39,600 nt of DNA from a virus. The stretch lies in IMG/VR virus record IMGVR_UViG_3300047176_000017, positions 1 to 39,600 of that record, one strand, 5' to 3'. The position numbers and the translations under genes are program-made. Below are positions 1 to 39,600 of this stretch, one piece after another; the stretch's first letter is position 1; the number at the start of each line of letters is the position of its first letter. The notes below the pieces were generated by a model, which searched no databases, was not told the DNA's origin, and worked only from the letters and a program-made list of their open reading frames with translations.

Positions 1-166
1 CCTGACTCCACTTCGCCCGCAGAGCCGAATTTCCGGCAGAGCGTTCCCAACCCTCAAGAAACGTAAGAGCCACGCCAAGCAACACGACCGCGATGAAGGT
101 GACGATGAACAGCGGGATGCCGATCTCGGCATAGAACACAAGCTGAGAGGCGATATCTCGGATCAT
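1..166 (-). CDS. Small membrane protein, truncated by the window edge
   Basis: Reading leftward from an ATG at 166, 55 codons stay open to the edge, so the C-terminus is missing. The protein begins MIRDIASQLVFYAEIG and then has one long hydrophobic helix at about residues 16-37 (LFIVTFIAVVLLGVALTF), so it should be a single-pass membrane protein. Its start lies one base after the TGA of the upstream gene, which indicates co-transcription with the other minus-strand genes to its right. Holin or other small phage membrane roles are possible, but nothing in the sequence decides this. Confidence 0.6.
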   Translation of the reverse strand, partial: MIRDIASQLVFYAEIGIPLFIVTFIAVVLLGVALTFLEGWERSAGNSALRAKWSQ

Positions 167-167
167 G

Positions 168-398
168 TCACCTGCCTCCGCTTGATAGCTGGTCGATGTT
201 GTGGCGTGCGGCATAGTCGGCGGCAGCGTGTTGGGCTGCCGCAACGCTCATGTCCGAAAACATGAACACCTCGCATATCCACCCCTTGCCGTGGTCGTGC
301 ACGCCGTACCCCGTGGTGCGGGTTTTCGCCTTCATTTCCACCACTTCGAAGCGGGGCTGAAGAATGGCCTTGATGCTCGTCTCGGTGCTGTCGCTCAT
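168..398 (-). CDS. Small hypothetical protein
   Basis: 76 residues from the ATG at 398 (MSDSTETSIKAIL). An in-frame ATG 30 bases upstream exists, but the 398 start sits one base after the stop of the preceding gene, as is usual in this window. The product is mixed alpha/beta, with a central VVEMKAKTRTTGYGVHDHGK stretch and an alanine-rich C-terminal helix. No catalytic motif or membrane segment is visible. It is the third gene of a four-gene minus-strand run. Function unknown. Confidence 0.6.
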   Translation of the reverse strand: MSDSTETSIKAILQPRFEVVEMKAKTRTTGYGVHDHGKGWICEVFMFSDMSVAAAQHAAADYAARHNIDQLSSGGR

Positions 399-399
399 G

Positions 400-909
400 T
401 CAGCGATCTCCCGGCGGGAAAAGATCATCCAGCGTGCAGCCCGCCACCGACACCTTGCCGACGCCGTCGAACGAAACCGCGTAGTGGCTGCCCATGTCCG
501 GGTGGGCGCCGATCATGCGCTGCGGCCACTCGCGGGCAGCCTCGACCGTCGCGTAGCCGCGCGTCTCGGAATAGCCGTCGATCGCCTGATACAGCACCTG
601 GATGGGTTCGGGCGGCGCCATGGGCTTGGGCATCGTATCCGCCTCGGCCTGGGCGAGTGCCAGGGAGGCGCTGTAATCGGTGTCGGGATATTCGTCGGTG
701 ACAAACCGGCTGACCGTGTCGCCGTCCTTGACGAAGTGAAAAGCGCCGCGCGCTTCGGTGATCGCGATGGGCCACGCCTTGACCAAGATCCCAACCACGC
801 CCTCGGACGCCACCACCAGCACGTCGCCGTCGTGGATATCCTCGTTGCACTGGCTGTCGTCATAGGCTTCGCCAGTGGACTCGTAGCGGTGGATCTGAAC
901 GTTGCTCAT
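400..909 (-). CDS. Hypothetical acidic protein, 169 aa
   Basis: Starts at ATG 909, whose A overlaps the last base of the upstream gene's TGA. The N-terminal half has a short beta-rich stretch (GDVLVVASEGVVGILVKAWP) that could be a small barrel fold, followed by an acidic segment (DEYPDTDYSASLALAQAEAD). The C-terminal half (AIDGYSETRGYATVEAAREW) recalls phage proteins of unknown function. No signal peptide or membrane helix is seen. It is the longest gene of the left minus-strand group. Function not recognised. Confidence 0.65.
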   Translation of the reverse strand: MSNVQIHRYESTGEAYDDSQCNEDIHDGDVLVVASEGVVGILVKAWPIAITEARGAFHFVKDGDTVSRFVTDEYPDTDYSASLALAQAEADTMPKPMAPPEPIQVLYQAIDGYSETRGYATVEAAREWPQRMIGAHPDMGSHYAVSFDGVGKVSVAGCTLDDLFPPGDR

Positions 910-1244
910 CAGATCGCTCCCCCGTTACGGTAGCGCCGGATTTCTGCCGCCATCGAGCGCAATTCGTCCCACATCACAGCCCAGTTCGCGAACCCGTGCT
1001 GGGCTGACCCTGCCAGTGCCTCAATGCGGCTGTCAGATAAGGCCGTGGCGGGCGCTGGAGCAGCAGCCGCCTCTTCGCGGTCGACCTCGTAGCAGCCAGC
1101 CTTGCGCACGAGACGCTCAACAGCGCCGGATTTTGCAGCAAAGCCTGATGCGGTGCGTTTGACGGGTATGCCGTGCCAAGCATGGTCGATGCCGTCGGCG
1201 GGGCGGACCCGGAAGAGGTGCCCCGATGATGTGCGTATGATCAT
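909..1244 (-). CDS. Small hypothetical protein, first gene of left minus-strand operon
   Basis: 111 residues. On the minus strand a GGAG lies about 8 bases before the ATG at 1244, which supports this start. The N-terminus (MIIRTSSGHLFRVRPADGID) looks like a compact beta domain, and the C-terminal part is helical (LRSMAAEIRRYRNGG). It is the promoter-proximal gene of the four-gene leftward operon and diverges from the gene at 1365. Function not recognised. Confidence 0.6.
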   Translation of the reverse strand: MIIRTSSGHLFRVRPADGIDHAWHGIPVKRTASGFAAKSGAVERLVRKAGCYEVDREEAAAAPAPATALSDSRIEALAGSAQHGFANWAVMWDELRSMAAEIRRYRNGGAI

Positions 1245-1364
1245 GTTTCAATCTCCACCCCAGATCCGCCGAGGAGCGCGTTAGCCACCATCACCATATC
1301 GGTGCTATCTGACCCTGGCAAACCAAAACGGAAAACCGACCACACAAAACCGGGAAAACATACG
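1245..1364. promoter_or_regulatory. Divergent intergenic region, likely back-to-back promoters
   Basis: 120 bases separate the first leftward gene (ATG at 1244) from the first rightward gene (ATG at 1365). It is A-rich toward its right end and is the only divergent junction in the left part of the window, so promoters for both directions are expected here. I could not pick convincing -35/-10 pairs by eye. Confidence 0.3.
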
Positions 1365-1610
1365 ATGACATTCAAGCAATCGTGGGATCGGCTGTGCCTG
1401 AGCGCTCGCTGGGCGCTGATCCAGTTGCTGCTGCTTTGGGTGATCCGGCTGATCCGGGTGACCGACCCCGACGCCCTGCCGCTGCTTATGGGCCTGGGGT
1501 ATTACATGGACCGATTGAGCATCCTGCATCCGGCAAAGACTGCGCCGTCTGCAAGGTCGCCTAAGACCGTCGCTTGCCCAGTATGCTTAGGGGATACCGA
1601 GCCTACGTGA
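1365..1610 (+). CDS. Small membrane-associated protein with C-terminal CxxC
   Basis: 81 residues from ATG 1365 (MTFKQSWDRLCLSARWALIQ). An in-frame start further upstream is possible but would add a low-complexity Lys-rich tail. A hydrophobic helix at about residues 16-32 (ALIQLLLLWVIRLIR) suggests a membrane anchor. The C-terminus carries CPVCLG, one Cys pair. It lies alone between the divergent region and the PAS-domain gene. Function unknown. Confidence 0.5.
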   Translation: MTFKQSWDRLCLSARWALIQLLLLWVIRLIRVTDPDALPLLMGLGYYMDRLSILHPAKTAPSARSPKTVACPVCLGDTEPT

Positions 1611-1717
1611 TGCGTTGGCGACACGCTCAAAAGTCGTGCATCGTCGCGATGCAATAACACGATCGGATCGTTGCGCTAGTAGTGCTATAAGCCGGGCCAT
1701 GCAGCGGAGGTGCGTCT

Positions 1718-2170
1718 GTGCCCTGGCGATTTCCCACCGATCCGAGTTTCGCGGACTATCACGAGGTCGCCTCCGCCGCGCTGGATGACGCGCGCCTTTC
1801 GCTGCGCGCCAACGCCCTGGCTCGCGCCGTCCCCGAGGCGTTACCCGATGCCGTCGTCGTGGTCAGCGAAGCGGGCGAGATCGTCGCGGTGAACAATCAG
1901 GCTGAACTGATGTTCGGCTATCACCGCACCGAACTCATCGGCCAGCCAGTCGAGGTGCTTGTGCCGGACGAGGCGAGGGCGCGGCACGTTGAGCACAGGG
2001 CGGCTTTCGACCTTGCGCCGCGCATTCGTGACATGGGCGAAAATCTCCACCTCAATGCGAAACGCAAAACCGGCGAGGAAATCCCCGTGATGGTGAGGCT
2101 GGGACCGGTTGTCATCCCGGACGGTGTATTCACGATCGTGGTGATCCGCCGCCGCGCTTCCGACGCCTGA
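1718..2170 (+). CDS. Stand-alone PAS-domain protein
   Basis: 150 residues. GTG start with GGAGG 7 bases upstream. Residues 1-38 form a predicted helix. Residues about 40-148 read as one complete PAS fold: the N-terminal beta hairpin (AVVVVSEAGEIVAVN), the typical helical stretch (QAELMFGYHRTELIGQPVE) and the C-terminal sheet (KRKTGEEIPVMVRLGPVV and VFTIVVIRR). PAS domains sense small ligands, redox state or light, or mediate protein-protein contacts. No kinase, cyclase, HTH or other output domain follows, and the next gene begins 8 bases later. A phage copy without output could act as a decoy or dimerisation partner for a host PAS regulator. That role is inference; the PAS assignment is firm. 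Confidence 0.85.
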   Translation: MPWRFPTDPSFADYHEVASAALDDARLSLRANALARAVPEALPDAVVVVSEAGEIVAVNNQAELMFGYHRTELIGQPVEVLVPDEARARHVEHRAAFDLAPRIRDMGENLHLNAKRKTGEEIPVMVRLGPVVIPDGVFTIVVIRRRASDA

Positions 2171-2177
2171 AAATCTC

Positions 2178-2594
2178 GTGACGATCATCGAAAGCCTCGC
2201 CTCGCTGCCAGTCGCGGCCTGGGCTTTTCTGTCCAGCCTCGCAACCGCCGCTGGATCGTGGTTTGTCGCCGTCAGGACCTTGCGCGCCGCAATGCTGCGC
2301 GAGCACGACAAGATCGGCGCCGATGCGCTCAACACCGGCTTGGCCGATCAAGCGAAATTCCGTCAGTCTCTGCTCGACACAATCAGCGACCTGCGACAGC
2401 GGCTTGGCCAGTGCGAGACCGACCGCGATATCCTGCGTGGCAGGATCGCCGCGCTGGAGGAAGAACTGGCGATCCAGCAAGCGTCGGTCGAGATCATGCG
2501 TCGCTGGATCGCGTTCTTTCGTAGCCAGGGCCTGGCGAATTTACCCGAGATACCGGCCATCATGACGCAGGACAAACAACGGCCACAGCGCTGA
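2178..2594 (+). CDS. Membrane-anchored coiled-coil protein (i-spanin-like topology)
   Basis: 138 residues, GTG start with a weak ribosome site. A hydrophobic segment at about residues 11-32 (VAAWAFLSSLATAAGSWFVA) is followed by a long heptad-like helix at about 58-115 (LRQRLGQCETDRDILRGR, LEEELAIQQASVEIMRR). One N-terminal membrane helix plus a coiled-coil body is the layout of inner-membrane spanins such as lambda Rz. No embedded or following lipoprotein (o-spanin) gene is evident, so the lysis role is only a suggestion. It could equally be a membrane-tethered scaffold acting with the PAS protein immediately upstream. Confidence 0.6.
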   Translation: MTIIESLASLPVAAWAFLSSLATAAGSWFVAVRTLRAAMLREHDKIGADALNTGLADQAKFRQSLLDTISDLRQRLGQCETDRDILRGRIAALEEELAIQQASVEIMRRWIAFFRSQGLANLPEIPAIMTQDKQRPQR

Positions 2595-2607
2595 AACCGT
2601 GCATTTC

Positions 2608-2637
2608 TTGCTAACGCCGTGCCAGCCTGCGTATTGT
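2608..2637 (+). promoter_or_regulatory. Possible sigma70-type promoter before the packaging genes
   Basis: TTGCTA at 2608-2613 and TATTGT at 2632-2637 are separated by 18 bases, with four of six matches to each consensus hexamer. It lies in the 86-base gap before the gene at 2681 and the terminase genes. By-eye call only. Confidence 0.22.
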
Positions 2638-2680
2638 GCCGCTGCTTCCAATCTGTCGTTTGCCACTACAGGAGATTTTC

Positions 2681-2860
2681 ATGGGCCGCGCACTGGGTTC
2701 CGACACACCGACCGTCAAAGCGCCCGCGCAGACCAGCGCGCCGCAGAACACCGCGACCGGCTCCGGCTCGCGTCCGGGCAGCTACAAGGAGCCGATCGAA
2801 AGTTCCGCGCCGACCAGCCCTTACATGATCCGCCCGGCGCCGCCCGGCTGGCTCAAGTAA
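2681..2860 (+). CDS. Small Pro/Ser/Thr-rich hypothetical protein
   Basis: 59 residues from ATG 2681, chosen because an AGGAG lies 8 bases upstream. The composition is low-complexity and likely unstructured (TPTVKAPAQTSAPQNTATGS), ending in a Pro-rich tail (MIRPAPPGWLK). It lies just upstream of the terminase pair. Function unknown. Confidence 0.55.
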   Translation: MGRALGSDTPTVKAPAQTSAPQNTATGSGSRPGSYKEPIESSAPTSPYMIRPAPPGWLK

Positions 2861-2895
2861 CCACGGGCAAAGTGTGAAACTGTGCGAAATCGAAT

Positions 2896-3174
2896 GTGGC
2901 ACGTAACGGTGTAAAAACGGGCGGCGGCAGTCGCAAGGGCATCCCGAACAAAGCGACTGCCGACGTCGCCGCCAAGCTGGCGGCGCTGAAATGCGACCCG
3001 CTCACGGGCATGGCGCGAATCGCGCTCAATCGGAAAAATCCTGTCGAACTCCGCGCCAAAATGTTTGCCGAACTGGCGCAGTATATCGCGCCCAAGCGCA
3101 AGGCGACGGAACATTACGTCAGCGAGGGCGCGGCGGTGCTGGGCCTGATCGTGATGCCGCCGAAAGACCCATGA
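2896..3174 (+). CDS. Small-terminase-like DNA-binding protein
   Basis: 92 residues, GTG start. A GGGSRKGIPNKATAD motif at residues 9-23 resembles the basic RKGxPNK stretch of small proteins that precede large terminases in many proteobacterial phages. A helical segment follows (LTGMARIALNRKNPVELRAK). It overlaps the large-terminase start by ATGA. From position and the basic motif it is the best candidate for the DNA-recognition (small) terminase subunit, though no helix-turn-helix is obvious. The ribosome site is poor, so the exact start is uncertain. Confidence 0.6.
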   Translation: MARNGVKTGGGSRKGIPNKATADVAAKLAALKCDPLTGMARIALNRKNPVELRAKMFAELAQYIAPKRKATEHYVSEGAAVLGLIVMPPKDP

Positions 3175-4532
3175 CGAACAGCGATCGCATTGTCTGGCGG
3201 CCCACCGAACGCCAAGCCGAGTTTCTGGCCGCGCCCGAGGACGAGGTGCTTTACGGCGGCTCTGCTGGCGGCGGTAAGACCGATGCGCTGGTGATCGACG
3301 CGCTTGGTGGGCAGTGTCGCGCCGTCGAACAGCCCGAGTATCGAGCGTTGCTGCTCCGTCGGTCCTACCCCGAACTGAAGGAGGTGGTGGACCGCACGCA
3401 GGCGATCTATCCGGCGGCGTATCCAGGCGCCCGCTATGTCGAACCGGAATGGCGGTTTCCCTCCGGTGCGCGTCTCGAACTCGGCTACCTCGACCGCGAC
3501 ACCGACGTGATGCGGTATCAGTCCCGTCAGTTCCAGTGGATCGGCTGGGAAGAACTGGCGCAATGGGAAAGCGATTACGCCTACACCTACATGATTTCTC
3601 GCCTGCGCCGGCCTGACCGGCTGGATATCCCGGTCTACATCCGCGCCACCTGCAACCCGGACGGTCCTGGCGCACGCTGGATTGCGAAGCGCTGGGGGAT
3701 CAGCGCCGATGGCGCGTCCTGCCGCCGCACGATGCAGGTGAAGGGCAAGGAGTTCCGGCTGCGGTTCATCGCCGCTCGGCTGCACGATAACCCGCATCTG
3801 ACCGATACCGGCTATCGCGAGCGGCTCATGCTGCTGCCCGACCATCTGCGCAAGGCGCTGCTCGACGGGCGCTGGGACGAGCCGATCATCGACGGCGCGA
3901 TCTACAACGACGAACTCGTCAAGGCGCGCGAGCAAGGCCGCATCACCAGCGTGCCGTATGATCCGGTCGCGCGGGTGGATACGTGGTGGGATCTCGGCGT
4001 CGCCGACAGCACGGCGATCTGGTTCACCCAGGACGTCGGGCGCGAGTTGCGGGTGATCGATTACTACGAAGCGCAGGGCGAAGGCTTGCCGCACTATGCC
4101 GCCGTGCTGGACAAGCGCGGCTACCTCTACGGCCGCCACACAGCCCCGCACGACATTGAGGTGCGCGAACTGGGTTCCGGCCGCTCGCGGGTGGAAACCG
4201 CCGCCTCGCTCGGCATCCGCTTCGAGACCGCGCCCAACATCGGCGTCGACGACGGGATCCACGCAACCCGCATGCTGATGGCGCGGATGTGGTTCGACGA
4301 GCGGAAATGCGCCGCCGGGCTGGAGGCGCTGAAGCACTACCAGCGCGAGCGGAACAAGCGGCTGGCCGAGTGGAAGTCAACGCCGCTGCACAACTGGGCC
4401 AGCCACGGTGCGGACGCGCTGCGCACCCTGGGCGTGGCGCACAAGGCGGCGCGTCCGGTCGTGCGGTCTGGGCGTGAGGTGCGCACGGTGCAGGCCAGCG
4501 GCGAAGCCTCGAACGCATGGTTAGGCGCATGA
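3171..4532 (+). CDS. terL: Terminase large subunit (packaging ATPase/nuclease)
   Basis: 453 residues, starting at the ATG that overlaps the upstream stop. The motor drives DNA into the procapsid through the portal and cuts the concatemer. The N-terminal ATPase has Walker A GGSAGGGKT (29-37), Walker B FQWIGWEE (121-128) with the catalytic Glu, and a motif-III-like IRATCNPDG (158-166). The C-terminal RNase H-like nuclease shows the acidic triad within WWDLG (D274), PHDIE (D327) and HGADAL (D415). Length is normal for the family. A longer reading upstream in the same frame only overlaps the previous gene and was discarded. The gene is followed by the small-gene island rather than by the portal. 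Confidence 0.95.
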   Translation: MTNSDRIVWRPTERQAEFLAAPEDEVLYGGSAGGGKTDALVIDALGGQCRAVEQPEYRALLLRRSYPELKEVVDRTQAIYPAAYPGARYVEPEWRFPSGARLELGYLDRDTDVMRYQSRQFQWIGWEELAQWESDYAYTYMISRLRRPDRLDIPVYIRATCNPDGPGARWIAKRWGISADGASCRRTMQVKGKEFRLRFIAARLHDNPHLTDTGYRERLMLLPDHLRKALLDGRWDEPIIDGAIYNDELVKAREQGRITSVPYDPVARVDTWWDLGVADSTAIWFTQDVGRELRVIDYYEAQGEGLPHYAAVLDKRGYLYGRHTAPHDIEVRELGSGRSRVETAASLGIRFETAPNIGVDDGIHATRMLMARMWFDERKCAAGLEALKHYQRERNKRLAEWKSTPLHNWASHGADALRTLGVAHKAARPVVRSGREVRTVQASGEASNAWLGA

Positions 4533-4753
4533 ACGCCGCCGAGATCATCAGTGCGAACCCGCACTTTGCGTGGCGGCAGGCCCGCATCGGCGAGGTCGAG
4601 GGGCTGATCGGAACGGCGCCGGACGGTGCGGAGCAATGGGTGATCTGGCTGGGCGACCGTCACGTGTCCGGTCCGATGCCGTGGAGCCGCGAAGCGATCC
4701 AGGCGGGGCTGCTCAACCTGCATGCGGCGCGGATGGGCGACGATCCGCCCTGA
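4529..4753 (+). CDS. Small hypothetical protein, coupled to terL
   Basis: 74 residues from the ATG overlapping the terL stop (ATGA). An ATG 12 bases earlier is also in frame. Trp-rich (WRQARIGEVEGLIG, EQWVIWLGDRHVSGPMPW), and probably a compact beta domain. It is the first gene of the small-gene island. Function unknown. Confidence 0.6.
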   Translation: MNAAEIISANPHFAWRQARIGEVEGLIGTAPDGAEQWVIWLGDRHVSGPMPWSREAIQAGLLNLHAARMGDDPP

Positions 4754-4798
4754 TCCGCGCGTTTTCTTGCGACGCGCCAATGGGTCTGTTACGTCTGT

Positions 4799-5197
4799 AT
4801 GCGGAACCCTTCGAAAGACCCTGCGATGGCGCTCGCTGCCCTGGTCCAGTCACCAACCGGTCCGACACTGGCCCAGGCGCAGCGGGTGCTGTGGCCGAAA
4901 TACGAGTCGCACAAGGTTGTCGCCGCCGCCGTGATCAGCGAGATCGTGCGCGGTCCCGACGACCGCATCACCCTGATGGTCAAGCCTGAGCCGGACAGTG
5001 CCATCGAACCGTTCTGGCCCACCGTGCCCGCGATGGCGGATAGAGCCGAGATCGGCGGCTACGCTGTCATTTACGAGGATGGTTTCTGTTCCGTGTCGCC
5101 GGGAGCGTTGTTCACCAACGGCTACAGGCGGATCGATCCGACGCCCGAACCCCCGCAATCACCGCCGCCCAAGCTACCAACCCCAGCCGGAGACTGA
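4799..5197 (+). CDS. Hypothetical phage protein with Pro-rich tail
   Basis: 132 residues from ATG 4799. An ATG at 4826 (MALAALVQSPTGPTLAQAQ) is an equally plausible start, since neither has a clear ribosome site. Residues 30-110 form a mixed domain ending DGFCSVSPGALFTNGYRRI, and the last 20 residues are Pro-rich. No enzymatic motif is seen. It is followed by two tiny basic genes. Function unknown. Confidence 0.6.
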   Translation: MRNPSKDPAMALAALVQSPTGPTLAQAQRVLWPKYESHKVVAAAVISEIVRGPDDRITLMVKPEPDSAIEPFWPTVPAMADRAEIGGYAVIYEDGFCSVSPGALFTNGYRRIDPTPEPPQSPPPKLPTPAGD

Positions 5198-5202
5198 CGC
5201 CC

Positions 5203-5361
5203 ATGAAGTCAAAACATCCCTCCAAGGCCAAAGGCAAGGGCATGAAAGGACCGATGCCGAAGATGCCCATGCCCGGCAAGATGATGAAGGGCGAGCCGTC
5301 GGCGGACAAAATGATGGCCGACAAGATGCCCATGATGGGCAAGCACAAAGAGCGGATGTGA
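5203..5361 (+). CDS. Tiny Met/Lys-rich protein A
   Basis: 52 residues, GGAG about 10 bases upstream. More than half the residues are Lys, Met, Pro or Gly (KGPMPKMPMPGKMMKGE), with no hydrophobic helix, so the product should be highly basic and unstructured. A second basic gene begins one base after its stop. A nucleic-acid- or virion-associated peptide is conceivable, but the function is unknown. A weak Met-Pro-Lys similarity suggests the pair arose by duplication. Confidence 0.6.
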   Translation: MKSKHPSKAKGKGMKGPMPKMPMPGKMMKGEPSADKMMADKMPMMGKHKERM

Positions 5362-5362
5362 G

Positions 5363-5524
5363 ATGCGCAAACCCGGAAAGACGAAGCCAGGCAAAGGCAC
5401 GATGGAGCGCAAGCAGGCGCAGAAGGGCGGATCTGGGATCAACACCCCGGTCAAGCACGAGAAGGTGGCACAGGTGGAGATGCCGCAGCGCTACGGCCTG
5501 CCCACGCAGAAGCAGAAGATGTGA
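5363..5524 (+). CDS. Tiny basic protein B
   Basis: 53 residues from ATG 5363, one base after the stop of the preceding Met/Lys-rich gene. The N-terminal half is very basic (MRKPGKTKPGKGTMERKQ), while the C-terminal half is less so (VEMPQRYGLPTQKQKM). No known domain. Tight spacing and composition argue that the two tiny genes act as a pair. Confidence 0.6.
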   Translation: MRKPGKTKPGKGTMERKQAQKGGSGINTPVKHEKVAQVEMPQRYGLPTQKQKM

Positions 5525-5530
5525 CGGTGC

Positions 5531-5824
5531 GTGCGGATCGAGCGGTGCAACTCGTGGTGCGATTACCGCTCTAGGACGGGCGGCACGGCCTCGCTCGTTT
5601 GCGTCTACTGCGGCTGGCCGAGAGAGGACCCGACTGCGATGGCGACGCTTCGCCTTTACGACATCCACATCGACGATTACCGCGATGCCACGCAGGTCGA
5701 TCTCGACCAGTTGCAGGAGGTGGCGAACGCCTATGCGCTGTTGCGCAGCCGACTGGCCGAGGATCACGCGGCGCTGCAAGAGCGGCTGCGGGCGATCCGC
5801 TCCAAGGCGGGGGTGCCAAATTGA
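5531..5824 (+). CDS. Small protein with N-terminal Cys4 zinc-ribbon-like motif
   Basis: 97 residues if the GTG at 5531 is used. Residues 6-27 hold C6-x3-C10 and C24-x2-C27 (CNSWC and CVYC), an arrangement able to bind one zinc. The rest is a helical hairpin (LQEVANAYALLRSRLAEDHA). An internal ATG at 5639 would drop the Cys motif and leave only the coiled part, but the paired cysteines argue for the longer form. Function unknown. Confidence 0.55.
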   Translation: MRIERCNSWCDYRSRTGGTASLVCVYCGWPREDPTAMATLRLYDIHIDDYRDATQVDLDQLQEVANAYALLRSRLAEDHAALQERLRAIRSKAGVPN

Positions 5825-5865
5825 GCAAGCCCGATGGCACAACCAGGACCCAGACAGGTTTGTCG

Positions 5866-6174
5866 ATGAACAATGCTGGTTCGGTGGATCTGAACGAGAG
5901 TGTGGCGAATCCTAATCCTAATGCGCCGACCTATCCGTTTACCGCCGAACTGGTCGATGGAGAGGCTGACGTGTCTTTGGCAATTCGCATCGAAGAAGAC
6001 CAGCCGTATGACACGGTCACCATCGAGATGTGTAGTTTTGACGACAAGAACGAAGAGACCGGCAGAACCTTTCACACGACCATGCAAATAATCCTGTCAT
6101 TCGATCAGATAAAGGCGGTCCGGCATTTCCTTTCCTATCTGATCGACGCTCGCGAATTGATTGTGCCGACATGA
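5866..6174 (+). CDS. Small hypothetical protein
   Basis: 102 residues from ATG 5866. An in-frame TTG at 5821 overlapping the previous stop (TTGA) could add 15 residues, and that style of overlap occurs elsewhere here. The body is a predicted beta sandwich (AELVDGEADVSLAIRIEED) ending in a helix (SFDQIKAVRHFLSYLIDARE). No motif recognised. It overlaps the next gene by ATGA. Confidence 0.6.
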   Translation: MNNAGSVDLNESVANPNPNAPTYPFTAELVDGEADVSLAIRIEEDQPYDTVTIEMCSFDDKNEETGRTFHTTMQIILSFDQIKAVRHFLSYLIDARELIVPT

Positions 6175-6392
6175 GCGGCGCCGATGCCTTCGTGATTCAC
6201 CGCTTGCGTGCCAAACCGGTGGAATACACCGTCAAGATCCGCCACTTCGTCGCGGCGGGCGAATGGGTGATGGGCGTGTCTGTGCATGACGTGTCCGAAC
6301 CCGACGAGGTGCAGCGCGAGCGTGTCGCCGAGGACCTGCGGTTTGCCGCTGACCTGCTCGAAACCGGCGAATGGAGCGTCGATCATGGCTGA
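6171..6392 (+). CDS. Small hypothetical protein
   Basis: 73 residues, translationally coupled by ATGA to the gene before it and overlapping the next start by 8 bases. An N-terminal beta part (KPVEYTVKIRHFVAAGEW) is followed by an acidic helix (ERVAEDLRFAADLLETGEW). Function unknown. Confidence 0.6.
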   Translation: MSGADAFVIHRLRAKPVEYTVKIRHFVAAGEWVMGVSVHDVSEPDEVQRERVAEDLRFAADLLETGEWSVDHG

Positions 6393-6780
6393 ACCGACCT
6401 GCATGCGCGAACGTCGCGAAGCCGGGCTGCCCTATCCACGCACGTGCCAGCGCTGCGGGCTGTTCGGCGTGTGCTACCTCGATACCGTGCTGCCGCGCGT
6501 CAAGGCCGCGCCTGCCGGTGCACCAGCGCCGAAACCCAGCCTGTTGCGGGTGCCGACGCATTTCCATTCCGTCGCCGAGGTGCTGGGCGCGGCGGCACAG
6601 ATGGACCTGCCGAACCTGCTGCTGCTGTCCGAGCGGGACGACGGTTCGCTTGTGTTCCTGGACTCGGGGCTGACCATGGCCGAGTGCAACTGGATGCTCG
6701 ACAAGCTAAAGGCGCTGATGCTGGCACCGCAGCAGCCGACGCACCCCGAAACGAGGCCCGATACTGGCGGTGCGGCATGA
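6385..6780 (+). CDS. Hypothetical protein with Cys-rich N-terminus
   Basis: 131 residues from ATG 6385. Cysteines C6, C21, C24 and C30 (CQRCGLFGVC) could form a zinc site near the N-terminus. A Pro/Ala linker leads to a C-terminal alpha/beta domain (DLPNLLLLSERDDGSLVFLD then a helix at MAECNWMLDKLKALM). One of several Cys-pair proteins in this island. Function unknown. Confidence 0.6.
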   Translation: MAEPTCMRERREAGLPYPRTCQRCGLFGVCYLDTVLPRVKAAPAGAPAPKPSLLRVPTHFHSVAEVLGAAAQMDLPNLLLLSERDDGSLVFLDSGLTMAECNWMLDKLKALMLAPQQPTHPETRPDTGGAA

Positions 6781-6956
6781 GGCATGATGTCGAGATCAAG
6801 CTGACGGTGGCGAGCGAACCGCGCATGGTGGTCGCCACCCAGACGTTCGATGCCGATGAACCCATGGTGGACATGATCACCGAGTTCCTGGCCGAGTTTG
6901 GGATGGCCGACTGCGGCGAGCAGATCATCACCATCAAGATCACCAGCGTGCCGTGA
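6777..6956 (+). CDS. Small acidic hypothetical protein
   Basis: 59 residues, ATGA overlap with the preceding gene and GTGA overlap with the next. Pattern: beta strands (VEIKLTVASEPRMVVATQTF), a helix (MVDMITEFLAEFGM), then a strand (QIITIKITSVP), consistent with a tiny alpha/beta fold. Not assigned to a family. Confidence 0.6.
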   Translation: MRHDVEIKLTVASEPRMVVATQTFDADEPMVDMITEFLAEFGMADCGEQIITIKITSVP

Positions 6957-7225
6957 CCATGCGCCCAAGCTGCGCCTGGGAGTGCTTGGCGACCGGAAAC
7001 GTGGTCACCCGACCAGCCTGCGAGCGTTGCGGCGCCGGACCCTGCCACAACGGCCATGACAGCGCCGCCATGACGCAGAACGGCCCAGCCGAAGCCGGGC
7101 CGTTCGCGGCGGCCGTACACCCCACCCAATCGGCTAAGTCCGGGATTGGGACCGGGCTGCTTTCGCACGCGGGATGGCGCCCGCACAGCGCGGGGAGGAT
7201 AGCACGCCATGATGTCGTCGGATAA
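6953..7225 (+). CDS. Doubtful Cys-rich protein
   Basis: 90 residues from a GTG overlapping the preceding stop. The first 35 residues have C7, C11, C23, C26 and C31 (CERCGAGPC), but the rest looks non-coding and contains two inverted repeats. The true product may be short, or this may be mainly an untranslated leader for the gene at 7209, which has its own good ribosome site. Confidence 0.35.
   Translation: MTMRPSCAWECLATGNVVTRPACERCGAGPCHNGHDSAAMTQNGPAEAGPFAAAVHPTQSAKSGIGTGLLSHAGWRPHSAGRIARHDVVG
7079..7150. promoter_or_regulatory. Two consecutive inverted repeats before 7209
   Basis: Hairpin 1 (7079-7104) has arms AACGGCCC and GGGCCGTT, extending to a 10-bp stem with one mismatch and a CGAA tetraloop. 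Hairpin 2 (7125-7150) has arms CCCAATC and GATTGGG around 12 bases. Neither has a following T-run. They could act as an attenuator or mRNA-stability element for the gene at 7209, or as a weak terminator. Confidence 0.4.
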
Positions 7226-7448
7226 GCCGCCAACAACGGCAACGCAGCCAAGCCGCGAGTTCACGTTGTTCGGCAGGTTCTTTGCCTTGACCCTAGAACT
7301 CGGCCTGCTGCACCGCGACGCGAAGCTGCTGGCCGCGTTCGTGATGGGCATCACGCCCGACCAGAACACCCAGACCGAGACGGAGATCGAGGCGACCGTC
7401 GGGGAAGTTCACGCCGCCGCCCGGCGTGTGCTGGCGAAACAGCGATGA
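7209..7448 (+). CDS. Small helical hypothetical protein
   Basis: 79 residues from ATG 7209, with GAGGA 8 bases upstream. Two helices (FGRFFALTLELGLLHRDAKL and EATVGEVHAAARRVLAKQR) follow a polar N-terminus. No motif recognised. The next gene starts 3 bases inside its end (ATGA overlap). Confidence 0.6.
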   Translation: MMSSDKPPTTATQPSREFTLFGRFFALTLELGLLHRDAKLLAAFVMGITPDQNTQTETEIEATVGEVHAAARRVLAKQR

Positions 7449-7762
7449 CCGACGCCGCGCGGGTTCGCATCAGCAAGGTCACGTCCAAGGCCGGTGGGGC
7501 TTCGATCAGCATCCTCACACCGCCGCCCGAACCCGACGACACCAATTTCATTCCGACCCTGCTGTGGCTGATCAATCAGGCCCGCGCGGGCAAGGTGATG
7601 GGCTATGCCATCCTCGCCACGATCGCCACCGAAGGCGGCAACCGCCAGAAGTGCATTGAGGCGTCCAAAGCGTGGTCGGACGGCGAGGAACATCACGTGC
7701 TGGGGCTGATGACGCGGATGCAGCAAAGCTATTCCAAGCGCACGTGGCCGGACGACGAGTGA
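7445..7762 (+). CDS. Hypothetical protein
   Basis: 105 residues. ATGA overlap with the previous gene. It has an N-terminal beta part (RVRISKVTSKAGGASISIL) and a helical C-terminal half (LLWLINQARAGKVMGYAILA, CIEASKAWSDGEEHHVLGLM). No catalytic motif or obvious membrane topology. Function unknown. Confidence 0.6.
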   Translation: MTDAARVRISKVTSKAGGASISILTPPPEPDDTNFIPTLLWLINQARAGKVMGYAILATIATEGGNRQKCIEASKAWSDGEEHHVLGLMTRMQQSYSKRTWPDDE

Positions 7763-7765
7763 CAG

Positions 7766-7990
7766 ATGCCGAGGATGCGGGCGTTCCAGCAGGTGCAGTT
7801 CTACGATCCGTCCACCGACGCGCAGAGCGTGCGCATCTCGGGCTTCTCCGGGCGCGGCGAATTCTGGTGCAAGCGGATCATTCCGACGTCCGGGGCCAAG
7901 CGGCGGGCGATGTTGCGCGATGCCCTCGATCTTATCGAACAAGCCATTGAGCGGGATCTACTACCCGGCGAAGTCGTTATCGGCGAGTAA
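7766..7990 (+). CDS. Small hypothetical protein, last gene of first island segment
   Basis: 74 residues. Starts 4 bases after the previous gene and ends 6 bases before a strong hairpin. Beta-rich front (FQQVQFYDPSTDAQSVRISG) and helical back (RRAMLRDALDLIEQAIERDL). Function unknown. Confidence 0.6.
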   Translation: MPRMRAFQQVQFYDPSTDAQSVRISGFSGRGEFWCKRIIPTSGAKRRAMLRDALDLIEQAIERDLLPGEVVIGE

Positions 7991-7996
7991 GACGAT

Positions 7997-8041
7997 AAGG
8001 CTGGAAAGGCCGGGAATTGAGTTGCCAGCCTTTCCGGCCTT
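7997..8041 (+). terminator. Strong hairpin, probable terminator 1 (possibly bidirectional)
   Basis: Arms of 17 bases (7997-8013 and 8025-8041) pair except for one G-U wobble and one C-A mismatch, around an 11-base loop. The hairpin directly follows the gene ending at 7990. There is no long T-run, but its stability and position favour transcription termination. Confidence 0.6.
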
Positions 8042-8046
8042 CATCC

Positions 8047-8077
8047 TAAGCGGCGGAAGACCGCAAACCGCCGCTTA
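8047..8077 (+). terminator. Perfect 10-bp hairpin, probable terminator 2
   Basis: TAAGCGGCGG at 8047-8056 and CCGCCGCTTA at 8068-8077 are perfect inverted repeats with an 11-base loop, five bases after the previous hairpin. The two tandem hairpins separate the first and second halves of the small-gene island. Confidence 0.55.
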
Positions 8078-8112
8078 ATCGTTTCATCGCAAACAGGAAA
8101 TCCAGGTTTGCC

Positions 8113-8295
8113 ATGCAAGTTACGTTTGGAACAAACACATACAGCCAGTCTCGATGTTTGCGAGTTGACGGAATGGTGAAGTTGACGTTTCCCATTTCGG
8201 CGAGCAGTCTGCCCGCTCACGAACGCATCAGGTGGCGAACCACCAGGATCGACCAAGAACGCGCATCGTGCGACTTTCTCAGCATCAGCGACTGA
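8113..8295 (+). CDS. Doubtful small gene in an AT-richer gap
   Basis: 60 codons from ATG 8113, with only a weak AGG upstream. Its third codon positions are much less GC-rich than those of its neighbours. The product (TFGTNTYSQSRCLRVDG) matches nothing I know. It occupies the otherwise gene-free 8078-8306 stretch, which could instead be a promoter/leader region for the gene at 8307. Two TTGACG hexamers lie near 8164-8186 without good -10 partners. Confidence 0.3.
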   Translation: MQVTFGTNTYSQSRCLRVDGMVKLTFPISASSLPAHERIRWRTTRIDQERASCDFLSISD

Positions 8296-8306
8296 AGGCG
8301 AGACCG

Positions 8307-8522
8307 ATGAGGCTCTATTCATGCCCATGCTGCGAGGCGAAAACACCGGCACGCACCACTCCGGTAAGTGACAGCGATTGTGCACGCGGGTACATGTTCA
8401 TGCGGGCACGCGGCTGGACAGCCGAACGGCTCCTGGCGGAGCGGTTCGAAGACATTGACGGGATGTCGCCGTCCATGACGGCGTGGCTGGTCAAACAGGC
8501 AGCGGAGGAACTCAAACAATGA
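8307..8522 (+). CDS. Small protein with CxCC N-terminus
   Basis: 71 residues. GAAGGCGAG precedes ATG 8307. C6, C8, C9 and C25 sit near the N-terminus (YSCPCCEAK), followed by helices (RGWTAERLLAERFEDIDGM, then WLVKQAAEELKQ). First gene after the tandem hairpins. Possibly metal-binding; function unknown. Confidence 0.6.
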   Translation: MRLYSCPCCEAKTPARTTPVSDSDCARGYMFMRARGWTAERLLAERFEDIDGMSPSMTAWLVKQAAEELKQ

Positions 8523-8698
8523 TATCGCCAAGCAATTCCGACATCGGACGGCGGGTGATCTACTCCAATTTCGGCAAAGAAGAAGTGGGCGAGATCGTCT
8601 CGATCAACGACGGCTACGTGTTCGTGCGATACGACAGCCATGGCGAGACGCCCATGGCCACGGCGCGGGAAAACCTCACCTGGGCCAGCCTGAAATGA
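8519..8698 (+). CDS. Small beta-barrel-like phage protein
   Basis: 59 residues, ATGA overlap on both sides. The pattern DIGRRVIYSNFGKEEVGEIV then VFVRYDSHGETPMATARE resembles a small phage family of unknown function seen in proteobacterial phages, probably a compact five-strand barrel of KOW/SH3 type. Function not established. Confidence 0.65.
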   Translation: MISPSNSDIGRRVIYSNFGKEEVGEIVSINDGYVFVRYDSHGETPMATARENLTWASLK

Positions 8699-8949
8699 AG
8701 CCGCCGCACGCGCTTTTCGCCACGTGGCGGGCGCCGCCGGCCGGACCGATCAGCATTGAGCGATTGCGCGAGGCGCGGGACAAGGTTGACGGCATCACCG
8801 ACCAGATCCTCAATTTGAACAGCGAATATCTTGGCATCGACGAGCAGGCGCGGCACGCCATGGCGCAAGCGGCGTCGCTGCTGCTGACTGCATCGGCCGC
8901 GCTGCATGGCCAGATACTGTTGACCGAGATCAGGTCGACGAGCACTTGA
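8695..8949 (+). CDS. Small helical hypothetical protein
   Basis: 84 residues with ATGA overlap upstream. After a basic/Pro N-terminus (FATWRAPPAGPISIERLREA) it is helical throughout (ARHAMAQAASLLLTASAALH). No motif. It overlaps the next TTG start. Confidence 0.6.
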   Translation: MKPPHALFATWRAPPAGPISIERLREARDKVDGITDQILNLNSEYLGIDEQARHAMAQAASLLLTASAALHGQILLTEIRSTST

Positions 8950-9176
8950 GCCGTATCGAGGTATTCTGGTCTTCGTTCCGCCAGCCGGCGTCGGTCGAAT
9001 GGCAAGAGCGGATGTGGATACGCGGCGCGGTGGCGCTGGCCTATGAGCGATACGGCGAAAAGGCCGCGATGGATGCGCTGGCGGCCATCCTGACCAAGAA
9101 ATTCGGCTTCGAGCCGGATCCGCGCAATCCGTGGAACTGGTTCCCAGCAAGGCAGAGGCGGACTCTGGACACATGA
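8946..9176 (+). CDS. Small hypothetical protein, TTG start
   Basis: 76 residues. The TTG at 8946 overlaps the preceding TGA (TTGA), a coupling form used again at 13502. Aromatic-rich (EVFWSSFRQPASVEWQERMW, NPWNWFPARQR). Function unknown. Confidence 0.55.
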   Translation: MSRIEVFWSSFRQPASVEWQERMWIRGAVALAYERYGEKAAMDALAAILTKKFGFEPDPRNPWNWFPARQRRTLDT

Positions 9177-9397
9177 GCAGACAGCAGAATTGGGTCATCG
9201 CATACAAGAAGCTGGGCGATGCGGCACGCGCGATCAGCGACAGCCAGCCGTTATGCGCGGACACGTCGACCCAGTTGGTGTTCGACATGAACGAAGCGCT
9301 CGATCTGGTGTCGCGGGTGCGAGCGTCGCTTTCGCGGCAAATCCACCGGATGGACCAGGGGTTGATCGAGGACCCGGAGTTTCCGTCGCATGGATGA
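9173..9397 (+). CDS. Small helical hypothetical protein
   Basis: 74 residues from the ATG overlapping the previous stop (ATGA). Helical (IAYKKLGDAARAISDSQ, MNEALDLVSRVRASLSRQIH). Overlaps the next gene by 8 bases. Function unknown. Confidence 0.55.
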   Translation: MSRQQNWVIAYKKLGDAARAISDSQPLCADTSTQLVFDMNEALDLVSRVRASLSRQIHRMDQGLIEDPEFPSHG

Positions 9398-9632
9398 AGA
9401 AAAAGCGGCGCGATACGAAATCCTCAAGGCGTGCAACGAGGCGGGCAAATTCGCCGTTGCCATGGGATGCTCGATGCCGGACGAGCAGCAGCAGGCGTTC
9501 GAGGCGATGCAGGTGGAAGGCTGGATCAGCCTGATCGACGTCTCGCCACTATGGATCGATGATCGTCCGGGGCTTTACCGGATTTTCCTGGCCAGCAAGG
9601 ATGCAATGACATGGTTTCGCCAACAGGGGTGA
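9390..9632 (+). CDS. Small hypothetical protein
   Basis: 80 residues from ATG 9390. Helical front (EEKAARYEILKACNEAGKFA), then a beta segment rich in Asp/Trp (SLIDVSPLWIDDRPGLYRIF). Its last 22 bases overlap the next gene in another frame. Function unknown. Confidence 0.55.
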   Translation: MDEEKAARYEILKACNEAGKFAVAMGCSMPDEQQQAFEAMQVEGWISLIDVSPLWIDDRPGLYRIFLASKDAMTWFRQQG

Positions 9633-9826
9633 TCAGCTTGGCCGAGTTGAAGGCGATGCACCTCCGCCTGAATGAAATCTTCGGCGAACTGATCAATCTT
9701 GGCCGCTCGATGCAAGGCGGGCAATCGGACACGGTTTTCGCGATGGGCTTGGCGGCCGGTTCCGTTTCGCGGGCCAAAGCGCTGGTTGGGCGCGACATTG
9801 ACGACACCGCCAGCGAGGCAAAATGA
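9611..9826 (+). CDS. Small helical hypothetical protein
   Basis: 71 residues from ATG 9611, overlapping the previous gene by 22 bases. Predicted helical pair (LAELKAMHLRLNEIFGELIN, VFAMGLAAGSVSRAKALVGR). Coupled by ATGA to the YkgJ-like gene downstream. Function unknown. Confidence 0.5.
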   Translation: MVSPTGVISLAELKAMHLRLNEIFGELINLGRSMQGGQSDTVFAMGLAAGSVSRAKALVGRDIDDTASEAK

Positions 9827-10239
9827 GCGACCCGGCCGCGCGGCGGCGGCTGCGCATGCTGTACCGCAAGATCCCAAGTTCAGGCCCTTGTCTTGCGGGC
9901 TGCATCGATTGCTGCGGGCCGGTGGCGTGGTCTTTCGAGGAATTCGAACGGGTTCGCCACGACCTTCCGCTGCACGCCGAATGGGTCACGATCAGAGGCG
10001 CGTCCGCGCTGCTTGATCCGACCACGATGCGCTGCCCGTTCGCCTCCGTCGAGCACGGCTGCAAGGTCTACGAGCGACGGCCGTTCATCTGCCGGATGTA
10101 CGCCTCGGTTGAAGATACGCGCATGCGCTGCCCGCACGGCTGCAACGCCAAGCGGCCGCTGGAGATCGCCAACGCGGTGCGGCTGACGAGAAGCTATCAA
10201 AGAGAACCAACCGCACCGCAGGGAGAACAACATGGGTGA
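9823..10239 (+). CDS. YkgJ-family Cys-cluster protein
   Basis: 138 residues. Cysteines C23-x3-C27-x2-C30-C31, then C71, C80, C90, C103 and C107, with the segment CKVYERRPFICRMYA. This is the signature of the YkgJ/CxxCxxCC family (PF03692), which binds Zn or an Fe-S cluster. Family members are usually uncharacterised, and some are associated with metal handling. The gene is embedded in the small-gene operon with ATGA coupling upstream, so it is a stable phage passenger. Its role here (metal store, redox sensor, or anti-host factor) cannot be told from sequence. Confidence 0.85.
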   Translation: MSDPAARRRLRMLYRKIPSSGPCLAGCIDCCGPVAWSFEEFERVRHDLPLHAEWVTIRGASALLDPTTMRCPFASVEHGCKVYERRPFICRMYASVEDTRMRCPHGCNAKRPLEIANAVRLTRSYQREPTAPQGEQHG

Positions 10240-10492
10240 GACGTATCTGGTCTGGTCAATGGAACATTGCGGCTGGTGGCACTGCCAGGGGCACGGCTAC
10301 ACCGCGAAGCTGTCCGAGGCGCGGGGGTTTTCGCGGGCGGATGCGCTCAAAGTCTGCACCGAAGCGATCCCCGGACAGGCTGCCAGGCACGGTTATCTGC
10401 CCGAGTTGCCGGTTGCCTGCGAGGACATTGAGAACATGCAGCAGGTCTACCACACCGACTTTCCCTCCTTGCCGACGGAGTGCTGGGAATGA
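10232..10492 (+). CDS. Conserved small phage protein of unknown function
   Basis: 86 residues. It matches the style of a recurrent phage family with a YLVWSMEHCGWWHC-type start and an EARGFSRADALKVCTEAI helix. Aromatic and cysteine residues suggest a compact domain. Starts 8 bases inside the preceding gene. Function not known. Confidence 0.65.
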   Translation: MGETYLVWSMEHCGWWHCQGHGYTAKLSEARGFSRADALKVCTEAIPGQAARHGYLPELPVACEDIENMQQVYHTDFPSLPTECWE

Positions 10493-10854
10493 CCGGCGAT
10501 ATGCCCGTCGAAAGGCTTTTCACCTTCTACATGCTGGATCAGAACAACAACGTCGTCCCCGCGACGATGATGGAATACGCCACGTGGATGCAAGAGAACG
10601 ACCGGACGATAGCGTTCAAGGAAGAAGACGGCGTGATCGTATCGACGGTTTTCCTAGGCGTGGACATGGGGATCATGCACGGCTTCGACTCCGACCCTGT
10701 CGTGTTCGAAACCATGGTGTTCTGCGACCCGCGATCGCCGCTGTGGAAGAAATACGACCGGATCAGCGTGCGCTACCGGTCATACGAAAACGCGATCAAG
10801 GGCCACAACAGCGTTCTTGAGACGCTGCGCCGCGCACAACAGGAAGGCGCTTAG
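10489..10854 (+). CDS. Conserved small phage protein (FLGVD...FETMVF family)
   Basis: 121 residues from the ATG overlapping the preceding stop. The motifs VSTVFLGVDMGIMHG and VVFETMVF, plus RSYENAIKGHNSVLETLR near the end, match a widespread phage family of unknown function (usual form: FLGxDH...PxxFETMxF). The common His after FLGVD is replaced by Met here. It is one of several such small proteins that travel together in proteobacterial phages. Confidence 0.7.
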   Translation: MTGDMPVERLFTFYMLDQNNNVVPATMMEYATWMQENDRTIAFKEEDGVIVSTVFLGVDMGIMHGFDSDPVVFETMVFCDPRSPLWKKYDRISVRYRSYENAIKGHNSVLETLRRAQQEGA

Positions 10855-11118
10855 ATGACCGCGATTGCCGTGATGGTGCTGATCGAAACGGACGACCCGA
10901 CGCTGCAACCTGGAAACCTCGACACCACCACGGCGCAAGCGGTTGCCAGACTGCGCCAGAAGATTATCAACGCGCTGCCGGACCTGCGGCGCGTTGTCTG
11001 CGTCATGGACGAGGAACAGGCGAGGGTGATGATGCTGGCGCACAACATGGCGATGCTCAAAAGCGGGGCGACGGTGCTGTGGCCACCGGTCACCTATGTT
11101 CCGCCGACCATGGATTGA
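10855..11118 (+). CDS. Small hypothetical protein
   Basis: 87 residues, beginning directly after the previous stop. Beta start (AIAVMVLIETDD), helix (TAQAVARLRQKIINALPDL), then RVVCVMDEEQARVMM. The alpha/beta order recalls a small ferredoxin-like fold, but no family is assigned. Confidence 0.55.
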   Translation: MTAIAVMVLIETDDPTLQPGNLDTTTAQAVARLRQKIINALPDLRRVVCVMDEEQARVMMLAHNMAMLKSGATVLWPPVTYVPPTMD

Positions 11119-11127
11119 GAGGTGATC

Positions 11128-11478
11128 ATGGCAGAAGAATTCTCCCGCGAGATCAGTTACCTGCTGTTTCTGCAAGCCTGCGGCTATCTCGACATCAAGC
11201 CGATCGGGCGCACGCACTGGGCGGGCATCCAGGCGAAGATGTACACCCATGCCGTTGTCACCGGCCAGATGGGCGATACGACCGGCATCGCCGATTGCTG
11301 GTGCTACCGAAGCTACGCCGACGCCAAGGCCGCGCTGGACGGCTGGAACGGCCAGGGCGAGCCGACAGGCTGGATACGCCATCCGCCCAGCGGGCGGCGT
11401 GTCAGCCAGTCCGAGGACGAGATCGACGCGGAGGGTGCCAAGGTGGGCGGCGTCGGCGTGCTCTATGTGAGGGGATGA
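11128..11478 (+). CDS. Conserved small phage protein (WCYxxxxxA...GWxRHP family)
   Basis: 116 residues from ATG 11128, with GAGAGG upstream. The segment DCWCYRSYADAKAALDGW, then GEPTGWIRHPPSGRR, matches a small protein family shared by many phages. Likely a compact domain; function unknown. Confidence 0.65.
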   Translation: MAEEFSREISYLLFLQACGYLDIKPIGRTHWAGIQAKMYTHAVVTGQMGDTTGIADCWCYRSYADAKAALDGWNGQGEPTGWIRHPPSGRRVSQSEDEIDAEGAKVGGVGVLYVRG

Positions 11479-11480
11479 CA

Positions 11481-11771
11481 ATGATGCAGAAGCCTGACGC
11501 CAAGGCCGCCTCCAAGCCGCACGGCATGCGCATCGAGAAGCTGTATTGCTGGGTGCTGAACGACCCGCAGGACGGCGGCGAGGCCATCCCGGCATATCTT
11601 GCGCGGAATGGCACCTGGATGCCGCTGATGGGTGCTGACCGGGAGCGGATGGAGTCCCTGCGCCCGAACGCGCAACAGATCGCCGACGAACTCAGTGTGA
11701 CGATACGGCTGAAAGTGTTCGGCAACGGGGTGGAGATCGATTGCATCGCTCCAGTGGCGAAGCGTGATTGA
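11481..11771 (+). CDS. Conserved small phage protein (MGAD family)
   Basis: 96 residues from ATG 11481, favoured because GAGGGG ends 6 bases upstream. An ATG at 11475 overlapping the previous stop is the alternative. The WMPLMGADRERMESLRPNAQ segment, followed by the helix QIADELSVTIRLKVF, matches a recurrent phage family of unknown function. Confidence 0.6.
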   Translation: MMQKPDAKAASKPHGMRIEKLYCWVLNDPQDGGEAIPAYLARNGTWMPLMGADRERMESLRPNAQQIADELSVTIRLKVFGNGVEIDCIAPVAKRD

Positions 11772-12345
11772 ACTGCCCAAGATCATGCGCACGATGGAGC
11801 GCGACGCGCGGGGGTTTCCGATCCCGTTCATCGTCATGCGCGACAAGACCGGCTTTGCCCATTTCAACATCAACGATTCGCGCCGCGTCGAGACCGCGCT
11901 GGCCAAGCGGCTTTGCTCGATATGCGGCAAGCGGCTGGAAAAGCTGGTCTGGTTTGTCGGCGGCACGCTCTGCTTTACCAGCGACCGCGCCGCCTTCCTC
12001 GACCCGCCGATGCACCAGGAATGTGCCGAATTTGCCCTCGCGGTGTGCCCGTTCCTGGCCGCGCCGCGCTACACACGCAGCATCGGCCAGCGGCGGGTGA
12101 ACCGCGAGCTGATGCCGGGCAACATGGCGCTGAATAACGTGGCCTATAATGGGCCGATGCGTCCCGAATGGTTCGCCATGGGCGGCTGCTTCGCGTTCAA
12201 GCGGGTTCGTCCCGACCGGGCCAACATCGGGCACAGCATTTTTGTGCCGCTCGACTGGCAGATGGTGGAGTTCTGGCGGCACGGCAATCCGACCAACGCG
12301 CCGGAGCGGGCGGAGATTGAGCATCTGGAAAGGCTGGCGGCATGA
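11764..12345 (+). CDS. Conserved Cys-pair phage protein, 193 aa
   Basis: GTG start overlapping the preceding gene by 8 bases. The N-terminal segment MERDARGFPIPFIVMRD, then LCSICGKRL (C51, C54) and FLDPPMHQECAEFALAVCPF (H84, C87, C95), form a probable zinc-binding domain. This pattern recurs in a phage/actinobacterial/rhizobial family of unknown role. A longer C-terminal part (ANIGHSIFVPLDWQMVEFWR) follows. No enzymatic motif. Confidence 0.7.
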   Translation: MIELPKIMRTMERDARGFPIPFIVMRDKTGFAHFNINDSRRVETALAKRLCSICGKRLEKLVWFVGGTLCFTSDRAAFLDPPMHQECAEFALAVCPFLAAPRYTRSIGQRRVNRELMPGNMALNNVAYNGPMRPEWFAMGGCFAFKRVRPDRANIGHSIFVPLDWQMVEFWRHGNPTNAPERAEIEHLERLAA

Positions 12346-12635
12346 GCGTGACTTGCATGCATTGCGATGAGCCGATCGCCGAAGAAGAAGTCGCCTGGGT
12401 GGCGACGCAGTCGCCGGGTGAAATGCCGACGCTGCGCGGCATGCACCGGGATTGCCAGATCCGACTGGTGATCGGCGGGCTTAATCATCTGATGGGCACC
12501 TGTCTGTGTCATGGCGGCAGCGACCCGCCCGACCCGCCGTTTCTGAGCCGGCGCGAGGCGGCCACGGCGGCGGTGCTGTATTATCGCTGGCGTGATGCAG
12601 AGGCCAAGCGAGGCGCGAAGGAAACCGGGACATGA
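12342..12635 (+). CDS. Small zinc-type phage protein (CxxC...HxxC)
   Basis: 97 residues, ATGA overlap. C5-x2-C8 and H35-x2-C38, then NHLMGTCLCHGG and PPDPPFLSRREAATAAV. This CxxC...HxxC...CxC-GG-PPDPP pattern is a recognisable small phage protein family, presumably zinc-binding. Function unknown. Confidence 0.65.
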   Translation: MSVTCMHCDEPIAEEEVAWVATQSPGEMPTLRGMHRDCQIRLVIGGLNHLMGTCLCHGGSDPPDPPFLSRREAATAAVLYYRWRDAEAKRGAKETGT

Positions 12636-12895
12636 TTCTGGCGATCATCGAAACCGTGCACATCATCATCGCGATGGCCAATATCGCGCTGGTGTTGCTG
12701 TTGTGGCGCAAGGTGCGCGAGGGCAACCAGTGCGTTGCTCTGTTGCAGGCGATTTGCCTCAATGCGTTTCTGGCGCGGGACTGGCCCGTTCGATTGAACC
12801 GTTCGGTGGGGTTTCTGCGCAGTATCGACATGCCGAGTGAAGCGGAGATTTGGGAAATGTATGAACGCATCGGTTCAAACGACCGGGAACCATGA
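12632..12895 (+). CDS. Small single-pass membrane protein
   Basis: 87 residues, ATGA overlaps at both ends. Residues 2-25 are strongly hydrophobic (LAIIETVHIIIAMANIALVL), followed by basic WRKVREGNQ, predicting N-out/C-in insertion. The soluble tail is about 60 residues. A holin or superinfection-exclusion role is possible but unsupported beyond topology. Confidence 0.55.
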   Translation: MILAIIETVHIIIAMANIALVLLLWRKVREGNQCVALLQAICLNAFLARDWPVRLNRSVGFLRSIDMPSEAEIWEMYERIGSNDREP

Positions 12896-13227
12896 CACGG
12901 CGGGATTTGCGCCGCAGCACGGCGCTGGCCAGCGGCAAGGTCGACCCCGATCAGCAGCCGATGGCGGTGCTGGATATCCGTTCGCTGCCGCAAATCGACG
13001 CCGAGGCGCTGCCCGGCCTGCCGTTGGGCATGGTGGCGTATCTGCGCGGCGGCGATCCGCCGATGATCCTGCTGTATGACCCGGTCGCAGACATGCACGT
13101 AGCGGTGCCGCTGGCATTGCGGCATGACCTGACACCCTATCTGGCGGCGCTGCGCGAGGCGCAGGCGCGTCAGGCGATGGGCGAGGCGCCCGAGGCGCAG
13201 GGATACAGGATCGAGGTTGGCCGATGA
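12892..13227 (+). CDS. Small hypothetical protein
   Basis: 111 residues, ATGA overlap. Basic N-terminus, then a beta-rich core (MAVLDIRSLPQIDAEALPGL, GMVAYLRGGDPPMILLYDP) and a C-terminal helix (PYLAALREAQARQAMGEAPE). No motif known. Confidence 0.55.
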   Translation: MTRRDLRRSTALASGKVDPDQQPMAVLDIRSLPQIDAEALPGLPLGMVAYLRGGDPPMILLYDPVADMHVAVPLALRHDLTPYLAALREAQARQAMGEAPEAQGYRIEVGR

Positions 13228-13505
13228 CCCGAACATTCGCAGTCACCCGCATCGAAGCGGCGGCGGACGCCATCGGGGCGTTTCTGGACAGCAAAACCGC
13301 ACCGAAACCGGGCGACGATTTTGACACGACGTTGGCGCGTGTCGCGCTGGCAGCGGCCGATGCGGTTGATCCGCTGCGCTATCCGGCCAAGGAACTGGAT
13401 GGCAGCGTGCCGCTGATGCTGTATTTCGGCAGCCGCGCGGACGCCGATGATTTTGCCGAAAAGGCCGTCGCGTCGATGAAAGATCCGGTGGAAATCATCG
13501 TTTGA
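13224..13505 (+). CDS. Small hypothetical protein
   Basis: 93 residues, ATGA overlap. Helical start (VTRIEAAADAIGAFLDSK), then ARVALAAADAVDPLR and a beta/helix C-terminus (LMLYFGSRADADDFAEKAVA). Function unknown. Confidence 0.55.
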   Translation: MTRTFAVTRIEAAADAIGAFLDSKTAPKPGDDFDTTLARVALAAADAVDPLRYPAKELDGSVPLMLYFGSRADADDFAEKAVASMKDPVEIIV

Positions 13506-13732
13506 GCACCGAAGAAGCCGACAGCGACGAAACCGCATGGCGGATCGTCTTCCACGAAGAGGGTTCAACACCCGACCAGCACATGACGGTGCTCGCCAAA
13601 GGCATGATCGACGACGGCCAGCTTGAAGCCCTCGAAGGCTTCATTCTGCGCCAGCGTGAACGCATCGATGCGCGGCAAAAGGACGAAAACGCCGCCGTGA
13701 TTGCTACCGATACGACGACAATGCTACCGTAG
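13502..13732 (+). CDS. Small acidic hypothetical protein, TTG start
   Basis: 76 residues. TTG overlaps the previous TGA. Acidic start (STEEADSDETAWRIVFHEEG), then a helix (LEALEGFILRQRERIDARQK). Last gene before the short gap ahead of 13810. Function unknown. Confidence 0.5.
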   Translation: MSTEEADSDETAWRIVFHEEGSTPDQHMTVLAKGMIDDGQLEALEGFILRQRERIDARQKDENAAVIATDTTTMLP

Positions 13733-13780
13733 GCGGACCGCACCGGCGCGGGGCTTGCCGGGTACCCAACGCTATTATCA

Positions 13781-13800
13781 CCGCGCAACGCGCGGAGGGG
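13781..13800 (+). promoter_or_regulatory. Hairpin touching the ribosome site of 13810
   Basis: CCGCGC (13781-13786) and GCGCGG (13790-13795) pair around a 3-base loop. The 3' arm shares its last GG with the GGAGGGG ribosome site (13794-13800) nine bases before the ATG. This could tune translation of the next two genes. Inference from sequence only. Confidence 0.35.
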
Positions 13801-13809
13801 TGCCCGCGC

Positions 13810-14166
13810 ATGAGGCCGAAGCCGCTTACAGGCATATCGTTCAAACTGGCCGACCGGAACGGCACCTATCTCGGCGTGCTGATCGTGCCCGAATGGGTGG
13901 CGCGGCAACTGAACCCGCCGAATAGCGACCGCATCCATGACTACGTGACGGTGCGCATGCTGATCCGCGAAGTCCGGGCGTTTCCCACTGCTGACGATAA
14001 CAAACGCGCAGAAATGGCGGGCTGTTTCACCATCTACCCGTCGATGGCGCTGGATGGCGCGATTGAGGTCAGCGGCATCAATATCGGCGCGCTCTCGTCG
14101 CAGACCGGCTTTGCCTTCCTGCCTGGCGCGGCCTATCTCGCCGACGTGCGACTGGCGCCGGGCTGA
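13810..14166 (+). CDS. Hypothetical protein preceding the portal
   Basis: 118 residues, GGAGGGG 9 bases upstream. Beta-rich (TGISFKLADRNGTYLGVLIV, FTIYPSMALDGAIEVSGINI) with little helix. Its stop overlaps the portal start (TGATG), so the two are translationally coupled. Function unknown; a portal-associated or regulatory role is possible. Confidence 0.55.
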   Translation: MRPKPLTGISFKLADRNGTYLGVLIVPEWVARQLNPPNSDRIHDYVTVRMLIREVRAFPTADDNKRAEMAGCFTIYPSMALDGAIEVSGINIGALSSQTGFAFLPGAAYLADVRLAPG

Positions 14167-16547
14167 TGCCGCAGGACACCACCCGGCCGAAAGACGACGG
14201 GCGCATCCGCATGCCGCCCACCGACAGCGCGATGAACAAGATCAGCCCGCCGTTCAAGATGGACGACAAGGGCACCATGCTGGGCGGTCCGCGTGGCGAC
14301 AAGAAAAAGCAGCAGAAGCTGCTGGAACGGGTGCGCAAGCGGATGGACCGCGCCATCGCGGCCGAGTCCGACAACCGCAAAGCCGGGATGGATGACCGCT
14401 CGTTTGTCGCCGGTAACCAGTGGCCGTCCGAAGTGGTGGCACAGCGCAACCTCGACAAGCGACCGTGCCTCACCTTCAACAAGTTCCCCACCCTGATCAG
14501 CCAGATCACCAACGCGCAACGCCAGTCCAGGCCCTCGATCAACATCAGCCCGACCGGCGAGCGCGGCGATGCCGAGGTGGCGAAGATGTACCGGGGCATG
14601 ATCCGGTTCATTGAACGCGATTGCGGAGCCAATGCGCCAAACGGACCCTATGACACCGGGTTTGCCGATTCCGTCACGATGGGCTGGGGGTATTGGCGGG
14701 TGCTGACGGAATGGGAGGCGCCGGACAGCTTCAACCTCGTGCTCGTGGTCAAGCGCATCCGCAACCCGTTCACCGTTTATCTCGATCCGTCACACCAGGA
14801 GATCGACGGTTCTGACGCGAAATGGGGTTTCGTGTCGGAATTGCTGCCGCGCGAAGAATTCAAGGAGAAATGGCCGAAAGCCGACCAGATGCCTTTCACC
14901 CAGGCCGGTCTGGGCGAGACGATGAAGCAGTGGATCACCACCGACGAAATCCGCATCGCCGAGTATTTCGAGATCGAATACCAGACCAGGACGCTGATCG
15001 AACTCAGCAACGGCCATACCGGCTGGGAAGACGAACTCGACGAGATCACCGATGGCTACATCAAGCGCGGCAAGCTGTGGGTGACGGACGAGCGCGAGGC
15101 GCGGATCCCGCAGGTGATGTGGTACAAGGTCACCGCCAATGACGTGCTGATGGAACGGGAATGGCTGGGCAGCACCATCCCGATCGTCAAGGTGACCGGC
15201 CGGGAACTCGACATCGAGGGGCGGCCGAAGCTGAAAGGCATCGTGCGCGACGCCAAGGACGCGCAGCGCATGATCAATTACTGGGATACCAGCAAGACCG
15301 AGATGGTCGCGCTGGCGCCGAAATCGCCCTACATCGGCGAGGAAGGCCAGTTCGAGGGCCACGAAGACGAGTGGAAGATGTCGAACATCCGTTCGACGCC
15401 CTATTTGTCCTACAAGGGCACCTCGGTGAACGGCACGCCCGCCCCGCCGCCGCAACGTGTCGCCTTTGCTGGCGTCCCGGCGGGCATCGTCGAGGCCAGC
15501 CAGTCCGCGCAGCAGCATCTGATGGGAATAACCGGCGTCCGGTTCGATAGCACGCTGGCCGAACGGACGATGGACGAAAGCGGCAAAGCGCTGCGGGAAC
15601 TGCGCCAGTCCGGTGATATCGGCGCGTTTGACTTCATCGACAACCTCACCCAGTCGCTGCGACGTACTGGCGAGATCATGCTGGAACTGATCCCGAAGAT
15701 TTACAGCGAATCCCGCATCATCACGATCCTTCGCGAAGACGACAAAGAAGAGCAGGTCAAGATCGACCCCGCGCAGCCGAAGCCGATGGGCGAAATGCGC
15801 AAGCCCGACGGCAAGATGATGCGGGTGTTCAACCCGGTCATGGGCAAGTACGGCGTCACGGTCACGATCGGGCCGAACTTCGCCACCAAGCGGGTGGAAG
15901 CGGGCGAGAACATGATCGCCTTCGCCAAGGCGCTGCCGCAGACCGCCGCGCTGATCGCCGATCTGATCGCCAAGAACATGGACTGGCCGGGCGCGGAAGA
16001 GATCGCCACACGGCTGGCCAAGACCCTGCCGCCCAACCTGCTGGTGCCCGACCAGAAGGACCTCTCGCCGCAGGTGCAGGCGCTGCTGGCGTCGATGGAC
16101 GGCCAGATCAAGCAGCTTACCCAGCAGCTACAGCAGGCGATGGCGGCGCTGACCGACAAGAACCAGGACCGGGCGCTGGCGGCCGACAAATTCAACAAGG
16201 ATTACGAGGCCAAGCTGCTGAAGATCGTGGCCGACGTCGAGACCAAGATGGCGGCGACGGAAGAGAAGGCGAAGGCCAATTTCAACACCCATATCGGCGC
16301 GCAAATCCGCGAAATGGGTGCGGATACCGCCGCGCTGATGCAGGCTTTGGAAAACCCGCCAGCCGCCGCCGAGGGTGGCGCCCCAGCGGCGGCGACGGGC
16401 GGCGACGGTTCGAACCCGGCTTCCGCTGACGAAGCCACGCCACCGGCGCAAGCCCTCTCACATCTGCGGGAAGGCCGCAACACCACGTTCGCGAACGGGC
16501 AGACCTGGACCCTCTCGAACGGCCAGCCGGTGCGGGTGAAGACATGA
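14166..16547 (+). CDS. P22-like portal protein with long C-terminal coiled coil
   Basis: 793 residues. Family features: FNKFPTLISQITNAQRQSRP (about 106-125), then MYRGMIRFIERDCG and GFADSVTMGWGYWRVLTEW, matching the P22 gp1-type portal core. Twelve copies form the DNA channel at one capsid vertex, and the protein also nucleates procapsid assembly. Residues about 640-735 are a predicted coiled coil (QIKQLTQQLQQAMAALTDK onward), like the barrel helices of P22 portal. The tail is Ala/Gly/Pro-rich. The start overlaps the previous stop, and ATGA couples it to the next gene. It lies about 9.6 kb from terL because of the small-gene island. Confidence 0.9.
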   Translation: MPQDTTRPKDDGRIRMPPTDSAMNKISPPFKMDDKGTMLGGPRGDKKKQQKLLERVRKRMDRAIAAESDNRKAGMDDRSFVAGNQWPSEVVAQRNLDKRPCLTFNKFPTLISQITNAQRQSRPSINISPTGERGDAEVAKMYRGMIRFIERDCGANAPNGPYDTGFADSVTMGWGYWRVLTEWEAPDSFNLVLVVKRIRNPFTVYLDPSHQEIDGSDAKWGFVSELLPREEFKEKWPKADQMPFTQAGLGETMKQWITTDEIRIAEYFEIEYQTRTLIELSNGHTGWEDELDEITDGYIKRGKLWVTDEREARIPQVMWYKVTANDVLMEREWLGSTIPIVKVTGRELDIEGRPKLKGIVRDAKDAQRMINYWDTSKTEMVALAPKSPYIGEEGQFEGHEDEWKMSNIRSTPYLSYKGTSVNGTPAPPPQRVAFAGVPAGIVEASQSAQQHLMGITGVRFDSTLAERTMDESGKALRELRQSGDIGAFDFIDNLTQSLRRTGEIMLELIPKIYSESRIITILREDDKEEQVKIDPAQPKPMGEMRKPDGKMMRVFNPVMGKYGVTVTIGPNFATKRVEAGENMIAFAKALPQTAALIADLIAKNMDWPGAEEIATRLAKTLPPNLLVPDQKDLSPQVQALLASMDGQIKQLTQQLQQAMAALTDKNQDRALAADKFNKDYEAKLLKIVADVETKMAATEEKAKANFNTHIGAQIREMGADTAALMQALENPPAAAEGGAPAAATGGDGSNPASADEATPPAQALSHLREGRNTTFANGQTWTLSNGQPVRVKT

Positions 16548-17167
16548 GCGGTGCGATGAACCCGTCCGATCCGTGGCGGCCGGTGCATCATGCGGATGCC
16601 TGGACCCCGAAACTGGTGTCCGACAACACCAAGCCCGCCAAGGCCAAGCCGAAACCGGCCGATACGGCGCCTGAGACGGGGCCACAGGCCAAGCAGGACG
16701 GCGAACCAAAGCCTGGGCGCACCTCGGCCGCGATCACCGTCAGCACCCCTCTGGATGTCACCATGGCGCTGCCCGACGGGCTGGCGGACGACATCATCAC
16801 CTTGGTCGAGGCGCAGCGCGATCTTGCCGATCAGGTGGCAACGCTGGTCGACAAGCTGAACAAGTGGACCGCCGATGTGCAGAGCGCGATGCAGGCGGCG
16901 CAGCAGCCGGTCATCGAGACCATGCAATCGACCTTGCAGCAGGTGATGGCCGGGCAGCAGGCGCTGGCCGCACAGGTCAAGCAACTCGCCGATGCGCAAC
17001 CGGCGCTGACCTCGGGCATCGCCTCGTGGTCGCACAGCATCGAGGCCGCCATCCGGGCGCCACGGCGCGTGGCACTTGAGCGCGGCCAGGACGGTCTGGC
17101 GACCGGGGCCGTTTCCAGCGTCGTGTCCACCCCCACCCCACCCCCCGAAGCAAGGACAAGCCCGTGA
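16544..17167 (+). CDS. Coiled-coil protein downstream of portal
   Basis: 207 residues. Disordered Lys/Pro-rich N-terminus (PAKAKPKPADTAPETGPQAK), then a predicted coiled coil (about 83-165: LVEAQRDLADQVATLVDKLN, MQSTLQQVMAGQQALAAQVK) and a Pro-rich tail. Coupled to the portal by ATGA. It could be a portal-associated or minor head protein, or a second scaffold element. The main scaffold candidate is the gene at 23420. Confidence 0.55.
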   Translation: MSGAMNPSDPWRPVHHADAWTPKLVSDNTKPAKAKPKPADTAPETGPQAKQDGEPKPGRTSAAITVSTPLDVTMALPDGLADDIITLVEAQRDLADQVATLVDKLNKWTADVQSAMQAAQQPVIETMQSTLQQVMAGQQALAAQVKQLADAQPALTSGIASWSHSIEAAIRAPRRVALERGQDGLATGAVSSVVSTPTPPPEARTSP

Positions 17168-18258
17168 GCGTTTTTGCCACCGAGATCAACATCTACGGCT
17201 CCGCCAACATGCCTGAAACCGACGGCGTGACCGTCGGCGGCGCGGTGGACCTGACCAAGATCATCACCTTCAGCGACATGGCGGCGACCGGCACGATCGA
17301 TTTCCTGTCCTCGTCCTCCTCTGACACCGCCACCAAGATCCAGGTGGCCGGGCGCGACGCCTCGGGCATCTTGCAAACCCCGGCCGCCGTCACCCTGAAC
17401 GGGCAGGTCAAGATCAACGGCAGCCAGTCGTTTCAGCGCCTGCTGTTCGGCGCGATCTCGGGTGCCAGTGCCAACGGCCCGCTGGCCAACCCCGGCGGGA
17501 CCGCAGCGGTGGGCGATGTGGCGGCGATGGCGCACACCCTGACCATCAGCGGCCACACTTGCCAGGCTGGCAGTGCGAACCATTCCGGCGTGACGCCTCC
17601 GACCATCAAGCTGCAATCGGGCGACGGGGCCAGCATCACGCTGGGCATGATCATCCACCTGACCGGCGGCACCGGTTCGGGCCAGATCAGACAGGCGTGC
17701 AGCACCTCTGGCACCGGCTCGGGGCAGTATGGCACCGACATCATCGCGGTGAACCGCGACTGGGGCACCGTGCCGGACGCGACCACGACCTATGAGGTGG
17801 CGACGGGCATGCTGTTCCCGATCCTGCCCAACCCGGTCACAGCGGTCATCCGGCCGTTTTCCACCGTGGCGTCGGACGTGGTGGGCGGTTCGACCCGGCT
17901 CTACTACGAAAAGGCGTTCGTCCTGAACACGGACGGCACTACCGCGCTGACCTCGCAGACCCTGATCAAGCAGATTGACCCGTCGGGGCTGTATTCGGGT
18001 GGCGGTGCGTTCGATATCGCCCCGTGCACGGCGCTAAATGACACCAACACCACCACCAACCGCCAGACCGCGCCCAGCACCGGCGTTGGCTCATATTCGT
18101 CCGGTGCGGCGCCGCAGACCGTAACGCCGCCGGCGCAGACCGCCGCGTCGAACTCTGCCGCGCAGGCGCAAGGCTTCTGGATGCGGGAAACCCTGCCGCC
18201 GGCGCTGGCGCCGACCAACACCTTCTTCGACCTGCGGAGTTTCGGCACCTCGACCTGA
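17164..18258 (+). CDS. Predicted beta-rich virion structural protein
   Basis: 364 residues, GTG overlapping the previous stop. The opening NIYGSANMPETDG and following Gly/Thr-rich beta pattern (AATGTIDFLSSSSSDTATKI) resemble phage structural proteins found near portal or tail genes. The C-terminal 60 residues are Ala/Thr/Pro-rich with a closing motif (QAQGFWMRETLPPALAP). No enzyme motif. A decoration or tail-associated protein is most likely; the exact role is unknown. Confidence 0.6.
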   Translation: MSVFATEINIYGSANMPETDGVTVGGAVDLTKIITFSDMAATGTIDFLSSSSSDTATKIQVAGRDASGILQTPAAVTLNGQVKINGSQSFQRLLFGAISGASANGPLANPGGTAAVGDVAAMAHTLTISGHTCQAGSANHSGVTPPTIKLQSGDGASITLGMIIHLTGGTGSGQIRQACSTSGTGSGQYGTDIIAVNRDWGTVPDATTTYEVATGMLFPILPNPVTAVIRPFSTVASDVVGGSTRLYYEKAFVLNTDGTTALTSQTLIKQIDPSGLYSGGGAFDIAPCTALNDTNTTTNRQTAPSTGVGSYSSGAAPQTVTPPAQTAASNSAAQAQGFWMRETLPPALAPTNTFFDLRSFGTST

Positions 18259-18287
18259 CCTAGCGGGCAAAAAGCGGGAGTAGCGCC

Positions 18288-20474
18288 TTGGCCCTGACCT
18301 ATGTTGACCGGGCGCGGATGAGCACCGCGACCACCGGTACCGGTACCATCACGCTAGGTTCGGCGGCGACGGCGTATCAGACCTTTGCCGCAGCGGGTGT
18401 GAGCAACGGCAACACGGTCGAGTATCTGATCGAGGACGGCAACGCCTGGGAGATCGGCGTCGGCACGTATAACTCGACCGGTCCGACGCTGGCGCGGAGC
18501 CTGCGGTCTTCGTCCACCGGCTCGCTGATCAGCCTGTCGGGGAACGGCATCGTGACGGTGGTGTTCACCGCGCTGACGCAGACCGAGACCTTGGCCTCCC
18601 CTCCGGCGATCGGCGGCACGGCGGCGAACAGCGGCGCGTTCACCACGCTCGCAACGTCGGGCCAGTACACGGCCAGCGCCAACATCGTGATGAACGGGAC
18701 CAACCCGCAGCTTTACATCGGCTCCACCGGCGCCAACCAATCGATCCTCAATATCGGCGCCGCCGCCGGGCAATACCGGCTCATCTATTTCAACAGCGGG
18801 TTCCTGGCTCGCTGGTCGATTGCCACCAGCGGCGAGGCCGAAAGCGGATCGAACGCGGGCAGCAATCTAGCCATCGACTCGTATTCCGATGCGGGCGGCT
18901 TTCTCGCTGCTGTGCTTTCGATCAACCGCGCCACCGGACTTGTGACCATCCCGGATCTCGGTTCGGCCTCGGCCGCCATCACCGGCGGCACGATCGACGG
19001 CACGATCATCGGCGGCAGCACGCCGGCGGCGGCGACGTTCAACTTCATCACCGTATCCTCGATCTCGGGCAGCGCGGGCACCATCGACGGCGTGGTGATC
19101 GGCGGGACGACGCCGGCGGCCGGTTCGTTCACCACCGTCACCGCCACATCGACGGTCAGCGGTGTCGGTCTGATCGCCACCACCAGCGGGATATCGATCG
19201 GCACGAATACGCAGACCGGCGCTTCGCTGAGTTTCAACACCGCAGCGGCCAACTACCGGCTTATGAATTTTTACTCAGGCGGGGTATCGCGCTGGCAAGT
19301 CGGTGTCGATAACTCGACCGAGTCCGGATCGAACGCGGGCGCCAATTTCTTCTTCAATTCGAACACCGACGCGGGCGGCTTTCTGGCGCAACCGCTGACG
19401 ATCAACCGCGCCAGCGGTCTGGTGAGCCTGTCGAAAGGGGCGGCGATCACCGGCGGATCGATCAACAACGCCACGGTCGGCGCCACCACGCCATCGACCG
19501 GCGCGTTCACCACCCTGACCGCCAACAACACCGTCACCCTGGCGCCGGTCACCGCCAATGTCGGGCGCAACATCTTCCACAACCCCCTGTTCAACATCGC
19601 ACAGCGAGGCACCGGACCGTTTACCACGGCGAGCGTCTACACCGCCGATCGGTGGATACTGTCGCTGGCCAATGACACCGACAGCATCACCGTCGCGTCG
19701 CTGACCGACACCGACCGGTCCGGGATCGGCAATGAGTATGCCGAAAACGCCTTGCAATGCGTGGTGGCAGGGGTGAGCACCGGCCTGACGCAGATCCTGC
19801 AATACACCGAGGACGTGCGCCGGACCGCCAACAAGACCGTTGTGCTAAGTTTCTGGGCCAAAGGTTCGGTGGCGCTGAACGTCGGCGGCTACATGAGCCA
19901 GAATTTCGGCAGCGGCGGTTCACCGTCGGCGTCCGTGTCGTTCGGCACGCAAAGTGTGGCGATCACGACAAGCTGGGCGCGCTACAGCATGACGTTCACC
20001 GTGCCCTCGACCTCGGGCAAGACGTTGGGAACCACGGCCAACACGAGCAGTCTTCTAGTCGCCCTGGGTCTTTCGGCGGGTGCCGCAGCCAGTCCGACCT
20101 TGGGTGTCGGGGTGCAGTCCGGCACCTTCACCTTCTGGGGCATGCAACTCGAAGTCGGCCCTGTCGCGTCGCCGCTTGAGACCAAGGAAATCGGCCGCGA
20201 TCTGGTGCTTTGCCAGCGTTTCTATCAGGTCTTTTCGACGTTGCAGGTCTACACCAGCTATGGCCTCGCTGCGGGCGCGGCGATCCAGGATTTCATCTTC
20301 CCCGTGACGATGCGCGTGGCCCCGACAGGCACGTTAAGCGGCGCCAGCTACGGCAACGCTTCGGCCGCGACGGTGAACGCAACAACCGTCAGCGAAGCCC
20401 GCATCCAGATCAGCATCACCGGAGTCGGCGCAGCGTTTGGCTCGTTTACCGCAGCCTTCAGCGCCGATTTCTGA
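18288..20474 (+). CDS. Tail fibre protein with duplicated module and carbohydrate-binding-like C-terminus
   Basis: 728 residues, TTG start with GGGAG upstream. Residues 1-95 match the conserved fibre N-domain ([20 protein letters not shown]). Two similar modules of about 65 residues follow (about 160-225 and 321-385), each with YRL...RW, ESGSNAG and DAGGFLA...INRASGLV. Between and around them lie [16 protein letters not shown]-type linker repeats. From about residue 425 ([30 protein letters not shown]) a jelly-roll carbohydrate-binding-like domain begins, typical of phage fibres that contact host polysaccharide. It begins the main fibre pair of the 17-23 kb block. Confidence 0.85.
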
Positions 20475-20487
20475 TCGGTAGGGCCTG

Positions 20488-23271
20488 ATGTACGGCTCAT
20501 CCGCCTATTCCAGCACCGCCTACGCCGCCGGGCGCACACAGTTCCTGGTGCAGATTGACGGCTTTGCGCCCGCCGAGTGGCTGGAAAGCCTGCGCCGTGA
20601 CATTGCCGTTCCCGACGAGGCGCTGGTTGGCGTTCGCACCGACGCCAACAGTCCCGACTCGATCTCCGGTTCGCCGCAAACCACCGGGCTGATATCGGCG
20701 GAAAGCCTCGCCAGTGTGCGCGCCGATGCCAATGTGCCGCTGGAAAACCTTGAAGGGCTGCGCACCGACGGCAACCTGCCGGTGGAAAATTTCACCGGTT
20801 CGCGCACCGACGGCAATGTGCCCAGCGAACGGTCCGGCAGCCCGCGCGGCGACACCGCCATCCCGGACGAATGGTTCGGCAGTGCGCGCGGCGACAGCCA
20901 GATCCCCAACGAGCGGTTGGAAGGCGTCATCACCGACGCCAATGGGCCGGTCGAAGACCTCAGCGGCGTCGCCAGGGACAGCCAGATACCGGCCGAACGC
21001 AGTGCCGCGACCGCGAATGTGGGCCTGACGCCGGCAGAATCATCGGCCAACGAAGTCACCACCGGCGCCATTCCGGTGGAAAACCTGGGCGGCATTGTCC
21101 GCGACCGCACTCTGCCAGACGAAAGCCTCTCGGGTGTCATCACCACCGAGATCAGCCCGACAGAATGGTTGAGCACCGTGCTGCCGGTGCAAATCGACGC
21201 TTCGATCCCGATCGAATGGCTGGGCGTGTTCCCGACCGTGATGATCGACCAGTCGATGCCGACCGAATGGACGGCTTCGGTTGAAACCGACGCCAATGTG
21301 CCGCTGCAAACCTCGGTTGATCTGGTTCGCACCGACGCCACGCCACCGACCGAAACGGTCGCATCGCTGCAAACCGACGCGGCCCCGCGCGACGAAACGC
21401 TCGCCAACGTCAGCATAGACGACAAGATCATCAACCGTTGGCATGGGCAGCCCACCACCACCAGCGCCATTCCGGCGGAAAACGCATCGGCACTGGAATC
21501 GGACGCGCTGACGCCGAACGCCGTGCTTGGATCTCCAACCGCCGATGCCGCGATCGCAGCGGAAACGACGGCCAATGTCAGCATAGACGACAAGATCATC
21601 AACCGTTGGCACGGCCAGCCCGTCACGGATGCGGCGGTGCCGGCGGAGACGTCCTCGGCGGTGCACACCGAGACGCCGCCGCTCAACGAGTGGCTGGGCG
21701 CGCTGCCGGGCGATACAGCAATCCCAGCGGAAACGACGGCCAACGTCAGCATCGACGAAAAGATTATCAACCGCTGGCACGGCCAGCCGGTCACCACAAC
21801 GGCGATCCCGGCGGAGTGGTTGATCTCCACCGCCACCACCGGTGCGATACCGACAGAACGGCTGGTTGGCGTCGCCACCGATCAAGCCCCGACGGCAGAA
21901 TCGCAGGCCAACGAGCAGACCCACAACGCCAGCCCGGCGGAGACGACCGCCACGGTAGCCGCCGATGGCACGGCGCCGGCTGAGGCTGCGGCCGGTGTTA
22001 TCGGCGACGAAGCCCCGCCGACGGAATGGACAAGTTCGGTCCTGGCGGTGCAGGTCGATACCAACATTCCGCTGGAATGGCTTGGCTCGACGCTCATGGT
22101 CCAGACCGACGCCTCGGCGCCGACGGAATGGACCGGCACGGTTGAAACCGACGCATCGGCGCCGACCGAGGCCATGGTTTCGGTTAGTCGCGACGGCAAA
22201 AGCCCGGCCGAAAGCCTGCAATCGGCGCAAACCGAGGGCACAAGCCCGGTCGAATCGCTGGTTGGCGTGCAGAGCGACGCCAGCGCGCCGGACGAAACCA
22301 CAGGCACGGTCAGCACCGACACAACGAGCCCGGTTGACGCGCTGCAATGGGTGGCGGCGACGGGTGCGACGCCGGTGGAATCGCTGGCCGGGGTGGCGAC
22401 CGACAGCGTCACGGCAAATGAAGACCTGATCTCGGTCGATACCGACAGCGCAAGCCCGGCCGAGGCGATGCCATCCGTGCAAGCCGTCGGCGCCAGCCCG
22501 GTCGAGTCGTTGGCCGGTGTGCAGCGTGACACGAGCGAACCAACGGAAGGGCTTGGATCAGTCCAAACCTACGCTTCAAGTCCAATCGAGTGGTCCAGCT
22601 TGGTCGCTGGCGATGCGGCGATACCGGCAGAAGCACAGGCCGCCGCCTCCACCGATCGGGGCGTGCCGGTTGAAAGCCTGACCGGCGTGATGGTCACGCA
22701 GAACGATCCAAACGAGTGGACGAGTTCTGTATCTGCGGTGCTGGTCGATCAATCGATCCCGGCCGAATGGACGGCATCGGTTGTCAATGACGGCCTATCG
22801 GTTGACGAAACCGCTTCTGCGGTTGTCACCGACGCCGCAATCCCGGACGAGCGCGGCGAAATAGAGGTCGTGTTCGGCGGAGCGAATGACCAGTGCATTG
22901 AGCCGCCGCCCGGTTATCGGCGGCTGCTGGACACCTCGAACGTTGACCTGGCAGCGCAAGAAGCGGCGCGGCTGCGCCAGTCGCGCATTGAAATCGGTCT
23001 GTTGCCGCAAGACGACGTGCCCGACCTGCCGGCACCGATCGCCGATATCCCGCCCGAACAGGCGATCATCTTCGTTGTTCCGCCGGTCATCGAGGTTGTC
23101 CCGTTCGCGGCGGATGCGATTGCGGCCGAGATCGCAGCGACGTTGCTGGATGCCATTCGCGCCGACGATGCGGCAACGATCGCGGCTGAGGCGGAGGCGG
23201 ATGCGCTGAAAATGATGCGCCTGATCGCCGATGACGCTGATGTTTTGATGCTGCTTTCGGCGCTGATTTGA
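20488..23271 (+). CDS. Giant tandem-repeat fibre-like protein, 927 aa
   Basis: Residues 1-30 (MYGSSAYSSTAYAAGR then QFLVQIDGFAPAE) form a Tyr/Ser-rich head. Residues 31-788 divide exactly into 53 contiguous repeats: 47 of 14 residues, five of 17 and one of 15. Consensus is roughly (W/S/T)-L-x-G-V-x-T-D-A-x-x-P-x-E, with near-constant Pro-x-Glu at the end. The last 139 residues are unlike the repeats and include a helical, Ala/Asp/Glu-rich tail. No signal peptide or membrane helix is seen. Position after the tail fibre gene suggests a long fibre or appendage. A beta-spiral or solenoid shaft is inferred by analogy with about 15-residue-repeat viral fibres such as the adenovirus shaft, not shown. 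Family not recognised. Confidence 0.75.
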   Translation: MYGSSAYSSTAYAAGRTQFLVQIDGFAPAEWLESLRRDIAVPDEALVGVRTDANSPDSISGSPQTTGLISAESLASVRADANVPLENLEGLRTDGNLPVENFTGSRTDGNVPSERSGSPRGDTAIPDEWFGSARGDSQIPNERLEGVITDANGPVEDLSGVARDSQIPAERSAATANVGLTPAESSANEVTTGAIPVENLGGIVRDRTLPDESLSGVITTEISPTEWLSTVLPVQIDASIPIEWLGVFPTVMIDQSMPTEWTASVETDANVPLQTSVDLVRTDATPPTETVASLQTDAAPRDETLANVSIDDKIINRWHGQPTTTSAIPAENASALESDALTPNAVLGSPTADAAIAAETTANVSIDDKIINRWHGQPVTDAAVPAETSSAVHTETPPLNEWLGALPGDTAIPAETTANVSIDEKIINRWHGQPVTTTAIPAEWLISTATTGAIPTERLVGVATDQAPTAESQANEQTHNASPAETTATVAADGTAPAEAAAGVIGDEAPPTEWTSSVLAVQVDTNIPLEWLGSTLMVQTDASAPTEWTGTVETDASAPTEAMVSVSRDGKSPAESLQSAQTEGTSPVESLVGVQSDASAPDETTGTVSTDTTSPVDALQWVAATGATPVESLAGVATDSVTANEDLISVDTDSASPAEAMPSVQAVGASPVESLAGVQRDTSEPTEGLGSVQTYASSPIEWSSLVAGDAAIPAEAQAAASTDRGVPVESLTGVMVTQNDPNEWTSSVSAVLVDQSIPAEWTASVVNDGLSVDETASAVVTDAAIPDERGEIEVVFGGANDQCIEPPPGYRRLLDTSNVDLAAQEAARLRQSRIEIGLLPQDDVPDLPAPIADIPPEQAIIFVVPPVIEVVPFAADAIAAEIAATLLDAIRADDAATIAAEAEADALKMMRLIADDADVLMLLSALI
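20578..22851 (+). repeat. 53 tandem repeats, 42-bp period (14 aa)
   Basis: In-frame coding repeat, residues 31-788 of the 927-residue protein. The phase is kept through the whole stretch. The five 17-residue units (two near residues 227-260, two mid-way, one near the end) each insert three residues after the fifth position, as in WLSTVLPVQIDASIPIE and WTSSVSAVLVDQSIPAE. Protein-level identity between most units is low to moderate, so most copies are old. Confidence 0.9.
21397..21900 (+). repeat. Three higher-order copies of a 168-bp (4 x 42) block
   Basis: The marker TANVSIDDKIINRWHGQP occurs three times exactly 168 bp apart (its CAGCAT at 21411, 21579 and 21747). The first two copies share an identical stretch of about 35 bases, while the third has several synonymous changes plus Asp-to-Glu. 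This shows block duplication of four repeat units, more recent than the rest of the array. Confidence 0.85.
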
Positions 23272-23302
23272 CATCGCGGTGTCAGCGTGTGTTGGTAACT
23301 GA

Positions 23303-23331
23303 TTGACGACACACGATCATATCAAATAAAA
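23303..23331 (+). promoter_or_regulatory. Possible promoter for scaffold and coat genes
   Basis: TTGACG (23303-23308) is followed after 17 bases by ATAAAA (23326-23331), in the most AT-rich part of this region and in the 140-base gap before the scaffold gene. The -10 is weak. The position before the highly expressed head genes makes it plausible. Confidence 0.35.
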
Positions 23332-23419
23332 ACCGAACGACGTGCCTGACCAACCGGCTGGTGACGTGCCGGGTGACCATCTCCGCCTGCCCTAGACGAC
23401 CCCCAGGAGACGTTTGCCC

Positions 23420-24541
23420 GTGGCATCGATTGCCGTTTCGCGCCCACCTGACATCCTCATTCGCACAGCCCCGCCGCTGTCGGCGACGTCCGACTCCCCG
23501 TTGGCCGAGGTGGCAAAGCCACCGGTATCCGCATCCAACCATGCCGACGACAACGATGCCGGCATCCCGGCGGAAATGACGTTGCAGGAGAAGGCCGCAG
23601 CGGATGCGGCGCGATCGGTGGAAGCCGGTGCGGACCCAGAAACGACTGAGAAGCCTGCAAAACCGGCGAAAGCCGACAAGACCGCCAAGGCCGAACCAAC
23701 TGAGCCGGAAGTCAAAGTTGAAGCCGCCGGCGAGGACGATGAAGTTGACGTTTCGGATCTTCCCCCAGGCACCCCGACATGGGCGGTGCGGGAGATATCG
23801 AAGGCACGCAAGGTCTCGCGCACCCAGGTTGCCGAAGCCGCCGCTGCCATCAAAGCCGCGACGGACGCTGCGGCGGCAGCGCGGGCGGAACTCGCGGCGT
23901 TGCGCGCGGCGGCGGAAAAGACCCCCGAACAAGCCAAGCCCCTCGAACCGGTTGTCGATGCCCGCCCGACCCGCGATGCGTTCGATGACCCCGATTCGTA
24001 TGACACCGCGCTGACCGAATGGGCCGAACGCGAGGGCGTGCGCAAGGTTGCCGCCAAGCAGGAAGCCGAAGCGCAGGCCAAGGCGAAGGCCGACGCCGAA
24101 GCGGAAGCGGCGCGCCAAGCTGCGATCTGGACCGCGCGGCGTACGGCGGCGATCGAGAAATACCCCGATTACGAGAAGGTTGCCGAGGGCGATCATGTCG
24201 TCTCGATGCCGATGGCGTCTGCGATGATGGGCCTCGAAAACGGCACTGACGTTGCGATGTATCTGGGCCAGAACCCCGAAGAGAGTGCCAAGATTGCCGC
24301 GATGCCGAGCCCGGTGTTGCAGATGGTCGAGGTTTGCAAGCTGGCGGCACAGCTATCGGCGCCGAAGCCGCGCGCGACGCGCGCCAAGCCGATCGAGCCG
24401 ATCGAGCGCAACACAGCACCCGCCGATACGTCCGAACGCGAGCCGTCGATGGATGAATGGGCGGCCAAGCGTAACCCCGAGATCATGAACGGCCGCAAAC
24501 CGTTCTTCAACGTCACTGAGCGCGTTGCGGCGCGGCACTGA
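23420..24541 (+). CDS. Scaffolding protein
   Basis: 373 residues. GTG 23420 is chosen because AGGAGA lies 9 bases upstream; a TTG at 23414 is too close to it. Rich in Ala/Glu/Lys, with a disordered N-terminal third (PAKPAKADKTAKAEPTEPE), long helices (AAAAIKAATDAAAAARAELA, EAEAQAKAKADAEAEAARQA) and a C-terminal conserved part (AAIEKYPDYEKVAEGDHV, AMYLGQNPEESAKIAAM). This matches P22-type scaffolds, which chaperone coat assembly and exit before DNA packaging. It lies just ahead of the coat gene, as in P22. Confidence 0.8.
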   Translation: MASIAVSRPPDILIRTAPPLSATSDSPLAEVAKPPVSASNHADDNDAGIPAEMTLQEKAAADAARSVEAGADPETTEKPAKPAKADKTAKAEPTEPEVKVEAAGEDDEVDVSDLPPGTPTWAVREISKARKVSRTQVAEAAAAIKAATDAAAAARAELAALRAAAEKTPEQAKPLEPVVDARPTRDAFDDPDSYDTALTEWAEREGVRKVAAKQEAEAQAKAKADAEAEAARQAAIWTARRTAAIEKYPDYEKVAEGDHVVSMPMASAMMGLENGTDVAMYLGQNPEESAKIAAMPSPVLQMVEVCKLAAQLSAPKPRATRAKPIEPIERNTAPADTSEREPSMDEWAAKRNPEIMNGRKPFFNVTERVAARH

Positions 24542-24555
24542 AAGGAAATACCGGC

Positions 24556-24864
24556 ATGCTCACCGCATCCTCGTTTGGCACCACGCCCGCAGACAAACCT
24601 TCGCGTCCGGCGACCGACCTCGAAAGTCTGCACGACACCATCACCGCCAGTGCGCGAGACACGGCGGAAATCATCGCGTCGCTGGCGTCGCTGGTGATCA
24701 AGCTGCGGGGCAGCAGCCCGCCGCAAGACGACCGCAACGTGACATCGCTGCCGGAGCGCCCGCCAGCGGGCATCCTGGCGGAACTCCGGTCGGCGATTTT
24801 CACCGTCAACGAAGGCCACGAGGTTATCAAAAGCCTGATCGGCGATTTGGCAACGCATCTCTGA
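24556..24864 (+). CDS. Small helical hypothetical protein between scaffold and coat
   Basis: 102 residues, AAAGGAAA upstream of ATG 24556. Helical segments (DTITASARDTAEIIASLASL, LAELRSAIFTVNEGHEVIKS) around a Pro/Ser-rich middle. Coiled-coil-like. A head-assembly accessory role is suggested only by position. Confidence 0.55.
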   Translation: MLTASSFGTTPADKPSRPATDLESLHDTITASARDTAEIIASLASLVIKLRGSSPPQDDRNVTSLPERPPAGILAELRSAIFTVNEGHEVIKSLIGDLATHL

Positions 24865-24881
24865 CCCTGCGGCAAGCCTGA

Positions 24882-24964
24882 CCGACCGGCCGGACAGCCG
24901 GGTGACCAAAGACCCCGACCGGCCGGACAGCCGGGTAGCCTGACCACCGACCACTGACCACCGA
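24882..24964. repeat. Direct repeats in the coat-gene leader
   Basis: A perfect 22-bp repeat (CCGACCGGCCGGACAGCCGG then GT) occurs at 24882-24903 and 24915-24936, offset 33 bp. Each copy contains a small hairpin (CCGGC, loop CGGACA, GCCGG). Further on, TGACCACCGA occurs at 24941-24950 and 24955-24964. The stretch lies between the small protein gene and the coat gene. Possible RNA structure, protein-binding sites or a recombination scar. Confidence 0.8.
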
Positions 24965-25054
24965 AGACTGAACCGCACCGGCGCGAATAAGCCGGGACCG
25001 CCACCGGAGCGCAGTCCGGGCAGGAACCCATCAGCATGACAACAATCATCTAGT

Positions 25055-25080
25055 CGCTCCGCGTGCGGGGCGCGCAGGAG
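25055..25080 (+). promoter_or_regulatory. Leader hairpin plus AGGAG of the coat gene
   Basis: CGCTCCG (25055-25061) pairs with CGGGGCG (25066-25072) around CGTG, a 7-bp stem with one wobble. It ends three bases before AGGAG (25076-25080), itself 7 bases before the GTG start. Such hairpins just before a ribosome site can protect late mRNAs. A 5-codon ATG...TAG reading (25036-25053) with AGGAA upstream also lies here. Confidence 0.45.
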
Positions 25081-25087
25081 TGTTACC

Positions 25088-26272
25088 GTGGCCTCAAACG
25101 CCCTACTCACGCCGGCCCTGATCACCAAGGAAACACTGGTGATCCTGGAGAACAACCTTGTCGCAGCCGGCAAGGTCAACCGTCAGTTCGAAAACCAGTT
25201 CGTCAAGATCGGCACCACGCTGACCGTGCGCAAGCCGAACCGGTTCAAGATCACCCTTGGCCCGGCTTTGCAGATCCAGGACATCAGCGAGCCGTCAACC
25301 TCGATCACCGTCTCCACCCAGGCGCATGTGGACTTCCAGTTCAGCAGCCAGGAACTGACGCTGACCATCGAGGAATACTCGGAGCGGTATTGCAAGCCCG
25401 CCGCCGCCACCATCGCCAACCAGATCGATATCTCGGTGCTGCAAAACTTCACCGCGATCTACAGCGAGGTTGGCACGCCTGGCACCCTGCCGAACTCGTT
25501 TGCCTCGCTCGCCGCCGTCGGCCAGCGGCTTGACGAGCAGGCCGCACCGCAGGACGGCCGCGTGCTGATCCTCAACCCCGCCGCCTACTGGTCGATCGCC
25601 AACGGGCTGTCCAACCTGTTCACCCGTTCGGTTGCCGAACCGGCACTGAAAGGCTTCCTGGCCGCGATCGCCAACTTCGAAATCTACGAAGACCAGAACA
25701 TCCAAAGCCAGACCGTCGGCAACTATGCCGGCACCCCGACCGTCAACGGCGCTGGGCAGACCGGGGCATCGCTGGTCACGCAGGGCTGGTCGAACAGCAT
25801 CGCCACCCTGCTGAACGTGGGCGACGTGTTCACCATCGCGGGGGTGTTCGCGATCAACCCGCAAAGTCGCCAGTCCACCGGCAGCTTGATGAACTTTGTC
25901 GTCACCACCACCGCTTCGTCTTCCGGCGGCGGCGCATCGACCCTGGCCATCAGCCCCGCGATCACCACCACCGGCGCCTATCAGAACGTTTCGAACTCCC
26001 CGGCGAACTCGGCTGCGATAACCGTTCTTGGAACGGCATCAACCACCTATTTCCAGAACATCGGGTTTACCCGCGATGCGTTCGGGTTAGTGTGTGTTCC
26101 CATGGAGTTACCGGGCGGCGTGGACTTCGCTGCACGTGAGATGTATCGCGCAATCAGCATGCGTATCGTTCGGGCTTTCGACATATTTAACGACGTTACT
26201 CCGTGCCGTATCGATGTGCTGTACGGCACCAGCACGTTTTATCCAGAACTCGCCGCCCGGCTGACCAACTAA
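25088..26272 (+). CDS. Major capsid (coat) protein, P22 type
   Basis: 394 residues, GTG start with AGGAG upstream. The N-terminus LLTPALITKETLVILENNLV, then VNRQFENQFVKIGTTLTVRK and FQFSSQELTLTIEEYSERYC, fits the P22 gp5/HK97-fold coat family. Residues about 235-340 (Thr/Ser/Gly-rich) would hold an inserted domain like the P22 I-domain. The C-terminal AREMYRAISMRIVRAFDIFN is typical. It should be the most abundant virion protein. A strong terminator follows immediately. Confidence 0.9.
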   Translation: MASNALLTPALITKETLVILENNLVAAGKVNRQFENQFVKIGTTLTVRKPNRFKITLGPALQIQDISEPSTSITVSTQAHVDFQFSSQELTLTIEEYSERYCKPAAATIANQIDISVLQNFTAIYSEVGTPGTLPNSFASLAAVGQRLDEQAAPQDGRVLILNPAAYWSIANGLSNLFTRSVAEPALKGFLAAIANFEIYEDQNIQSQTVGNYAGTPTVNGAGQTGASLVTQGWSNSIATLLNVGDVFTIAGVFAINPQSRQSTGSLMNFVVTTTASSSGGGASTLAISPAITTTGAYQNVSNSPANSAAITVLGTASTTYFQNIGFTRDAFGLVCVPMELPGGVDFAAREMYRAISMRIVRAFDIFNDVTPCRIDVLYGTSTFYPELAARLTN

Positions 26273-26283
26273 GCCGGAAAAAG

Positions 26284-26317
26284 ACGAAAAACCGGCCATA
26301 AAGCTCCGGTTTTTCGT
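26284..26317. terminator. Intrinsic terminator after the coat gene
   Basis: ACGAAAAACCGG (26284-26295) and CCGGTTTTTCGT (26306-26317) are perfect 12-base arms around a 10-base loop, with A-runs and T-runs inside the stem ends. It lies 12 bases after the coat stop. The symmetrical A/T flanks suit bidirectional termination. Confidence 0.85.
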
Positions 26318-26350
26318 TTCAAGTTTATATCAGACGACGGACCGGAACCG

Positions 26351-26671
26351 ATGACGCCTCGCCAGATCAAACGCTTTCGAAAGCAATTCGCCGAACAGGT
26401 CGAGCAGGAACGCAACGGCGCGCCGATACCGCCCGAGATTGCCGCCCTGATGACCAAGCGGAAAGCGCCCGAGGTGCTGTATCAGCTTGTCGTCACGGTT
26501 GCCGAAACTGGTAAGTTGCTGCCGGTCGGACCGGCGATGATCAAAGACGCCTGCGGCCTGTGTGCGGCGGCCATCAATAAGCAGATCGCGTTGGGCCGCG
26601 AACGCACCTGGAAACACGTTGCCATCGTTCCACTCACCCCGATTGCGCCTTCAATTCACGGAGTAAACTGA
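26351..26671 (+). CDS. Small hypothetical protein downstream of coat
   Basis: 106 residues. Basic helical N-terminus (TPRQIKRFRKQFAEQVEQER), then AALMTKRKAPEVLYQLVVTV and a Cys-containing middle (KDACGLCAAAINKQIALGRE). No family recognised. First gene after the coat terminator, so it needs a new promoter. TTATAT just upstream could be a -10. Confidence 0.55.
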   Translation: MTPRQIKRFRKQFAEQVEQERNGAPIPPEIAALMTKRKAPEVLYQLVVTVAETGKLLPVGPAMIKDACGLCAAAINKQIALGRERTWKHVAIVPLTPIAPSIHGVN

Positions 26672-26672
26672 C

Positions 26673-26981
26673 ATGGCTGGCCCCAACAACGAACCGGTTA
26701 CCTCTGGCATCATCACCACCACCACCAACCAGCGGGCGCTGTCCGATGGCAACCCGATCGGCACCACGTTCGGCAACAGCCCGACCGACCTGATCAGCCA
26801 TTACGGCGTGACCTGCGTTGTGCAGTTCACCCAGCCGGGTTCGCCCAACACCACCACCAGCGCGGCCGGCAGCACCACCAACGTGTTCACCAACACCACC
26901 TTTACCGGTGGCACCGGCACCACCGCCTATTCGGTGGGTGACATCGTCACCATGCTGAAGCAGCAGGGCCTGCTGGCGTAA
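26673..26981 (+). CDS. Small Thr/Gly-rich virion protein (decoration-type)
   Basis: 102 residues, GGAG about 9 bases upstream. The opening NPIGTTFGNSPTDLISHYGV followed by VVQFTQPGS resembles small proteins often found just after coat genes in proteobacterial phages (pattern FYGxTPVxQ). The C-terminus is a short helix (DIVTMLKQQGLLA). A head-surface or fibre-base role is likely but unproven. Confidence 0.6.
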   Translation: MAGPNNEPVTSGIITTTTNQRALSDGNPIGTTFGNSPTDLISHYGVTCVVQFTQPGSPNTTTSAAGSTTNVFTNTTFTGGTGTTAYSVGDIVTMLKQQGLLA

Positions 26982-26999
26982 CGCAACGCCAATTTGGTG

Positions 27000-27380
27000 A
27001 TGCTGTTGGACATCGACGGGGAATGTTACCTCTTTGCCAGCGGCAACAACGAGGGCGAGATGGACACGGTCGAGGCAGCGGCGCGGGCAATGTGCCTGTC
27101 GGAAGGTGAAGATCCCGACACCATGCTCGGGATGCAAAAGGCGCCGCTGTATGGACCGCGCGGCTATCTGGTCGCACTGCCGGCGGATCAGACATTTCCG
27201 GCTTGGGGTGTTTATGTGCCGCTGGCGAAAACCTGCCTCAACGCCGTGGCCGCACCCAGTCAGATGATGCTGACGGCAGGGGCAAAAGCGCTGCAATATT
27301 ACTGCGACGCAACGCCGGACAAGCAGGCGGAAGCGGTGTGGCGCGCGATGCACGCCGTCATGCTGATCGAAAGGACATAA
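27000..27380 (+). CDS. Hypothetical protein
   Basis: 126 residues. ATG 27000 is chosen over an in-frame GTG and TTG immediately upstream, since none has a ribosome site. N-terminal beta (LLDIDGECYLFASGNNEGEM), then helices (EAAARAMCLSEGEDPDTML, AEAVWRAMHAVMLIERT). Position in the neck region suggests a head-tail accessory protein. Function unknown. Confidence 0.55.
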   Translation: MLLDIDGECYLFASGNNEGEMDTVEAAARAMCLSEGEDPDTMLGMQKAPLYGPRGYLVALPADQTFPAWGVYVPLAKTCLNAVAAPSQMMLTAGAKALQYYCDATPDKQAEAVWRAMHAVMLIERT

Positions 27381-27382
27381 CG

Positions 27383-28225
27383 ATGCCGATGCTGCAACAG
27401 CACGCCGACACGATCATTCGCGATGCACCGCCGACACGCGAGCATAAGGAATATCCGAAATACATGACGCATCCGGCGTATCAGCCGGGGCGTGTGGGCG
27501 AGGAAGTGCGCTCACCGGCGGGTTTCAGCTACCACGTTGGCGGAACGCCCATTCGCTATCCGCCGATGCTGGTGCGCGATGCCGACCAGGAAGAGTATTA
27601 CCGCAGCCAGGGCTATGTCACCCAGGGCAAGTCCGACCCGGCCGCGTTCGCTGCGGCGGTGCAGGCAATGCCGCCGCCGGACGAAAACTACCGGCCGAAG
27701 GAATACCCGAAATGGGTGGGCGATTTCCTGGTCAATAACCGCGAGGAAGAGGAAGCGGCGGCGCATAAGCGGCGGGTGCAGCTTGGCATCGAGCCGCCTG
27801 GGGAAGAGGACGCGCCGGAAATCACGCCGACAGACCCCGTCCCTGAAATCGCCCATGAGGCCCCGCCCGAACCCGCGCCGTCACCAGAGTCCAACCCGCC
27901 ACCTGCGCCGCAAACCGCGCTGCTGGATGCCCGCATGACCGCGCTGGAAGCGGATATGAGCGAAATCAAGCTGATGTTCGTGCAGTTCATGGCGGCCAAC
28001 CGGATGCACCCGCCTATGTTCGCCGCACCTGAAGCCATGCAGCAGGAACGCCAGGCCGCAGCAGAGGCGCCGGTGCCCGACGAAACCCTGCCGGAACCGG
28101 CCACACCCGCGAAACAGCGGGCGAAATCCGCGAAACCGCGCAAGCCGCAGAGCCGGCGATCACCGCGCGATACCCAGACCGCACGCGCGGCCAAACAGGT
28201 CGCCGCACTGATGGCGACCTCATAA
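27383..28225 (+). CDS. Neck-region protein with EYPK repeats, Pro-rich
   Basis: 280 residues, AAAGGA before ATG 27383. Two related segments occur: EYPKYMTHPAYQPG near the N-terminus and KEYPKWVGDFLVNNREEEE near residue 110, a YPK(Y/W) pattern seen in phage neck-region proteins. The second half is Pro/Glu-rich (PEITPTDPVPEIAHEAPPEP) with a short helix (LDARMTALEADMSEIKLMF) and a basic tail. Likely a structural or assembly protein. Exact role unknown. Confidence 0.55.
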   Translation: MPMLQQHADTIIRDAPPTREHKEYPKYMTHPAYQPGRVGEEVRSPAGFSYHVGGTPIRYPPMLVRDADQEEYYRSQGYVTQGKSDPAAFAAAVQAMPPPDENYRPKEYPKWVGDFLVNNREEEEAAAHKRRVQLGIEPPGEEDAPEITPTDPVPEIAHEAPPEPAPSPESNPPPAPQTALLDARMTALEADMSEIKLMFVQFMAANRMHPPMFAAPEAMQQERQAAAEAPVPDETLPEPATPAKQRAKSAKPRKPQSRRSPRDTQTARAAKQVAALMATS

Positions 28226-28231
28226 CGCGCC

Positions 28232-28957
28232 ATGACCACCGCCCTCGATCTGATCCAGGACAGTCTCGAAATGCTCGGCGTCTACGGGCCGGGCGACGCG
28301 ATCAGTTCCGCCGACAGTTCCCGCTCGCTGATCGTGCTGAACGACATGCTGGATAGCTGGTCGAACGACGCGATGACCTGCTTTGCATGGCTGCAACAGT
28401 CATTCGCGCTGGCGGTCAACGTCACCCAGTACACATGCGGACCGGGCGGAACCATCAGCAACGTCCGCCCGCTGCGCGTCTCGGACAGCGCCGGATCCGC
28501 CTACATCCTCGATCAGAACAACAACAAATACCCGATGGATGTGGTCGACCAGCTTACCTACAACCTGCGCACCACGGCGGCGGTGAACTCGAACCTGCCC
28601 GACACGCTGTTCTACGACCCGCAATTCCCCTTGGGCATCGTCAACATCTGGCCAACCCCGTCGCAGGTCTACGAAGTCTACTTCTTCTCGTATCTGCAAC
28701 TGGCGGAATTCCCGACGATCTACACCGCCGTCTCCCTGCCGCCCGGCTACAATCTGGCGATCAAGACCAACCTGGCGGTCGCACTGAAACCGTATTTCAC
28801 CTCCGCCCAGCTTGATCCGATCATCATCAAACGGGCCGCCGAAAGCCTCGGTTCGGTCAAGCGCAACAACAACCGCACCCAGCGGTCGATTTACGAGCCC
28901 GAAATCATCGCGCGCGGCCAGTCCACGTACAACATCCGCTCGGATCGAAACTACTAA
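28232..28957 (+). CDS. gp4-like head-completion (tail accessory) protein
   Basis: 241 residues. ALDLIQDSLEMLGVYGPGDA, then SRSLIVLNDMLDSWSNDAMT, is the hallmark N-terminal helix pair of the P22 gp4 family. These proteins bind below the portal and extend its channel after packaging. The C-terminus (LPPGYNLAIKTNLAVALKPY, IIKRAAESLGSVKRNNNRTQ) also fits. It stands directly before the stabilization gene, as in P22 (gp4-gp10). Confidence 0.8.
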   Translation: MTTALDLIQDSLEMLGVYGPGDAISSADSSRSLIVLNDMLDSWSNDAMTCFAWLQQSFALAVNVTQYTCGPGGTISNVRPLRVSDSAGSAYILDQNNNKYPMDVVDQLTYNLRTTAAVNSNLPDTLFYDPQFPLGIVNIWPTPSQVYEVYFFSYLQLAEFPTIYTAVSLPPGYNLAIKTNLAVALKPYFTSAQLDPIIIKRAAESLGSVKRNNNRTQRSIYEPEIIARGQSTYNIRSDRNY

Positions 28958-28972
28958 CCCGAGAGGACCGAC

Positions 28973-31306
28973 ATGGCGCAATCCCCGATCCTGGGCGGTT
29001 TTTCCAGATCCCGGTCGGCCAATGTCAGCGATGGCGAGGCTTACAATCTCTATCTCGAAGTCGTCGAAACCAAGGACGGCAAAGTTCCCGGCGCGCTTTA
29101 CCTCACCGCCGGGCTGGACCTGATCGGCACACTCGGACCCGGCCCGGTGCGCGGCGTCAAAGTGCTCAACGACGTGCTCTATGTGGTCTCCGGCAACAAC
29201 GTCTACAGCCTGACCGAGAACGGCACCGCAACGCTGATAGGCCAGATCGTCGATGGCACGGCGCCTGTCTCGATGTTCCAGAACACCAAGCAGATCATGA
29301 TCGTGGACGGCGTCGGCGGCTGGCTGGCACCTGGCGGCTATCCGCTGACCGGTGGCACCATCACCGGCAGCGCAACCAACCCGACCACCGGCGCCAACGT
29401 CACACTCACCGGCCTCGCCGGCGGCCTGTATGCGGTCAACGACACGATCACCCTGCAAGCGGCGACGGGAACCCAGACCAGCTATCCGATCTTGATGGTG
29501 ACGGCGATCGCCAACAATCCGGTCACGCTCTACACACTGCCCAACGCCGGGACGACGTACAACTCGAACACCTCCAACACCACCACCGCGATCACCGGCA
29601 AACCCGGCGTCGGCTCGGGCCTGACACTCAATACCACCGCCACATCGGGCGTGCTGACGGCCGCGACCGTGGCAGCGGGCGGCAGCCAGTACGCGCTGAA
29701 CGATACCGGCCTGATCAAAACCTACTCGGAAGACGCGGTGTATCAGGTCACCGGCGTGTCGGCCGGCGTGGTCACCTCGGTGCGGCTGCTTTACGGCGGT
29801 TCGGAATATGCGAGCGGCACGGGACAGGCCACACTCGCCGCACCCGCCGTGCCCGCCGCCAACGGAACCGGCTTCATCATCAGCACCACCGCCAGCGCCG
29901 GGCCGATCACCGCCTCCACCCTGGTCGCCGGCGGCAAGAGTTACGTCGTCGGCAATGTCGGCTCAATCGATGGCGGCAGCGGCGATGCGACATATCGGGT
30001 GACGGCGATCGGCCCGTCCGGGATGGTCAGCGCCTTCACCATCACCCAGGCCGGAACGGTCAACGACAAGGCCGCCACCTTCACCCAAAAGAGCACCTCC
30101 GGCTCCGGTTCGGGCTTTACCCTGACATCGCCCGGATACGGCTCGTTTCTCGGGCTGGTCGAGATCACCCTGCCGTTTCCCAACCCGACCGTCGGCGGGA
30201 TCTCGGACGGCTTCGGCGTGCTGGTGTTCCAGGGCCAGCAATACCTCGCCGCATCCGACGAACTGGACCTCTCGACATGGCAGCCGCTGTCGTACGGCGT
30301 TTCCGACAGTTCGCCCGATAATTGTATGTCTTTGGCGGTGATTCACGACGAAGTTTACCTGATCAAAGAAAATCACACGGAAATCTGGATCGACAATGGA
30401 ACGTCGCCGTTTCCGTTCGCACTGCTCACCTCCGCGCGCATGGAAAGCGGCACCATCGCGCCGTTTTCGCCCGCACCGCTGGGCGAATTCCTGCTGTGGC
30501 TGTCGCGCAATGAACAGGGCAAGGGCATCGTTGTCCGCGCCCAAGGCTACAATCTCATCCCGGTTTCCACACAGGCGCTGATCGCGGAATTCGACACCTA
30601 TGCGAACCTTGGCGACGCCATCGGCTACGGCCGCCAACAAGGCGGGCATCAGTTCTATGTGCTGACCTTCCCCGAGGCGAACAAAACCTGGGTCTATGAC
30701 CTGACATCGAGCGAACTCACCGGCGTGCCGCAATGGCACCGCCTGGCCGCCTGGACCGACGGGCAGTGGAACCGCCACGCCGGCAACTGCTTCACCCCCT
30801 GGACCGGTTCGGTCACGCTGGTCAGCACCACCACCACCTATCAGGCGAACTCGGTGATCATCACCGGCGAGACGCTGGAAACCGCGCAAGGGCTGGTGGG
30901 GCTGCCAACCAGCTTCTACACCGCGCTGTTCTCGGTGTGGCTGAACCTGCCGGAAAGCGGCGGGACGGGGCTGATCTTCTCCAACCAGGGCGGCATGGCG
31001 ACGCCGGGCCTGTCCATCACCATCCAGAACGACGCCACCGGCAGCCCGCAAATCACCGTCAAAGCCTGGGATTCATCGTCCGCCGCGATCGTGGTGGCGA
31101 CGTATGACTTCACCACCTGGGCGGCGTGGGTGAACATCCTGATCTCGATCGACACCGCGACGCAGCAATTGCAGGTCTACGCCAACACGATCGTCTCGAA
31201 CAAATTGGTCGAAAGCAATCTGTCGCCGGTGGCGATCACGTGGTCTTCCAGCCATGCGATTGCGCCGTCGGCGACGCAATCCTGGGCCGTCACTGCGGTT
31301 CCATGA
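28973..31306 (+). CDS. gp10-like packaged-DNA stabilization protein, N-terminal part, with inserted modules
   Basis: 777 residues, GAGAGG upstream. Residues about 1-120 and 397-610 match the P22 gp10-type stabilization family (LGPGPVRGVKVLNDVLYVVS, QIMIVDGVGGWL, then YLAASDELDLSTWQPLSYG and WHRLAAWTDGQWNRHAGNC). Between them, about 122-396, lies an inserted beta-rich stretch with at least two repeats (GSGLTLNTTATSGVLTAATV, GTGFIISTTASAGPITASTL). After residue about 635 comes a ConA/LamG-like domain (FYTALFSVWLNLPESGGTG, GLSITIQNDATGSPQITVKA). The normal C-terminal end of the family is missing and appears in the next gene. The protein plugs the portal after packaging; the modules likely display to the outside. 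Confidence 0.75.
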   Translation: MAQSPILGGFSRSRSANVSDGEAYNLYLEVVETKDGKVPGALYLTAGLDLIGTLGPGPVRGVKVLNDVLYVVSGNNVYSLTENGTATLIGQIVDGTAPVSMFQNTKQIMIVDGVGGWLAPGGYPLTGGTITGSATNPTTGANVTLTGLAGGLYAVNDTITLQAATGTQTSYPILMVTAIANNPVTLYTLPNAGTTYNSNTSNTTTAITGKPGVGSGLTLNTTATSGVLTAATVAAGGSQYALNDTGLIKTYSEDAVYQVTGVSAGVVTSVRLLYGGSEYASGTGQATLAAPAVPAANGTGFIISTTASAGPITASTLVAGGKSYVVGNVGSIDGGSGDATYRVTAIGPSGMVSAFTITQAGTVNDKAATFTQKSTSGSGSGFTLTSPGYGSFLGLVEITLPFPNPTVGGISDGFGVLVFQGQQYLAASDELDLSTWQPLSYGVSDSSPDNCMSLAVIHDEVYLIKENHTEIWIDNGTSPFPFALLTSARMESGTIAPFSPAPLGEFLLWLSRNEQGKGIVVRAQGYNLIPVSTQALIAEFDTYANLGDAIGYGRQQGGHQFYVLTFPEANKTWVYDLTSSELTGVPQWHRLAAWTDGQWNRHAGNCFTPWTGSVTLVSTTTTYQANSVIITGETLETAQGLVGLPTSFYTALFSVWLNLPESGGTGLIFSNQGGMATPGLSITIQNDATGSPQITVKAWDSSSAAIVVATYDFTTWAAWVNILISIDTATQQLQVYANTIVSNKLVESNLSPVAITWSSSHAIAPSATQSWAVTAVP

Positions 31307-32958
31307 CCTACAGCATCGTCAACCTGGGCCATCTTTCGGGCGGCAACCTCAGCTATGCGATGGCGGTCTCCGCCGATGGCACGACGGTAACCGGCTATGC
31401 CAACACAAGCACGGGCGGCGCCTCGCAAGCGTTCTACTGGACCTCCGGTTCGGGGATGGTCGGCATCGGCACGGTCAGCGGCCAGACCACGGCCGCCGGG
31501 CTGGCCCTGTCCGCGAACGGGTCTGTCATCGTCGGCGTGTCCGGCACGCACGGCTTCCGCTGGACCTCTGGCACCGGGATTGTCGATCTCGGCGTCAACA
31601 ACGTGCCGTTTTGCTGTTCGTCCGACGGCAGCACCGTCTACGGCAACAACATCTCGACCGGACAGGGGTTTGTCTGGACCTCGGGCAGCGGCGTGGTCGC
31701 CATCCCCGGACCAAGCGGGCTGTATGGCGCGGTCTGGCAACTCAACGGCTGCTCTGGCGACGGCATAACCACCGTCGGCTATTATTTCGATGGGTCCGGC
31801 GTCACCCACGCCTGCACCCGGACATCGGCCGGCGGCTTCGTCACCCTGGCCAACCTGCCGGGCGGCACATCAGCCGACAACAGCGTAGCCAACGGCATTT
31901 CCTCCGACGGGACGGTGATCTTCGGCTCGGACCAGTCGGTCGGCGAAGGCATCTGGACCAACGGCACGCCATCACTCACCGCGACCATCGCGCAAAACCC
32001 GCAATCCAATCCGGGTTATGCGGTCGGTGTCTGGGATCATCTGTCCTCGAACGGCTCTGTCATCGTTGCCAGCGGCTATCAGGCGCTGGTCAGCGGCAGC
32101 GTGCCCAATCTGGGCCTCGGCAACAGCAGCACCTTTGCCACCGGCGTGAACGGCGACGGTTCGGTGCTGGCCGGCGCGTCCTTCAATGCCAGCAATGTCT
32201 GCTATGCGGTGATCTGGACGAGCGCGACGCCGCCACCCAGCCAGGAAGCGACGGTTGCGGAATTGTTCTTCGCCGCCACCTCGGGCTTCGTCGATCTCAC
32301 CGTGCCGTCCAACCGGCGCCTGTTCATCTCGGCGGCCGGCGGCGCGGAAAACCTCGGCGCCAACGGCCAGGCGCCGTTCGGCGTGGTGCCGGCGGTGTTC
32401 CTCACCTCGAACGGCACACCCTCATCCTTTGCCGCCAATGCCGGGCGCGGCGGCGCGTTCGCGATCACCGGCGGCAGCCTCACGGCGGGCGGCTCGGCGC
32501 CACCCGGCTCATCGCAGACCGTGACGACGGAGCAGGTCAATTCCACCGGCCAGGGCGTGCTGGGCGACTATGCCTCGGGCAACCTCTATGCGTTCAACCC
32601 GAAAACCAAACTCGACAACGGCGTGCAACGCCGCTGGCTGCGCCGCTGGCGCGCCCTGCCCGGCGGCAACCCGTCCGCCAAGACCTTCGCCGCGCTGTGG
32701 GTGGATATGCAGACCGGTGCGGGCGTGCCGGAAGGCACCAACCCGCACGTCATGCTGCGCTGGTCGGACGATGGCGGGCACACATGGTCGGATCAACGCA
32801 TCGAGTCGGTGGGGCTTTTGGGTGTGACAGCGGCCACCGTGAAGTTCAATCGCCTCGGCACGACCAGAAGATTTGCTGCTTCAGACCGTATTTTCGAGTT
32901 GTCATCGGCGGATCAGTTCATGGTGGCCATTCTCGACGCAGGAGTGGATGTCACATGA
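31303..32958 (+). CDS. HAF-repeat propeller fused to the C-terminal stabilization-protein domain
   Basis: 551 residues, ATGA overlap with the preceding gene. Residues 1-305 hold seven HAF-type motifs (AVSADGTTVTG at 21, ALSANGSVIVG at 68, then near 103, 149, 198, 246 and 281), which should fold as a seven-bladed propeller. Residues about 310-415 are a Gly-rich beta domain. From about 417 (GVLGDYASGNLYAFNPK) to 551 (NPHVMLRWSDDGGHTWSDQR, FMVAILDAGVDV) the sequence matches the C-terminal region of gp10-like stabilization proteins, the part missing upstream. It is likely that the two products assemble together in the tail. Confidence 0.7.
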   Translation: MTYSIVNLGHLSGGNLSYAMAVSADGTTVTGYANTSTGGASQAFYWTSGSGMVGIGTVSGQTTAAGLALSANGSVIVGVSGTHGFRWTSGTGIVDLGVNNVPFCCSSDGSTVYGNNISTGQGFVWTSGSGVVAIPGPSGLYGAVWQLNGCSGDGITTVGYYFDGSGVTHACTRTSAGGFVTLANLPGGTSADNSVANGISSDGTVIFGSDQSVGEGIWTNGTPSLTATIAQNPQSNPGYAVGVWDHLSSNGSVIVASGYQALVSGSVPNLGLGNSSTFATGVNGDGSVLAGASFNASNVCYAVIWTSATPPPSQEATVAELFFAATSGFVDLTVPSNRRLFISAAGGAENLGANGQAPFGVVPAVFLTSNGTPSSFAANAGRGGAFAITGGSLTAGGSAPPGSSQTVTTEQVNSTGQGVLGDYASGNLYAFNPKTKLDNGVQRRWLRRWRALPGGNPSAKTFAALWVDMQTGAGVPEGTNPHVMLRWSDDGGHTWSDQRIESVGLLGVTAATVKFNRLGTTRRFAASDRIFELSSADQFMVAILDAGVDVT

Positions 32959-33545
32959 AGTCAAAGCCGTTTCTCATCACCGGGCTGCCTCGCTCGCGAA
33001 CCGCCTGGATGGCGGCGGCAGCGCTGAATGACGTCTCGATCTGCGTGCATGAACCGCTGCGCAGCGCCGAACGATGGGAAGACGTGTTCACGACGGTGTG
33101 GAACATGAGCGGATTTCGCTATCTTGGCGTGTCCGATCACGGCATGGGCTTTCACCTGCCCGAGATCATGAACCGGCTCGCGCCGCAAACCCTGATCATC
33201 CAGCGGCCGATCCGGGAGGTGGAAGCCTCGCTGCGGCGGCTGCGCTTGCCCGACAGCAATATCTGCGAGCTTCTGCAAGGCGTTCTCGACTCGGTGCATC
33301 ACCATGCAATCATGCGCGTGGCGTATGATGATCTCTGCAATACCGCCACCGTGGCGCGGTGCCTGCGGCATCTGATGCCGGATGCCAGCATTTCCTGGGA
33401 CCGCATCCGCAACCTGCAACGGCTGAACATCCAGGCGCACGATATCGGCGCGGTGATCACCGACGGTATCACGCGCGGCCGGAAACGCGACGTGTGCAAG
33501 CTGATCCCGCCGCATCTCGTTGAACAGTTCCGCCTGCTGGCATGA
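32955..33545 (+). CDS. Sulfotransferase-like P-loop protein
   Basis: 196 residues, ATGA overlap on both sides. The N-terminal FLITGLPRSRTAW contains a GLPRSRT loop (10-16) like the 5'-phosphosulfate-binding loop of PAPS sulfotransferases. IIQRPIREVEASLRRL (R84, S92) resembles the 3'-phosphate-binding R...S motif. Shorter than typical cellular sulfotransferases (about 250-300 aa). It sits inside the tail-gene operon, so it could sulfate a host surface glycan or a virion protein. Substrate unknown. Confidence 0.6.
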   Translation: MKSKPFLITGLPRSRTAWMAAAALNDVSICVHEPLRSAERWEDVFTTVWNMSGFRYLGVSDHGMGFHLPEIMNRLAPQTLIIQRPIREVEASLRRLRLPDSNICELLQGVLDSVHHHAIMRVAYDDLCNTATVARCLRHLMPDASISWDRIRNLQRLNIQAHDIGAVITDGITRGRKRDVCKLIPPHLVEQFRLLA

Positions 33546-34315
33546 CCATCAAACCGATCATCCTCGCCCCGCGCGAACAGTTCACCGACAAGGACGGCAA
33601 CATCGCGCGTTCCTGGTGGCGGGCGCTGAATACGCTTTTCAACAATTCCGGGACCCTCGCCTCGCCGCTGGTGACCACCGCAAGTGCGGTGCTGTCGGCG
33701 GCGGATCTGAGCAGCGGCGGGACAATCTCCGCACCCGACATGCCGGCGGAGACGCTGCTGGGCAATGCCACCGCTACCGCCGCGCAGCCGGGAACGGTCG
33801 AGGTCGGATCGTCGCTGGCGTTCAACAGCGGCACGATCAATCTGGCAAGCCTCCCGGCAGGCACCTTGCTGGGCAATGGCGGTTCGCTGGCGGCGGTCCC
33901 CAGCGAGGTGGCGATCGGCAGCAACCTCACGCTGGCGAGCGGCACGCTGTCCGTGTCAGACAGCATCGATACGACCTATGCCTATACGATCCGGGATACG
34001 CGCGGGCAGGTGAACGACGCCACCGCACTGGCCAACGAGGCGCTGACGCTGGCCGTGCTCGGGGGATCAGGAACATCGGGCGGCGCAGGCACCATCACCG
34101 TGGCGGCCGATAGCCTGTTCGGCAATGCCGGGACGGTTGCCGCAGCCGGGCAAAGCATATCGGTCGGCTACGGCCTCACCCTGACAACGCTGGGCACCCT
34201 GGCAATCAATCCGCTGACCGCGCCGATCTGGGCGCCGCTGGTCAATGGCGACCTGCCAGGCCCCACCCTCATCGCCGATCCGCTCGGCCAGTGCATCATG
34301 GTTGAAATCCGATGA
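33542..34315 (+). CDS. Tail fibre/needle-like protein
   Basis: 257 residues. The N-terminus PREQFTDKDGNIARSWWRAL is the common phage fibre/needle opening (PF-D--G-ISR-WxRF type). The middle has repeated LLGN and SGT(I/L) strands (AETLLGNATATAAQPGTVEV, AGTLLGNGGSLAAVPSEVAI). The C-terminus NPLTAPIWAPLVNGDLPG, then IADPLGQCIMVEIR, is typical of trimeric fibre ends. Coupled by ATGA on both sides. Confidence 0.7.
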   Translation: MTIKPIILAPREQFTDKDGNIARSWWRALNTLFNNSGTLASPLVTTASAVLSAADLSSGGTISAPDMPAETLLGNATATAAQPGTVEVGSSLAFNSGTINLASLPAGTLLGNGGSLAAVPSEVAIGSNLTLASGTLSVSDSIDTTYAYTIRDTRGQVNDATALANEALTLAVLGGSGTSGGAGTITVAADSLFGNAGTVAAAGQSISVGYGLTLTTLGTLAINPLTAPIWAPLVNGDLPGPTLIADPLGQCIMVEIR

Positions 34316-35649
34316 CATCATCCATCCTCACCGACTATCTCGGCCAGGGTTTGGCATCGGCGCGGCCGACCACGCCGCCGATCGCAACCACCGCACTGGC
34401 GCTTTACTACGCCGACGATACCGGCGTGCTGTCGCTGTGGGATACCCAAACCAGCGCCTGGGTGACCGTGGTAGGCGGCGGCACGGCATTGAGCGCGGTG
34501 GGAACCGGCCTGACCATCACCTCGCCCGGCACCGTGGCCCTCGATCCGCTGGGCACCGGGCTTTCGATCAGCGGCGGGACGATCAACGCGCAATGGTCGG
34601 GCGGGGCAATCACCACCGTCGGCCCTGGACTGCACACCGCATCGAACACCCTGGCGGCGAACTGGAACGGCGGCACGGTCAACGCGCTGGGCACCGGGCT
34701 TGCGATCTCCGGCGGATCACTGGTGCCGAACTGGGAAGCCGGCACCATCACCACCGTGGGTGCGGGGCTGTTCACGTCCGCCAACACCCTCGAAGCGAAC
34801 TGGAACGGCGGCACGGTGACCACGCTGGGCAGCGGTCTGTCGCTGACCGGTGGCACGCTGATCGCCACGGGCGGCGGCGGCGGCGGGGTTTCGACCATCG
34901 TGGCTGGCGGGGGCCTGACGGGTGGCACGATCACCACCTCGGGCACCATCGCGGCGAACTGGAACGGCGGGACGGTGACATCGCTGGGTTCGGGGCTGAC
35001 GCTGTCGGGCGGCACCCTGTCGGCATCGGGCGGCGGCGGCACCACGCTGCCGTTCTTCAACATCGCCGCCGGCGTGCCCTCGCTGTCTTCCTTCACCCAG
35101 GTCAACGTCTCCGGCACGACCTCGATTGCGCAGTCCTCGACCGAAAAGGTCATCACCCTGAGCGACACCGGGGCCAACTTGTTCGATCTACGGGGAATTA
35201 CGTACCCAGCCCCGTCAACGCCGTACCGGATTGCCATGCTTGTGTGCGACGATCCCGGCATTACCCCACAGCGCGGTCTGGTCTGGGGTTTCAGCGACGG
35301 CACGAAATATCAGGTCCTGTATCGGTTCAATTCGAGCAGCGGGCTGTATCTGGTCGATTTCAGCGACGCCAATACCGAAGCCGGCGCCAGTTCGCAGCCT
35401 TCGCCGCCGGTGTTCACGGGCGGCGCGCAAATCTGGCTCGGCTGCCACAATGACGGAACCAACATCTATTACGAAATGAGCACCGACGGCGTGGTGTGGT
35501 CGACGATCTATTCGACCACGATCGCGGGCAATTACATCACCACCATTGCCAGCGTGTTTGTCGGGATCTCGCCGCAATCGACCGCGACGCCGTCGGCATT
35601 TTCAATCCAGTGCTTCGACCCCAACGGCTTGACCAGAGCCTTCACCTGA
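34312..35649 (+). CDS. Tail fibre with 23-residue repeats and lectin-like C-terminus
   Basis: 445 residues. N-terminal domain (LYYADDTGVLSLWDTQTSAW) is a fibre base type. Residues 93-238 hold 23-residue repeats with W-x-G-G-(T/A)-(V/I) cores (ANWNGGTVTTLGSGLSLTGG): W at 95, 118, 141, 164, then one displaced copy at 217. From about 246 to the end a jelly-roll/lectin-like domain (LVWGFSDGTKYQVLYRFN, GGAQIWLGCHNDGTNIYYEM) is likely the receptor-contact part. Confidence 0.75.
   Translation: MTSSILTDYLGQGLASARPTTPPIATTALALYYADDTGVLSLWDTQTSAWVTVVGGGTALSAVGTGLTITSPGTVALDPLGTGLSISGGTINAQWSGGAITTVGPGLHTASNTLAANWNGGTVNALGTGLAISGGSLVPNWEAGTITTVGAGLFTSANTLEANWNGGTVTTLGSGLSLTGGTLIATGGGGGGVSTIVAGGGLTGGTITTSGTIAANWNGGTVTSLGSGLTLSGGTLSASGGGGTTLPFFNIAAGVPSLSSFTQVNVSGTTSIAQSSTEKVITLSDTGANLFDLRGITYPAPSTPYRIAMLVCDDPGITPQRGLVWGFSDGTKYQVLYRFNSSSGLYLVDFSDANTEAGASSQPSPPVFTGGAQIWLGCHNDGTNIYYEMSTDGVVWSTIYSTTIAGNYITTIASVFVGISPQSTATPSAFSIQCFDPNGLTRAFT
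34588..35025 (+). repeat. 23-residue (69-bp) coding repeats
   Basis: Four adjacent copies with the invariant core W-N/S/E-x-G-T/A-V/I, then a fifth copy displaced by a Gly-rich segment (VAGGGLTGGTITTSGTIA). The nucleotide sequence is also partly conserved (GCGAACTGGAACGGCGGCAC in three copies). Confidence 0.75.
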
Positions 35650-35665
35650 CGCGAGAGACACAGCC

Positions 35666-36007
35666 ATGAGCGTGCAAGTCATTCAGATGTTTACGCCGAC
35701 GGTGCTGACCACCTCGGCGGCGACGCTGTACACGGTCTCGACTGGCAGCGCGGCCTCGGTGCTGGCGCGCGGGCGCATCCGCTTCACCAACACCACGGCG
35801 GTGGCCGCAACCGTCACGGCTTACGGTGTGCCATCCGCCGGCACGGCTGGATCGGGCAACAATTTCTGCCCGACCTTGTCTGTGCCGGCTTACTCGAACC
35901 TCGATGTCGACGTGCCGGTGATCGGTGAAGGCGGGTTCATTCAGGCGCTGGCCTCGGCGGGGACGACAGTGACCGCGCACGCTATGGATGGGGTGCTGTT
36001 CAGCTAA
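35666..36007 (+). CDS. Small beta-rich virion structural protein
   Basis: 113 residues, GAGAG upstream. All-beta character (FTPTVLTTSAATLYTVSTGS, RGRIRFTNTTAVAATVTAYG) with no helix, as in small phage fibre-cap or decoration proteins. Its TAA overlaps the stop of the convergent minus-strand gene by bases 36004-36007. Confidence 0.6.
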   Translation: MSVQVIQMFTPTVLTTSAATLYTVSTGSAASVLARGRIRFTNTTAVAATVTAYGVPSAGTAGSGNNFCPTLSVPAYSNLDVDVPVIGEGGFIQALASAGTTVTAHAMDGVLFS

Positions 36008-36111
36008 AGACGGTAAACCAGCACCAACTCGACCACCGACAAAAGCAAGCTGATCGCGCACATCCAGATGCAGTAATTCAGCTTGCGGATGGTTTTGTCC
36101 GTCTCGGCCAT
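36004..36111 (-). CDS. Tiny membrane protein, 35 aa
   Basis: Minus strand, ATG at 36111 overlapping the stop of the 37-residue gene upstream. Basic N-terminus (MAETDKTIRKLNYCIWMCA), then a hydrophobic helix (ISLLLSVVELVLVYRL). Single-pass. Ends by overlapping the rightward gene's stop. Holin/antiholin-like size, but not proof. Confidence 0.55.
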   Translation of the reverse strand: MAETDKTIRKLNYCIWMCAISLLLSVVELVLVYRL

Positions 36112-36224
36112 CAGATCGCGCCCGTCTTGATGGCGATCAGAACAAGCAGCCACACGATCGCGCTGCCTTCCACGGCCAGAAGACCCATCAGCACCGGAAA
36201 CGCCCAGCGAGGGGCCGGCATCAT
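36111..36224 (-). CDS. Tiny membrane protein, 37 aa
   Basis: Minus strand, ATGA overlap with the coiled-coil gene. Sequence MMPAPRWAFPVLMGLLAVEG, then SAIVWLLVLIAIKTGAI: one helix-breaking middle and a strong C-terminal hydrophobic stretch. Probably one or two short membrane passes. Part of a three-gene leftward cassette. Confidence 0.55.
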   Translation of the reverse strand: MMPAPRWAFPVLMGLLAVEGSAIVWLLVLIAIKTGAI

Positions 36225-36568
36225 TTGCGCTTGGCTTTTTCCAGCGCGATCACGCGCGCTTCCAACTCGATATAGAGATTGAACAAACTCTTGGCTTGTT
36301 CGGCCAGCGGGAGGCTTTCACGGAGCGCATCCGGCGCCGTTTCTTCTGCGCTGTCGGCGTCACCAAAGCCCACGATTGTCTTAGCATCGAGGCGATCTTG
36401 AAGTCGGTCGATACGCGCCGTCAGATCGCGGCGGAATAAATTAACCTCAGCGGCAAGCTCGTCGAGTCTGTTAGCGTGAGCGACCCCCGAATTCACCACG
36501 GTGTTTCTCAGTCCCCTAAAATCGCGTCCTAGATCATCCAAAGCCGCCAGGATCAGATCGTCAGACAT
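36221..36568 (-). CDS. Coiled-coil protein of the minus-strand cassette
   Basis: 115 residues from ATG 36568, with GAGGGG 8 bases upstream on the minus strand (longer frames exist but lack a site). Heptad-rich (LDELAAEVNLFRRDLTARID, LFNLYIELEARVIALEKAKR). No membrane helix. It heads a leftward cassette with two tiny membrane proteins, inside an otherwise rightward structural region. Role unknown; lysis or exclusion accessory are options. Confidence 0.6.
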   Translation of the reverse strand: MSDDLILAALDDLGRDFRGLRNTVVNSGVAHANRLDELAAEVNLFRRDLTARIDRLQDRLDAKTIVGFGDADSAEETAPDALRESLPLAEQAKSLFNLYIELEARVIALEKAKRK

Positions 36569-36757
36569 CGCAATTCCCCTCTGTGTCGCCGTTTCGGTAA
36601 ACACATACACTGCGCGGCAGACAATCAGCAACCGCACAGGCCGGTGGTTTTGCAGCATCGTTGCCGATCACGCGGCCACGGTGCTACACAGGCGCCTCGA
36701 CCACACCGGCGTGGGACGTTCCGGGCATCTTCCGTTTCTGACAGCGCAATCGGCGCC
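36569..36757. other. Divergent intergenic region, 189 bases
   Basis: Between the leftward cassette and the rightward ejection gene. Expected to hold two opposing promoters. I see a weak leftward candidate (TTGCTG, 16 bases, TGTATG) and no convincing rightward one. No open frame of its own is credible here. Confidence 0.35.
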
Positions 36758-36771
36758 GGAGGTGTCCCATT
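36758..36771 (+). promoter_or_regulatory. Strong ribosome site preceding an ATT start
   Basis: GGAGGT (36758-36763) is followed after 5 bases by ATT (36769-36771). In this frame TGA ends at about 36741 upstream, and no ATG, GTG or TTG occurs until 37033, more than 260 bases downstream, although the frame between clearly encodes a typical N-terminus. Confidence 0.65.
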
Positions 36772-37656
36772 CCCTATCTTATCGCGTCCGGCATAGGCGC
36801 CGTCGGTTCGATCGCATCCGGGATCTTCGGCGCCGGCGCCGAAAGCAAAGCCGCGAAAGCCGAGGAACAGGCGTTTCGCGAGGCAACGAACCTCGAAGAG
36901 CAAAATTACGCCACGGCGCAACAAGCCTATGCGCCGTATCAAGCCGCCGGCACCAACGCGCTGGCGCAAATCCAGAAGCTGCTGAACATCGGACCCGGCA
37001 CCGCAGGCAACGCGACCGATCCCATCCTGCAAATGCTGGGCATCGGCGGCGGCGGTGCGGGCATCAACCCGGCCACATTCCAGGCATCACCCGGTTACCA
37101 GTACGCCTTGCAGCAGGGCACGCAGGCGGTGAACAACGCCGCCGCGACCGGTGGCGGGGTGGGCGGCAACGCGCTCAAGCAGTTGCAGGCCACTGGCCAG
37201 GGCCTCGCCAATCAGAACTTCACCAACTATCTCAACAGCGCCAGCGGCGCGTTCCAGGGGCTTCTCGGAAACCTCGGCGGTCTGGTTTCCACCGGCCAGA
37301 ACGCCACCAACTCGATTTCCAGCCTCGGTGCCAACGTCGCCAAACAGGCGGGTGCCAACGCCATCGGCGCCGGCGAGGCGCAAGGCTCGGGCATCGTCGG
37401 TTCGTCCAATGCGCTGTGGGGTGGCATTACCAACGCGCTGAACAACATCGGCGGCGGGCTGACCGGCGGACCTGGCACCGGCGGGGCTCCTAACGGCGGC
37501 GGCGGCGTCAATGCGCTGCTGTATGCGCTGATGAACCAAGGCGGAGCGCCCATTCCAGGCCAGCCAAGCGCCTATGCCGGGCAGATGGTCGATACCTCCG
37601 GCTGGGGTGCGCCGGTGGGGCCGAACAACATTCCGGCCACCGTCTGGAATAACTGA
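36769..37656 (+). CDS. gp7-like DNA-ejection protein, ATT start
   Basis: 295 residues if initiated at ATT 36769. Hydrophobic, Gly/Ala-rich N-terminus (PYLIASGIGAVGSIASGIFG) followed by helical KAAKAEEQAFREATNLEEQN and APYQAAGTNALAQIQKLL. Then FQASPGYQYALQQGTQAVNN and NALKQLQATGQGLANQNFTN, the well-known pattern of P22 gp7-type ejection proteins. These leave the virion with the DNA and help form a transfer path through the envelope. The ATG at 37033 would remove the conserved N-terminus. The next gene overlaps its stop (TGATG). Confidence 0.8.
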   Translation: MPYLIASGIGAVGSIASGIFGAGAESKAAKAEEQAFREATNLEEQNYATAQQAYAPYQAAGTNALAQIQKLLNIGPGTAGNATDPILQMLGIGGGGAGINPATFQASPGYQYALQQGTQAVNNAAATGGGVGGNALKQLQATGQGLANQNFTNYLNSASGAFQGLLGNLGGLVSTGQNATNSISSLGANVAKQAGANAIGAGEAQGSGIVGSSNALWGGITNALNNIGGGLTGGPGTGGAPNGGGGVNALLYALMNQGGAPIPGQPSAYAGQMVDTSGWGAPVGPNNIPATVWNN

Positions 37657-39600
37657 TGGGCCTCGATCCGACCCTCGTTAACGGCTTCCGGCCGACCCCG
37701 ATCGGGCCGGACATCGGCACCATGATGCAGAACGCGCAAGCGATGATGCAGGTCGATGCCGCGAAGCAGCAGATGGGCCGGCAGAACGCGCTGCGCGGCA
37801 TCCTCTCGCAGCCGGGCGCGATCGACGACAAGGGCAACCCGACCCCGGATGTGATGAAACAGGTCTACGGCATCGATCCGCAGGCCGGGATGGCGTTGCA
37901 GCAGAACATGCTGGTCAACCAGCAGCGCCAGCTCCAGACCGACATGCTGAAGTCCAAGGCGTTCAGCGACAAAATGGACCTCATGAGCGACGCCTACGCG
38001 CCGATCTACGAGACGTATCAGGATGAGGTGAAGGCCGGAGCGACGCCGGAGCAAGCCGGGGCGCATGCGCAGGAGGGCATTACCGCCGCATACAACAGGC
38101 TGAAAGAGGGCGGAGCGCTGACGCCGCAGGAAGTGCAAAACCTGCCGACGCAATGGGACCCGACCAAAATCGGGCAGTTTGTCCAGGGATCGAAGAACTT
38201 TCAGGAGTGGCGGTCCAATCAGGCGAAGGCGGCGAAGGATCAGCGCACCGAGGCGCGCGAGGAAGAGTCGCTGAAGGAGCGCGAGCGGCACGACCGGGCG
38301 GAAGAAGGCCGGACCGATTTTGGCCCCGTGGTGCAAGGCATCGTCACGCAGGACGGCAAGCCGGTTCGCGTCATGGCGCAGCAGAACAGGCAGACCGGCG
38401 AATGGGTGTCAGCCGACGGCGACCGCAGACCGCTCGACAAGACGTTTCAAATCCAGAAGCCGCCGGCTGCGGGTTCGGTTGCGGAAACCCGTGAGCGGTT
38501 TCGTGACGACCTCGACGCTGACCCGGAGTGGAAGAACCGCTCCAACATCGACAAAGACATGGAGGTGGAAAGCCGCATCAAGATCGCCCAGGGCACCAAG
38601 AGCGACCCTGCGGCGTGGGATTCGCTGGCCGAAGAAATCGCTTCGTATCGCACCGCGCCGCTGTCCGGCTTTGCCAAGGTCCGCCCTGGCGGGCCGGAGG
38701 TGATGGCACGGGTGATGAAGCTGAACCCGGACTATGAGGAAGGGCGCTTCCAGGAAGTCAACCGCGCCATGATCGAGTTTGGCCCCGGCAAGAAGGGCGA
38801 CACGATCCGGTCTTTGAACACCGCTGTGCAGCATCTCGATGTGCTGGATAAGGCTGCTGACGCGCTGAACAATGGCAATGTCGCGCTGTTCAATCGTCTC
38901 GCGAACACGATTGCGATTGAGTTTGGGGTGCCGGCGCCGACCAATTTCAACGGCTTGAAACAGATTGTCGGCACCGAACTGCAAAAGGCCATCGGGGGCG
39001 GCATCGGCGCCGAATCCGACCGCGCACAATTCGGCAAGGCCCTTGATGCGTCCAATTCGCGTGAAGCGCTGGGCGCTGTGATCAACAGTTTCAAGCTGCT
39101 GATGGGCGGACAGGCGAGGACGCTGAAGCAGCAATACGAGGATTCGACCAACTTCACATCGGGGCCGTTTGCGTTCGAAAAGAAACTGCTGCCCGAAACC
39201 ATCCAGCAACTCGGGCTGTCTTCGGGCGAAAGCGGAAAGGCGGGCGCGGGCGAAACAGCAAAGCCGCCGCCAGAAGTTATGACCAGCGCCGGCGGAAGAT
39301 GGCCGGAAGGCACGCAGATCCCGCCCGATGCGGTGAAAAATCTACAGCAACACCCGGAAACCGCCGATGCGTTCAGCAGGAATTTCGGCGTCGGGGCGAC
39401 GAAGCAAATCCTTGGCGACAAGATGCCAGGCGAGAAGAAGGCCGACACAACACCGGCCAAGAAGGACGAAGGAGCCAAGCCGCAGGGCGCGGTCGAGGTG
39501 CCCGCAGCGCGTGCCAAGGACCCCGACGGCACGACCTATAACGGCGGCAAATTCGTCAAGCGCGGCGGCTACCTCGTGCCGCTGACCGCGCAGGATAATG
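37656..39600 (+). CDS. Large DNA-ejection/internal virion protein, truncated at the right edge
   Basis: ATG 37656 overlaps the preceding stop; 648 codons stay open to the window end. Long helical protein (MMQVDAAKQQMGRQNALRGI, KDQRTEAREEESLKERERHD). Residues about 365-510 contain the conserved region RFQEVNRAMIEFGPGKKGDT and ALNNGNVALFNRLANTIAIE, with GLKQIVGTELQKAIGGGIGA, typical of internal (ejection) proteins in proteobacterial podophages. A C-terminal YNGGKFVKRGGYLVPL segment begins near the edge. A lytic-transglycosylase domain further on is common in this family but not visible here. Confidence 0.8.
   Translation, partial: MGLDPTLVNGFRPTPIGPDIGTMMQNAQAMMQVDAAKQQMGRQNALRGILSQPGAIDDKGNPTPDVMKQVYGIDPQAGMALQQNMLVNQQRQLQTDMLKSKAFSDKMDLMSDAYAPIYETYQDEVKAGATPEQAGAHAQEGITAAYNRLKEGGALTPQEVQNLPTQWDPTKIGQFVQGSKNFQEWRSNQAKAAKDQRTEAREEESLKERERHDRAEEGRTDFGPVVQGIVTQDGKPVRVMAQQNRQTGEWVSADGDRRPLDKTFQIQKPPAAGSVAETRERFRDDLDADPEWKNRSNIDKDMEVESRIKIAQGTKSDPAAWDSLAEEIASYRTAPLSGFAKVRPGGPEVMARVMKLNPDYEEGRFQEVNRAMIEFGPGKKGDTIRSLNTAVQHLDVLDKAADALNNGNVALFNRLANTIAIEFGVPAPTNFNGLKQIVGTELQKAIGGGIGAESDRAQFGKALDASNSREALGAVINSFKLLMGGQARTLKQQYEDSTNFTSGPFAFEKKLLPETIQQLGLSSGESGKAGAGETAKPPPEVMTSAGGRWPEGTQIPPDAVKNLQQHPETADAFSRNFGVGATKQILGDKMPGEKKADTTPAKKDEGAKPQGAVEVPAARAKDPDGTTYNGGKFVKRGGYLVPLTAQDN

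Follow-up and report, generated by a model that had tools for sequence, protein, structure and literature searches.

The shaft of the adenovirus fibre is a triple beta-spiral, in which each unit of ~15 residues has two short strands joined by a conserved Gly/Pro beta-turn; shafts of this type rise by ~1.3 nm per unit. Repeats of 14 residues with a (D/E)-W core make up the C-terminal part of KVP40-type gp15, the tail sheath stabiliser of Vibrio phages KVP40 and 1.081.O. In 1.081.O (L191, 4275-4468) the 42-bp coding repeats of gp15 have been annotated as CRISPR spacers; they encode the 14-residue protein repeat. Among tailed phages, Agrobacterium phage 7-7-1 bears long, flexible proteinaceous head fibres of 88-114 nm (PMC12796354). 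Here we describe a 927-residue protein, encoded by gene D, whose 53 repeat units share features with these systems, and which is probably a fibrous virion protein, acting in a host-contact appendage as a spacer or shaft of variable length.

Gene D lies in the window, by which we mean the whole 39,600-nucleotide stretch of viral DNA that was analysed. Judged by its gene content, the window phage is P22-like, of the short-tailed type, with gene D inside a predicted virion-gene operon. The relevant genes are as follows:

2991-4532: terminase
14166..16547, plus strand: portal protein (PHROG match, phrog_156), left flank of the cassette
16544..17167, plus strand: gene A, ORF of 207 aa, overlapping the portal stop by 4 bp
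17164..18258, plus strand: gene B, 364 aa, by locus comparison the conserved partner of D-type repeats elsewhere
18288..20474, plus strand: gene C, 728 aa, with a tail-fibre-type C-terminal part (phrog_4492, E=4e-50; weak CBM_4_9)
20488..23271, plus strand: gene D, 927-aa repeat protein (ORF and translation, ATG start)
23414..24541, plus strand: head scaffolding protein (PHROG match, phrog_8865), right flank of the cassette
25088..26272, plus strand: P22-type major coat protein (PHROG match, phrog_283)

The genes from portal through A, B, C, D and scaffold to coat are all co-directional, and gene D is the last of the cassette. Overlaps of 4 bp join portal to A and A to B, short gaps follow B and C, and 13 bp separate the end of C from D. 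No sigma-70-type promoter was found between 13.5 and 26.5 kb of the window, nor any Rfam RNA in the window.

The window itself is part of a larger genome, as it is matched at about 99.6-100% by IMGVR_UViG_3300047331_000009 (88,432 bp). Both ends of that record match window positions 33209-33335 (~127 bp), which suggests a circular or circularly permuted genome of ~88.3 kb. For a P22-type gene set this is unusually large. The gene for gp10/Hc3-like head closure seems to be split, with two overlapping ORFs (28973-31306 and 31126-32958) matching different parts of phrog_578; the second of these starts with repeats weakly matching DUF3466. A further fibre-like protein is encoded at 34312-35649, with DNA-level internal repeats at 34547-35040.

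The initial annotation had partitioned residues 31-788 of gene D into 53 units, 47 of 14 residues, five of 17 and one of 15. Dynamic programming over the same residues with the array's own PSSM reproduced this partition exactly, with a score of 1004.5 compared with a mean of 134 (sd 18.5, maximum 169) for 50 shuffles re-optimised identically. The protein is laid out as follows, all on the plus strand:

20488..20577, plus strand: N-terminal 30 residues (MYGSSAYSSTAYAAG...), the first ~15 kept in both orthologues
20578..22851, plus strand: array of 53 units of 14 (47), 17 (5) and 15 (1) residues by segmentation, net charge -88
21166..21267, plus strand: first pair of 17-residue, W-starting units by segmentation, residues 227-260 (units from 227 and 244)
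21394..21816, plus strand: internal duplication, its copies 168 bp (4 units) apart and 76% identical in DNA, with IDDKIINRWHGQP
22027..22128, plus strand: second pair of 17-residue, W-starting units by segmentation, residues 514-547 (units from 514 and 531)
22717..22767, plus strand: single 17-residue, W-starting unit by segmentation, residues 744-760
22852..23268, plus strand: C-terminal region of ~139 aa

Within the unit, Trp or a small polar residue stands at position 1, Leu at 2, Val at 5, Asp at 8, Pro at 12 and Glu at 14, and conservation is strongest for Glu (46/53), Pro (43/53) and Asp (39/53), followed by Val (33/53), Leu (24/53) and Trp (16/53). The period is also evident from Pro-Pro pairs at a lag of 14, which number 30 where 4.6 are expected. 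All five 17-residue units start with Trp, as does the unit after each of them (5/5). The earlier proposal that three-residue insertions come in pairs holds for those at 227 and 244 and at 514 and 531, but the insertion at 744 is single.

Units starting at residues 304, 360 and 416 share a near-identical IDDKIINR segment, followed in each case by WHGQP. In the units carrying IDDKIINR and IDDKIINRWHGQP the Pro-x-Glu motif is broken while the 14-residue register is intact, and these units reflect internal duplication with a 56-residue offset. The ratio of dN to dS between the duplicate copies is ~0.34 (0.23/0.68), and we therefore take the repeat sequence to be under constraint. Codon use is coding-like, with a GC content of 0.66/0.53/0.76 by codon position. 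The array consists to 36% of Ala, Thr and Ser, has few aromatics, and its units are poor in hydrophobic residues.

The N-terminal 30 residues contain a short (Y/L)-G-x-x-x-(Y/L) motif and are a candidate virion anchor; repeat proteins of three other loci (L006, L215, L238) have similar LGxxxLG starts. The C-terminal region is rich in Ala, Glu, Asp and Arg and is helix-like by eye. Its last ~130 residues are kept, at 54-61% identity, in two orthologues only, and no relative of this domain was found beyond these. The initial annotation recognised no named family, and this is borne out, as gene D had no match in PHROGs (hmmscan, E 0.01), Pfam or PDB. Searches with either the whole protein or its C-terminus against PHROGs, Pfam, PDB sequences and named phages returned nothing meaningful. 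An assignment to YajR_YAM was dropped, the hint (E 0.007) being below our cut-off. Our literature search found no paper on a 14-residue repeat of this type.

Scanning IMG/VR with the window coat protein gave 80 loci, 57 of which contain both portal and scaffold genes. Only three of these 57 P22-like loci (3/57) carry the A-B-C-D cassette, namely L104, a near-identical copy of the window genome, and L105 and L106, the nearest relatives of that genome, with coat proteins 91% and 88% identical. The portal-scaffold interval in the remaining loci measures from 94 bp to 4.5 kb, and A-D is therefore an accessory cassette, the interval being one prone to insertion. In another such locus (L118, 3095-7483) the interval contains two HNH-like genes and a methyltransferase-like gene, as judged by eye, which suggests an insertion hotspot between portal and scaffold. 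The gene D proteins of the three cassette genomes are 927, 480 and 579 residues long, with roughly 53, 23 and 29 units. Both ends of the protein (the first ~15 and last ~130 residues) are recognisable in the orthologues, while the length of the array differs. Moreover, the C-terminal region diverges fast, with a dN of 0.33-0.43 compared with 0.08-0.10 for the coat protein and 0.12-0.15 for gene B.

Related repeats occur in other phages. In IMG/VR, a DNA pattern of three consecutive P-x-E-W units picked out about a dozen phage proteins that share the 14-residue unit and whose N- and C-terminal domains are unlike those of gene D. A profile built solely from the repeats of these other phages matches gene D with E=4.9e-31 (best of 600 shuffles, 0.005), an agreement that at Pro and Glu is owed partly to seed selection. 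Agreement is independent at Asp-8 (58% and 67%), the hydrophobic position 5, Ile 11 and Leu 2. Trp at the start of the unit is far less frequent in gene D: in the P-x-E-flanked units compared, 21% of those in the window have it versus 91% of the others. The same DNA pattern gave 84 matches in bacterial genomes, nearly all of them short tandem DNA repeats, with one (L094) judged real.

The repeat is also linked to gene B, a homologue of which adjoins some of these P-x-E-W proteins. A gene B scan of IMG/VR gave 35 loci, or 24 once duplicates and the window's relatives were dropped. A repeat ORF is present in 9 of these 24 non-redundant loci and in none of 76 cassette-free coat-protein loci (Fisher p=7e-7), although two of the nine also contributed seed repeats to the profile. 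Gene B homologues adjoin a D-type repeat in no fewer than nine further phage groups, whose gene sets are of the myo- and siphovirus types. In one of the myovirus type (L215) the module comes directly after baseplate genes, where tail fibres are usually encoded: the wedge genes are followed by B, a C-like gene, a small gene and D. In L225 gene B likewise follows baseplate genes. Elsewhere the B-D module lies among head-neck genes, either after an HK97-type coat gene (L222) or before a neck gene (L194), and in a sipho-type genome (L226) it precedes the terminase. Because these sipho-type modules lie in head/neck or pre-terminase positions, the location of gene D on the virion is ambiguous. Among bacterial genomes gene B was found in 4 of 369, the starting genome included. 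At one of these loci (L238) the repeat profile matches the ORF beside B (E=7e-8), and at another (L237) a similar Asp-x-x-Leu-Pro array can be seen by eye. No member of the gene B families was found by tblastn against named phages.

Since related repeats recur beside gene B in many unrelated phages, gene D probably forms that part of a virion appendage which is long and thin. We infer an external fibre or spacer role from where the gene lies in the operon, from gene C and from the modules next to baseplate genes. The fibre idea of the initial annotation thus gains, as regards a structural fibre or appendage role, from these contexts, the link to gene B and the variable length of the array; single-chain structure prediction showed neither of its two suggested folds, a triple-stranded fibre or a beta-solenoid. 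An AlphaFold2 single-chain model of 300 residues gave a pLDDT of 41 and placed a short strand in each unit across ~150 residues of the first half (pLDDT 50-62). When seven units were modelled from a near-gapless 37-row alignment, pLDDT was 36 and the strand pattern was gone. Since obligate multimers are often modelled badly as single chains, the low pLDDT leaves a multimeric shaft versus disorder undecided. A triple-stranded array is a guess.

A flexible and acidic tether or brush that is intrinsically disordered, its period arising from duplication and short binding motifs and not from a folded shaft, would agree with a pLDDT below 50 across most of the array, with its composition and strong net charge, and with a repeat number that varies freely. 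We nevertheless consider it somewhat doubtful, given the strict unit length (47/53 exactly 14), the constrained Asp, Pro, Glu, Val and Leu columns and the low dN/dS between duplicates. Moreover, hydrophobicity alternates at I-P-V-E-W in the Trp-rich relatives, with a beta-like moment of 0.54 versus a helix-like one of 0.35, although the window's own units lack this alternation. The regular strands of the first model would fit a single-chain beta-solenoid, but their confidence was low and they were lost with the clean seven-unit alignment; in addition, 14 residues with few hydrophobics would offer little for a self-standing core. The low AlphaFold2 confidence thus speaks mildly against a self-standing solenoid, and we regard this fold as improbable.

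Two further alternatives concern where the protein acts. It is unlikely, in our estimate, that gene D encodes a capsid fibre or head-decoration fibre like the vertex fibres of phage 7-7-1 instead of a tail appendage. The cassette's position between portal and scaffold, the modules beside the HK97-type coat gene and the neck gene, and the existence of head fibres on 7-7-1 all favour such a role, but gene C has a tail-fibre domain, two modules are baseplate-adjacent (L215, L225), and profile searches found neither repeat nor gene B in 7-7-1. Least credible is that gene D is not a virion surface protein at all and acts as an internal ejection or assembly helper. Its proximity to the scaffold gene and its Ala-rich C-terminus would fit, yet in other phages the module lies next to baseplate genes, in the window it is accompanied by a tail-fibre gene, and the window has a DNA-ejection-type gene elsewhere (37033-37656).

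Under the preferred reading, a virion appendage, the short N-terminus of gene D would anchor the protein to the virion, perhaps via gene B. The array would project as a thin, acidic, elongated shaft, most likely multimeric, with the number of units setting the reach of the appendage, and the C-terminal ~130 residues would form the tip, or a domain for multimerisation or attachment. More tentatively, and with a little less than even confidence, we propose a new class of fibre shaft built of 14-residue (D)xxx(I)-P-x-E-(W) units, a portable, gene B-linked module across podo-, myo- and siphovirus-type genomes in which unit number tunes length. If true, this would be a phage-appendage repeat architecture unnamed in current libraries, with gene B as its marker across morphotypes and a simple, testable rule whereby reach is set by the number of repeats. 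Many 'hypothetical' structural genes of environmental phages would also become easier to annotate.

Lastly, gene D can be set against the known systems. It resembles the adenovirus shaft in its long array, its unit of near 15 residues and its fibre gene setting. However, its period is 14 residues, it has no dominant Gly column, and its Pro is flanked by hydrophobics within (I)-P-(V)-E-(W) instead of forming a Gly/Pro turn, and it therefore does not match the adenovirus consensus. Were an adenovirus-type rise to apply, the array would measure near 70 nm, a figure that is arithmetic and not evidence. The capsid fibres of phage 7-7-1 would be the functional analogue of gene D. The 7-7-1 genome has no profile match for the gene D repeat or gene B. 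Two neighbouring 'structural protein' ORFs in that genome (L228, 4296-6739), with short W/Y/P-rich (GDWEYPxY) or AP-MAD repeats, are candidates for its capsid fibres and have no profile relation to gene D. The PHROG 4492 tail fibre family is matched by gene C and not by gene D. Among the closest known things, the repeats of KVP40-type gp15 are alike in period and at most candidate homologues of gene D. They lack Pro-x-Glu and are missed by the P-x-E-W profile, and a weak match to PHROG 6079 is their sole link to the P-x-E-W repeats. PHROG 6079, annotated 'tail protein' and likewise among the closest known things, is not matched by gene D (hmmscan, E 0.01) but is matched by several of its relatives, down to 1.7e-13. 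Short GTVW/RTWVL repeats end many D-type proteins (L006 7200-7300, L011 4780-4878, L198 6890-6988) and are absent from the window protein. Closest to gene D are the unnamed P-x-E-W proteins of IMG/VR (L005-L015, L194, L196, L201 and L203), part of which belong to PHROG 6079. They differ in being more hydrophobic and in having other N-terminal domains and GTVW-type short repeats at the C-terminus, but equal gene D in unit length and in register, with hydrophobic residues at positions 5 and 11, Asp at 8 and Pro-x-Glu at 12-14.
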